A stretch of DNA of 64,000 bases from Serendipita indica DSM 11827 (lineage: Eukaryota > Basidiomycota > Agaricomycetes > Sebacinales > Serendipitaceae). The notes under the pieces are model-generated. The model was not told the DNA's origin. It made no database searches and saw only the letters and a program-made list of their open reading frames with translations. Shown here piece by piece: positions 1 to 64,000 of the stretch. The position numbers and the translations under genes were made by a program. The stretch is taken from NCBI GenBank assembly GCA_910890315.1, contig CAJVGD010000031.1, positions 42,209 to 106,208 on the forward strand. The letters are read 5' to 3'. The first letter of the stretch is position 1. Each line of letters opens with the position of its first letter.

Positions 1-2260
1 AGAATAAATATATCGTCTTTCAATTCACACAAATGGCCGTTCGATTGCACGGATATCTTCAGAAGCTTGCTGGTCAACGGATCCCTCAAGAATACCAACA
101 GATAAAGCGTGAAGTCGAATGACACCTTCTCCAAAGAATCGTGTATAATCAAAAAAAAAAAGCCATTGTTGGTCTCCATACGTCCTTTCCGGCCGAGTCG
201 GATCAATGCGCCCAACGCCTGGTGTATTCGAGTTTGCTCATAGGTACGTATTCATTCAAAGGCTGGTTTATTGACGATTTGCTCATCGATTATAACCCTA
301 CGCCTTCAGTCCGAGCGACCGTTTGTGAAGCGGTTTTGCGCAAAGGGAATTCGCAACTTGGACACCTTTTTCGACTCTTATGTGGCAAATAAATGGTCGC
401 CAATCGTATTGCAGTGACCAGTCTGTCGAGCAGCAGTTGCGACTGGCTGCTGGAGTACTAGAGATCAGGAGCGCGAAAGGGTGACTGTCGCCACAGCAGA
501 CGTAGGCTGACCCCATCTTATACACTGATCTACCTCCTGAGATGATCGGTTTTGCATTTCGGAATCGTTTCCGAGGCGTCGTCGAGACGTTTCCGAGGCG
601 ACAACCGCATTCGCTCCAGTCAGATCCCAGGTTTTGTATACTCTTCCCTAAGACAGTTGGTACTCTTTCCACTCGGCGATTCCTCCACTGGTAGCTGATT
701 TGCTTCTACCGGAGCAGAACCAGAGAACACGGTGAGTGTCGACAAACCTTAATGACAGGTTCTCTCATCACAGTTGGACACCCGCAAATAGATCATCGAG
801 TTATGAAGAGATTCGCGCGAGATAGCAACCCCGAACCAATTCCATGCTCGCAGACTCAAACCACTTTTACGCGTGAAACAAGTTCTATCCCTGTCAGGTT
901 ACTTCACTAACACGCTTTAGGACACACTTTGGTCTTCTTGGTCAATGTCAAAGCGACGCTTGCTTCCAGAACGCTGAGCGGGGTCGCCACTCGAAGGCTG
1001 AGGTGCCATGTTGACCTTGATGTTTAGATGCATCCAGAGATCACGTATCTGGCCACCAATTCTACTATGGCGTGAACTCTTCCTCGCCTGCTTCCGTCCC
1101 CCGTCGTTCTGAGTGCAGCGCAGCCACGGGTGGTTTCAGACGGAGACTCAGGCCGAAGGCAAGTACTAGGCGTACGGAAATACTTGTCTACAACTGATTG
1201 GGGCGTATGCAAAATGATGGAGCTCCGGCCAGAGCTTGTCCAACCACTGAAATACAGCATAACGCCAGGGTTTCTGGAGCACGGGTGCGTATATGCGAGC
1301 CCTTCATGCCGATACTACTGAGAGCACCCAAACTATCCCGCTCTGCTGCGTCACCGGCTCGGTAAAGTCCACCATGGCTCATGCCAGCTGCAAAAGAGTT
1401 CGACAAATGTGACAGATTTCCTCTTCCGATGTTTGTTCATCGGTGCACGAACTTTACAAGCTCTAATCTACTATCATCGCTTATTCGGCCGAAGAGACAC
1501 CTGGATCCAGCAACAGCAACTCGCTACGACTCCGGGTCCAGCGAGGATGTGTTGCTATCGAGATGAAGGACGTTTTTCCCCTTCTTAAGAAGTATCTGTG
1601 ACGGCGTGGATGGATAATCCCAAAGGTGAGCTTAGGTCGATTTTTGTTGACCAGGTTTACTCATCTGTGAGGATGGTCTACTGCACGCAGTCTATCTGCG
1701 CCGCGATATGTCATGGATTGCGTTATGACCGCACGCCCGCTCCGTTCATCTTTCTACGACGGCGCGGATGGTTAAGAGCCGCCACCGTGGAGTTCCTGTT
1801 CTTCGTTAGTTACTCTTTGTGCATATCACCTAATCACTTGCAGTACACAAGCGCCTTCAGGTCCACAGGTGAAAGCAATCGTACTCTGAGCCAAAGGTAA
1901 GTTAGCAGCGCGAGTTGAGAGTGAATAAGACGTAGCGCATCTGCGCATATACGTCGAATTCATGAGAGACTGGTTTGGAAGAGCGGGTTGTCGATGAATT
2001 TGGGAGCGGGTGGGATGTTCTGGTGGCTAAGAATCACCTCAGGTCACGTAAAATGGGTATCATTGTGGAGCTTATCAGTGTTTAAAACATAAACGCACTT
2101 GAGAAACCGGAACCCGGTGGATACAGCGCGGTGATTCCTATACTTTACTCGGCTAACTTAGTGCCTCGGGCAACGGGTGGTTAACGAACTTCTCAAGGTT
2201 ACGTCCTTATCTACTGATGAACCCGGTGGAGGCCAACAACAAAAGGATACGCCAAACGCC

Positions 2261-2276
2261 ACCGGTATATACCGGT
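2261..2276. repeat. perfect 16-bp palindrome
   Basis: ACCGGTATATACCGGT equals its own reverse complement. It sits about 40 bp upstream of the TATA-like string cctataaac, with a second TATA-like string (tttatataagg) further on, so it could be a dimeric regulator site. No supported gene follows within 300 bp on the plus strand, so function is unknown. Confidence 0.5.
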
Positions 2277-2399
2277 GACCCATCAGGAGACCCCATCCCC
2301 CGCCAGGGTGAAGCCTATAAACATCCTATCATCATCACGGACTTTCAATATCTTTATATAAGGTAAAATCTCTCACCAGATATTCCCAGAATCACAGAC

Positions 2400-2856
2400 G
2401 AAGCTACCGTAGCATGGATGAGGCTCTTTGTGAATGGCATTACCTACAGTTGGAGAATAATACCAGTCATCCCAGAAAATAGGCATTCCTCTACGTTACA
2501 AGTATGAAATAAGCGACAAAATCCAATCTACGTCTTCAACTAGCCCCTGGTACGCTTGGTGACAATTGGCCCCTTCTAGAAAACGAGATGTGAGCACTTT
2601 GAGAGGGTAGATGCGCGGCCACCACCAGACGCTACCAATGAGAAGTCCATCAATGCCAGAGTTCTAGAAATATACGATGGGCAGTGAGTTGGCTGGATTC
2701 CATGCGGCTTCGAGGAGAATGTGTTGAATTAACGCAATAAACATTGAAGTTCGAGATGTCAGCCGCAAGGAAAGGGGCATCTGTCCAGGGATTGTCATTG
2801 GCGGAATAGAATGACAGAAATGAACCGTCAACAACATTTAAATAACGGCATCTAAA
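2400..2856 (-). pseudogene. possible decayed protein-coding patches
   Basis: On the minus strand three adjacent stretches read like real protein but are interrupted. The first (about 2856 to 2649) contains NDNPWTDAPFLAADISNFNV. The second (about 2657 to 2497) contains GIDGLLIGSVWWWPRIYPLK and ends at a TAA. The third follows in the same frame with GMPIFWDDWYYSPTVGNAIH. The composition (many W, Y, N, D with hydrophobic spacing) is unlike random frames nearby. I do not recognise the family. Stops and frame changes suggest a dead gene, but unrecognised introns or chance remain possible. Confidence 0.2.
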
Positions 2857-3843
2857 CTAATTTAGGGTATAAAGAGAAAGTATCTAGACTCTTTGAGTAA
2901 ATCTTGGGGCGTTCTTCTATTCAATCTCGGCCCACCTCTGTACCGTCTCCCTACGCGACGTTACGGTGCCTGGATAGAGTTTGCCAGCACTTAGTGATTG
3001 ACTTTCCAGAAAAGTTTTATCTGGTGAATCCGTCTATGTACATCGCTGTCTTGGCGTCTCAAAGGAGTATTCCGAGACCACATGACAACGATGCTCTCGC
3101 CCAGTCACCTCAGCTCTGCTTGTTAGGAGACCTTGCGAAACTGCCACTGACATGAGGCAACACCGTGCCGTCAACATTATGATAACTAACCACTCTCCTA
3201 GACGTTCCATGGAATTATTCCTGCTTCTTGTCACCTTTGCCCAAGTTACTCTGTGTAATTACTTTTGTTCGTGGACCCGAAACATTTATACCGTACTACC
3301 AAAGAAAACCAGTCTCATACTAGCTATTACATAGGGTCGGCCTTGGTCTCTAGTCTGAAGTGTAATATGGCGTTATCCAAAGAGATGAACCGCCTTATGG
3401 CTCGGGTTGATTGAAATTTGTTTGCTGGTATAGTGGCATATGCATGTCAACCTCCCTTTGGTTGTAATCTCCTGAGCGTATGCGGCCCCACCCAGTTACC
3501 ATAGATCACCAAATCGAACATACCTCATGCAGTACAATTGGTGGAGAAAACCGGCTTGTTCAGCCACTGGAGTCGAGTGCGATCGACCTCATTTATTCGG
3601 AACGGATCCACCAAGTCTCACTTGCCATGCCCTGCGACACACGCCTCTCTGATGTAATGCGACTGTACACCTTTCTCTTGGAACAATTCTATCTATAATG
3701 TGGTCTAGGATGGCATTCCCGCCACTCACTGTGAGTTGGGTGTGGTACAGTCGAGGCGGGGGTGCCGAAAATGTTATATCAGCAAATTATAAGCATGAAA
3801 ACCAGCGAGATAAGCCGGGCGCCTCGCAAAGATTGTGTGGAGA

Positions 3844-3850
3844 TATAAAG
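3844..3850 (+). promoter_or_regulatory. TATA box of the 3958 gene
   Basis: TATAAAG lies 108 bp upstream of the ATG at 3958 and is followed by a pyrimidine-rich stretch (cccttttcctctccct), a common arrangement for fungal core promoters. It supports the downstream small gene being real. Confidence 0.5.
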
Positions 3851-3957
3851 GTGCCCCTTTTCCTCTCCCTGGGACTGCTCAAGAGGATCCTTGCATCATC
3901 ATCCCCATCTCTGTCGCTTTTCACAAATAATACAGTCTAATTCAAGCATTCCGACCC

Positions 3958-4759
3958 ATGCCGTTGGACACGATCACTGAAACCCGACCAACATCGATTC
4001 TAAGCTCCCGAAAGAGCACTAGAGTGGTCACTAGTCGCCATGGTCGCACTCCTTTGCTGCCTAAACTACCTCCAGCCCCTCCTATCACTAGTCGACACAG
4101 TTTGGATTCGGTGATAGGAGCCGGACCACCTATTCTGGCCACAGATAATACGACACAGCTGAGGGTTTCGTCGTCGTCAACAATTCAAATTCAGAGGCGC
4201 ATGGACGACTGTACATGTGCAGAACGTCTGCCCTTCATCACCCAGCCTTGTTCTCACGATTTGGTAGAGGCTACACCAATCTGGAATGAGTCAAGGTTTG
4301 TGAAAGGTCGTGGTTACATGTGAGAATGTGCTTAAATTCGCAGTTTTCGGATTTTCAGCTCTTTTACGCCCATGCAGTGGTCGTCTCCAGAGTCATTGGC
4401 ATCATTGCCGACACAGGTGTACATTTATAACCAATCTCAGCTTCTCAAATCATTAAATACAGTGAACTCCACTGTCTATATCCCACCTACGACTGAGGGC
4501 GGGCACAGCCAGCCCATGATCATCCCAACGGCGGAGCTCAAGGAGCAAGAGGTGATGGAATGTGAGTTTCCAGATCCAAAACAATACTCTTTCGTTTGTC
4601 TACACAACTGATTATCCAAACAGACGTGGCGCCTGTGTGGGATGATACAGAGTACGTCCTTCACCTATCCCGGTGGTCAGTGCTAATTTCTTTCCCAGGA
4701 GAGTCTTTCAGGGCTTCTTGCGCTCCACATATCCGTTCTTTGATATGGAGTCGTGGTAA
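3958..4759 (+). CDS. orphan 209-residue protein, four exons
   Basis: I do not recognise the product. The exons 3958-4295, 4359-4561, 4624-4651 and 4699-4759 join in frame through GT-AG introns of 63, 62 and 47 nt to give 209 residues and a TAA stop. The N-terminal third is Ser/Thr/Arg/Pro-rich and probably disordered. The middle is polar (ESLASLPTQVYIYNQSQLL). The C-terminus is compact and aromatic (VFQGFLRSTYPFFDMESW). No signal peptide or membrane helix is evident. A TATA box 108 bp upstream and an acidic/aromatic C-terminus emerging only after correct splicing argue for a real gene. It stands alone in a gene-poor region. Function unknown; it could be a lineage-specific orphan. Confidence 0.55.
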
Positions 4760-7700
4760 ACGGCTTCGGTTTGATGATAACCTGTATCAAGCCAGACCAG
4801 TGAGGATAGTTACACTACAGTAAACTTTTGTTTCTCCGTTCAAGGTACATGCATACATGCCTTTGCTATGTCAATATTTCGAATCAACACCGTATGAATT
4901 TTTATGCATTAAAATTGTGCTGACTGCACGACATTTTCTTTATGGAATGTACATGGGTCGGGAGTCTCCTCGGCCACCCGCGCTTGATTTGGGAGTGGCC
5001 AATATGGCAGGAAAATGGACATATTACAAACATTTATACAGGAATTTTCTCTTGGAAATAATATAGTGAGGCCGTCTCGTCAAGTCCCGCGTCGAGCGGA
5101 CCACCATCACCGTTTGCGTATGGGGGCCCCTTGTTTATCTGTCATAGGATCATTTTACAAGCTCTTCATACGACCTTTGACCTTGATATGTTTCGATACT
5201 GTTGTCAAATTCGTCGTACGGTTATACTATCAGCAAAGAAAATGGAGAAGCCGGCTTGTAGCGCAACGCAGCTTGATCCTCTGATATCTCTCCTTAAACT
5301 CTTGAGTCGGCGGCTTCGAGACTTGGTGAGATGAAGGAAGACGCTGGCACTATTATGGATGGACAAGATACGCCTGAGTGGGTGAGGCTCGTTCGGGCCA
5401 GCCAGCTGCGTGACAAGCCGCTGTTGCGCAACCCGAACTCGGTCGATTCAGCATTAATCAGTGTTTATTGGACACCCTGAACTCATTCGTTTTTACTCAC
5501 CAGTGGATGTTCCGTGCTTTAACTCGATTCCTCCAGTTGGATCTTGGCGCGGATCAAGAACTTGATTCATTTCCGGGACTGAAACTGGAGTCCATGTAAC
5601 CTTATGATCAGTAAATAGAAGATTTAAGGACGGGCCACATGCACCATCTCGAGCAATCTAGGCAGGTCCATGCACGGAAGCGCGAGGGGACCCGCGCGCT
5701 CTGGAGAAATTCTGGGTTCAGGCCGATTCCTTTGAGAATACCATACTATTTTACATTAAAGACTCCGTTCATAGTCTCTGAATACCCAATACTTGACCAC
5801 TTTCACACTTTCCCCTCCGTATGACTCGCCTCTCCTTAGCGCTGATATCGTAATATTACTAAGGATTTGCTGATACAATACATTTATTGGCGAGTCATGC
5901 ATGACAGCATACCTCTCTGACGGCTGGTTTACGGCGCGCATGGTCGACAGGTCGAAGGCCAGCTCAGAACATTTGTCATTTTGCAAAGGATTTGAATTTG
6001 GTGGAGTCCCGTCGGCCACGGTCACGGGTAGGCAAAGGTTACTCTACAATAGCGCTCCATCTGCCCAGCGCTGATGAGTTTCGAAACTCCCTTTCGTCTG
6101 TACTTCTTTTTCCGCTTCGAATCAATCTGGCGGAATTCTCAGGAATGAAGGTGGAGAAGTGTCAGACTGGAGCCTACTGGGTAATCCGAGGATACGTTCC
6201 TACACTGAGCTCGAGGCTGACGCGCCTCTCCGTGGCGCCTGACAGCCCTGGTTGTATACGAATGCAGGGTCAGCTTATATGGCAAACCAGATAACCCATG
6301 AAGCATCAATGAGGCTATTTCCTTTCTGTGAACACGGATTCACAGGTAACCGAGCCGTTGATCACGGGAAAGAGTGACTCTGAGCCATATATCAACGCAT
6401 ATACCAGGTTAAAAGCCCATCTGTTCTACCCAAAGCAAGAGTTGCGTCCCCTCCAACTTCATACCTCACCATTCCCCTCGGCCATTGTCACCCAAGTACA
6501 CCCTCTGAATATATGAGCACAGGGAACAGGCAGACTAGAAGTACTGCAAAAAGTTCCCGTCAGTCAGCCACAAGCCATGCGGCCGTGAGCTCACCGTGCT
6601 CTTGTCATTGTCACGATGGTCATCACATGTCTGCAACTGGCTCTGTTCAATGTCATACGGTATCTACATCCGCATCTCGACCTGTAGAAGGCACGCAACG
6701 TGGGTGCCCACGTTCTCTTTCTTCGCGGAGTTCTCCGCGCGATAGCTTGATTTATTTACCAGCTTTCCAGATCAAGTGCCATGTTTCGACGGCTCAGGGT
6801 ACGTTATTCGTCCGTTTAGATTGGAATCTTGTTGAAAAATGAGCTGCTTCTTCCACGACGTTCTCTAGAGTTTACACTGGGACTACCAGTGTTGACGCTC
6901 TCAATACCCTTACCCTTACGAAGCCATACCGAGGCACTTGAAATGAACGCATAGAATAAATTACTTCCACGGATCCTATTTTATTACGGATATGTGTCAC
7001 GGCCGATAATACTTTATACCCTGTACGGTTTTGTCTACATAATTTGCCTCAATCTCTAAAAAAAAAAGACTGTTCACGCCGTCAAACTAGTGGAGTGGTG
7101 CGGCTGGTTGATTGGGGTGTCTCGTGCATAAGCGTCAGCGGCGCACGGTGTCCTCGGGAGCATCTCGAGCTCGTTCAACGGCCCAGTCTTCCAAGGCGAA
7201 GCATCTAACAGGCGGTCTCGAAACGTTGTACCCACGCACCGTGATGAAATCCAAAGAGAACCGAGAACATGCGTCAAGTCGGCGGGGTTACGGGGTAAGG
7301 ACTCGCGTATGCTCAGAATTATGACATGAGGCTTGACGGGCGTCTGCTGGTTAAAAGATCCACCGCGAGTCGGGCGGTTTCAAGGATCCCGAAGAGGTAA
7401 TTTCAGGCATTGGTGACCGTTTTGGGAGGTTCAAAGGCTTCCGGGCGATGGATTCGGGACGCCGTCATCATCGTAAATAATTAAAATTGCACCAAACCTA
7501 TCTCTGTGCCGCCCACGGGTCATAAATGAAGGTACCGCGTACCCCAGTATTACACCGTTCTGTTGTGATATTTGCTCGTCCCTAAGCCTCGACTAAGTCA
7601 CGCGGACATCATAAGAGATAGATGTGACGTGGGATGAAACTTTGTGTGTATCCTTTTCTCGGCGCTCGTTATGCAGACTCCCTGGACAATATGTCATGCT

Positions 7701-9179
7701 GACTCGCACTCCAATCACGCGTCGACAGGCGTCCGGAAGGGCAATCCGAGCCTGCTAACGATATAATCCCCATCAAATTGAAATTGTTTAATACGCTCTT
7801 ACGCCTCTATAGCTTGACCAGAGTCATTGTTCGGCGGCATAGAGGACATCAAGCCACATCGAATGTCATGAGGATCCACCGAAAATGCAGTGAAACGCTG
7901 TAGAGTGAAGATGAACGACACAACCAACACAACCCAAGCGATCCATCGGTACGAGCATTGTATTCACATACTCAGATGTCCGAAACAAGTCAGAGTATCC
8001 GTCGAGACGAGCAAGCCAGCTGAAGCCTTTGGGTAGCATTGACTGGAGACGATAAAACGTCCGGCGACGCGCCCCTAGACGACGGTCCGTGCAATGGAAT
8101 CCCGACTGGAGTCATGCCAGTGACATCCCAGTAGGTGCTCTGATATCTATAACACGTTTATGCCAGAGAATAGGAAATTGTGAGCAATTTGGATGGTGGT
8201 TGAGACCTGCGAGGCCGTGCGTTGAAGCGAATAGGATTCAACGCGACGTGCCTGTCAAAGGAGATTCAGAATTGCGAGATTCTTGCGGCCGACGGTATCT
8301 CGACGACGAGGTGCATCAACAGCGTCGTGGTCGAGAGAAACAGGAGTACACCTGACTCGCAAGAGGGTGCCTTGACTCTACAATGGTGAGATAGACTCTA
8401 CACTTTCAAGTACGCCGAGCTGCGACTAATAATTAGGCGGAAAACCTCGCGACAGAGTGAATATCTTCGTTTGGGACATAATATACTACGTCGTTCAAGT
8501 ATCCATCGACTCTCCGAAATTCCTCTACATAGCTCTAGCCGGTTATGTCATAGCCGGATGCTTTAATGGTGTCTGATGGCAGCCCGCGCATCAAAAATCC
8601 TAGTTCTCTGAATTGAATCGAGCGGGGTCGAATTTTATGACGCAGGAAGCCGTCGTACGCGTGGGTATCCTCGGTCGAACTCTGTTGGGGCCCATGTGAA
8701 CCACAATCCGATGGGTCTTATGATCGTCCTCGGAAGCATGCGACGCTCAAAGAAGGTCGGGATTGCATCCGCAACTCCTATTCTCTCAAACGCGCTAGAC
8801 AAGGTGGAGGGTAGAACATCATATAGAGCGACTGGGCAATATCTTGGTACGAACAATGCGTATAGGTCGAAGTAATGATACAGGCCGCCTGCAATGCGCC
8901 GCCAAAGGACCGTGTGGCCGCGGACCGAGTGAGACAGGACAAGACCTTGGACCCGACTATTGATCCGATTCGACTCGGGACCTCCTCTTTATAACCCTCG
9001 CACCTCGCACGACACTCCCCTCGCACATCGCGTCGTCGCAGGGACCCAATTCGGGCTCGTCGTCGTCGAGTGCTCTCAAAGCTCACTCCGCTCGCTATCA
9101 TCACCATCCTTTTCGTTATCACACTCTCTCTTGGCCTATCCGTCTCACGACACTGCTTTCCGCTCGTTTGACCATAGCC
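4760..9179. other. 4.4-kb stretch without a supported gene
   Basis: Only short frames on both strands. At 5131-5600 the plus strand carries protein-like pieces (PLISLLKLLSRRLRDL, then a frame from the ATG at 5332 with DTPEWVRLVRASQLRDKPLL, then MFRALTRFLQLDLGADQELD ending in TAA near 5600) that might be exons of a small or broken gene, but I could not build one consistent model. The last 200 bp before 9180 are the beta-glucosidase promoter. The rest shows nothing I can support. Confidence 0.4.
8988..8994 (+). promoter_or_regulatory. TATA box of the GH3 gene
   Basis: TTTATAA lies 186 bp upstream of the start at 9180, followed by C/T-rich leader sequence (ctcgcacgacactcccctcg). The distance suits a fungal leader of roughly 150 nt. 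Confidence 0.5.
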
Positions 9180-12036
9180 ATGAAGCTTGACCTCGCGCTG
9201 CTCGCCTCTGGCTCTGCGTTTATTGGAGGAACTTGGGCTGCTATCACACCACGTACGTTGTCTGTTCCCAGCTTCGCGCCCAACCCGTCAGCGTGCGACG
9301 CCAGACTGTGCAGGGTCAGACGCCGCGCTGCCCGACACACTCTCTCGCCGGCTCCGGTCCTCGTATCCCACACCTTGCACTGAAACATTCACTTTCATAC
9401 CAATCAACCTACTAACCACGTATTTCGACACTTCGCAACAGGCTCATGGACCGAATCCTATACACTCGCAAATGCCACTGTATCCCAAATGACACTCGAT
9501 GAGAAAATCGGTGTTGTGACGGGTGTCGGAACATTCAATTCACGTTGTGCAGGGAGCACGACGCCGGTGGCGCGCTTGGGCATTCCTAGCTTTTGCCTCA
9601 ACGACGGTCCAGCGGGGATTCGGCAGACGAAATTCACCACTGGGTTTCCTACGGGTATCAATGCTGCTGCTACATTTTCTAGGCGGCTCATGACGGCGCG
9701 TGGTGTTGCGCTCGGCGAAGAGTTTCGTGGCAAGGGTATCCAGTACGTCGCTTTATTCGTCTCCTGATCCGATATTTACCTCTACTCCAGCGTGTACCTC
9801 GGTCCTGCTCTGGACATTTCGCGCAATCCCAAGGGTGGTAGAAATTGGGAGAGGTACGTCGGACTCGACGACTTGTCCATTCATTGAAAATCTCTCGTAG
9901 CTTTGGTCCCGACCCATACTTGACAGGCGAAGCCACGTATGCGACCATTCAAGGCGTCCAATCCGTCGGCGTCCAAGCCTGCGCGAAACATTTCCTCGCC
10001 AACAACCAAGAACACTGGCGATACGGTCTCTCCGCGGACATTGACGATCGCACGACGCACGAGTTATACCTGTACGGGTACTACAAAGCCGTCGAGGTGA
10101 GCCACGACAAAAGGGCAGCGCAACTTTGATTGACGTCGTCGATTCTAGGCGGATGTATCGTCGCTCATGTGCGCGTACAACCGGATTAACCAAACCTCTG
10201 CATGCCACAATGCCGCTCTCCTCGGTCCAAACGGCTACGCCCGCGCGTCTCCCAATGCCAATGGTATTGGATTCCAAGGATATGTCGTCAGTGATTGGGG
10301 AGCGACGCATGACTCGGCGGCGGATAACGCAAATGCTGGGCTAGACATGGAGTACGTCTTCTTTCCGTGCGAGTAGATTGGGTGATTGATGAGCGCGTAG
10401 ACAACCGGGAGATTACATCGTCATTGGCGGTGGCGTATACCGTGGTCTGAAATCAGCCGTCAACAGCGGTGCAGTGACAGTTGGCGTACGTACCTTTTGG
10501 GAGTAGACAACGTCACCGTTTGACAATCTCGTCTAGCGCCTCAATGAAATGGTCATCCGCGTCCTCGCTCCCTTTTACCGTCTCCGACAAGATGCTCCGG
10601 ATTTCCCACCGACAAACTTTGATATACAACACACCGACGGCTCGGGCTCACTCAACCAAAACGTCAACGTCCGCTCTGACGCACACACGGCGCTCGCGCG
10701 TGAGATTGCGGCTGCCAGTGCCGTCTTGTTGAAGAATAGCGTCGTCAATGGTGGGTTGGGTAATACAGGCGGCAAAGGGTTGCCTATCAAGAATGGATGG
10801 AAGGCGAATGTGGCGGTTGTCGGGCAGGATGCAAAGATGCCAAAGGATGGATGTTACTTGAACGAGTGCAACGAGGGTGTCATGGTCGTCGGGTGCGTAT
10901 TCTCGTCGCTCTAGATGCGGATGCTGACGATAGTAGATGGGGATCCGGCTCGTATGCGCTCACATACGTCGTCCCGCCCATCGACTCGATCACTACAAAG
11001 ATTACTGGATCTGGTGGAACTGTCACCTCGAGTCTGTCCAACGACATCAACGCAGGTGTAAACGCCGCGCGAGGTAAAGACGCTGCGTTTGTGTTTGTCA
11101 ACGCCATGTCGGGCGAACTCGGGTTCTATGACAATGTCGTTGGCAACATGGGTGACAGAAACGATTTGGATCTGTGGTGGAAGGGCGGGAGTCTTGTCGA
11201 GGCTGTCGCGGCGGTGAATCAGAATACGATTGTGGTCGTGCATTCGGTTGGACCTGTTTCGCTTTCTTGGGCGAATCATCCGAATGTTACGGCTATCATT
11301 TATGCGGGTGCACCTGGAGAACAGGCTGGACCGTCGCTGGTTGATGTGATGTGGGGAGCGGTCAATCCTAGTGGACGGTTGCCGTTTAGCATGGACGACG
11401 TAAGTTTTCTTCGAGACTGTTGTGCTCCTCTGACTTTCGCAGAACGAGAGTTCGTATCCTGGTCCAATTGTGTACAACAGCCTGGGTTTCCCGACGGTGA
11501 GCATCATTCGAGGCAAATGGAGAGACTCTGACCATTGTAGATCGAATACACCGAGAAACTCCTGGTCGACTACGATATATGGACTCCAAGGGCATCAACC
11601 CTCGCTATCCCTTTGGATTCGGACTGTCGTACACGACGTTTGCCTATTCGTCGCTGAGCATCACGGCCTCGACCCCGTCGTCGCTGACCTCGACCGCGTA
11701 TACGATTACATTCGACGTCAAGAATACTGGATCTGTTGTTGGAACAGAGATTCCGCAGCTGTATCTGGGGTATCCGAGTGGAAGTGGGGAACCGCCCATG
11801 GTCCTGCGTGGATTCGACGAGGTCAAGGATTTGGGAGTCGGACAGAGCAAGACTGTGACCGTGTCGTTGACGCTTCGAGAGATTAGGTGTGTATTCTCTC
11901 CTTAGATTGCTCTGTTGTTGATAAAATGCATAGTATTTGGGATGTTGTACAGCAAAAGTGGACGAGGCCTGCTGGGACATTTACGGTGTCTGTTGGAGCG
12001 TCCATCAAGGATATTCGACTCACTGGAACGTTCTAA
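9180..12036 (+). CDS. secreted GH3 beta-glucosidase
   Basis: Glycoside hydrolase family 3 enzyme, expected to release glucose from the non-reducing end of cello-oligosaccharides or other beta-glucosides outside the cell. Residues 1-20 form a signal peptide (MKLDLALLASGSAFIGGTWA); an ATG at 9168 in the same frame would add four residues. A 189-nt intron (9253-9441) follows, then about seven shorter ones. The N-terminal barrel contains PSFCLNDGPAGIRQ, NNQEHWRYGL and the nucleophile motif GYVVSDWGATHD (Asp near residue 265). The second domain carries NAMSGELGFYDN followed by GDRNDLDLW, which holds the Glu expected as acid/base. The C-terminus has PFGFGLSYTTF and an Fn3-like domain ending KDIRLTGTF-TAA. 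Length (about 750-800 residues) is normal and I see no break. Substrate preference cannot be read from sequence. Confidence 0.9.
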
Positions 12037-12306
12037 ACTGGAGTGTTGTGTATATAAAGAACAAAGGAAATGTCAGAACTGTCGCATTCACACGTTTGCG
12101 GCGATTACCAAACGCCGTAAGCCTGGACGCTCCTTGTTTATGACGAGCGCCAAGGGACAATAGAAAAGAAGGGCAATGAGGTAGTCGGGTCATGTGCAAT
12201 CCCACAACACCCAAAGGTTGGATCCGACCACGACAGGCGACGACGACGACTGCTCGAAAAATCATCCAGTTGTAATAATCTAGAGTACAGTAGAAACACA
12301 ACAGAC

Positions 12307-13533
12307 ATGCCAGGTGAAACGACAACGTCGTCGTGGAAGGATGGCATCTTCCTCAAGGTCAGTCTGGTTGACTCTCTCCCATCTTCACCGCGTCTGTTGA
12401 TGTACAAATGTCCCATGGATGTATATTTCATCCGCTCATTGTTGGCAAAGCCGCCCCGACGTCGTGCGCAGTCATTGGAAGCCCTCTTTCGTCATTTCGA
12501 GCCGTGTTGAGCGCATGGCCGCTGCCCTCTCCACAGTCGATTACGCATTCTCTCGTATTTCAGAGTAATCTCCTCGACTTGTCTCGTTGTCGAGCTCGTC
12601 TTTTTGCCGTCATTTGGCCATGATGTACACGCACCTTCCCCGCACCGTACACTTTCCTATTTTTGGAATAGAAAACTAACCACGCTCTGCAGATTGTAAA
12701 CATTATCGTCTTCTTCTTCTTCCTCGGAAGCAACATTTACACCATTGCTGGTCCAGGCGACATTTACCGCCACTCCAAGGAAACGTACCTCACCCCCGCC
12801 CATTGGACCTTTGGCATCTGGTCTCTCATTCATCTTCTCCTCCTCGGCTCCCTCTTTTACCAGTTCACCGACTCGGGCAAAGAAGTCATCATTGACGGCA
12901 TCGGCTGGCGTCTCCCGCTCCTCGCCATTCTCAACGCCATTTACATCAATGTCTGGAGCCGCGGACACTATGTCATCGCGTTCATCCTTGCTCTCTTCGT
13001 GAGCTCGGCCGTTTCGCACATTTACTACATTGTCAAGAAGCACCATCACGGAAGGAACCTCGGTGACGAGGGTACGTTTACCTTGTGTGTGTGTGGCTAT
13101 CCAACAAACTAACATATCTCTAGTCTTTGTCCACCTCCCCTTCTCGCTCTGGCACGGATGGACGACCGTCCTCATTTTCCTCACCGGATTCGAAGCCTTT
13201 GGTCGCGACGCATACACCCACCGCGCAGGCGTCTGGACCAAGATTTTCGTCTTCCTCTCCCTCTTCATCCTCGAGGCCACCTCTGCCGCATACGCCTTTT
13301 CCTCTCCCGAAGGTGACCTCGCGGGCTCGATTGCGATTACGTGGTCCCTTTTCGGTATCTGGGCACGTCAGAGCCGTGTTGGTGGAAGTGGATTCGTCGG
13401 TATCACCAGCTTGATCTTTGCGTCCCTCTCCGCCTTTTGGGTCCTCAAGGGTCTCTATGGCATTTATATCGCCAAGGGAGAGTCGCGTGGTATTCTCCAT
13501 GATGAAGAGCGTGCGCCACTTGTTGGTCACTAA
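12307..13533 (+). CDS. eight-helix integral membrane protein
   Basis: Three exons (12307-12357, 12693-13071, 13124-13533) give 279 residues. The first intron is unusually long at 335 nt. After the short hydrophilic start [17 protein letters not shown] there are about eight hydrophobic segments, including a run of Phe in TM1 ([14 protein letters not shown]), [18 protein letters not shown] in TM2 and [19 protein letters not shown] in TM8, and a polar tail with [14 protein letters not shown]. The Trp-rich [12 protein letters not shown] pattern recalls TspO/MBR-like proteins, but I would not assign that family without a search. It lies 270 bp after the GH3 gene on the same strand and is tail-to-tail with a NACHT-WD40 gene; a dead copy has the same relation to a second NACHT-WD40 gene. 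Confidence 0.8.
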
Positions 13534-14003
13534 GAGAGGATGAGACAGTTGGAGCGATTCGATGGTGGTGGTGGTGGTGGTGGTGGTGGAAGGCTGCGTA
13601 GCTCATTGCTGTAAAATTGAGAGTACCCGTCTGAATACATGTTTGTGATCACTACTCGGAACGTGTAACGTTTAGCCATGGGAAAATGGAACAAGCCGGA
13701 TTCGCACCGACTTAGACTTAGATCACTAGACGATAGCGTCCCTCTTTTCCCCTCTAATGCGTTACACTCCCTATGTACCCCCGTCGCTCAGGTAGTCCAA
13801 CCTGGTCGGCTGGGTTCGGACCTGTAAGGTGAACCAATCCTTACAGAACGTTAGTAGTTCTTCATTCATCACCTCGTTATCTCCGACGACGACAAAACAA
13901 CTCAGCTTGCTTTACGAATTGTCAAGTTTCTTAACGAGGAAGGTGGATTAAGAGACAAAATACTGATTGCAACATAATCTACATAGATGTCGACCGTGTA
14001 TGT
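13534..14003. other. convergent spacer with (TGG)n run
   Basis: A 470-bp spacer between the stops of the membrane-protein gene and the first receptor gene. It holds a trinucleotide run (13563-13589) and, around 13690-13745 on the minus strand, a stem resembling a tRNA T-arm (GTCGG/CCGGC) without a complete cloverleaf. Nothing else is supported. Confidence 0.4.
13563..13589. repeat. (TGG)9 microsatellite
   Basis: Nine uninterrupted TGG units immediately after the membrane-protein stop, in its 3' UTR. The corresponding place in the duplicated unit (around 20005) has only gatggtggcgctgg, so the run expanded, or contracted, after duplication. Confidence 0.9.
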
Positions 14004-17000
14004 TCACGGGGACGTCGCCATGTTTGTAAAGTCAAGCCATATGAACCTGCCGCCGCGACACAAGAGGGCAATCTTGTTGTCGTAAGAGCGCCACTCGTTC
14101 ATTTCGACCCCATGAGGAAGTTCAAAATGTATGCACGGGCGACGAGAGTCGGATATGTAGCCTTCTTTCCATGCCAATGTGGATCCATTCTGTTCTGTTA
14201 TGGGACGTTCACGGAGCACGGGTTCCCAGCTTGAAATCCGTTCTCCACTGGGCAAGTACGATTGTTCGACCCAAGTGCCTGAATAATATCGGTACACCCC
14301 GTAAGAGTAATGTGTAGGAAAATGGACTACAGATAAGCATGACCAAATGGATTTTCCGTCCAATGAATACCGTAGGTTCTCTAAATATGTATCGTGGCTT
14401 CCAACCCTGACTTTACCAGTCACAGCCCTCGTGATTCTATCCCATGTTATTAATTCTCCATCATAGTAACCGCATAGTATCTGCGAGTCGTCGTGCGAAA
14501 TATCCACACAAGTAATTTCACCACCAGCAACCAGTGGTGGGCCAACACGCCGACCATCAGATGCATCCCAAACTTGTACTTGTGCATCCTTTGAGCCAGT
14601 AATGACCCAATGCTTGCTATCAGAGATACAAAAACACGTTATATTCTCGCCTTTTGTAGAAGCAAGCTGGAGGCAGCCTCGATCGTGGAGTTTAGGGTCC
14701 CACAGCAAGCTTTTTCCGCTATTTAAAGTGCCAAGAACACGAGGATCATTTTGCGAGCCATGTAATTCTTCAATCAACTCGCCTTGAAGAGTACACTCAA
14801 CCAACTCTGCTTTGAAAATATCATAGACCCTCAGATTTCCATTGGGGTACTTGAACCCAGCCGTGAACATAAGTTTAGAATTGTTGTCTGTGAATGCCAT
14901 GGGCGTGCTAAGGACATATTGACATCCCCAGATATATAAATCTTGTAGAAGAGCCTTGGTGGCAACAATCCAGACCCTAAGCACGCACACCTCTGTTTGT
15001 CCGATATGGTAGATAGCGGCGACCATTGTGCCGTCAGTTGATGATGTGATTCCCTTTATAGCCTCATCTTTGGATTGCCAGCTTACCAAGATATCCTCTG
15101 ATCTCTTCCCGGTACCAGCATCGAAGATACCAATATTCCCTGATTCTAGTCCGAAGAAGATTTGCTTGGCATCTCGGGTGATGTTTACCAACCGGCTCCG
15201 TGGCGCACAGCCTGTAACTTGACCGAGAACTATGCTGGAAAGATGAGCGCCTGTGGGAGACCACAAGCGGACCTCGTAGATGTTGAGCTGATTATAACCC
15301 ACCGCGAGGAGGCGAGGAGAGTCTTTTGTGAAGCAGATATCCAAGATCTGTATATCGTCTGCTATAATTGGTAAGGCCACTTGGACACCACTCAGTATAT
15401 CCCATATGTGCATTATGCTGCCTGACCACCCTCCGCCCCAAACCAAATTTGCAGCGCTATGGTCCGAGCAGGAAGCAACCATTGTTCCATCCCATGAGAA
15501 ACAGATTATTTGTATAGGAAATCTCCCACACGAGACTGGTGTCCCCATTGCTGCCCCAGTAGCTGAATCCCAAAGGCGAATAGACCCATTCTTTGCTCCG
15601 GAGATGACATGAGCTCCATCAGGCGAGAAAGCGCAGCAATTAATGCCTGTGTCCTGTTCAACCAATTCGAGGTACAATGGTATATCTTCCTTCCGGCCGT
15701 GCAGGACTCTTGGCAGTGCATTTTGAAATTTTGGGTAGTATTTTGCATAGAGTGTGGAGTTGCGAGGGAGTAAAAATAGGGCGGAAGAATATATACTCAA
15801 TGCACTGCGTTTAATGAGATGCTGATAGGTCGACATGCTCCACACAACCTCGCGACAGAGCTAGATATATCAGCAAGACTCTTTCATGGTAAAGGTAAGT
15901 GGTGAGAGCACTTACGCTGTACTCGTCTTGACGAGAGCTGTTGCCCTGGAGGCTTTTGCGGATGTCTTCGAAATTCTTGGTCCAAACCAGCTTCCCTATT
16001 AAACTGAGTAATTCGATGACGTGAAGTGCCGAGTTGTGTAGGAAGAGCTCTAGCGCTGAGAGCATGTCTTGGTGGGATATGACTGGAATCACATGCGCTG
16101 ACCAGTACTTCGCCGAGTAGAGTAGCGCCGGGGAATGAGCCCAAAGGGCATTCAACCGGGTATCTAAATCTATGATCGTGTTGTTATCTGGATAGCGTTG
16201 GTATGGGGCTGATATGTTGCAGACATCTTGTCGAAGGTCAGCTTGTAGAGTTTGTAGCGTTCCTCTGGCCACGTCCAAGTGGCATAGGTCTGCGTCGATT
16301 CTTAGCTCCGTGTTCCGGCCGCTGTGAAGGTATTCATGAAACGTCGGATGAAGGAACTCGACGACATGTTCCGTGCGAAGGACGCTGTGCATAGATTTGA
16401 TCATAGGCTCCAAATCGTCTAGGTCCATTCGAGTGAGCTTGGAGAGCGCCTGTATAGAAACTGGCTCGAAAAGGATGGAGATAGTTCCGATGATCCTCTT
16501 TACCTCATTGAAAGAAGTCTCTTGAGCGAGACGACGAAGAATCCCAGCATAGAGATGATTAATATCCCCGCCTTCTCCTCGTGAAATGAGACTTGTCAGT
16601 GTACGGACTCGAGCATCCGGACCATCCGCCTGATCAAGCTCTAGACGGGCGGTAGCAACCCATATGAAAAGCCCGTTCGCTTTATCAATGAGTTGTTGAC
16701 GCTCCGAGCGCGTGAGGAGTCCAGTGAAATATTTCTCGACGTAGAGCTTGATATCATCAACGTTTGACGGATTTTCGCTTCCCTGAAGCTCGTAGTGCAT
16801 ATTCCTAACGATAGCCTTTCCCTGAAGTAACGCCATTATATCTGGCTCTGGGCGGCTGGTAAGAAAGATCCGGACGTTTGGAAGAGTTGGGAGTTTTTCC
16901 ACGATGAGATTGAGTAGATCACGTCTCATATCCGCTCTACACTCGTCAACCGCGTCGATGACCAAAACGACGCGCTTGGACGTTAACCGTATGGATGCTT

Positions 17001-18188
17001 CGACAAGTTTCGAGAACTGGTAGCTTAACGGTCGTGCATCGAGTTGCTTGTCCTTTACAAATGCGCTCTGGACGTGCTTTCGAATAGCGTTGTCCTTAGA
17101 CCCAAGATCATTGGCCAGCGTGGTGCAAACAATGTCCGTCTCCGATGTCGACCGAGCATTCTTCGAGAAGAAGAAACGAGCGACGATGACATGATCATTA
17201 GTATCCCATTCATGACAGAGCGTATACGCGACAGTGGATTTACCCGTACCACCGACGTCGCAAAGCCAAAACATCGGTTTTTCAGTATCGAACCCACTGG
17301 CCCAGTTGCGAATTTCTTTGAGAATTGACATCCTCGTCCCGGGCAGGCAAAGCTTGTGCTGAGTCCCCATCGGGCGGGCTTGCTCAGGCCCAAGACTGGC
17401 CAATTTCCACACTTTGAAGCGTCAGGTGAGGCTCTAGAAGTGAAAATTGAAGTATACCTTCTTCTTGAAGATCGATCATTGGCCTTGACGTCGCTTCCTG
17501 AACAAATGTTGCGTTAGTGAGCACCGTGGCGGGGGTAGTGACCCACAGCAAAGATCTGCGAGTACTGGGTGATTTCTTCTTTAATTGAAGCGATGATCCT
17601 CGGATCAATACGCGCATCTGCAATTTTTCCGAGGATGCTACGCACGCCGCCACTGACTCGTTGGAGGAGCATGTCGTTGAGCCTGTCCCGGATGATTTTC
17701 AGGCCACTAGGAAAAAGAATTTTGGTCAGAAAGGGCGGTATGTCCAATCACAACTTACGCCACGTATCGCTGCTGCGCGTGTTGGAATTCGGCAATTGCT
17801 GCAGGTCCTCGTGTACCAAAAGGCAAAGTCCCGAGGTCATCGTCTAATATGTCGATGTGAGCAGATAGTCTCTGGTGAAGTTCCCTGAGACTCGAGGTGT
17901 TTTCATCCACGACCTTTGGCATCAACGATCAGCACATGCAACGGAGGAGCTTTGAACCCGGCATCGAATCACCTTTGTTGTTTCCAGAAAGAGAATACCA
18001 AGTTCGCAAACTGCCTTCATTGGTCCAAGAAACGAGGTAGCCTCGCTGACGGCCTTGGTGATCTTGAGACCCTCGATAAGGTTGTTTCGAGTACGATCAT
18101 AGGCGAGATCTGGATCATGAGCGTATGGAACACTCTTTTTGGATTTTTCTTTCTTCTTGAGCGTGGTAAATGTTCTCAGCGACGACAT
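14004..18188 (-). CDS. NACHT-WD40 NLR-like receptor A (MLKL-like N-terminus)
   Basis: STAND-class receptor of about 1,300 residues in six exons, start ATG at 18188. The N-terminus (from VPYAHDPDLAYDRTRNNLIE through SFLGPMKAVCELGILFLETT) resembles the four-helix MLKL/HeLo-type domain placed before NACHT in agaricomycete proteins; such domains act as membrane-active death effectors in other systems. Exon 5 (starting near 17420) encodes NACHT: Walker A in WLCDVGGTGKSTVAYTL, Walker B in VVLVIDAVDEC, then LTSRPEPDI and a winged-helix-like region (VVEFLHPTFHEYLHS). A phase-0 intron (15915-15859) joins to LCREVVW and the WD40 part, with a few clear repeats (CCAFSPDGAHVISGAKNGSI, then RLWD) and many degenerate ones. 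The gene appears intact. A paralogue lies at 20314-24482. Ligand and role are inferred, not shown. Confidence 0.85.
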
Positions 18189-18803
18189 GGAGAGTAGATG
18201 GGTCCAAGTAGATTGGCGGCCGAGGATCTCAACCAGCCCTTAGATATCCGCCTTGAACAGCCGAAAAGAGACCGATTTGAAGATAAATATAGATCCAGTA
18301 ACCCAGAATGCCGTAGATACTGCTCGGATCACGAGGCTTGCCTCCGAATCGATGAAATTCGGGAAATTCTGATAAGCAGAGCGTCCATTAAGTATTCCTT
18401 CGGTATCAAATTACCTATTGCTACATGAATTCATTGTAGGCTCCATACACATTGGCTTCAACACCGAGTGAGTTAGCGTATCAACTAAACCAAAGTTGGC
18501 ATTTGCTTGATGAGAGCTATTCTCGCACTGTTCTGGTACTCAGGTCCCTGTTTAAGCACGATAATTCTTCCTTGTATCTTGGTCCTCGCCACAATCATCG
18601 GCATGATCCCACCAGTCGACTCTACGGTTCACTCTGTAGGAGATGCGATCTAGATCTTCAAGGAGGAAAATAAATAGACCAAAGCACGGTGAAATCTCAC
18701 CCAAATCGCAGGACACGAAACAGCGGGACCCAACGGACTACCTGCGACGATAATACCGTGATCCAAAGAGCCTCCAATAGCCCGAAATGCAAGCAGAACA
18801 GAA
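18189..18803. other. spacer between receptor A and dead membrane-protein copy
   Basis: 615 bp holding the receptor A promoter (minus strand) and the former promoter of the duplicated membrane-protein gene. The part next to 18188 matches the sequence upstream of receptor B (24483 onward), fixing one edge of the duplication. The string aatagaccaaagcac at about 18673 also occurs at about 24944. No gene seen. Confidence 0.5.
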
Positions 18804-19985
18804 ACCCCAGGTGAAACGACGAGATCGTCGTGGAAGGATGGCATCCTCCTCGAGGTCAGGGTCTTCAACTATATTTCCCAGAAAACGCTGTGTGCGTTGA
18901 TTTACGGCGTCCAAAGGTCACCTATATTCTCTTAGTAGTGCTCGTCATGACGTCTTCCAACGCTGTACGCAGTCATTGAAAGCTGGCTTTTGTCATTTCG
19001 AGCCGTATTGAGCGCATGGGCCCTGCTCTGCGCGGTTTATTACGGCTTTTCTCACCCCTTGTTCAGCCTGCGTTCCTCCTCTCTTCATCTCGTCTTCGGC
19101 CATGATGCATGCGTTTCTTTGCCGCAGCCATCCCGTTTCCTCCTTTTGGAATTGAGAATCAACGATGGCCCATTGCATATCATCGCATTCTTCTTCCTCC
19201 AAGAAAGTAATGTTTACGCTGCTGCTCACCTAGACGACATTTACGGCCACTCCGAGGGAACCTACCGCACGCCAGTACACCGGGCCCGTTAGACTTTTAT
19301 TCATCCCCTCCTCCCTATGTCTCTCTTTAGCGACGCGTGGAAGGGCATCATTGACGGTATCAGCTGGCGCTTTCCTCTCCTCGCCATTCTCTATGCGATT
19401 TACGTCAACGTCTGGAGCTGCGGACACGACGTGATCGTGTTTTTCCTCGCGCTCTTCATGAGGTCAGCCGTGTCACATATCTACTATATCGTCGAGGAGC
19501 ACCACCACGGCAGGAATCTCGGTGACGAGCGTACGTTCATTCATTTTGGAACTCAGAAATATAATAATGCACCTCTAGTCTTTGTCCACGTCCCATTCTC
19601 GCTCTGGCGTGGATGGACGACCGCCCGCATCTCCCTCACCGGCGTTGAAGCCTTTGGCCACGACGCATGCGCATGCCGCGCAGACGTCTGGACTACAATC
19701 TCCTTCCTCGTCTCCCTCTTCATCTTCGCGGCCACCCCTGCTGCCTACGCGTTCTTAGCCTGAAGGTGATCTTGCGGGCGTGATTACTATTACCTGATCG
19801 CTCCCTGGTATCTCTACCTGTCAGGGTCGTTTTGATAGTGCGGATTTGTTGGCTATATGATTTTGGTCTTTGGGTCCTCTCGGCGCTCTGGGTCCTCAAG
19901 GGCCTCTATGTGATCTACATTGCCAAGGAGGAATCACGTGGTATTCTCCATGATGAAGAGCGTGCGCCACCTGTTGGTGCGAGGT
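18804..19985 (+). pseudogene. dead copy of the eight-helix membrane protein
   Basis: Clear relic of the gene at 12307-13533. The first exon aligns (CCAGGTGAAACGAC, TCGTCGTGGAAGGATGGC) but the start codon is ACC at 18804-18806 instead of ATG. In exon 2, the frame matching [13 protein letters not shown] (here DIYGHSEGTYRTP) runs into a stop at about 19290. Further coding similarity follows in shifted frames: AILYAIYVNVWSCGHD near 19380-19430 and FVHVPFSLWRGWTTARI near 19580. A TGA follows AYAFLA near 19761, where the intact gene continues SSPEGDL. The final segment (WVLKGLYVIYIAKEESRGIL) survives near 19880-19940, without the original stop. Several independent lesions make read-through function very unlikely; a non-coding role cannot be excluded. 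Confidence 0.85.
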
Positions 19986-20313
19986 CGAAGGTTGGAGCGA
20001 GTCGATGGTGGCGCTGGAAGGCTGCGTAGCTAATTGCTGTAAGATTCTTGCGTACCGTCTAAATGCACGTTATAATCACTGCTCGGAACGTTAGTAATTG
20101 CTTGCTCATGGCCATGTCGACCTGGGCGACGGCTTAGGAACTCAGTAGTTGGAAATTTCGCTGCAAATCAAGTACACCTAGGACCGACTCTCAAATGCTC
20201 AGAATTCAAATACACTATTTAGCTAGTCTTAGCATTTTTCAACGTGGGATGAAACGAAACGAGATACATAGGTCCTTGACTGCGGAGCGATGTACATCTA
20301 GGGGAACTATATA

Positions 20314-23300
20314 TCATGGCGACATGACTATGTTTGTAAAGTCAAGCCATCTGGACCAACCGTCGTCACATCTGAGAGCAATCTTGTCATCATATGAAAG
20401 CCACTGGAGGATCTCGATGCCAGAAGAAAGTCCAAAATGCAGACGGGGACGACGGGAGTCGGAGATGTAGCCGTCTTTGTATACCAAAGTCGATCTAGTA
20501 TGGTCCATTATGGGACGCTCCGTTGTCACTGTAATCCAAATGTTATCCTCTGATGTGTCCTCGCGCATTACTCCAGCAGCCTTGGCAACCCAAGTGCCTG
20601 AGCGACGCGTTAGCTCGTACAATAACATTTCACGGGAACTGTGGTCAGGAATTGAACGCGCTACAATTGTTTCCCCATCCAATGAGAACCGCAGGCCCCA
20701 TAAACCTGGGGTTACTGAGACATTGACTTCACCGATCATCGTGGCCGTGATTCGATCCCATATCTTGATATCTCCAAAACAGGATCCAGCTGCTATTTGC
20801 GCATCATCGGGTGAAATATCCATGAAAGTAACAAGCGTGTTCCCGGGCATTGGCCTGCCGATGCGCCGACCATCAAACGCGTCCCAAACCTGGAGTTCCC
20901 CAGGATATGTGCAGGTTGCAAACCACAATTTGCTATCAGAAATGCACATACACTGAATTGACCCGAGGCCTGTCTGGCTAACGTCTTGTTCCCCGTTAGG
21001 ATCGCAATCCCAGAGCAGGCTGGTGCCACTAAACGAACGAGCAAGAGCACGAAAGTCTGTTTGTGAGACATCCAAGTTTTGCATCCTGTAATGTCGGAGA
21101 TTACCCCAGACCAACTGTGCTGTTGCAATGTCCAGGACCACATATTCGCCCCCAATCATATGGATAATCTTGGTATCATTGGCCGTGAACGTCAGGAATG
21201 CTATATGAAAGGGCGACCTCATTGTGAAATGTAGGATACAATCTCCGGTAGCGGCCATCCAAACAGAAACCACAAATTCACTTTGTGAACGATTATAATG
21301 GGTAGCAGCAATCAAGTCACCATTAGCAGAGGAAGCAACTCCCCTTATTGATTCTTCACCTGGAGAGAATACAACTAGGTCTTGCAATCTCTTCTCAGTG
21401 ACCACATCAAAGATAGCAATGCGGTCCGATTGAAGTCCATAGACTACTCGCTTGGTATTTGCGGTGACGCTGACCAAGCTCGCTTTGTAGTAGTCCATGT
21501 ATCTATTAAGATCGACGTCAAACGAGCCAACAGTCGCGCAGGAAAGATGGCAGCCTGTGGTCGACCACAAATTGATCTCATGATTGTCGACCAGATTATC
21601 AGGCTTATAGCCTGCTGCGAGTAGACGATCGCACTCTGTTGTAAAGCTGATCTTCAGAGTTGTCAGATCGGCTGCTATCATTGGCTGGCCCACTTGTACG
21701 CCTCTAAACGCATCCCATATATGCATTATGCTACCAGATCTGGCTTCATAGTCTGAGCAGGAAGCAACCATTGTGCCATCGGATGAAAAGCAGACGGTTT
21801 GGACAGAAAATTTTCCACATCGGAGTGGCACCCCGATTGCCGCACCGGCAACTGAATCCCAGAGCCGTATTGACCCGTTCTCTGACCCGGAGACAACGCA
21901 GGTTCCATCTGGTGAGAAGACGCCACAGCTTATGCGCGTGTCCTGTTCGACAAGCTCGAGGTATGATGGTATAGTGACCTCCTGGTCGTATAAGACCTTT
22001 GGGAGTGCGTGCTTGAATCGTTCGTGGTATCTCGCATAAAGTTTTGATTTTCGAGGGAGCAGATAAAGCGACGAAGAATATATATGCAATGCGCTGCGTT
22101 CAATGAAAGGGCGATTAGTTGATACTACGCATAGTATTTCGCGACAAAGCTGCATAATTGGCATTGAGTACGTTTTTTTTTTTTGTGATTAGAGTGACAA
22201 ATTACCTCGCGTTCTTCTTGATAGGCGGTATAAGTTCTGAGACACCTGCGAACATCTTCAAAGTTTTTAATCCATACCAGTTTACCAATTAAGCTGAGTA
22301 ATTCAATGAAGTAGAGCATCGAGTTTCTTAAGAACGACCCTAGATGGACCATGACTTCTTCACGAGATATTCCCGCGATAACGTGTGCAGACCAGTACCT
22401 TGCCGAGTACAGTAGCGCCGGTGAGTGAGTCCAGAGGGCGTTCAAGCGACCTTCCAAGTCGCTCACATCATTATTATCCGGATAGCGATGATCCGGGATT
22501 GAAATGTTGCAGACGTCTTGTCGAAGATCAGCCTGTAGAACTTCCAGGGCCGTCCTAGCAACGTCCGAGTGATAGACCCCGGCATCCACTCGCAGTTCTT
22601 CATTACGACTACTGTGAAGGTACTCGTGGAATGTTGGATGAAGAAACTCGACAACATTCTCTGCGCGTAGTACGCTACGCATAGAGCTTATAATTGGTTC
22701 CAAATCGTCGGGATCTATGCTGATGAGCTTGGAGAGCACTCGTATGGAAACTGGCTCAAGAAGAATTGAAATGGTTCCTATGATCTTCTTCACCTTGTCG
22801 AGGGAGGTCTCTTGAGACAAACGACGAAGGATCCTGGCATACAGATGATTAATGTCGCCACCTTCGCCTCGTGAGATAAGACTTGTGAGTGTACGGACCC
22901 GAGCGTCTGGACCATCCACCTGTTCGAGCTCTAGACGGGCGGTAGCAACCCATATAAAGAGCCCATTTGCCTTATCCACGAGTTGTTGACGCTCCGACCG
23001 GGTGAGGAGCCCTGTGAAATGATTCTCGACGTAGATTCTAATATCCTCAACGTTTGCTTGATTATCGCGTCCCTGGAGCTCGTATTGCATACTACGAACG
23101 ATGGCCATTCCCTGAAGTAACGTCATTATATCTGGCTCAGGGCGGCTGGTGAGGAGTATCCGCAGATTTGGCAGAGTCGGAAGCCGCTTGACAATTAGAG
23201 CGAGAAGATCGCGTCTCATGTCCGCTCTACACTCATCGATGGCATCAATGACGAAAATCACGCGTTTTGCTGTCAGCTGTATGGATGCCTCTACGAGCTT

Positions 23301-24482
23301 CGAAAATTGGTAGGCCAGCGGTCGCGTACCGAGCTGCTCGTCCTGTTCAAATGCTTCTTTAACGTATTTTCGTATTGTATCGTCCTTTGCGCCAAGGTCC
23401 TTGCCAAGCGTCGTGCAGACAATGTCCGTTTCCGAAGTAGACCGTGCATTCTTCGAGAAGAAGAAACGAGTGATAATCAACTGATCAGTAGCGTCCCATT
23501 CATGACAAAGTGTAAACGCGACAGTGGATTTACCGGTACCACCGATGTCGCACAGCCAGAAGACGGGCTTTTCAGAGTCGTCACTAGTAGCCCAGTCGCG
23601 GATCTCTCCGAGAACTGAAAGTCGCGTCCCAGGTAAGCAGAGCTTGTGCTGAGTACCCATTGGTCTGGCTTGCTCAGGCCCGAGACTGGCCATTTTCCAC
23701 ACTTTGAGGCGTAAGAAAAAACCGAGTAGGGAGAAAATTGAAAATACCTTCTTCTTGAAGATCAATCATGGGCCTCTTGGTCGCCTCCTGCGCAACAGTT
23801 GCGTCAATGGACAGCATCATTAATGAAATGACCGACAGCAAAGATTCTTGACTGGTGGAAAATGTCCTCCTTGATCGATGCAATAATCCCCGGATCAATT
23901 CGCGCATCTCCAATCTTTCCGAGAATACTACGGACGCTGCCACTGCCTCGTCGGAGGAGCATGTCGTTGAGTCTATCCCGGATGGCATTTAGACCACTAT
24001 AAAGAGAGCCCCTGTCAGACGAAACGGCTAATTTGGCTAAATCTTACGCTATATACTCCTGCTGCGCGTGCCGAAACTCGGTAATCGCCGCGGGTCCTCG
24101 CGTCCCGGAAGGCAAACTCTTAAGACCATCCTGTAAGATTTCGATATGACTAGAGACCCGCTGTTGAAGCTGCTTGAGACTCGACGTGTTTTCATCCACG
24201 GCCTGTCGGTTTCGAATAATCAGCAGATGCCGACAGGGTAGCTTGAGCCCATTTACTCACCTTTGTCGTCTCCAAGAAGAGAATACCAAGTTCGCAGACT
24301 GCTTTCATCGGTGCGAGAAGTGAGCTAGCCTCACCCACTGCCTTTGCGACCTTTAAGCCCTCGATAAGATTGTTCCGAGTGCGATCGTAGGCGAGATCTG
24401 GATCATGAGCATAAGGAACACTCGAGGTACTTTTCTTAGATTTATCCTTTTTCTTGAGCGTGGTGAGCTTTCTGAACGACAT
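20314..24482 (-). CDS. NACHT-WD40 NLR-like receptor B (MLKL-like N-terminus)
   Basis: Paralogue of receptor A with the same exon plan. The start at 24482 (MSFRKLTTLKKK) was chosen because it aligns with MSSLRTFTTLKKK in A; an ATG at 24524 in the same frame has no counterpart. The N-terminal helical domain (SSLLAPMKAVCELGILFLET) and NACHT part are very close to A: Walker A GGTGKST, Walker B VIFVIDAIDEC, and long identical runs such as RSERQQL and NGLFIWVATARLEL. The intron before the WD40 part holds a poly-T tract (plus strand 22169 onward), then LCREILCV. The WD40 half is much more diverged from A, although the end (GYISDSRRP to WLDFTN then SP) is again conserved. The frame is open throughout. 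Likely an intracellular sensor by family; ligand unknown. Confidence 0.85.
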
Positions 24483-25270
24483 GGAAGAGGATGCGGTCCA
24501 AGTTGATTGGCGCCCCAGAATCAACCAGCCACTAGACGCCCACTATACACAGCCAACCAGAGACTCCTTCGAGGTAGATAAGGATACGTCGAGAACCCGT
24601 CCGCGATCCTGGGTGCCACAGACCGTCTTTTCCAAAGAGATTCTGATGCACGCATCTGAAAAGAGAATAAATTTGAGGTAAAGCCAACCGTACGTCCATA
24701 TTTCTGCCGCAGAGAGTGGTCAAAGACGAGACCCTACCTGGATAAAGGGTCACTATTACACAAGCGATTATCAAATTACTTTACTTTGCTATGTAGAGCA
24801 GGAACTGACTATTGTTTACCCCGAACGATCATTACTAGTGATGGTTGGTAACGTGGACCCCGCCGAACTTGCCTATTTCCGTCATGCGAAGCTGTCGATC
24901 GAAATCTACAAACAAACCATCCATAGGCTCCCGGAGTGAGGCGAATAGACCAAAGCACCGTGTGGTCCGATCTGTACCCATAGCCCGGATGGATCGTGCT
25001 GGCTTTGTTAAGCGGTCGCATCATTGTAGTTCCCAAACATGATATCTAAAGAGCATTCACTTTTCTCAGTTCAGAATACTTTGGAAGCTTGGCAAGGGGG
25101 CTCAACTGGCACGTTTACAAGGAACCTCGGGTACTTATTCGCCCTTCACCTTCCAGGCCGAGCAACCCCTGGACAAAACCTATCGACAGAGAGGAGTAAA
25201 ACTGATTTCTTGTATAGGTTGTGTCCGACGCTGATCCTGGGCAGTTGTATGGGCTCGCTCCGATGGATCT
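24483..25270. other. receptor B promoter and spacer
   Basis: 788 bp. The first 100 bp resemble the receptor A promoter. At about 24944 there is a second copy of aatagaccaaagcac, also found upstream of the dead membrane-protein copy, so a further eroded piece of the duplicated block may begin here. No coding sequence is supported. Confidence 0.4.
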
Positions 25271-26970
25271 TTGACTCAAATCGGGACCTCCGGTGGCAGT
25301 TACATGGAGATAATCCACTCAATGGTCTATAATATCACGATATACACGAATCAAACGATGCATACGCGCGAGCAGACAGAGGTCCCCGCGTCAATTTGCC
25401 TCCCAAGCATCGTCCGTCTATCCGAGTCGGCTCGACGGGTTGGAAGGAGATTTATTCGCATATCCACTTCTTTACCGGTTAGTAATCTCTACCAACATGA
25501 TCATGATATGGACTTGAAGGCCACGCAGATCCTCCAGGACCTTATTCAATGGAATGGAACTAGGGTCCCGACATATCATCGTGAGCATCACCACATAGAG
25601 TGCTTTCGTCTCTATGGTAATCGCCTTGTGATGGTACAGACATGCGAGGCGAGGCGGGAGCCGAGATCAAAGTGGCCTCAGCACGTGTTGTTGCCTCCTG
25701 ACTCGGTCTCAGACTCGGCACCTTCTTTGTTGGTTCGCTCTCCTCCTTCACTCTCGATAAAAATCTATCATCGTCCGGTTCCGAGTCGATCATCTGCACC
25801 ATCGCCATTCCAGCTCCCCGCAGATGAGCATGTATACATTGCAAGCCCCGCAGAGAAAGATCCCAACTCTCCGACCTTAATCAAAACGTGCCCTGCGACA
25901 TCATATACCCTGACTGATCGATCACAATTGGCGTTTCTTAATTCAATCAAGCGTGGCGACGAAGATATTTGGTGTCAATGGCAAACTCCGGAGCGCATTA
26001 GGGATATCCAAGCTTCCTGTTGTAACCGGTTCAAACTGCATACGCAACTGCACATCCTCGACTATCAGCTAGACCTGGCCATCACGCAGCTGAATATGGG
26101 TCTCTGCGACCATTTGAGTCCCGAGGTCTCATATGTCGAGTGGATGGCGCGAAGAATCGTGAACATTGTCGCCACCGATGACTGTCCCGTGCAACAGTGT
26201 GTTGCCATTGGTATATGTACATCCTACTGACATTATCGAGCAGTAATCAAGGACTTGAATGGTCCGCTCATTTCACTTGGACCAACCTCACAACCTCACT
26301 ATAGCTGCCGTATCACTCCAGGATCTTTGAATAACGAATGGCATCCGTGGGTGAGCCCCGTAGTGTTCGCCATCGAGTACGTTCGCGACGACAGTGAGGA
26401 CACATTCGAGCTTGCGTCGAAGCGGCTTGCGAATGCGTTCAAGGAAACAATGATGCTCTTTGTGCCATGGTACCTAGATACCCGCAAATCTTTGAAACAG
26501 TTGCTGCCCGACTGGTGCGTCGCTTATGGTGTGGTATGCGGACTGGACAAGTACACCATCCGATGACATCTCCCTCTATTCAAAGGGCCATTTGATCACG
26601 TGGTAAGGACCACGGGCGTGCACACCGACGAGGCGAATCCAGACGACGTCGAATGAGCCGATTGGGAATGCTGGCGTGGGGTGCCGTGTCGGATCCTTGC
26701 GTTACTTCGTCATATGGGCATCATATGGATATGGAGATTGATCGGGATGCAGAAGGACGTGAAGAGAATTATTACAAGGATCCAGAGCGCAGGATGCGCG
26801 CGATTGCACTACTTGCCCAGATAAAGAGACATAACGAGGAGATTGTCAAGGCTTTTCGCAAGTGGGATGGGTACGAACGCACTTTGAAGAGGTTTGTCTC
26901 TGAGGTTTCTGCGGGCGGGCTACTTCAAGCTCACAAGGAATCCCAATCAAATGAAGCGAAGAATGCATAG
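25271..26970 (+). CDS. unrecognised gene, possibly frame-broken
   Basis: A 319-codon frame from 25271 joins through a short candidate intron ending at the AG near 26243 to a second frame (about 26244-26566; LNNEWHPWVSPVVFAIEYVR then FELASKRLANAFKETMMLF) and, after at least one frame change near 26535-26600, to a third (to 26970) with a charged helical tail (ERRMRAIALLAQIKRHNEEI, KWDGYERTLKRFVSEVS). The text reads as genuine protein: a folded-looking middle (LHILDYQLDLAITQLNMGL) and a basic/acidic C-terminus. I do not recognise it. Around 26535 two overlapping frames both look coding (VAYGVVCG and VWYADWTSTPSDDISLYSKG), which suggests a single-base indel or an intron I could not place. The start is uncertain; the first 60 codons look weak. 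Confidence 0.35.
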
Positions 26971-27656
26971 TCTTGTTGGTCGAGTCGAAGACATATCTCG
27001 TTCACAGTCTAAAGTCGAATTATAAATTCCGTGAAAAGGGGTGTTTTATCAATGGCCGTGTCTGGATACTAGTTTATCCATGATTCGATCTGAAGACCGG
27101 CTCCACCGACATGACAACAAAGTGGACGTCCTTGCCGCGGGAGTCATACAAAGCGAGTCATTGTCTCGGTTCTGTAGGTGAGGCTGACTTGGCTTGTGGT
27201 ATGTAAATCCAAAGTAGGACTTGATGAACATGGTTTCATTCCACCGAGGGCGTTCCATTCGAAGTGTTATCTAGGGGACAATCAGATTTCAATGACACCT
27301 TGTCTATATATTGGAGAAGTCTTGCCTTTTAAACTTTCTTCTTATCTACAATATGACTCCTCCCTCTTTCTGCTTCACCCCAGGCGCGCTGTCTTGGTCG
27401 TTGGCAGGGTTACTCTTTCATTGGTCATTCATTCTTACTGTCTGATTCAGTGGGAGCATGACAAACCATATCGATAAGAGTGTCAGTCTTCGCCCAGATT
27501 ACGGTACCGGGTCATCTGTCATCCGTTCGAGCTGTTCCAGGCTCTTCAAGTTGGTGTAGGAGTTCGATCGACATTCTCACCAATAGAGGCACATCCTATT
27601 AAACGCACCCCGAGGTATATTGTCAGGGTCATGTCCCTCCCACAAACGCACTCAAG
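26971..27656. other. intergenic, RdRP upstream region
   Basis: 686 bp with only short unremarkable frames on both strands. It should contain the terminator of the preceding gene and the promoter of the RdRP gene; no clear TATA box was found close to the ATG at 27657. Confidence 0.4.
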
Positions 27657-30600
27657 ATGAGCTCGAGTTCGGGGAGTTTTCGCTGGAGGTTTCGAAAGGG
27701 CAGCATGGTTTTCACTGGAACGCGTGAAGAGTTTGAAAACGCTTTGCGTCTACAATTCAGCTCCACCTCAAGGGATCGCCCATCTCACCCACAGGCAAAT
27801 CAAAATCTTGTACAGAGTATCAAAGCGAGAACCTGGGATACTTTGTCTCAAAATGAGAAAAGTTTAGGCATTCGAGACGCGGTGGACGCCGAGTTGGTGG
27901 CAACTTCGACCCGACCGTCGTCACTGACGCCGTGTATTCCGTCTCGGCTGTCACAAGAGGTTGACAGACGGATGGATAGAAGGGAAAGTAGTAGCGAGGA
28001 CGTTCAATTAGGTGCGAAGATCAAAGACGCAACCACCGCTGGGAGCCTAACTTGTTTCAATCTTCTTAGCGACATCCCCCTCGCGAGAAGACGCGCGGAA
28101 CAGATATTACGTTGATGTTGGAGTCCAATGTTCAGAGGTAGCCGACCTCGAGAATGCAGGTGAGCCCCTGCGTCTGCCAACATCCGTGGAGGCCGGTTTC
28201 TGACTTTCTGATACAGACGCAGTCGTCCATAGATCTCCCGAGATTTCAGACTCAACAGAACTTCACGGTATATCTGAAGCGTCTGACCAGGCCCAGTCTA
28301 TTCGCCAGGCTCTTGACGTGGGCGTCGCCTGGATATCCGGTCAAGTCAATCAAATGGATATAAACACCGAGGTTGAGATCAAATATCCCGCTCTGCCCAC
28401 TCGTGTTTCTCTGCCACAATCTTGCTCCTGCTCTCAAGGTTCAACTCCGCCGATTCCAGGAGCGTTCCCAGAGAGCACACAACCTCATTTGAACGTCTCT
28501 CACGAATCTTTGAGGCGCTCTCTACGGGATCGTGGCGATTCAAGTGCCCACCGCCCACAGCGTCTCGCTACGAGCGAAGTCTTGCATTCCGTGCAGGGTA
28601 TGCCCCCTTTATTCGATCTGTACACCTTATCTGAGTTATTTGCATAAAGCAGCTCCAGTCGATCACCCTACAAACGCCTCCTCTTCTGCTTCGAGCTCGA
28701 CCAACCCCAGCGCAGGCCGTGTCACAGTTGGTAAAATTGGAGCACCAGTAGAAAATTCGCATCATTCGCCTCTCTCTCGTCCTCGAGTTCTCGTTGGCAG
28801 CGGCGCGTCGAACAGTGGGTCCCGTAGTCACACCCCCATCGTAGACTTCCGCGCCGCAAGGCAATCTCAACGACGCGCCTCAACGCGCGTCTCCCCAACT
28901 GTATCCAACCCGCCCACACGTCCTCATTCACCGCTGTCTATCTCTCCCGGTAAAGCTCACCCTGACAACGACCTCGCGATTCCCTACGGCGACCCATTGG
29001 ACGGTGGAAGCACGGTTGAGAGTTACCAACGTACTCGACCAATGAACTCTGACAAGGGCAAAGGGGTGGCGCATCCCCGTGGTGGTACAGATGCGAGAGA
29101 GAGCGATTATGAGAGTCACGTGTCCGAGTCAGAGTTTGAGGATGATTTCAACATGGTTCCGCGCCTACTTTCGCCTCGTAGTCGATATCCTCCAGTCCAA
29201 CACCGAACGGTTTCGCCTTCTTCGTTGCCTGGAAACCTCAAATCACCTATCCCGGCAGTCTCTCGTCTTTCTCCCTCCATGTATTCTCATCGGAGCACGA
29301 CTTCGACCGCCAAAAAAGGAGGCTCCGCGGAGCAAACCCCACGCCCGAGGCTCAAGCCATTCTCCACCACGGTCATCGCTCCTAGTTCGCAAAACGAATC
29401 TGTATCTGAACATGATACGTCATTTCAATCTGAAGACGAGGAGCTTTTCGATTCGGTCTCAGACATAGATCTATCACAGCTGGACATCAGTCCTGCTCTT
29501 CCACAATCAAGTGACGAGGCTGAACACCGACATCCAGTCCCCAGTGGCACAAAGGCTGCTCAGAGGTCTTCTGTTACAATTATCCAGCCGACAGCTCCCA
29601 CCCCTTTGTCACGCAATCCAGGTTTGTCTGTAGACCTCGCTCAAATTGGCGTACTAACTCGCTCGAAGGTGCTTCTTCGTCCTTGACAATGGTTGCTCGT
29701 CAGCAGCGTCAACCTGCACCAAGTGTACCGCTTGTATCTCAAGAACCTGCCCCGAGACGTTCGACTCCGAAACCCGCATGTGCTTGCGCATGCCCCTAGG
29801 CACCAAGATGTGTGGAATGATCTGCCTGTCGGTACCGCATTTCAGGTCGCGCTCATGGCACAAAATCTTGGTGTAGATCTAGAGGCCATCACCAAAAAAT
29901 CTGTGATCCCACTGACCGAAAAGGGGAATGAAATGATAAAGGCTGTCGAGTCAGTTCTTCGTGAAGCGATGACAAGCCAAGGTGGTGGTCAACCTTCTTA
30001 TTCACGACGAAACGACGACGAGACAGATGTGGAGGACTATGTCACTGATGTGGAAACGGACTCGGAGATGTTTGTTCGACCGGGGAATCAAACCCCGCAG
30101 GCGACCAATACATCACTCGACCAGGTCGCAGCGGAACTTGATTGGGAGGCGGAACAGATTATCCTTGGGACAGGTGACATGCTCGGATGGCGCGAGAACG
30201 AGGGACCCGGTATGGTGGCAAAGTCCAGTTTGCCGCAACGCTCAAGTTCAACGACGAGGACCCATCAGGGAAATCACAGAGCCAGAAAAGTTCTTCGCCT
30301 CTGCTCGATCTCGAGAGCCAAGGTCGCATTGTCCTTGAGCCACTCTGTCTCCGCGGCTCGTCCATCTTTACACGCACTCTTGGGTCGCACCGATTTCTTC
30401 GAATGCGAATCTCCTCGGCTATCCAGCGTCACGTTGGAGTCTGGAGCAACTCAAGCGCCGAGGAACGTTCGGAGAACAAGAGACGTCTTCGGGAGTATGT
30501 TCAGCGCCCACTGTTCATCCTCGGCCGAGTCTATGTCCCAATGCTCGAAAAGGATGGTGTGATCCTGTACTTTTTGGAGGGGAAAGAATCCGTTGGGGAG

Positions 30601-33461
30601 TTTTTTGAGCAACAGTTCAAGCTCCCACGCGGTCGCAGCTACGGAGTCGTCGAGTGTCAAACTCTCCAAGGTCTCATCAACTGGTGGGTTCCACTCAAGT
30701 ATAACGAAAAGCAAGATATGTCAAAACTAGCTACTCGACTCGAGCTTGGCTTCTCCGACACTCTTCCTGGGGTGCTTCTGGAACCGGCTCATATCCACGT
30801 CGTCAATGACATTGGTGCGTGTTCTCCCGGGTTTCTTATGAATACTGTTGATGGCCCTCCACAGAGAATGACGATGGTACCGTCTTTACTGATGGAGCTG
30901 GCTTAATGACTCCGTCGCTTGCTCGGACGCTCGCTCGCAAGTATCCAACCAAGGACCAACGCGACCGCGACGCTCTCGACACCCCAGTCGCATACCAGAT
31001 CCGCGTTCAGACCGCCAAAGGCGTCGTACTCATCGACCCCGATATGCTCGTAGACAGAAACTTTGACGGTCCGCATCGTCTACTGTTGTCAAAATCTATG
31101 TGCAAGGCTGCGCGTGGGAACAAACCGTTGCGCCCTGGACCCGTCAACGGAATGCATATTCTCGACGCCGCCGACTGCATCGTCTGTATTGTCAAGCCTG
31201 CGCCCGTCAGCGCGAGCACGGGTGTGCGCCTCTCCTCCCAATTTATTACTGTCCTCTCGTCGTGTGGCGTTCCCGACGATGTCTTTCTCCAAATCCAACA
31301 CGATGCACTGGAGAAGGAACTCGAGGCTTGGACGGACATCGAGACGGAGGAGGTTAACAAAGGCCACCGGATCAACGAAAACACTCGACTCCGTATGGCG
31401 AGACTCATCTCCCATACTCAATCACTCGTGCTGACCATCAAGAAACGTGAACTCGGAGGCGAGGCAAAAGGGTTGGGCTATGGACGCAGGACGAAGCGCG
31501 AAACCGAGGCAGGATACGAGTCGGAGGAAGAGACCAAACCGAGCCTAGTCCACGCCAACAGCTTTGACAGCTTTTCCTCCATGGCCACTGGATCTGGCAA
31601 CCTCGAACTTCGATCCGTACCTGCCTATACTCACAACGAGATTAGTGGATTCCCAGCTTCGAAGGGTCAAGCACTTCATGATGCGCTCCTAGCTGGGATT
31701 GAAGTCCACAAGTCGAACTATTGGTTGAAGCTGTGGAGTGAAATGGCTTCCGAGGCGATGATGAGGGTTGTCGCAAAGTTTCACCTCCCTGTCGAGAGGT
31801 CTGCGTGTGGATTCTTGCAACCTGGTGAGTATAGAATGGATATCCAGTTCTAATGCTGATTGGTGTAGATTTTACGGGTAGTCTAAAGGAAGGAGAGGTC
31901 TTCTTTTCGCCCAAGTCGGCAATGGTGGACTCGGAAACGGGTCTCGCTGTGCAGTTCATCGAAGGCGATGTCATTGTAAGTCTTCAAGGTACTTGGATGC
32001 TCGTATTGAGCCTATGATCAGGTTGGCCGCCACCCAGCACTACTGCCGACGGACATGCGCAAAGTCAAAGCGGTGTTTGTCCCGAAGCTCCAAGACTTTA
32101 AAGGAATCTTGTTCTGCTCTATTCACGGCGAACTTCCTTTGGCTTCCATTCTTGCAGGAGGAGGTAAGTCCGCCCTTTATTCTCGGCCTAGCTTAACAAA
32201 CTTTGACAGATTATGACGGAGGTTTGCAATAGACTGGCCTGATCTTCACGTGCTAACTTTATCTAGACGAAGGGACAATCATCTGGGAGCAGAGAATTGT
32301 CCAGCCTTTCAAGAATGCACCACTTCATCTGCGCGAGCCACCACCAGGTTTCGACGACAAGTTTGGGAAGGTGACCGAAAAGGTGTCAGATGTCAACAAG
32401 GAAGCCTCGAGTTACGATGCCTCGGAGTACGCTGCGATACTTGCGCCGAGGCTCATTGCGTCGGTGGGTGAAGGCGATACTTTTAAAATCTGTAAGCTTG
32501 GTGTGAATAGCGTTATGTTTCTAACGCGTTTCAGACAACTCCTTCTGGAACATGGCCGTCCACCGTTATGGTCTCTGGTATCCGGAGAACGACAAAGAGC
32601 TGAGCCCAGCGGTTGAAATGGCGCACAAGTATGTGATAAATCGAGGTTAACTTCGTCTCTGACCCTCCTAGGTTCAATGTACTCATGGACAGCAAAAAGT
32701 CTGGCCTGCGGATCCGGGATGAAGAGCTCACCCACGATCACCGAGAGTGGTCCAAGTTTAGCGAGCCATATTGGCGCCAACGACAGATGGAGCTTGACAA
32801 GAAGGAGACTTTCATCAAGGAACACAACCCAAAGTCTCTAGAGCCCAAGGGGGGAGGCATACCGATTCTCGACCGACTCGCCTACGCGGGCGAGAAGCAG
32901 GTGGACGAAGAAATTAAGCGTCTGAAGGACCGCGTCGACGCATCGAGGGAGGAAAATGACCTCTTTTTCCTGGGCAACGGTACCGATGAGGATCTGGCCG
33001 CGCCGTGGAATGCAGCAGTCAACTTTGCAAAGGGGAACCGTGTCTACGAGGCGCAACTCGACGCCATCAAAGTATTCGTGAAAGAGTGCTTCGATGCCAT
33101 GAAGAGGATCAGTGTAGAAACGGCCAGGAGACGGTGCACGGCACGGCAGAGGACCAACGAGATTCGGGCCATTTGTACGCGGTTCGCCGAGTTTCAACCG
33201 CCATTGGATGAAGGGCAGCCGTCGATGTTTGGTGTGCTGGATGCGGATGCAGTTCGAGGACGGGTCATGGCGAGCTGCATGTATGTGCATGATATGCTCC
33301 ATGGTGGATCACGTCGCGGAGGGAGCACGAATGGACTCGGATGGCAGATTGCGTTTCGCGAGTTGTGTGCGATCAAGTCCAAGACGGTTTCAAAGGGGGA
33401 TACGGTTTCACTTCCGAGGACTGTTCATGAAAAGCGCGAGACGCACAAGTATTGGGGTTGA
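27657..33461 (+). CDS. RNA-dependent RNA polymerase (RNA silencing)
   Basis: Cellular RdRP of the QDE-1/RDR type, which copies aberrant RNA into double-stranded RNA for Dicer. The core from about 30200 is well supported: LFILGRVYVPMLEKDGV, HIHVVNDIENDDGTVFTDGA then LMTPSLA, GPVNGMHILDAADCIVCIVK, FVPKLQDFKGILFCSIHGE, and the catalytic LAGGDYDGDEGTIIWE. The DYDGD motif is split by two introns and lies on a 12-nt exon (32210-32221). Other introns: 30815-30864, 31826-31868, 31976-32021, and two between 32490 and 32672. The helical C-terminus ends at TGA 33459-33461. The N-terminal exons are less certain: a basic start (MSSSSGSFRWRFRKGSMVF), an RdRP-like patch near 28500-28640 (RIFEALSTGSWRFKCPPPTA), then a Ser/Pro-rich disordered stretch (about 28650-29690). 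Exon borders between 28115 and 30230 are provisional. Confidence 0.85.
32210..32221 (+). other. 12-nt micro-exon carrying the RdRP active site
   Basis: ATTATGACGGAG is bounded by introns 32164-32209 (gtaagt...gacag) and 32222-32266 (gtttgc...tctag). With the G before and the AC after, it encodes D-Y-D-G-D, the metal-binding catalytic motif of cellular RdRPs. Both flanking frames fit only if this exon is included. Confidence 0.8.
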
Positions 33462-34258
33462 TTTAGGACAATCTTATTCCATGTAGAACTTGTACTATTG
33501 TAATAGTCTGAACGATACAGTCTAGCATCTGCATTCGAGGCTGAGTGGCTGGTCAGTTATTCATGGAGTAGGCGAGTTGGCATTGTGACATCCGTTGTTG
33601 ATCCCCGATTTTCTGAGAACAAGGCAGGTTGGTTGCCTTGTAAGCGGGCTCACTCTAGAATCCGGGCGTCTATGGGGAGACTGACCACGAGGCTTTAGCA
33701 CAGCAAGGGTGTAGATGAGACAACTAACAAGTCATATAGACTGCTAGTAAGTTTTTAGAACTTTGGCCGTGGTGACGAGTAGCGACTCTGGGGTGTCTAT
33801 CCCAGACTCTTCTATTCATTTATGATGTTGAGATAACATTCTCTGTTCTGTAGAATAGCCTATCGAGGCGTGTTGTTGGTATTACTTCTCCAACAAAGCG
33901 TAGACGTTCTCTGCAGCCTCCTAGTCAGATCCATCTAAGCCACGTGGTAATTCTGCGACTTGACCAGCCTCTGTGAATATAGTTGATATAAATGGCTGCG
34001 ATTGAGCAAAGCCGCCAGTTGTCGCCGGGCTCAACTTGTAAACTTGGATTCGACCGGACTCTCCATCTCACCTTTTGGCCATTGGCTTGACTTTTCACGA
34101 TCATTCTACGGTCTATAGCACATTTTATGTACGTTACTGCCCACTCTGGACAGTCTGGAAATTCGCTGACATTCGGAAACCACAGTCGTCAAGCACTTTG
34201 GCTCACCGGCACACTTCTAACGACATTTATAACGTGCTAATTATCATTTACACTCGAT
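33462..34258. other. intergenic
   Basis: 797 bp between the RdRP stop and the next gene on the same strand. AT-rich, stop-rich in all frames; nothing recognisable beyond the presumed terminator and promoter. Confidence 0.5.
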
Positions 34259-37200
34259 ATGTCCGATAACCGGATCAGCCCGCGTGCTCCTGCCTCTCGC
34301 ACAGACGCCGCAACGTCTGCTCAACCATCCTCGACCTCTCTGGAAGCTGCTGATGTGCAGTCTTCTTCTACAATACGGTCTCCTGGTGTTCCAGAAGTGG
34401 AGATTGTTCGCTCAGATGGCCGCTCGACGGGCGTTCAGACGAATCAAGGGCGCAGTTCTGAAAGTTTGTCCTTGTTCTCGTTTACATCAAGCAGCAGCTG
34501 ACAATATCCTTGTATCTGACAGATGTACGCTCTCCCGTGTCGCCCATAAACACTTCTAGCGCGAGCGCCATAACACCCTCTAGCGCCACACGGCCACCCC
34601 CACATTCTATCCTCCACAATTCATCCTCATCTTCCAACAAAACACCCCAAACTCCAGCAGCCGATAATAGCCTCCCCGACGACAGACACAGTAATGCGTC
34701 CTCCCGCAAGACTCGCAGCGTCAGTTTCAAAGACGGCATTGGAGGGGGTCGACAGCGGGATAACGATTCGAATGCGGCGGGAAATGTCGAAGAATGTGCG
34801 TATATGCTTCTCTACTTTCATTCTCTTACCGTGTCTAGTCGTTTCTTCTCGACTAAAAAAGTCAAACTCACCGTTTGTCCCTACGTGGATTGCTTCTCAG
34901 AATCAAAACGCTGTCGCCTCTTCCTCGCGACCACCCGTCCGTCTGGATCCAGCGCAAGATTTTTCAACCCAGCCAACGCGCCGTTTGAAGACGAAGAATT
35001 TGAAGCGTTTCGTCCTCGTACTCCAGAATTACTCTTCGAACCCAGTCTACCTGGCGCCGTACCTCCCGCACTCTCAGATTCCGCACCAGCAGTCGCAGCT
35101 GCAAGCGCCAGTCGCGCAGATACACGCAATTCGAATCCACAGGGAGCTCAACCAGCTATTCCAAGTGCCGGATTCCAGATGGAGACCGTCTCTCCTGCAC
35201 CCAACGATCCCCTTGGTCGACCCGCCACGCCAGCAGGCGTCTCATCGCCTCCGGGAAAGTTTCTAACCGCAGACGCGCACATTACCTCTGGTAATCAAGA
35301 ACGGCGTGCGGATCATCGTGGTGAACGTGGTAGGGGTCGTGGGAGGTCAAGTCTCCCCGACGAACCACGTAGACCGACTCGAGAAGAGGAAATCAAGCCA
35401 CTCAAGAATCCTAATGTGGCGCGTCATCATTACCCGCCCAATCGCCATGGAAGTCCCAGCCGGGGTCAACGACGGCGTGTACCGAGACGGAGCCCAGATC
35501 GTCCGTTTAAAGTGTATGATCCGTACGTGTTTCCCAAGGACCAGAAAAAGAGCCCGATTCCGCCTCTTCTTGGAGCCGTCAGGTGGGCTATTACTGCGGC
35601 TGAGGAATGGTTGGGTGGTGACACGAGTGGGAGTGGAGAGGGCGGCTCGGATGCGAATACGGGAAGTACGAGTAGTACACTCAACGGCAAAGGCAAGGAA
35701 CCTAGACATCCCAAGGGTGACTTGGAGCACGGTCAGGGTGAACCACTGATCGATGAAACTGGAGCCCATCCGCGCATCAGGTCAACTCGTACTACGAGAA
35801 TAGTGCAGTCTACAAGGGCCGCTCGAGGAACGGTTCGGACGTCGGATGCAGTAGCCGTCGGGACGATGGAGCCCAACAAGCAACTCGATAGTATCCACAA
35901 CCTCGAGCTGGTTCAAAAGATTCATCAAGCGCGGACGTTAGAACTCGATCTGGAGACGCAGCGGGTTCAGATTACACGAGAGCGTGCTCGGTTGGAAGAA
36001 GAACGCGCAAAGTTTTTGAAGGAAAAGGCCGAATTTGAACGATCACGGCCTGTTCCAACACCGATACAACCGGAACCACTACCAGAAATACAACCGCGCG
36101 AAACGTTGCAGGGGATTAGCAAAACGTTTCCGGGGGAGTACCCACCGAGTATCGCTGGGTCGGCACCAGCGGGGCATGTACCGTCTCGTCCAGGAGAGGT
36201 GCGCGGGGCGCTTTCGCCTCCAAAGGCGAGTCCGGATCATCGACCTGCAAGCGACCCTGTCTCGCCGACTCAGCGACAAAGTCCGTTTGACTTTAATGCC
36301 ATCAAAGGTGCGTCGTATGTGTTTAATATTGGGTTCTTTTAATTCTTTGCAGAGCAATTTGCAAATGTCCGAGATGTAGAGGTGGTGGTGGAGAATACGC
36401 TTAGAAAGTATTTGCGGGATGTCGTCATTCAAGTCTACCGGTATGACGAATGTTCACGGATAATCAACTTCTAACAATTAGTAGTCATTTTCTCCTTCGG
36501 ATGCCATCTATGTATTCGCACAGGGTTGAGCGGGTCATCGAACAGGCGCACTTGTCAGAGGCCGAAGTTCATATCCTCATCAAAATTGGTGAGCGACGAT
36601 TCTATATCCGTGATCGCTCTAACAGATCCATAGACAAGGAAAATGGTCGAAATAGCGCGGCAGGGAGAATATTGGATACACCCGCGCGCTATGCGTTGGA
36701 AGATCTTGAAGAGACCAGGCCTCTTATAGGTGAGCCAGCTTTGGCTTTCTTGATTAGCACAGCTTGACCATTCCAAGGTCCTGGAAATTCGCCCTCAAAT
36801 TCGCCTTATCAGCCGTCGATATTCAAGTCCCTCGTCGATAACCCACAGGATCTAGAGAGTGGGGCCGTTCCCATCGATCCAAATATTCTCGGTGATCGTG
36901 ATGGTGGGTTCTCAACTTTTTTGTAAACCGTATTTGACCTTGAACAGTCCGCGATATTGCCCGCAAGGTCAAGTATTTCCAGACAGAGTGGGAGACGTTT
37001 GTGGACAGCCTCGTGCGGGAATGGAAGACGCTCAACGTGGTCAATGCATTGCTCATTGGGTCCGTGCCTCCCGATCTAAAGTGGCTAGGCTGACGTTGTA
37101 ACAGTGCGCTTCTGACCGTCTTCCAAATCGAAGAAGCGCAATACGTTCCGTCGACGCGCACTTGCGCCCTCATTTCACTTTCCACGGCACTTCTCAGTCT

Positions 37201-38171
37201 TCTCTTTGGGGGGATCTACATTATCCGTTTTGGAACTATGCGCCCTCTTCGTAAAGCCATCATTTGGGTTGATGTAGGCCACTACTTTCTTCATATTTCT
37301 ATTCTCATTTCTCGATAGGAATCACAGAAGCAGACGCAAACTGCATTGTGGAATATCTGGGTGATGTTGGCTTTGCCTGGAATTTGGCTAGGATACTCGA
37401 TCATGAGTTTTATCGCTACAATTCTTTCGTTTGTTTGGACGTCAGGTGAGCAGATCTGGTTCTTCGAAGCAAAGACTCACCGCTGCTACTCTAGGGAATG
37501 GTAAACACGTGAACCCTCCTGATGCCTCCGATACTTCTGGTGTCATTCTAGCACCGAGAATCATCATCTCCATCATCTTTGTGATTGGCGCCATTTATTT
37601 CATTGCGGCCTTACGCGTCTTCGCCAAGTGGAAAGGAGTCTCCATGCGCACAGTTGACCGCCGTCAAACGAGCAGTACCCATGGGTCCGTAGATAATACG
37701 CCCGGAACGCAACCAGGGGACCTTCCGCCAGAGATTCGACCGTTAGACACCAGCGTCCTTGGGGTACCACGCGCAGCAAGCGGTACTCCCTCGGCATTAC
37801 GACTCGAACTTACACCTGGAGGAGTCGGAAAGCCATCGAATCAACTCATCCCAACGCTGACTACGACGCCGCCGATGATGTCCTCTGTTGAACTTGCCGG
37901 GGTGGGCCAGCAACAAGGACCAGTCACAACGATTGTAACACAACCCACACCGCTGACGGCAGTCGATCCACTCGCACCATGGGGTTCACTCGCGGCTCCG
38001 ATTGCGCCTTCGCCAGCGTTTCAGCTTAGGGAGCAGACGCACGAGCTTGATCAGCCGTTGCCAGTCCCCTTGCGTCAAGCGTCTGCACCGACGACCTCTG
38101 CAGAGTTTGGCACTCCGCGAAGCACACCACGAGCACTTCCACCAGTTCGAGAGGAATCCGCCGGGTTCTGA
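34259..38171 (+). CDS. large coiled-coil, four-helix membrane protein
   Basis: Multi-exon gene of roughly 1,100 residues. The N-terminal half (from MSDNRISPRAPASRTD) is Ser/Pro/Arg-rich and disordered, with a basic stretch (HHYPPNRHGSPSRGQRRRVP). Next comes a coiled coil (LVQKIHQARTLELDLETQRV, RERARLEEERAKFLKEKAEF). The C-terminal third has conserved-looking helices (EQFANVRDVEVVVENTLRKY) and about four membrane segments: NVVNALLIGALLTVF, LISLSTALLSLLFGGIYIIR, WNIWVMLALPGIWLGYSIMS and RIIISIIFVIGAIYFIAALR, then a long Pro/Thr-rich tail. The IIRFGTMRP...WNIWVMLALPGIWL core is typical of an uncharacterised membrane-protein family of agaricomycetes as I know it. Introns are visible at about 34456-34521, 34798-34842 and 36308-36352; one frame change between 34842 and 35000 is not resolved. 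Function unknown; probably in an internal or plasma membrane. Confidence 0.7.
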
Positions 38172-38703
38172 AATTTTTGCACGATTCGGGGACTTGTTCC
38201 AGGCTATTTTTGGTCTCAGCAGGAATTCGGATGTAGAATATCGTCGTGCGTGTATCATATTTGGCTAAAGCAACTTTGCTCGCCTCCCTCCAAGCCGCTG
38301 CTGGTATTGGATTGATCCGTTGTCGTAAAGTTGTTAAAGTGGCTACATTCGGTAATTAGGGGGCCAATAGGCGGTGTCGTTTCGCTCCTCTTCAGTCAAC
38401 GTGGGGGCGGCGTTGCATGGCTCTGCTCCTCGTTGCTGCCGCCATGCGCTCTTTGATCGCGTTCAGCGTGCACTCCTCGCGTTTCTTGACACATGCGATG
38501 CTCAGGTATTGTGTATAAAAGCACCAGTTACGCCAGCGACTCAACCACGGCAGAGTATCCTTTTCACCTAACTGACGACTGCAAGCTGGATCCATTCCGT
38601 GCCCTTACCTGTGAGTCCTGAATCGCGTATATCCTATAAAAACTCAACACGAATAGCCATATCGACGTCGGCATTGAACCCGATCATTAGCACCATCAAT
38701 CCA
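38172..38703. other. intergenic with promoter of the 91-residue gene
   Basis: 532 bp holding the terminator region of the membrane-protein gene and a clear core promoter (TATA at 38514). No additional gene. Confidence 0.5.
38514..38520 (+). promoter_or_regulatory. TATA box of the 91-residue gene
   Basis: TATAAAA, 190 bp upstream of the ATG at 38704, with a C/A-rich leader after it. Together with three correctly spliced exons it supports an expressed small gene. Confidence 0.55.
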
Positions 38704-39083
38704 ATGTCCAAATCCAACGACCGCCCGACCCCTCAATACCCACTCATATGCTTTACCTACGAGTCGGACAGGATTCTTCTCCCGCACACCAAGACTCTCG
38801 AGGTACGTGCTATATATGATTACCTTGAGGAAGAGAGAGCACTAACCGCTGTATAGGAGACGACCAAGCTCCTTCGCTACTACCTCAATCTGCCCAAGGA
38901 TGAGGATATCGAGCTAACCACCAAGTGGTCCAACCACTCCGTCCGGATAGGTAGGCATCTCTCGCCCGAGGCCGACTAGCGCTAAATTGCATGTCGACAG
39001 TTTCGCACGTGTGGCCGTACATTGGTGGGGCAGTCGAGGATATTAAAGTCACCACGTTCGAGAAGAGTCCCTTGTCCCCATAG
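38704..39083 (+). CDS. 91-residue orphan protein, three exons
   Basis: Exons 38704-38802, 38857-38950 and 39001-39083 join through two GT-AG introns of 54 and 50 nt into 276 nt, that is 91 residues plus TAG. The product is small and soluble-looking, with RPTPQYPLICFTYESDRILL, ETTKLLRYYLNLPKDEDIEL and SHVWPYIGGAVEDIKVTTFE; no signal peptide, Cys motif or membrane helix. The alternation of beta-like and helical stretches suggests one compact domain, as in small RNA- or protein-binding folds, but I recognise no family. An upstream in-frame ATG at 38599 would add 35 residues; 38704 is preferred because the added part is weak. A TATA box lies 190 bp upstream. Most gene finders with a length cut-off would miss it. 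Confidence 0.65.
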
Positions 39084-39425
39084 GGCAGGTTGCTATTATA
39101 ATCTGTGTAAAATAGAAAGGCATGTAAATCATTACGGCGCACAAGACTCGAAACCATGGGATTAAGAGACCGATTGTTGAGCGTTCCAGACGTAGGGAAT
39201 GCTGAGCTACGATCCTGTATGTTTAGCCAAAGGAACGCAAAGGGAAGGCCCCGCCCACCAGAGGGAAGTCTTGATGAGCATTCCTGCACTTGACAATAGC
39301 AAGCTACACTCGGATAGAGGCTACATAGTCTGAAATCGAGCCACGACAAGGCGATGCAAATATATAATGCACATGAGAGAATACAAGAAGCTGGAAGAAA
39401 GCAAGTTGCATGGAGTAAACTATCT
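39084..39425. other. convergent spacer
   Basis: 342 bp between the stops of the 91-residue gene (plus) and the Zn2Cys6 regulator (minus), so shared terminator space. No feature recognised. Confidence 0.5.
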
Positions 39426-42400
39426 CTAAGTCGAACGGTCGTATGGCTGAGGTTTCCAACCCGCATCGAGGTCCATACCTCCGAGCGAGCCAGACACTTG
39501 GTCCCAGATTGCGCTTTTTCCATAATTGCCCTCGGTGTGAGCAGAGACAGCTTGCTGTTCTTCCCACGGTACAGACGTTTGCTCGACATCCTCCGGTGCT
39601 TGGCCGTCCTCTTCATCAGAACTCTCCGCAGTGAAGAAGGTGGCCATCGAATCCGGTTTGTCTTCAAATTCCATGTCAAAGACACGGGCCCAGAACTTCG
39701 AATCATAGGACGCATCCGAAAGAAGTGGAGCTCCAGGAGAAAGTTCGAGTGTCGATAGAGATGGCGGCTGGTCGACAACGGGTTGTTCGCTGCCAGGAAG
39801 AGGTGTCGTCGGTCGTTCAATCCACTCGCGAACGAACGGTGGCGTGTTCCCGCCCGCCAAAGTACGGGTCGAGACGTTAACGGGATTAACGACATCATTT
39901 AGATCCATAGCTTTGCGAGCGTGCCTCCTTGCTTTACGGCGTGCAGACGTCGTTGCGTCCAGGAGCGAGTCGATGGCATTGGCAGCCAATGCAAATAGTT
40001 CGATGGAATCCCCTTGGTCTTGAAGGAGACCAATGGTCGCAACAATCTTGCGTCGTCGTTCTTCGGCATCTTCGGATTCGAGCGAACCTGGCTTAGCTTC
40101 GGCCGTATACCATCTCTCGATGAGCAGGACAAGGGCGGCCGTGTAGCAATAGATGGTTGTTTGCCACCACTAATAAAGTTAGTTCATCAGAAAAAAAACA
40201 CGATTAAACGAGACGCACTGCAAGACCAGGGTAATTGGCGGATTTGGCCTCCTCCAATCCGTTCAAGATGACCTCTGCCGAGCGAACGCAGGTTTCCAGC
40301 GTCTTTTGGTGCAGTGTAGCGCGGTTGCTTGGGGTTCCGTCCGACGTTCGGCTCTCCAAAAGCGATGCAACGAGATATGGCCGGTGTAGCATAATTATAG
40401 TGTAGTGATAAAGGAAGGAGATGTGGATACGATCCCACTGCGTTTAGGTCAGAGAAGGGCTCAGTGGCCATCAAACCGACGCACCTGAATCTGGGGATTT
40501 TCTTCCTCGGCAACCGAGTCGGCAGTGTGAAGCTGAGGCGGCAATCGAAGGACCGTTTCCTGCAGCGCGGCTTCTTGCTTCAACATTTGATCGTAAGAAA
40601 CACCTTCGCAGGTGTTGTATTGATCAGTCTAGGTAGCGTAAGCCCAAGTATCCCTGTTCGAAGCATTTATTTACCATGTCTTTGTTGAACCGCGCGAGGT
40701 CGATACGTGCAAGGAAGCACGAAGAGTTCTGCGTGATGTTAGCTCAAGTCTAGGGTCATTGGTAGTACGCACAGTCCAGGTCCCTCTGGGTGGAGAGGGT
40801 GTCGCACTACTACGTGCACTAAGATCTTGCCAGTTTGTATTATTTGGTTCTTCTGTGAAGTTTTGCGACGAATGAATTGTATATGCTCGACCAACTTGGG
40901 ACCCAAGGTTCCAATCTCTCTCAATCAGGTTCCACCACGCTCGCCTCCCCAACTGGAAAGAGTGTCACTAAATAGATATGTGATAGTGGAAACGATCTAC
41001 CTCTCTTTTTAGGAATCCGGGACGACGCGTCGTCTCTTGGGATTCCGGGGGGAGGCGGTTGAGTCCCATCATCATCCCGACGCGGATACCAGCGGAAACA
41101 ATGGTGGCAATTTTGGCATCAGGGTTGGTTGTCGAGAGAGACTGATGACAATGCGTATGCAAAACACTACCATCCTCTGTCAGCAAACGATACTGTGCTT
41201 TGGTATGTAGACATACAGGGCCTGGACAATCTCCAATGAAGGCGACTTGACAAAATCGATGACGACCATAATGCGCTGCGACGCATCGTACAATGAGCGG
41301 CACTGGGTTCTGTAGTCGTCTACAGCCGTGATTCCGACCACCTGGAATATCGTGAGATCTTTGGCGTCATTGTACGAGTCATCTACCTTGGAATTGAAGA
41401 ACCCCATCTTCTCCAATGAGACACAGAGAACGGCAAACAAAAGGGAGATCCATGATGGCGTAACAGAGTTTTGAAGTGGCTGGCGAGACGATTCGGTAGC
41501 CGATGAGGTCTGCTGTTGAGCACTGCTTGCCTGTGCGGCCGCAGTAGCATACTTGGAGCCACTGTAGCTAGAGGTTGGAGGCAGAAATGAGGCGCGGAAT
41601 CCCGTCCCCCAGTTGGTGGTCGACGTTGCGGGGGTCGACAAGACCACCCTACAACGCTGCGATTCGTCGAGGAGCCAAAATGATTCATAGGCACGCATGA
41701 AAGTCGGACGGTGAAGAAGAGTGAGTGACCATTCGACCTTCTCAAACTATCCATGAATCAATGTTAGCCTCTACAAATCTGTCCTTGCTATATCAAGACT
41801 CACGTAATGAGCGACAAGTCGATCGCAAATTTCTTTCCTTGGCAAATTTGCCTGCAAAATCCGCTTCATCTCCGCCTCCTTTGCACCCGTTGTCTCCGGC
41901 GGAAGTATCGGAGGGGGCATTACGGTCAACTCCACGGGTGGACCGTGTGTTCCCGGCAAGTTGGCTGAGCCACGCGTCTGACTCTCGACCGTGATAGGTG
42001 CAAGGGTCACTGTGCCTACAGATGGAGTTGACGAAACAGGATACTCTGCCCCAGTACTAGGGACGGGAGACGAATGAGGTGGAATCAGCGATAACCCAGG
42101 ACGCGTCGAGTTTGCGACATGTGCAAGTGTCGAGAGTGAGGAAGTTGAGAGGTGCCCCGCGCGTAGGAGTGAACTCGACGACTGGTCTTCAACGACAAGC
42201 CCACCAAGATCCACGCTCCCGGTGGGGCCAACATTAGGCCCGCTTCGGTGGTAGGATTGTGATGCGAGTGGGTGGAAGGGCCCGGACATAGTGGGTGCAG
42301 TCGCCGAGAATGGGGAAAGGGTATGCGAAGGTGATGGTAGCATGTGATGTTGGTTTCCATGTTGCTGAGAGGATGAACGTTGTGATGAATGCCCAGCATA

Positions 42401-44838
42401 TGGCTGAGCTTGGGAGGAGACGGAACCGGAGTGTGGGCGTCCGTAAAACCCGTCATCACTCCGCGGCGATTGTGAGGGAACGTTGAGTGCAAACTGAGGG
42501 TACGCATACCCTAGTCCTGTGGGTCCATTCGTTGTCGAGTTGGAACCGTGGCGCATAGGGCCACTATGTCCGAGACTGTTTCCCGCGGTAGGCAGATCGC
42601 CAATCCCCGTGCCATTGCCAAACGTCGGATCTATCATCGCTCGGTTCCGAGCCGGGTGATGATGGTGAGACTGGATGCCACTGGGCCCAGATTGGAACAT
42701 TGACGAATCCAATCGGTCGGTCGTATCGTATGTATCGTAAGATTTCTCCGGGTGCGTCATGTGGTTCTGTGATTGTTGGTGCTGATTGACCATGATGGGC
42801 TGGGGTCCCGTGTTCGAGTTCGTGGCGGAGATAACCTTTCCTAACAAGCCCGCTTGCTTCTTGACCTTGTCGACGATAATCGCAACCTGCTCGGTTGTTG
42901 TGCCTGGTAATCGTTCACCGCCCGTGCTTGATAGGATGTTCTCCAAGCGACTGAGGGAGTCCTTGATCTCGTCGTACTCTTTCCTCGTCACAAACTTGTC
43001 ACTGAGTGAGGAACCGTGGCCAAGGTTGGGCGCATCGCGAGAGTGGCATTGTTCGCCAATTCGAATCGAGAGTTGTCCATCGCATACGGAGGAGACGGTG
43101 AACGTCACGTTGGGTGACAGAGGTGACAGGACGAGTTGAAGGGCATTGTCGTGCGCGTCGTTGGGTGGAATTAGCATTTGCACAATGAGCGGAGAAAGAG
43201 AGGGAGAAAGAGAAACTGTGCGGGCGATGCTTAAGAGGCATCACAAACAGGGCCCGAATTTCTATCATGCGCGCTTGCAACAGCCTCAAACTCCGCTGAG
43301 TACGGATGTGTGAATAGCGCTAGCAGGAATCAAGGTTCGCCTCTGTGATCAAGCATTCAAAACTGCCTCTGGCAGCGACTCGGGGTCGATCAAACCACGT
43401 TGAGTCGCAGTAGGATCGCAATTGTGAGAGGAGTTGGATGGCGAAAAGGCCGTTGACAGAGAGCGTGCGCAATCTGCCATCAACTCTAGATTGATGGAAT
43501 GCCCACCAAGGCAACTTGCGATACGACGGCGAAGCACAGACGCGATAGGCGTCTGACATTGTCATTAGGAAGCCGACCGAGGACAACACTATGTCCGTTT
43601 GTACGGCATTTCCATTCATCCGTCTGCGCCCCGATATAGTACCAAACCCGCCGTGGCGGCGACAGCTTACTTAGCCATCCCACCTCGCCACAAACCTCCT
43701 TGGGGAAGAGTGGGCCCACCACGTTGTGTAGCACGAGACTATAAAATGAAACAAAGAATAAAACTCACGCAGGTTCGAGGATATTCCATTTGCATTTGTC
43801 GGCATCGCCGCGGCGCGTACAGGGAGCGCAGGGGTGCGCGCGGTCACAGCGGATTTTACGGCGTTTACATTCTGCCGTAAGATTTGTCGAATTCAGAGGC
43901 GTGTCGGTGGGAGCGCGTCCGTTGGGCGTGTCAACGACGAACAAGAGATGATCGTTGTCATTTCCAACGGACATTAAAGCGTATGTCCGTTATGCGTGAA
44001 AGAAATGCCAGCACGCGAGCGCGGTGTCGTCGTCGAGTTTCAACATTGATGTGGGGAGAGTGGGAAGAAGGGAGTTGATCGTCGTCATAGCGCAAATGCA
44101 ACCGCGTTAGAAGCAAGAGGTCGGATTGCAGGGATCGGTGAATTTGTTTTGCAGGGTGGGTTGCCAAGCAGTCAGTATGATAGAGTAACAAAAATTAGAA
44201 TTCGAGGGGCCAATCCCAGAAACGGGCGGGCTTCGGCAAAGCTCTGACACCCAATGTTGGAACTGCGGCGCAGCCCAATCATCTATCCACGAAAGTGTCA
44301 TGCGAGGATGCAAATGCTCCATTTCGCAATGAACATGGAGGGGTGCGGTTGAATGCTTGGAGAGAGAGAGGCACTTACCGGTACAGCTCAAGGCTTGCCT
44401 TCTTCGCTTTTTCTTGGGCGGTGGTTGGCCGTCTGGTCCTAATACAATTGGTTTTGCAGACTTGGACCCGCTCCCACCGGCTGGGTGATCCTTTGGATGA
44501 CTACCCGTACTGGCGCTCCTCCCAAGACCAGAGTGATCACCAGAGGGGATGCTCAGCTGGTAGTGATTCCCACTTTTCGCATTGGACGGATCACTACCAG
44601 CAAGGGAATGTCGACTCACCCGACCATCAGCGTGGTCAGGTAGATATTCGCCGTCCTCTCCATACTCTTCGTCATCCTCATCGTCGTCGTCGTTGATCAT
44701 CGCAGCTTCATCGCCATCTTCGTCATCCTCTGATGACCTTTTTCGAATCTTGCCCTGGTTTGGTGGATTCCGGTTCATAAACTCGTTTCCTTGCGAGGGG
44801 ACAGTAAAGCCAAACGAGATTTGGTTCGTATGGGCCAT
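39426..44838 (-). CDS. Zn2Cys6 transcription factor
   Basis: Fungal binuclear zinc-cluster regulator of roughly 1,100 residues. Exon 1 (44838-44379) has an acidic stretch (INDDDDEDDEEYGEDGEY) and a basic lead-in (PPKKKRRRQALSCT). A 103-nt exon (43871-43769) supplies the rest of the cluster, CTECKRRKIRCDRAHPC then CKW, giving C-X2-C-X6-C-X5-C-X2-C-X8-C. The next exon starts at 43001 (DKFVTRKEYDEIKDSLSRLE, the dimer-helix linker). A Gln/His/Ser-rich middle follows, then a Fungal_trans-type domain (HRPTFMRAYESFWLL, SWISLLFAVLCVSLEKMGFF), and a C-terminal helical part ending in a Trp/Asp/Glu-rich tail. The introns on each side of the zinc exon are 507 and 767 nt, very long here. Nuclear; binding CGG-type sites is typical of the family. 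Targets unknown. Confidence 0.88.
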
Positions 44839-45724
44839 GTGCCTATAATACGACGCGCGCCTCGCTGTTGCCGGTATCCTGCTTCCGCTGAGCTCTTCCC
44901 ACGGGGGGCCAACCTGGATAATTTCACACACTGGTCAACGCCATTCCATATAGATTATACAGTAACCTGCCCGTCTATTCGCGGAGAGTGGCTGCCGGTG
45001 TCGGCCAAGACAATATAACGCCAGCGCGGCTCGACGAGGCGGCGTCGGACGTAAAGTGTCTTAAATCCAGGCATGCTGTACACACGCGATAGGACTAAGG
45101 AGAAGATGGTACTCACTCAGATGAGCGTATAGAAATGCGCTAGTTGACGCCCAGGTTCTCGTTAATCTCCTCTTTTCTTCGTTAGTGCAGGCGCCGGGGC
45201 AGTTCGTTGCGTCGAAACGACCTAAATATGCTTATATGTTGATTAAAAGCACGTTGGATAGTTCCTTTGTCCGCCTCCGTTGTCGCAGCCTCCGTCGTGG
45301 CGTCTAAGTGTCCACAGACGATGGGCTCCACGTCAATTTGTCGGAATCCGACAATGTACAAAATGTGTCTGATATTTCGTCCTCTTCGACACGCTGTTGG
45401 TTTTCGGGATTTTGGTCGTGGTCAAGTTGTGGACGGGGACAAGAGTCTTTACGACCGAGCATCCGAACACGACCTTAACCCCGATAGTTTATCCAAAAAG
45501 GGTCGACTGACAAATATGCATGTCATTAGAGAGATAATGAACATGTACATATCCAACGGGAATAACAAAAGACGGCAAGACTGGATAGACAGCAAATGCG
45601 AGAATCGGAGACGCAAGATGGGCGAACAAAGAAAGATATCCAAGATCCCGATCCTCAAAACACGACATATAAATCTAGAAACAAAAAAGAGGACAAGTCG
45701 AACGAGGCTGTCGGAAAGACCCCA
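44839..45724. other. spacer between G-alpha and regulator genes
   Basis: 886 bp downstream of the G-alpha stop and upstream of the regulator start, both on the minus strand. A plus-strand frame at 45267-45728 overlaps the last G-alpha exon and has no protein-like features, so I leave it out. Presumed promoter of the regulator. Confidence 0.5.
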
Positions 45725-48446
45725 CTAGATGAGGTGGGCCGTTGCGAAATTATCTCGGAGGATAATGCTACAGGGAAGAATGTCAGCCATCATCCACTAG
45801 CCGGTATTTGGTAGAACATGACCGAAAGAAGAGTGGAATATTGGAGGGAAAAAGGCGAGATTAGGACGAGATCGAACGATGGGGACACAAATGGTAAATG
45901 ATCAAGAAAATGAGACGGCGAAAGGCGGACGAGGTCGAAATGAGATATGAGAAAGAAATTACGCACTCGCAGACTGCAAGGATGACGACTCGCAGTTGAT
46001 CCGTATCCGTCGCATTTGTAAAATGCGTATATACAAATCGACCTTTGCCCACCGCAGACCCACCCGTCGCACTCTTTGGCAGACTCGACATGCCCACAGA
46101 GAGTTCCTTGGGTGCGCTTCTCCTGCCCGTCGAATCGAGTGTCGCATTTTGACCCACACTGTCCTGGCGCGTCCGGGCAGTTCGTGAAGACTCTTTACGC
46201 TCTCGTTCCTCAAGCAGTCCAGATCGAGAGCGCGAAGAGCCAGCAGTAGGCGACGGGCGCTGGCCCATTTCCAGCGCTTCCCCCGTCGCCCGTCCTTTGC
46301 CCTTGTCCTTGGAGCGCGGGGACGAGTTTGAGGTTGGGGCCGTGCTAGGTGTAAGTGTCGACTGCCCATGCGAGCTCATCGTCGTTGTCCCAGCGGTCCC
46401 AGTGGTGGCGGTTGGACTCAAGTCGCCGTGCATGCTCTGCTTTTTCCGCTTTGTATCCCTGTTATCCAGCGAATTTGAGAATGAATTGCTCTTCGTCGAC
46501 TTTGCCCGTGACGAAAGCGGTTCGTGACTAGCAGACTTTTTCGATGCATTCGCCGCAGCGTTGTTCATGTTGCGTGTAGCTTTGACGGCTATTCTTAGAA
46601 ATCTAGAGATGTCGTTAGGGGGCACTAGCCGCAATCAATGAGGAGCGTGCTGACCGTTTTCGAAAATATTCCCGGGCAGCATCAGCATCGTCATCGTCTC
46701 CACCATAGTCTGGGAAATACGTTCTGATTGGAAATTTGCCAATCTTCTCCGCGAACAAGTCGGTCTTGTTAAGGAAAAGTATCTATCGCTGATGAGCCCC
46801 CTTCTTTGTCAATTCCAGCGGTTGCAGACGAACCAATGCGGTATTCTTGAACCACTGGCTCGAGCAGACACCGTCCCAAAGGGACATGGCATCCTGCATC
46901 TGATTCGCGGTCGAATCCTCGATGAGCCCCTTGGGGAGTTTCAGCTCTAGCTCAGAGGGGGACAGGGACACTTGCCTGGTTATACCCACTAAGCCCGACG
47001 AGGAATAGAACGGCAGTAACCCCTTCGAAACAATGTATCCACTTTCGTCGCTCGCTCTTCTGACCACCGACATCGACCAAATGTAATTTAGTTTTGCCGA
47101 CTGCAACTTTGAGCGGCTGCAATTGGTCCCGTCTTCTGGCATCTTGATTTGCACCCGCCCCAGCACCGGCCTTTAAAGCACCCCCTATGTCCTTTCCGAG
47201 ATGAAATACAGTCTCCTGAATGCCAGTGGTGCGGCCTCGACAGCGTAGAATATCCTCGTCTGTGGGCATATAGTCTGGGTGGAAAAAGCTGGCCAGGCGT
47301 TGCGGGGAGCTAAAGAGGTAGGGCAAGTTGTCTGGGATGGCAACCCCCGACTCGATGGCTATCCTGTCCAATTGAGCGCCGGCACCGGGAAGTGTCGGTG
47401 TCAGTTTCATTTCCGATGGCGTCGCCTGTCGACGGTGCTGGTCAAAGAGCGCCGCGTATTCATCTGGCGTAACCCCCCACCAGCACTCGCGCAAAACAGC
47501 CTCAAACTCGATTGGGAATGGTTGCCCAGGACGGAGGTCGGGTGGGTAGTTGAGCTCGTGTAAGAGTGAAAGCTGCCGTGGCGTAAGACTGCCGGAAGCG
47601 AACAAGTTGAGCGAAATGGACGGCGACCGAGATCTAGACTCTTCGTCTTCCTGCTCTTTGATTTGTTGTGCTTGTGAAGACGAAGACTGTGGGTCCTCTT
47701 TCCGCCCCTCAGTCTCCCCTTCAGTCTCATCGGTCGCCAACGAGTCGGTCGATTCCGGTGGGGTGGGACTAGGGCTCATGGGCGGGACTGGACCAAATAA
47801 TGGCTTGCGTGGCTTGACATTTGCGTTTGGAAAGACGGGTGGGGGTGGATTATGCGAAACGACACCAGGTCGGTGATGGTGCATAGCGTGCGAGTGGACA
47901 GGGACTTGGTGGATCGGATTCTGTGTAGCTTGTGACGCTTCCTCAGTCTCGAGAGGCGCGAGTTCCCGGAGAGCGTCTAGAAGGGAACGCATGCCGTTGA
48001 CGAGATTGTAGAAGATTTGCACGCGGTACGCCTCGCGCTCATTCTCGGTAAAGGGAATATTGTTGATGAGACGCATTTGCTAAGCAACGCATGGAGACAT
48101 CAGCACCCAGTATTGCAGCATAGGAGGGCCATATACCTTGAGGACGGTGCTCTTGCCAGACTCGCCACTCCCGAGTAGCAATATCTTGGGCGTATTCAAG
48201 AGATGGCGTCTCGTCTAATCGTCCATAACGCATTCACCGCCCGCGGTCGTAGTCACGTTTCATTTCCGTCACGGCCGAGTTCGTCGGGATGGATTCGCGA
48301 GGAAAGACGACTAGTTAGCATTCTCTCGTGTGTTTTCATAGACGATGACAAACCTCTCGGAGCGAATGATCAATCGACTTGCTCGTCCGGACGTCTTCAG
48401 AGTCATTTGCGGAAATGCAGCTGCACTGAGAGGCAGCAGCACCCAT
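45725..48446 (-). CDS. heterotrimeric G-protein alpha subunit with two large inserts
   Basis: GTP-binding alpha subunit acting at the plasma membrane below receptors. Start at 48446: [10 protein letters not shown] fits N-myristoylation (MGxxxS) and palmitoylation. Exons 48446-48354, 48214-48137 and 48079 onward join cleanly. G1 is [10 protein letters not shown]2 [12 protein letters not shown]3 [21 protein letters not shown]4 FLNKTDLF, G5 TNATDT. The last exon (45767-45725) gives [17 protein letters not shown], a proper C-terminus reached over a 199-nt intron. Two inserts are unusual: about 100 Pro/Ser/Glu-rich residues in the helical domain (from [10 protein letters not shown] to [10 protein letters not shown]) and about 140 Ser/Arg-rich residues between RIAVKATRN and [11 protein letters not shown]. 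The intron after SGYNQ appears to be GC-AG (CAG/GCAAGT). Larger than the usual 350 residues (about 670), as in several basidiomycete G-alphas. Confidence 0.9.
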
Positions 48447-50988
48447 CTTTGAGTCTTGTACGATGATTATGCAATCTCCAGGGCCTCTACCGGCGTCTCC
48501 GCCCGCGTCGTTGTTGCAAAAAAGAGGATGTCGCTCGCCGTGGGAAGGCTACAGGCCGTCGGGGTGCGCCTGGTAAGCGCTAGACTTGTCGAGTAGACAG
48601 TTGTGGTGGTGGCCAAGTTGCAAATGGCAGTGTTAATGATTCATGTCCTCTGGCAATAAGGGAATCTCTTGTCGATCAAACGCCACCAATGCGGGTCCAG
48701 TATTCCATATTCCCAAATGGTTAGATTCAGTCCCTCTTCCTACTCACGTTACAAAACAACTCCCGACTCGGTCTAGCGCCATGGCCGCCTCGCCCTCACG
48801 CACAGTCAATTCCCCCGCCTCGAGCCTCGAAACGCCTGAGGTGTAAATCCCCGGACAGGCCGTTTGTTGGGTTCAAAGCTGACTGGTGGGCAGCCAAGGT
48901 CCTGGATCAGATTTACAACGGATCGCCGCTCGGTACATGGGCATTTCATATCTTGTGTATATACCTCGCCGACATCATTTAGATCTACATCTCTCGAGTA
49001 CCAGCTACTAATAGAACCGTTGTAGACGACGCTTCCACAAATTGCATTCTCAAACGTCTAGTGGCGATTCCGGCAGCGTAGTGGTCCGAGACGGGTAGGT
49101 AAACGCTGCCAGGCAAGCAGAATGAAAGCAAATCTCTAGAACCGTATCAGTAGTGCCACCTCGATCGAACTCTCAGACGCACCAAACCCGAAAGAGTAAT
49201 GAAGTGAAAGAAATATTGGTCGCCGTCCATCCGGTGATACTCCGTCCATGAACCGCCAGGTCATGTCACGAGAGGTTGTCCGAGATATTATCATCACCTC
49301 TGGGAAGGCAAACTCCCAATACTTTGCTTATCCTTGTCGACCATTTCAATCGAGCCTATTTCTCCCCATCTGCCCTCGAAAGTGGCCTGGAAACGAGGGC
49401 TGAAGACGGCTCAGATTGCAAAGTAAAGGTCGACGGTGTGAATTTGAACGTTTGGCGGGGACTGCGGATGATATAGCAGAGGGAGACGGCGACTCAGCCG
49501 CTAGAAAAGACAAGGCCGTGGCATGACCACTAGCCAAAACCCAACCGAGAAGAAAATGTTTTCGGCAGGGTGGGCTGGATGGATGTTAGATACAGTAGTA
49601 TACCATAAACCAGGCGAGGCTCACAGAACTTGAAGTTCAAATGACTGAACAGTTAATGAACACGAGACGACCTTTCAGGTTGCCCCGTGTCCATGGCCTG
49701 TCTCCTTACGCACTCACAGAGTTGTCCATAACAACCCGGTGAGGACGCCAGGCAAGCGCTTCCAGCGCTGAAAGCAAAGAAAAAGGCGAGAAGATGTTTA
49801 ATTTGTTGTTGGCGTTCTTGAGAGGAATCAAAGGGGGCTATTTATGCTGAGTGAGGTGCTCGGATCAATCTAAATGACCGGCTGTCGATAAAGAGCCTGG
49901 CAAATTGACCAAGGCGCTGAGTATTGCAGACTCTAGGGAGGATGGCGTCGTATCTGAGCAATCTATACTTCCAGAACCTTCTCCACATGTCGGAAGCCTG
50001 CCCTTACGCAATCAGATCTGACACATAGACTTCAAAGAATGTACGCCTAGTCAGAAAGCCATGTGAAATCACTGGAAATCTTAAGATAGATGTATTTCTC
50101 AATCATGATGGGATCCCGTTGAGAATACAAACGTGTCGTTCCTATCAGCTTCTTCAGGAACCAGGTCAGCCATCTAGATCAAGAGGCTGGAGAAGATTTG
50201 AATCCTTTCTATCATTTTCACAGGACCTGCGAAAAAATTTTGAACTTTCGAACAGGGATTATTAGTGACAGATCGTAGTCGTATACCCTATGTCACTTAT
50301 CACAGCAGCTTATAAGCCACTCGGAATCTTCACATCCCAGACGTTGGATCAATGAAGACGTCCGTTTGGTATTGAAAATACAGTCCCGTATTATTGATTG
50401 GTAGATGCACTCTGACGTCTGGTAGCAGGGAGTACCATCCAATAAGAGTCCTTGTCTAATGGCTGGTCCATTGCCTCTAAACCAAGAAGAGTACAACGTG
50501 CCAAGGTTATTCGCGACCAAAGAGACCCGAAGATTCACAAGCGATACCGCTTCCTTTGCATACTGTATATGGGACGTATCCCGCTCACACCATTCATTGC
50601 TTCACCGACTTAGCGTTAAAGCAGTACGAGGTGCCCTAATCCTATCATAGACTATTTCGACCCAAGTGATTATAACGAGTCATCATACATCGCCATCAGG
50701 GCTCTTGAAGGTGGCCTCGTGTCCGCGGCATTCGAGGCAGTCCACCGTGCGGTGCGCTGCCCTCCGTGGCATACTTTGACATACCGAGCTCTCCTTGGAA
50801 CAAGCGTCCATCTTGCGGCTTCATGCCTGCTGTACGCCACACTGCGCGCCTCTCCCAACCCTCCCGCGAAGCAGCTCCACCGTCTGGATCGAGATATGCG
50901 CGCGTATATATACTCTCCAGTCCACGCTCTACGACTAGCCATTGTTTCCTTCAACCTTGACCTTGATCTTTTCGACCCCATATTGACT
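48447..50988. other. 2.5-kb divergent intergenic region
   Basis: Between the G-alpha start (minus) and the SEY1-like start (plus). All frames are short and unlike protein; the plus frames at 48643-48846 and 49276-49476 have no supporting splice sites or promoter. It must contain two promoters, but no clear element was identified. Confidence 0.5.
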
Positions 50989-52822
50989 ATGGCCTCCTCT
51001 TCCAACGTCGAGTCGACCATGCCTTGCGCACTCATCGACGCAAAGTTGAACTTTTTGTAAGCCGAGATGCTGTCTGGTGTGAGTAAGGTGCTGACAATCT
51101 CCTCGCCGATAGGTACGACGAAGATCCTACTTGGGCCGCAGCAGCAAGCAATATCGGTGCCGAGTACAACATTGTCTCTGTTCTCGGCTCCCAAGGATCA
51201 GGATGCAGTGAGTTGCTTTGTTCTCTCTATACTTGAAGCTGATGATTGCAGCTACCCTGCTCAACGACACATTCGGCACTCAGTTCGTCACGATGGGCAT
51301 GGAGGCAGCGCAGACCACTATTGGTGCGAACTAGTGATGAAGATTTGTTCAGAAATTAACAACGCTTCAGGTGTTCAGTATGCATGGTCTGCCGAGTCTC
51401 GTGCCATTACGCTCGACCTGCAAGGCAGAACCGGCGCTGCCTTTTCGCGCATCGAGAACAAGCTTGCTCAGTTTGCGGCTTCAGTCTCATCCATCATTCT
51501 GATCAACCTCAAGCAAGATGAGATTGTTCGCCACGCTACTCAGCACCAGGCCTTGCTCGAGACCATTTGCAAGACTCTACTAGAGCGATATGATGACGAA
51601 GACTCGTGAGTAAAGTTATTATAAACATGAATAGCACTGACCCAAAATAGACTTCGACGAACCGTGACCTTGCTCTATGTCATTCGGGATTGGGACGAAA
51701 GCATTTCCAATGAGAGCGCCATAGCTGCACTCAACCGAGGCATCACTGAGGTCTGGAGTCGCGTGGCTGACGAGATGGAGTCGCCAGAGGCGCAATTGAC
51801 CGACTATGTCAGACTTGCATTCGATACCCTTGCGCATAGAGTAAGTTTACGCCGGCAGCTACGCCCGACGCTAATGGATCTCCAGAAACTAGATGCTACC
51901 GCCTATTTCCAGCAGGTTTCCAACCTTTCTCAAAATCTCAAGACTGTCGGGCCAGATGGATTTGGTGCAACCGAGCAATCGTCGGATGTCCCTCTCCAGG
52001 ACGTGTTCGACCACATGCAGCGCGTCTGGGTGAGTCGAGTCATCCTTTCGAATTCTGAGTATTCTAACGCCTCTTAGCGTACCATCCGAGGCCGTGTCAA
52101 CGTTTCTGATGAACGCCGTGCTCTTGCCGAGCGCATGTGTCCCATCTTTGTCAACTCCTCTCTCAAGATGGCGAATCGTTACATCAAGGAAAAGCTTGAC
52201 CCCGACCAAGGAGGTGAAGACTTCAAGGCCGGCTCAGAGACAGCTCGCGATACCGCTCTTGGTAAGTGTCCTCATTTCGCGTTTTTCGCAATTCTAATTA
52301 TTGGCAGCACAATACGATGTTATAGTCAAAGTCTATGACCCCGAGGTTGTCTCCAAGCACCGTGCGACGCTAGAGGCCAATATCAACTCCGAGTTGATGC
52401 AGTCCTACTTCGTCCACCTCCAAGGTCTCCGCAAGATTGCATTGGGCGAGTTCAAGCAACGTCTCTCGGCGCTCCAGAAGAGCACGTTCCCGAACCCACC
52501 AATCACGCCAAAGGAGCTCCTCGTCAAGATGGCTCAGCTCCAAGACGACTGCGTGAGCGTCTACCGCAGCCTTGCCGAGTCGGCAAGACTGAATACCGAG
52601 TGGACATTTGAGGAGCAAGTCATGACGCTCAACAGCAGCATGGACAAGCTCACTGCTCCCATCCGCCAGCAGCAAGACGCCATTGAGCTCGCACTCAAGC
52701 GTTCCCAAGAGGTCATCCCGAGGTCCATGACTCCACCTGTCGACGTGTCGTCTATCCTTACCACGTCGATGAACCACGTCCGCATCCTCTCATCGGCTCT
52801 GAACCTCTGGGGTTCAAAGTAA
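50989..52822 (+). CDS. truncated SEY1/RHD3-like protein with degenerate P-loop
   Basis: Paralogue of the SEY1 gene at 61166. Exon 1 (50989-51056) joins at 51113 to YDEDPTWAAAASNIGAEYNI and VLGSQGSGC, then over an intron (51208-51251) to TTLLNDTFGTQF. SEY1 has [12 protein letters not shown] here, so the P-loop Lys is Cys (codon 51204-51206). Switch regions are also changed: MEAAQTTIGV for RRQQTTKGI, and DLQGRTGAAFSR for [18 protein letters not shown] replaces RDHIGS. The later helical part follows SEY1 (ARDTALAQYDVIVKVYD to FKQRLSALQK) but the protein ends about 130 residues later at LNLWGSK-TAA, without the long stalk and the two membrane helices. Frames are open and introns regular, so it looks expressed rather than dead. 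About 530 residues. Role unknown; GTP hydrolysis and membrane fusion are unlikely. Confidence 0.8.
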
Positions 52823-53159
52823 CTTATCACTCTTGTATCTCTATTTGTATCCGGATTATTCTGTAGCTATGTACATGAAAAGCAACCGGCTTGCTCCCTC
52901 TCAAAATACACGCGAGTATCCAGACAAGTCGATTGCATTTGAGAGCGCGACACTACAGATCAAGGACGACAAGCAAAACTAGCTATTGAGAATTGGGCAG
53001 ACGGCCACTGTGAGCACTATGGAACAAGGAAGGACAAAAACTGGGGCCGACTGCCAATAGGGCAACTACATATACCACAGCGGGAAGAAGAAAAGGAGTG
53101 TGGAGACGGCCTTGCCGTAGGAATTAGACAACCTATGAAATACGAAAGTGAATGTCAAT
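52823..53159. other. convergent spacer
   Basis: 337 bp between two facing stops; presumed shared terminator space, nothing else seen. Confidence 0.5.
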
Positions 53160-56100
53160 CTAGAGCGCGACGCCGACGACAGAGGGCGTCAGGCTTGCCG
53201 TGCTAGGCGTGCGAGTGAGCGTATACGAGCTCGGGGCGGCCAATCGCGAGGTGGACGACGGCGGCGTGGCAATCTTCGACTTCATTGGTGTGAAGCCGGC
53301 CGCTTCCGTTGCAGATCCCGCAGACTTGCGGTACGTCATGCCAGCGCCAGTCTTGCCCGTCACAGAGGGGGGTGCGATGCGAGTCGGTGGGCTCCCAGGA
53401 GCACTGGTTGCTCGCGCAACGCCGAGCATGCGGGGGATGGATCCTGCAGTCTCGGATGTACTGCGAGACGAGACAATGGAGCGAAGCGATCCAAGCCCTT
53501 TCTTGCCAATGGATCCAGTGGCAGGTGCCGGAGGAAGAGGTGGGGTAACCGGTTCTGCAGGAGCGACCATCATTGCGCTAACGCCTCCGCTCAACGTTCG
53601 GTTGCGGGGAATAGTCGATTGGGGCATTCGGCTACTCGTTCTCATGGGAGTTGAGATGAGTGGAGGCATTGCGGGATTCCCATTCGTGCTCCCTGTGCTT
53701 CCCGAACGAGCTCTGACAGCACTTGAAGCAGCAGATGCAGCAGCTGCGATGTTTCCAGAACTCTTTGACAGGCTGCCTCCGGGAAGAGGAAGACCACTCT
53801 TCTTGGGCGTAGTCGCACCATTTTGCAGACTTGGCGAACTTGGGAGAGCGAATGTACCAGCTCGTGGGCTCAGCCGTCCTCCAGCAGCAACAACAGTCGG
53901 CAAGGTGAGCATCTGGAGGCCGCGCGGTGCAGGCTTTTTCAATCCATCTGGTTTCTTGGTCTCGGATCCAGGTGTGGCTGGAGGAGCACCCGGTACTTGT
54001 CGCATGGCGGTTGGGTAGGAAAAGTTTCCTCCGCTATACCGAACCTCGGCAGGACGAGGCGTAGGTTTGGTGATTTCATCGTCTCCTGGGAGCATTGCGT
54101 TTACGGGCGATGGACTCGGTGGACTCGTCCAACTCCGACCACGTCCCATCGCCGCAAGTCCAGCGCCGGCACCGCTAATGCTCGCTGACCCAAAGCCAAT
54201 CGAACTTGCCCCGCTTGCTCCTTGAAGATCTTCGGGCGTCGACATGTCCTTGAGCATCGCATCATGTCCAAGAGAGGGCATGCGGTCCGCCTCTGGCGTC
54301 ACCGGAGGAATGACCCCACCGCTGCTCGACTGACTCGAGTTACCAGCAGGGCTGCTGGATCGTCGATCTCCCATTGAAAAATTAAAGGTAGGATGTCGAC
54401 TGCTTGAGGCAAGTGGATGGTTCCTCGACTTGAACAGCGATGCCGTGGGAAGCATTTGCGCATGCTCGATGATGGACATTGTCGCAGAGGGCTTGAGAGC
54501 GGGTTTGGGGGTGACGGGTGGTTGACCATAGGGACTTCGCTCGACAAACACGACGGCGCGTGTGCGAGGAACCTCATTACGAGAGGTAGCATCGGATCCA
54601 GAGCTGGTGCTACTATGTTTCGACGCGAGGGAAGCGCTGGAGATGGTTGCGCCAGATGGGATAGAGGGCATAGATGGAGAGCGGGAGAGGTGGAACGAGC
54701 TTCCGCCATAAGAGTTGATAGACGAGGCCATGGAGCCTTTGCGGGAAATGGTCGAGTTGAGCGTCATGGTCGACAGACGCCTTGTCAATGGAGACGGTGC
54801 ATCTTCGTCCTCGCTGTATCCAAGTTAGATCAGCCGTACAAAAAACAAAGGAGACGTACGAATCACTCCAGCCAAGACCAGTCGTCAAACCAACACCTTC
54901 TCGAAGAAGCTTGCCATCTCGATGGCGCCGTTTGCGCTTATCATTTGGCTTTGGTACTTTGAGGGTAGACCTGATCGACATTCTTGACCCTTGGACTTCT
55001 TCCTCGGGTGTTGGTGGCCTTAGAATTTTGGAATGCGGTGACAGGAGACCGTCCTTGAGCATCAGCCGCGGCTACATGAAGTATAAGTAACCAATCGTGT
55101 AGCCAATGATGTTTGGACATACCAGAGGAGTGTGGAGATCAATACTCGAGTCCGTCTCGGCACCTTCGTCCACCTCCAATTCGGGTTCTCGATATTTTTC
55201 TTCCGGAGGGAGCTCGAGCACAACAGAGTCTCGTACCATCACACGATCACGATCGATATCCATCGCCTTGCGTGTACTTTCGCCAGGCTTGATGAACCCA
55301 AGCGCACGGTCAACCTCGCTCCGTCTCCATTCTCCCGACGGATAAGGTCGAATCGCACCCGTGCTTCGTCTTCTCCGCATCGCCTTTTTCTGCGCACTAC
55401 TCAGACTCTTGCGTCCACGCCGAATCATCTCCTCAATCTCTGGACTACTCGCCCCATCCGCCCTCGAGTCCTCCCGATCAGGCGAATCCGGCAATTTTTT
55501 CTCAATCGCGGCCATTGACTGCGGTCTTCGATCCTTGGGACGACTGAGCGTGGGCCCACCACGTCCAAACAGCGCTAGCTTCATGCGCTTTTCGCGTACG
55601 GCCACTTCTTGAAGCAATGCAAATTCTCCTTGCATCCCATCTTGCGCCATTTCCCGTTCGAGCTTGACTGCAAAATCTTCAGACGCACGAGCTTTGCGCG
55701 AGGTCCTGGCGGCCGGTTGTTGCTTCCCACGATCACGTCCAGCACTCGGCGAGGCAAGCACATCGTCCTCTTCGTCTTGATCCTCATACTGATACATTGC
55801 AAGCGATGTTTCGGAAGAAAGCGGTGTGGCTTGGTGGACATTAAGCGCGGGCGGCGCCGGAAATGGAGTTTGCAAACCTGATGACATGGCAGAGCTCGGT
55901 CTCTCCAATTCGAGACTGGGCTTGGAGGACGAGACACCCGACGGGGCAAAAGCAGTGCCAGGCGTAATCGTCAACGCAGACGCAGAAGAGGAAGAGGTCG
56001 AAGGTGCGAGTCGAGATTTATCCGAATGCGAGCTTGATATCGATGTGCGAGGGAGGCTCTCGTCCATGGCGGACTCCACGTTGTTCGAAGCAGGTCCCTT

Positions 56101-58713
56101 TGGCAGCTGACCGAGCCATCCGTTGGGTGATGCTGTCGCGTGTGAGCTTGCCGAGTTGGGCGTGACGGGTGCGGCATCGTCCCATACGCTAATGTTGACT
56201 AGCCGGTCCTGGCTCTCGTGTGATTCAACGGATACAGATGTGTGTATATTCGATGTCGATCGGTGATCATCCGAAAGAGGCTTGTTCGGAAAAGCCATGG
56301 GAGTCTTCCCACTCGGATCACTTGCATCCTCGAGCGTCACGTCAGGCACAGTGCGCTTGGAAGACGTCCCCTTTGGCTTTATCATAAGGTGGGCCGAGTT
56401 GGAGCTCGCGACAGAGTTTCTGTTCTCAATCTCTTCACTGATCCTCGACGCAAACGTCGACCCAGAGCCCACTACGCCCGGCTCAAACGTCTGGATACTG
56501 TCGTCGCTTTCTCTACGAGCGTAGAGAGAAAAGAGGCTCTCGCGAGCCGTCGCACGGTGGCCATTGCTGGAGAGACTGGGCGCCCTGTTCAGGGTGATTG
56601 TTTCGTCGGCATCGTCTTCCTCGTACGATTGGTGTAATTGCGACCGTGGAAGAGTGTTGAACGGGGTCGTGGCTGCACTTGATTGGTAAGCAGGCGAATG
56701 TCCTCGCGATATCGATTGGGTGAGCGAAGGCGCAACAAGAGAGGCAGCCGAGGGAGACTGAGTTCGAGAGTTGACATCTTCTCCTTCAGCGAGCAACGAT
56801 CCCTTGCGGACCGAACTAATAAAGCTCGTCGGACGCGATCGGTCCCCACGAGAGCTCCCAGGTCGGGAAGTGGGCGGGGTTCCAATACCCAATTTGGCAC
56901 TCGCTAGACTTCGCGCGCTCTGAGTACGCTTCCCTGGACCCCACGTGCTCGCCAGTCCTTCCAATCCAGCACCCACACTCCCCAACAACCTCTCACCGGC
57001 CAACTCTGCACCTTCGTCGTCTTGAACTTCTTCGGGGCTGACGTCCATGACTTTGCTCGCCGCGCCACGAAACGTATTGTTGCTTCGAGTCGAAAAATTG
57101 GACAACATGGACGCACTCGAGACGCGTCGTTCTGCCTTTTCCCTCCTCAACAACTCCAACTCTTTTTGAACATCGAGCGGCTCGTCGTCCATATCCACGC
57201 CGAGAATTTGAGGAGCGGGCATAGTGTTGTTTATCGGACCATTGGGAGAATTACTAGATTGCGACCCGGTACCAGAATCGACTCGGCTGAGAGCGGCAAT
57301 GGCAGCGAGCCCACCATTAAAGCTCTCGGTGGACAAACGCGTCACCCGCCTGCCAATCGCCGCATAGGCCGTTCCATTTGACGTCGTAGTCGACGTACTA
57401 AAATTTGGCATATGTCCGGGCCGATTCTGTCGTGGGGGTGTACCAGACATGGACGGATTCGAATCTTCTCCGCCAAACTCGCTAGGACTCCCGCCGCCTC
57501 CAAACGTGGCGACGCTCCCATTCCCTAGTCCAAGTTTCAACGGCATTGTCGAAGTATAGACACCACCCCTGTGCATATCACCCGTGCTTCCAAAGCTACT
57601 AGCCCGACTATGCTCTCCGTCTCGCACACTCGCGGCTCCACCGATGCCGTGACCAAACGTGGCGACCGACGGGGCTGAATACGGAAACGTCGCAGTCGTC
57701 GGCGTCGTGGCGGCCGTAGACGTTCCCGGACCAAGCGATTTAGGAAACGGGAAAGAAGCCTGGGTAGGCGATGCTAGGTTGATACTTTTTCGATTTTCCT
57801 TTCTGCCCATGGGTGTTGTAGGGATCGGTGGGAGCGGTGTTGTCGGAGGAGGGCCCGCAGCGGATACTGAACCCCAGCTTTGCCGTCGATAGGCGTACGA
57901 ACCGCTTCCGGGTGTCTTTTGACCATCTCCGAGTGGGATGTGGCCACCTGGTGGTGGTGAGGTAATGTTGAGGGCGTTGAGTCCGGTGCGCTTTGCTCGA
58001 AGAGCGGCTAAACGAGCAGAGGCAGAGAGCGGGACATTCAACGGAGGTGTTCCGGGACCTGTAAGTGGTAAGAAAAAAAGGAAACAAAAGGATGTAGGAT
58101 ACTCACCGATAAACGAATTTGGCCGCGAGCTCAGAGCAGATGGCGTCTGCAGCGCAAGGTGACCGTGGGCGCTGGAGCCACTTGATCCATCGGCGGTACC
58201 TTGGGAATATTGAGAAGTTCTCTCGCCGTTCATAGTCCCATTGGGACTATTGAGCAATGTCCTTCGCAGATTCTCATAATGGCCCACACGCTCCCGATTG
58301 TTCGCACTCGTCGTCGCCGTCGCAAACGTCGTGTGGCTAAACGAACTCTCGGTAGGGCTACTCGCACCATCCACATTGGCAAAGGCCATGGTGCTTTCGA
58401 CACTCATGCGTGGCATCATCGCTTCTTCACCGACGAATACGCCGCGATATGCGCCCGGAGCGGCGGATGCACCACGGCTCCGACGACGTTCTTTCCGTGC
58501 AGCCGTCGTTGAGGCTGAAGAGCCTGCAGCGTCTGCATCTGATGGGAGAATGGGCGTGGATGCAAAGGGAGTCTCATGCGCAGATGGTGCACCAGGTGTT
58601 CGCCTCCCACTTGGTGTCGTAGGTCGTGAGCTGGAACCGGGTGTCTGTGGGAGAGGAGAGGTTGGGATGTGTGTTGGTGGTCGGGGAAAGGCTGAAAGGA
58701 TTGCAGAGGCCAT
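53160..58713 (-). CDS. about 1,800-residue low-complexity protein
   Basis: Three confirmed junctions unite several frames into one gene: an in-frame 54-nt intron near 58070 (NSFIG/gtgagt...cag/GPGTPPLN), one near 55075-55123 (DLHTPL to PRLMLKDGLL) and one near 54820-54860 (GLGWSDS to EDEDAPSPLTRRL). The start is 58713 (MASAILSAFPRPPTHIPTSP). Nearly the whole protein is Ser/Thr/Pro/Gly-rich and predicted disordered. Short conserved-looking islands include VSPEEVQDDEGAELAGERLL, a charged helix with SEDFAVKLEREMAQDGMQGE, SSAQKKAMRRRRSTGAIRPY, and ILRPPTPEEEVQGSRMSIRS followed by KPNDKRKRRHRDGK. No enzyme, membrane or Cys motif. Many SP/TP sites suggest kinase regulation; a cell-cortex or scaffold role would be typical of such proteins but is a guess. 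Confidence 0.7.
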
Positions 58714-61165
58714 TGACCTCTATTTTGACGTTTGGGTAAGTAGTGTTTGTCTCGCGTAAATGGCGAGTTGGTGTCCGTTTGTGCAAAATCCGAGTGGTGG
58801 TACAAAGCAAACTGTTGGAAGCAGAAATAGGACCGAGAAATAATAAGACGGATTCCGTCCTTTCCGTGTGATTTGAGAGAGAAGAAAGACTGGATACAGA
58901 AAAAGCCGGGTCAGCAAGCGTGCAAAAAGAGTGGCGGGTTGAAGTCGTGACGAGATGGGTGAGAGTAAAAGTGGTGGGGAGATGGTAACCATCAAGAGGA
59001 CAAGGATGAACGGAATCGGCTTTGTGATCGGACCGACTATAGCACTGCCAGTGATGCGCCGCTGTGTGCTGTATACAGTCTGATAGAGCGCTGAAACGGC
59101 ACAACCGCGCGCGCATAGAAGCGCAGGGGGGGAAGGGGGGAGAAGGAGAATAGAGTCGGCCGGGAGGGTGAGAAATTCAGGCTGGCCGAGAAAAGGCTGG
59201 AATTCCCAAGTAGTCTACCGATTGGACGAGACCCATTTGCCGATGTCAAAATGGACTTTTGTAGGCAAATAGGAGATGAAAAGAGTTCCACGTGCGGATA
59301 TTCATCCGACGAGTCTGGATTGCAATAGACCTGCGCCGGGAGCGCATTGAGGATGCAAACCGAATCCTCTTTATCTTTCTGTAACCCGATGTCGCTCAGA
59401 AACCAAACGGACAGCGCATTTTGCGATCCGCACGAGCGGCAAAGTCATGGCGGCCGGCAACTCCAAGGGCCGACAGAGCGGAGGAGCGGCGACAAAGAAT
59501 CGTGCGCAGCGTCGAGGACGAGCAAGAGAATGCGCAGATTATGGTGTAAATGCAAAGATTGAGACAAGAATTGGGCGAGAGAGAGGCGAGCAGCGAGATT
59601 GATAGAGAAAAAAGAAGAAATAAGAGGGAAAAGAAGGGAATGGACGACAAACCTAGTGAGTAGAGTGTGTCGGATTGAATATAGAGTATGATTTGAACGC
59701 TTTGCTACGTCGACGTTTGCGCGTAGACGTGTGTTGATAGTACGCAATGGCGGAACTGCGTAGTAGCCTATTTGACGGTAAAAATACGCAGTTAGCGCGA
59801 TCAAAAGATGATCTAACACTGAAATAGACTTGCGTGGACGTCTGAAACTCTGTCCGGCGCAGTCTACACGTCGACGACGTCGGAGGGCGGACACTGGGGG
59901 TTTCCAGACTGTCGTAGGATTGGTCGGAGATGACCAGGGCGTCGTGTAGGATGCTCAACTCGACGAGGAACGTACAATTGCCTACAGAGGCAAGAGTCCA
60001 ACCGTTGAGCCGCGGCCGTTTGGAAATTGGCGACAAAGCAACCTGCCTCTCTGAGCCTGGTGAATAAGATTGACGAGATTAGAGAATGACACGTCCTCCG
60101 TCTAACAACCTCCAGGGCCAACTATGTCCAGATATTCGGCTAGCTGGCCTCTCCACCCAATACCCCCCCTAGGGTCGGCTGCTATACGCGGACAAAGTCT
60201 AGACGGGGCAACTCTGCTGGAGCGGTGGTTCTGAGAAAGGATAAGCTACCGCGGAAGTGACGCAGTCCCGACGGAGCCTGATCAACCAGTCCTAGGTCGA
60301 AAAGGGGAACGGGGCGGCGTTGTCTGTAATCGCGGGACCGAACAAGTTAGCCGGATTTCTTTCTCATGCCCTTGTATTTCATTGATCGATCTCTCTTCTC
60401 TCCAAGCGTGTTCTTCAAGCACGCCGTACCCACTCTGTTCAAAGGTTCCTGGTCACGCTACCCAGTAGCTCTGGACCTCGTATTAAATCCATCTAGGAGT
60501 ACTATCAGCAATTGGTTTGGTCATCCGGTCGAGGGACCTCTCTGGGCACTCTCAGGTGGGTGCCTTTTGGGTTGAGCACTGTCTGGGTAATTACGCCTCT
60601 GAATCTCCTTGCGTGGTCCTCTTCGAACAAGGTACCCATTCTTCGAGTCGCAAACGACGTAGTGGAATGACAGAGTCTCGAGGAGTGGTCATTTACCTCG
60701 AGTCGACATATATTATCAAAGCTGGTGGGACCATCCCAAGATGATTCCATAAATTTCTGTGACTTGAAGAATATACATTCTCAAGGCGTTTATAATGGTA
60801 GAGTCCCAAAGGAATACGAGAAACGGACTCGAGTTGCGATCTATAGTAGTTTCGTTTCCTGTATAGACGAATTACTTTCCCCAATTACTAGATATATTGT
60901 CAGGAATCGCTCACACTCAGTACTAAAGATGTAAGGGGCCATTTGTCCGACATGGTCTCAGCGGCGGACTCGAGTACGCCCACCTTGGTAGGGATGCGTG
61001 GTGAGATGGAGTGCTTTTCAAATGTCTCTAATGTAATCATGAAATGAATCATAAGCTATCTATGTCGGGTCCGCCAGACGCACCTTTGACCCGACCACCA
61101 CAGTTTGTGACGACTGCGACACCCCGAAACCCGGCCTACAATCTACATATCAACTATAGACTCTA
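58714..61165. other. 2.45-kb divergent intergenic region
   Basis: Between the low-complexity gene (minus) and SEY1 (plus). It is purine-rich on the plus strand near 59100-59170 and 59570-59650 (leader-like pyrimidine tracts for the minus-strand gene). No frame resembles protein and no RNA gene was found. Confidence 0.5.
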
Positions 61166-64000
61166 ATGACGTCCTATGCGCCGTCTACAACCGCCACGTC
61201 GCCCACCCTACGACCAGACTCGGCCCACTCCAAGATTTCACCCGTCCCAACTGGCATTTCCACCCTCTCAAACGGTGTAAATGGCGCTATTACCACCAGC
61301 CAGGCTATTGCAGAGCGCATTCAAATCGTAGACGAACAGAAACAGTTCAAGTACGCCCACTGCACGCGGTTACAGACTCGTACATTTGCTGATACAACTC
61401 TCCTTTTGCGTCTGTAGCACTCATCTCGGACAACAAATCGACAAATGGGGTCTACAAGACGTCGGCTTTGCCTACAACATTGTCGCCGTCTTTGGCAGTC
61501 AAAGCACCGGAAAGAGTGAGCGTCGTTTTTTCGGCGTCGCATTGGTCCTCTGTGATTTCACCACGCCGCTTGTGTCCCCATGCCGGTGTGTCGTGACGGA
61601 CGCGCCTCGCTCATCTCAACAAAATACAACAGAATCCAGACTGACAATGCTATGCTAGGTACACTGCTTAACAGACTCTTTGGTACCACCTTTGACGTTA
61701 TGGACGAATCACGTCGTCAGCAAACGACCAAGGGTGCGATAGTTTGTTGAGAAATTGAATACGTCTAATGAATCTAGGTATTTGGATGTGTCGGGCACAA
61801 ACCGCACCCCTCCTCGTCATGGACGTCGAGGGCACAGACGGACGCGAGCGCGGCGAAGATCAGGATTTTGAGCGCAAGAGCGCTCTCTTTTCTCTCGCCA
61901 GTAGCGAGGTGCGTTTGGGATTTTACATCTAACCAGGCTTTCTCATCCCTCTAGGTCCTCATCGTCAACCTTTGGGAGCACCAAGTCGGTCTCTATCAGG
62001 GAGCAAACATGGGCTTGCTCAAGACTGTGTTCGAAGTCAACCTTGGGTTATTTGGCAAGCGCGAAGAGTGCGTACCACCCCCGGCATTTTATCGCCTTTG
62101 CTGACCCCAACAGTCAAACGCAGCGCACCCTCCTTCTCTTTGTGATTCGCGACCACATTGGATCAACTCCGCTCGCCAACTTGCAGGCTACCCTCACCCA
62201 GGATATGAACAGGATATGGGACAATCTCGCAAAACCACCGGGTCTCACCGCTGCTCGTCTCGACGACTATTTCGACATGGCATTCGAGACGCTTCCTCAC
62301 AAGGTGGCTCCATTCTCTTTTAACCAAAATGAAGACTAAGTCTTCCAGATCCTTATGCCGGACAAATTCGAATCTTCCGTTCTCGACCTCCGAAAACGTT
62401 TCACTGGCGAAAGCGGAACAGAGACCTACTTTCGTCCGGCGTACCACAAGCGTATACCCGCAGATGGTGTCAGCCACTACATGGAGGGGATCTGGGTAGG
62501 TGGCCATTGTCCAAACAGACCCCGTCTTATTCTCTCCTCAGGAACAAGTTCAATCCAACAAGGACCTCGATCTCCCAACACAACAAGAACTCCTTGCCCA
62601 ATTCCGTTGCGACGAAATTGGTGCCGCGGCCCTTGCCGTCTTTAACGAAGAGATTCGTGGGGTTCGCAAGCCCGTCGAAGCAGGCAATGTTGTCGAGGGA
62701 CTTGGAGCGATGATGGCAACCTGGAAGGAGACGGCACTCGGTAAGCCTTTTCACGTCCAAAGGGACGGTGCTGTGCTCATGGATGTCAGCTTCATACGAC
62801 CATGCCGCTTCTCGTTATCACGCCGCCGTCTATCAAAAGAAGCGCTCCGACTTGGTCAACACGATCCACACGACACTTCATCCGATTTTCTACTCCCAAC
62901 TCAAGAACCTCAGCAAGCTCACGCTCGCTCGTTTCAAAAAGGCGCTGGCCGACGCCCTCAAGGGGGATGCAGGCTACGATTTTGCCGACGTCGTCTCCAA
63001 GGCACGCGAGGCTGGTCTGCAAGGCTGGGAGGCGAGCACTGTCGAAATGCTCCGCGTCGTCGACGAGAGGGGCGGTGATTGGTATGGTGGTTGGGAAGAG
63101 GAGAAATCGCTTCTCCTCACCGAACTTGGCCATGTGGCGGATGTTTTCCGCAAGGATGAGACGACCAAGATGGTCAACCAGATCGAGGTGAGTGTCCTTA
63201 CGCGTCCTTGGCCCAACTCACTCCATGTAGCGAGCCTTGAGGCAACAACTCGCAGATCCAGTCGACGTTGCTCTCAACAAGCCCGGAGCAGACATGTGGG
63301 ACCGTGTCCTCTCGTCGTTCAACGAGCTCCTTGGCGCAGCCGAATCTGGCTATCTCACCAAGGCGGCGTGTATGTATGACTAAGACGTAGTATGCATGCT
63401 AAATCTCTAACAGCCTTCAACTGTACCGAAGAGGAAAACAATCAAGCACTCGAGACGCTACGACGACGCGCATGGACAGCCCTTCTCAACAAGACCAAAG
63501 AACACACGGCCGATGCAGCGCTCTTGGCCAAACTCCGAGCGTCGTTTGAAGAGCGATTCCGCTACGACGAAAACGATGTCCCGCGTGTATGGAAGCCAGA
63601 AGACGACATTGACGGAATCTTTAAAAAGGCAAAAGACCAGGTGCGTCTCTGATTAGTAGTTGGACAAAGGCTAACAGCGCCTAGACGCTCGAGTTGATTG
63701 CCATCTATGCCAAGATTGCTCCCATCGATGCCTCGCTGATTCCGGACAACATTCCATCTGACAGTGACCTACCGCCAGCGCTCGCTGCGGGCTCGACGGA
63801 CGAGTTTGACTTTGGTGCTTCACTCGTCTTGCTCTCCGAGCCAAAGCAGCTCGACATTACGTCCCGGTTCCGCCGCGATGCCGACGCGTACTACGTCGAG
63901 GCAAAGCGTTCTACGGTTTCAAGCGTCGCTCAGATTCCATACTGGATGTACGGTGTACTCGTCGTCCTCGGGTGGAACGAAGCCATGCTGGTCCTTTTCA
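61166..64000 (+). CDS. SEY1: SEY1, ER-membrane fusion GTPase (3' end cut)
   Basis: Dynamin-superfamily GTPase of the RHD3/Sey1/atlastin group that fuses ER tubules. Start ATG at 61166 begins a Ser/Thr-rich leader ([19 protein letters not shown]). The GTPase domain shows P-loop [12 protein letters not shown] (an intron, 61516-61658, splits the Ser codon), [30 protein letters not shown] and [20 protein letters not shown], all canonical. The helical stalk follows ([60 protein letters not shown]). The window ends within [20 protein letters not shown], the entry to the C-terminal membrane hairpin. Roughly ten introns, all short. No lesion seen; the symbol is used because domain order and motifs match the fungal protein throughout. 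Confidence 0.92.

Follow-up and report, generated by a model that had tools for sequence, protein, structure and literature searches.

How does a polymerase come to have its active site split across an exon of 12 nt, and is that exon a switch or simply a fixed part of the gene? The question is raised by a predicted RNA-dependent RNA polymerase (RdRP) gene of Serendipita indica DSM 11827, located within the 64,000-nt stretch of DNA that was analyzed here as a whole (hereafter, the window). The catalytic DYDGD motif of this gene appears only when two short introns are removed on either side of a micro-exon. We consider it very probable that the micro-exon is old, that it was already present in the ancestor of this gene and of a paralog elsewhere in the genome, and that it is constitutively included. 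It would have been made by two introns next to the motif and then frozen by the invariance of the motif itself. The evidence for this reading is set out below, together with that bearing on regulated skipping and on other explanations.

A micro-exon within the DYDGD loop

The predicted borders agree to the base with the layout given in a preliminary description of this DNA, in which introns of 46 and 45 nt flank an exon of 12 nt (Table 1). Micro-exons are taken here to be spliced-in exons of about 30-36 nt or shorter; ATTATGACGGAG has 12 nt and GT-AG introns on both sides, and branch-like TTAAC and CTAAC elements lie upstream of the acceptors of these introns. The exon completes the first Asp codon with two bases, encodes Tyr, Asp and Gly in full, and opens the third Asp codon with a single base. 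It had been described as carrying the metal-binding residues, which is right for the middle Asp, encoded whole, but not for the other two: both introns are in phase 1, and each interrupts a metal-binding Asp codon, the first and the third of the three, after its opening base.

Translation of the modelled splice product that includes the exon restores GGDYDGDE (...LASILAGG-DYDGD-EGTIIW...). Without the exon, the product reads ...LAGG-D-EGTIIW..., and four codons are lost while the reading frame is kept, as had been proposed. Retention of either flanking intron introduces a stop codon within 20 codons (TGA in the first, TAG in the second). Among single-intron parses of the region (donors 32120-32239, introns of 38-160 nt), 14 kept an open frame and none of these contained DYDGD.

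All introns modelled between 30815 and 33461 are GT-AG, and the spliced frame is open until the stop codon. The spliced core comprises 988 aa and extends from position 30178, the edge of an open reading frame, up to the stop (33461); as an exon start the position 30178 is unproven, and the gene runs further upstream of the modelled part. A change of frame was observed in the N-terminal region (30125-30228); the searched range contains just two GT-AG introns, of 50 and 104 nt, that would join the frames. A joining intron would need a poor-looking acceptor, so that either the gene model is insecure upstream of this place or the DNA carries a frameshift here.

Table 1. Modelled features of the RdRP gene (positions within the window).
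Feature	Positions	Strand	Details
RdRP coding sequence preceding modelled intron 1	30178-30814	+	Open reading frame, translation, Pfam
Modelled intron 1	30815-30864	+	50 nt, phase 1; unmatched in L011
RdRP coding exon	30865-31824	+	960 nt; intron match, translation
Intron	31825-31868	+	Common to L011 in position and phase
RdRP coding exon	31869-31975	+	Between two introns shared with L011
Intron	31976-32021	+	Common to L011 in position and phase
RdRP coding exon	32022-32163	+	Ends with LASILAGG and base 1 of the first catalytic Asp codon
Intron before micro-exon	32164-32209	+	46 nt, GTAAGT...TTGACAG, GT-AG, phase 1
Micro-exon ATTATGACGGAG	32210-32221	+	12 nt, predicted from sequence
Intron after micro-exon	32222-32266	+	45 nt, GTTTGC...ATCTAG, GT-AG, phase 1
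RdRP coding exon	32267-32491	+	Opens with the remainder of Asp codon 3, DEGTIIW
Intron	32492-32534	+	Common to L011 in position and phase
RdRP coding exon	32535-32628	+	Between two introns shared with L011
Intron	32629-32671	+	Common to L011 in position and phase
Final RdRP coding exon	32672-33461	+	Stop codon TGA

The spliced product is related to QDE-1

The suggestion that the gene encodes a silencing-type RdRP was confirmed by profile and structure-chain matches. The Pfam RdRP model (PF05183, cut-off 23.8) scored 273.6 bits with the micro-exon versus 248.6 bits without it, the match starting at residue 50 of the gene model. The best solved relatives found by phmmer are 5fsw_A, named QDE-1 (E 1.6e-33), followed by 2j7n_A and 7y7p_A (E 1.9e-30), which we take to be QDE-1 of Neurospora crassa. 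Cellular RdRPs other than QDE-1 scored more weakly (7w82_A, E 2.8e-12; RDR2, E 2.7e-07). In two alignments the spliced protein is matched with QDE-1 chains through GGDYDGD, so that the DxDGD motif created by splicing, DYDGD, falls on that of QDE-1. The window gene thus has its domain, its GGDYDGD and its overall alignment in common with the QDE-1-type RdRPs 5fsw, 2j7n, and 7y7p and, judged by these similarities, is a gene for a QDE-1-type cellular RdRP.

We regard the micro-exon as more than a chance reading of the DNA because of the gain in Pfam score, the alignment with QDE-1, the lack of DYDGD in any single-intron parse, and the recurrence of the layout in a paralog (see below). In QDE-1, residues D1007, D1009, and D1011 sit in a Mg2+-coordinating loop (1007-1011; PMC1750930), and activity is abolished by the substitution D1011A alone (PMC2950127). 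The skipped form of the window protein would be four residues shorter, with a single Asp left in the motif. Skipping had been expected to yield a full-length polymerase lacking its active site; the frame is indeed kept and most of the catalytic loop is gone, but one Asp stays. A polymerase missing four of the five loop residues should be inactive.

A paralog has the same exon

Within the 24.7 Mb genome, a 125-aa fragment of the window protein matches only itself and one other locus, L011 (4 rows, E up to 10). Of the 971 columns in the alignment of the two proteins, 300 are identical (31%) and 131 are gapped; by the measure of the MAFFT alignment, identity is 35%. L011 contains this 12-nt exon as well, again between two phase-1 introns, and 11 of its 12 bases are identical to those of the window micro-exon; length and motif are thus both kept in the relative compared, as expected of a motif-embedded constitutive micro-exon of the P450 type. 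By position and phase, six of the seven modelled introns of the window gene have a partner in L011, and six of the seven modelled in L011 have one in the window gene, the shared introns forming a run of six. Because some borders in L011 were chosen with reference to the window protein (one acceptor being revised), the agreement over six introns is not fully independent and is slightly biased toward a match.

A DNA pattern describing the micro-exon layout matched twice in the genome, at the window gene and at L011, whereas the reversed control pattern had no match; the pattern was composed after both loci were known and is blind to the 18-nt exon of L012 (see below), and it therefore shows rarity rather than an independent discovery. 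Contig collections described as prokaryotic, viral, and plasmid yielded no relatives beyond this genome. The same micro-exon together with six shared introns at 31% identity is what plain inheritance predicts. From this one paralog we infer that the micro-exon is older than the duplication that gave rise to the two genes.

The paralog also bears on the possibility that the layout is an artefact, whether from faulty assembly or from wrongly parsed introns in a dead gene. The N-terminal change of frame, with its poor-looking acceptor or frameshift, would fit such a reading. However, the introns are GT-AG, the spliced frame is open, the catalytic motif and the RdRP domain are intact, and the same layout at an independent locus mostly refutes it. 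We find an artefact barely credible.

Other RdRP loci and surroundings of the gene

The 17 RdRP match rows of the genome, grouped by hand, represent six loci. In L012 (reverse complement, about 3190-3320), which is of a second RdRP type, GDLDGD is covered by a frame-neutral exon of 18 nt that extends 3 nt beyond the window gene's exon at both borders; the second intron of L012 here is GC-AG (borders and introns read by eye). This exon could be a separate gain or the result of intron shift. Both L009 and L013 have an intron solely after the motif, with borders again read by eye. L010 is the tandem neighbor of L009 and has the same translation across the motif; the pair (G000:C14:360000-370000) shows 85.9% DNA identity over a 3,266-position alignment. 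By phmmer, RDR2 and chains of the 7w82 type come closer than QDE-1 to fragments of L009 and L012, the two loci compared in this way. Other silencing machinery in the genome is represented by 13 rows of Piwi matches, spread over four contigs, and by two Dicer-dimerisation rows.

Elsewhere in the window, two neighboring pairs of frames on the reverse strand (14007-17421 and 20317-23765) each combine NACHT/NPHP3_N with an adjacent WD40 and are NLR-like. NLR-like genes of the NACHT/WD40 kind are known from fungal non-self recognition. A G-protein alpha subunit-like frame is found at 46955-48079 (reverse strand), covering profile positions 40-222 of 333 over residues 1-369. Pfam gave no match with an E of 0.001 or below for the longest open frame of the window (55075-58719, reverse strand; 1,215 aa between stops), and no Rfam family reached threshold within the window. 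A match to DUF6534, a family typical of mushroom-forming fungi, is consistent with a basidiomycete, though no proof of one.

Possible origin and persistence of the exon

Proto-splice sites, that is, junctions of the GGNG/A type (the slash marks the junction), are prone to intron gain. The codons of GG-D-x-D-G-D supply two junctions of this kind, and in both the window gene and L011 the two introns sit exactly at the GGNG/A junctions that flank the loop. Introns near the motif in the other loci are at slightly different positions, and this spot therefore seems intron-prone. We propose that two phase-1 introns at these junctions would have left a 12-nt micro-exon within the DYDGD loop before the duplication. 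Once two introns flank invariant codons, the length and phase of the exon between them could hardly drift, and any loss or displacement of the exon would destroy the motif, for which reason the micro-exon would persist. A study of P450 micro-exons offers a similar argument for exon retention (PMC12940212). If each short intron is recognized and excised separately, as we suppose, the exon would always be included.

Regulated skipping and its alternatives

The preliminary description had called the micro-exon a ready-made on/off splice switch for RNA silencing. Under such a scheme, 32164-32266 would be removed as one intron in some conditions, the resulting RdRP would be dead and possibly dominant-negative, and a silencing branch would be turned down. 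Skipping is frame-neutral in the window gene and, given equal length and phases, in L011 as well, and the skipped parse retains an open frame. On the other hand, frame neutrality is explained by the equal phases of the two introns, and it is common in this gene anyway, being a property of three of the six modelled internal exons (960, 12, and 225 nt). The skip would moreover excise 103 nt as a single intron, compared with 43-50 nt for the modelled introns (n = 7). The effect of D1011A on QDE-1 (PMC2950127) is in favor of a switch, as is a fungal precedent that makes the idea reasonable, the glucose-dependent 20-nt micro-exon of Xlr2 in Trichoderma virens (PMC11121469). In the mushroom Schizophyllum commune, however, exon skipping accounts for 1% of the splicing events in coding regions, although that study's junction-level analysis gave 1,527 skips there (PMC5034255).

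The introns around the exon were compared between the window gene and L011 using 2,000 shuffles. In regulated animal micro-exons, the flanking introns are typically conserved beyond other introns. Here, the two flanking introns gave p values of 0.07 and 0.46, and four control introns gave 0.35, 0.38, 0.08, and 0.85; no extra conservation beyond the controls was thus detected, though a test confined to a single distant pair (31% protein identity) is weak. The donor of the second flanking intron, GTTTGC, is not strong-looking. It occurs in 2 intron-like stretches of the window versus 5 in the reversed control, compared with 5 versus 0 for GTAAGT and 6 versus 0 for GTGAGT, although the unsupervised donor scan is too noisy for ranking (361 intron-like stretches versus 403 in the reversed control). 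With a donor that looks weak, inclusion could be inefficient, and this would suit a switch. However, the weak-looking donor is absent from the paralog: the matching donor of L011, GTAAGA, is stronger by eye, yet not enriched (3 versus 5 in the reversed control). Five further RdRP loci also count against a switch; with six loci in the genome, switching off the window gene alone would not be expected to switch off RNA silencing.

Overall, plain inheritance, the commonness of frame neutrality, and flanks no better conserved than the controls leave the switch without direct support, unproven rather than disproved, and we judge it very unlikely. A conserved switch would, even so, be compatible with both genes having kept the 12-nt length. 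In that version, the QDE-1-type RdRPs of the lineage would keep the frame-neutral exon as an ancient, conserved poison-isoform switch, the skipped polymerase being folded but dead, competing for RNA or partners, and so tuning silencing. We rate this joint claim as very unlikely.

The weak-looking second donor could also act in another way, through noisy splicing. Frequent retention of the intron would bring in stop codons and lead to nonsense-mediated decay, and RdRP dosage would be tuned with no skip product at all. The stops met on retention of either intron agree with this, and intron retention is the commonest event type reported for S. commune (PMC5034255). In addition, unspliced introns of Cryphonectria rdr4 lead to products without DXDGD (PMC4182546). 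However, retained introns can be expected to bring stops in any case, which makes these unspecific as evidence, and the authors of the rdr4 study treat that gene as a pseudogene (PMC4182546). Tuning by decay is in our view highly improbable, and constitutive inclusion of an inherited exon remains the preferred reading.

Comparison with known genes

A search of the literature, judged by titles and the starts of abstracts and with subscription papers mostly outside its scope, found no paper on a micro-exon in a fungal RdRP. In Cryphonectria, the QDE1-clade genes rdr1 and rdr2 contain three introns and one, respectively (PMC4182546), whereas the window gene has seven in its modelled part, in addition to the micro-exon in the motif. 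Splice variants of C. parasitica rdr4 lose DXDGD, as a skip in the window gene would; in that case, however, the loss comes from unspliced introns and truncation in what its authors consider a pseudogene, and not from skipping of a micro-exon (PMC4182546).

Closer parallels to an exon of this size come from other gene families. Micro-exons of 2-10 aa are described as widespread in the P450 genes of Phanerochaete, nearly a third of which reportedly contain them (PMC1184071). Among these is an 8-nt micro-exon in the conserved AGHETT motif, and a 1-nt micro-exon of Fusarium CYP621A is required for the protein, with transcript evidence reported (PMC12940212). As in the window gene, a tiny exon lies inside a conserved motif that the protein needs (PMC1184071, PMC12940212); in contrast, the window exon belongs to a different family, is a multiple of three in a polymerase active site, and is predicted from sequence. 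The Xlr2 micro-exon likewise encodes part of a functional domain in a fungus, but it is condition-dependent and, at 20 nt, not a multiple of three, whereas the window exon has 12 nt and is predicted from sequence. Reads joining the exons that flank the Xlr2 micro-exon were not seen by the authors (PMC11121469).

Significance

A gene finder blind to a 12-nt exon would call the window polymerase dead or truncated; in a search of unspliced frames, the RdRP match of the gene stops 2 bases before the first intron. If regulated skipping did prove true, it would provide a reversible route to a dead silencing polymerase. A catalytic triad, it appears, has remained split by two introns since a duplication old enough for its products to have diverged to 31% identity.
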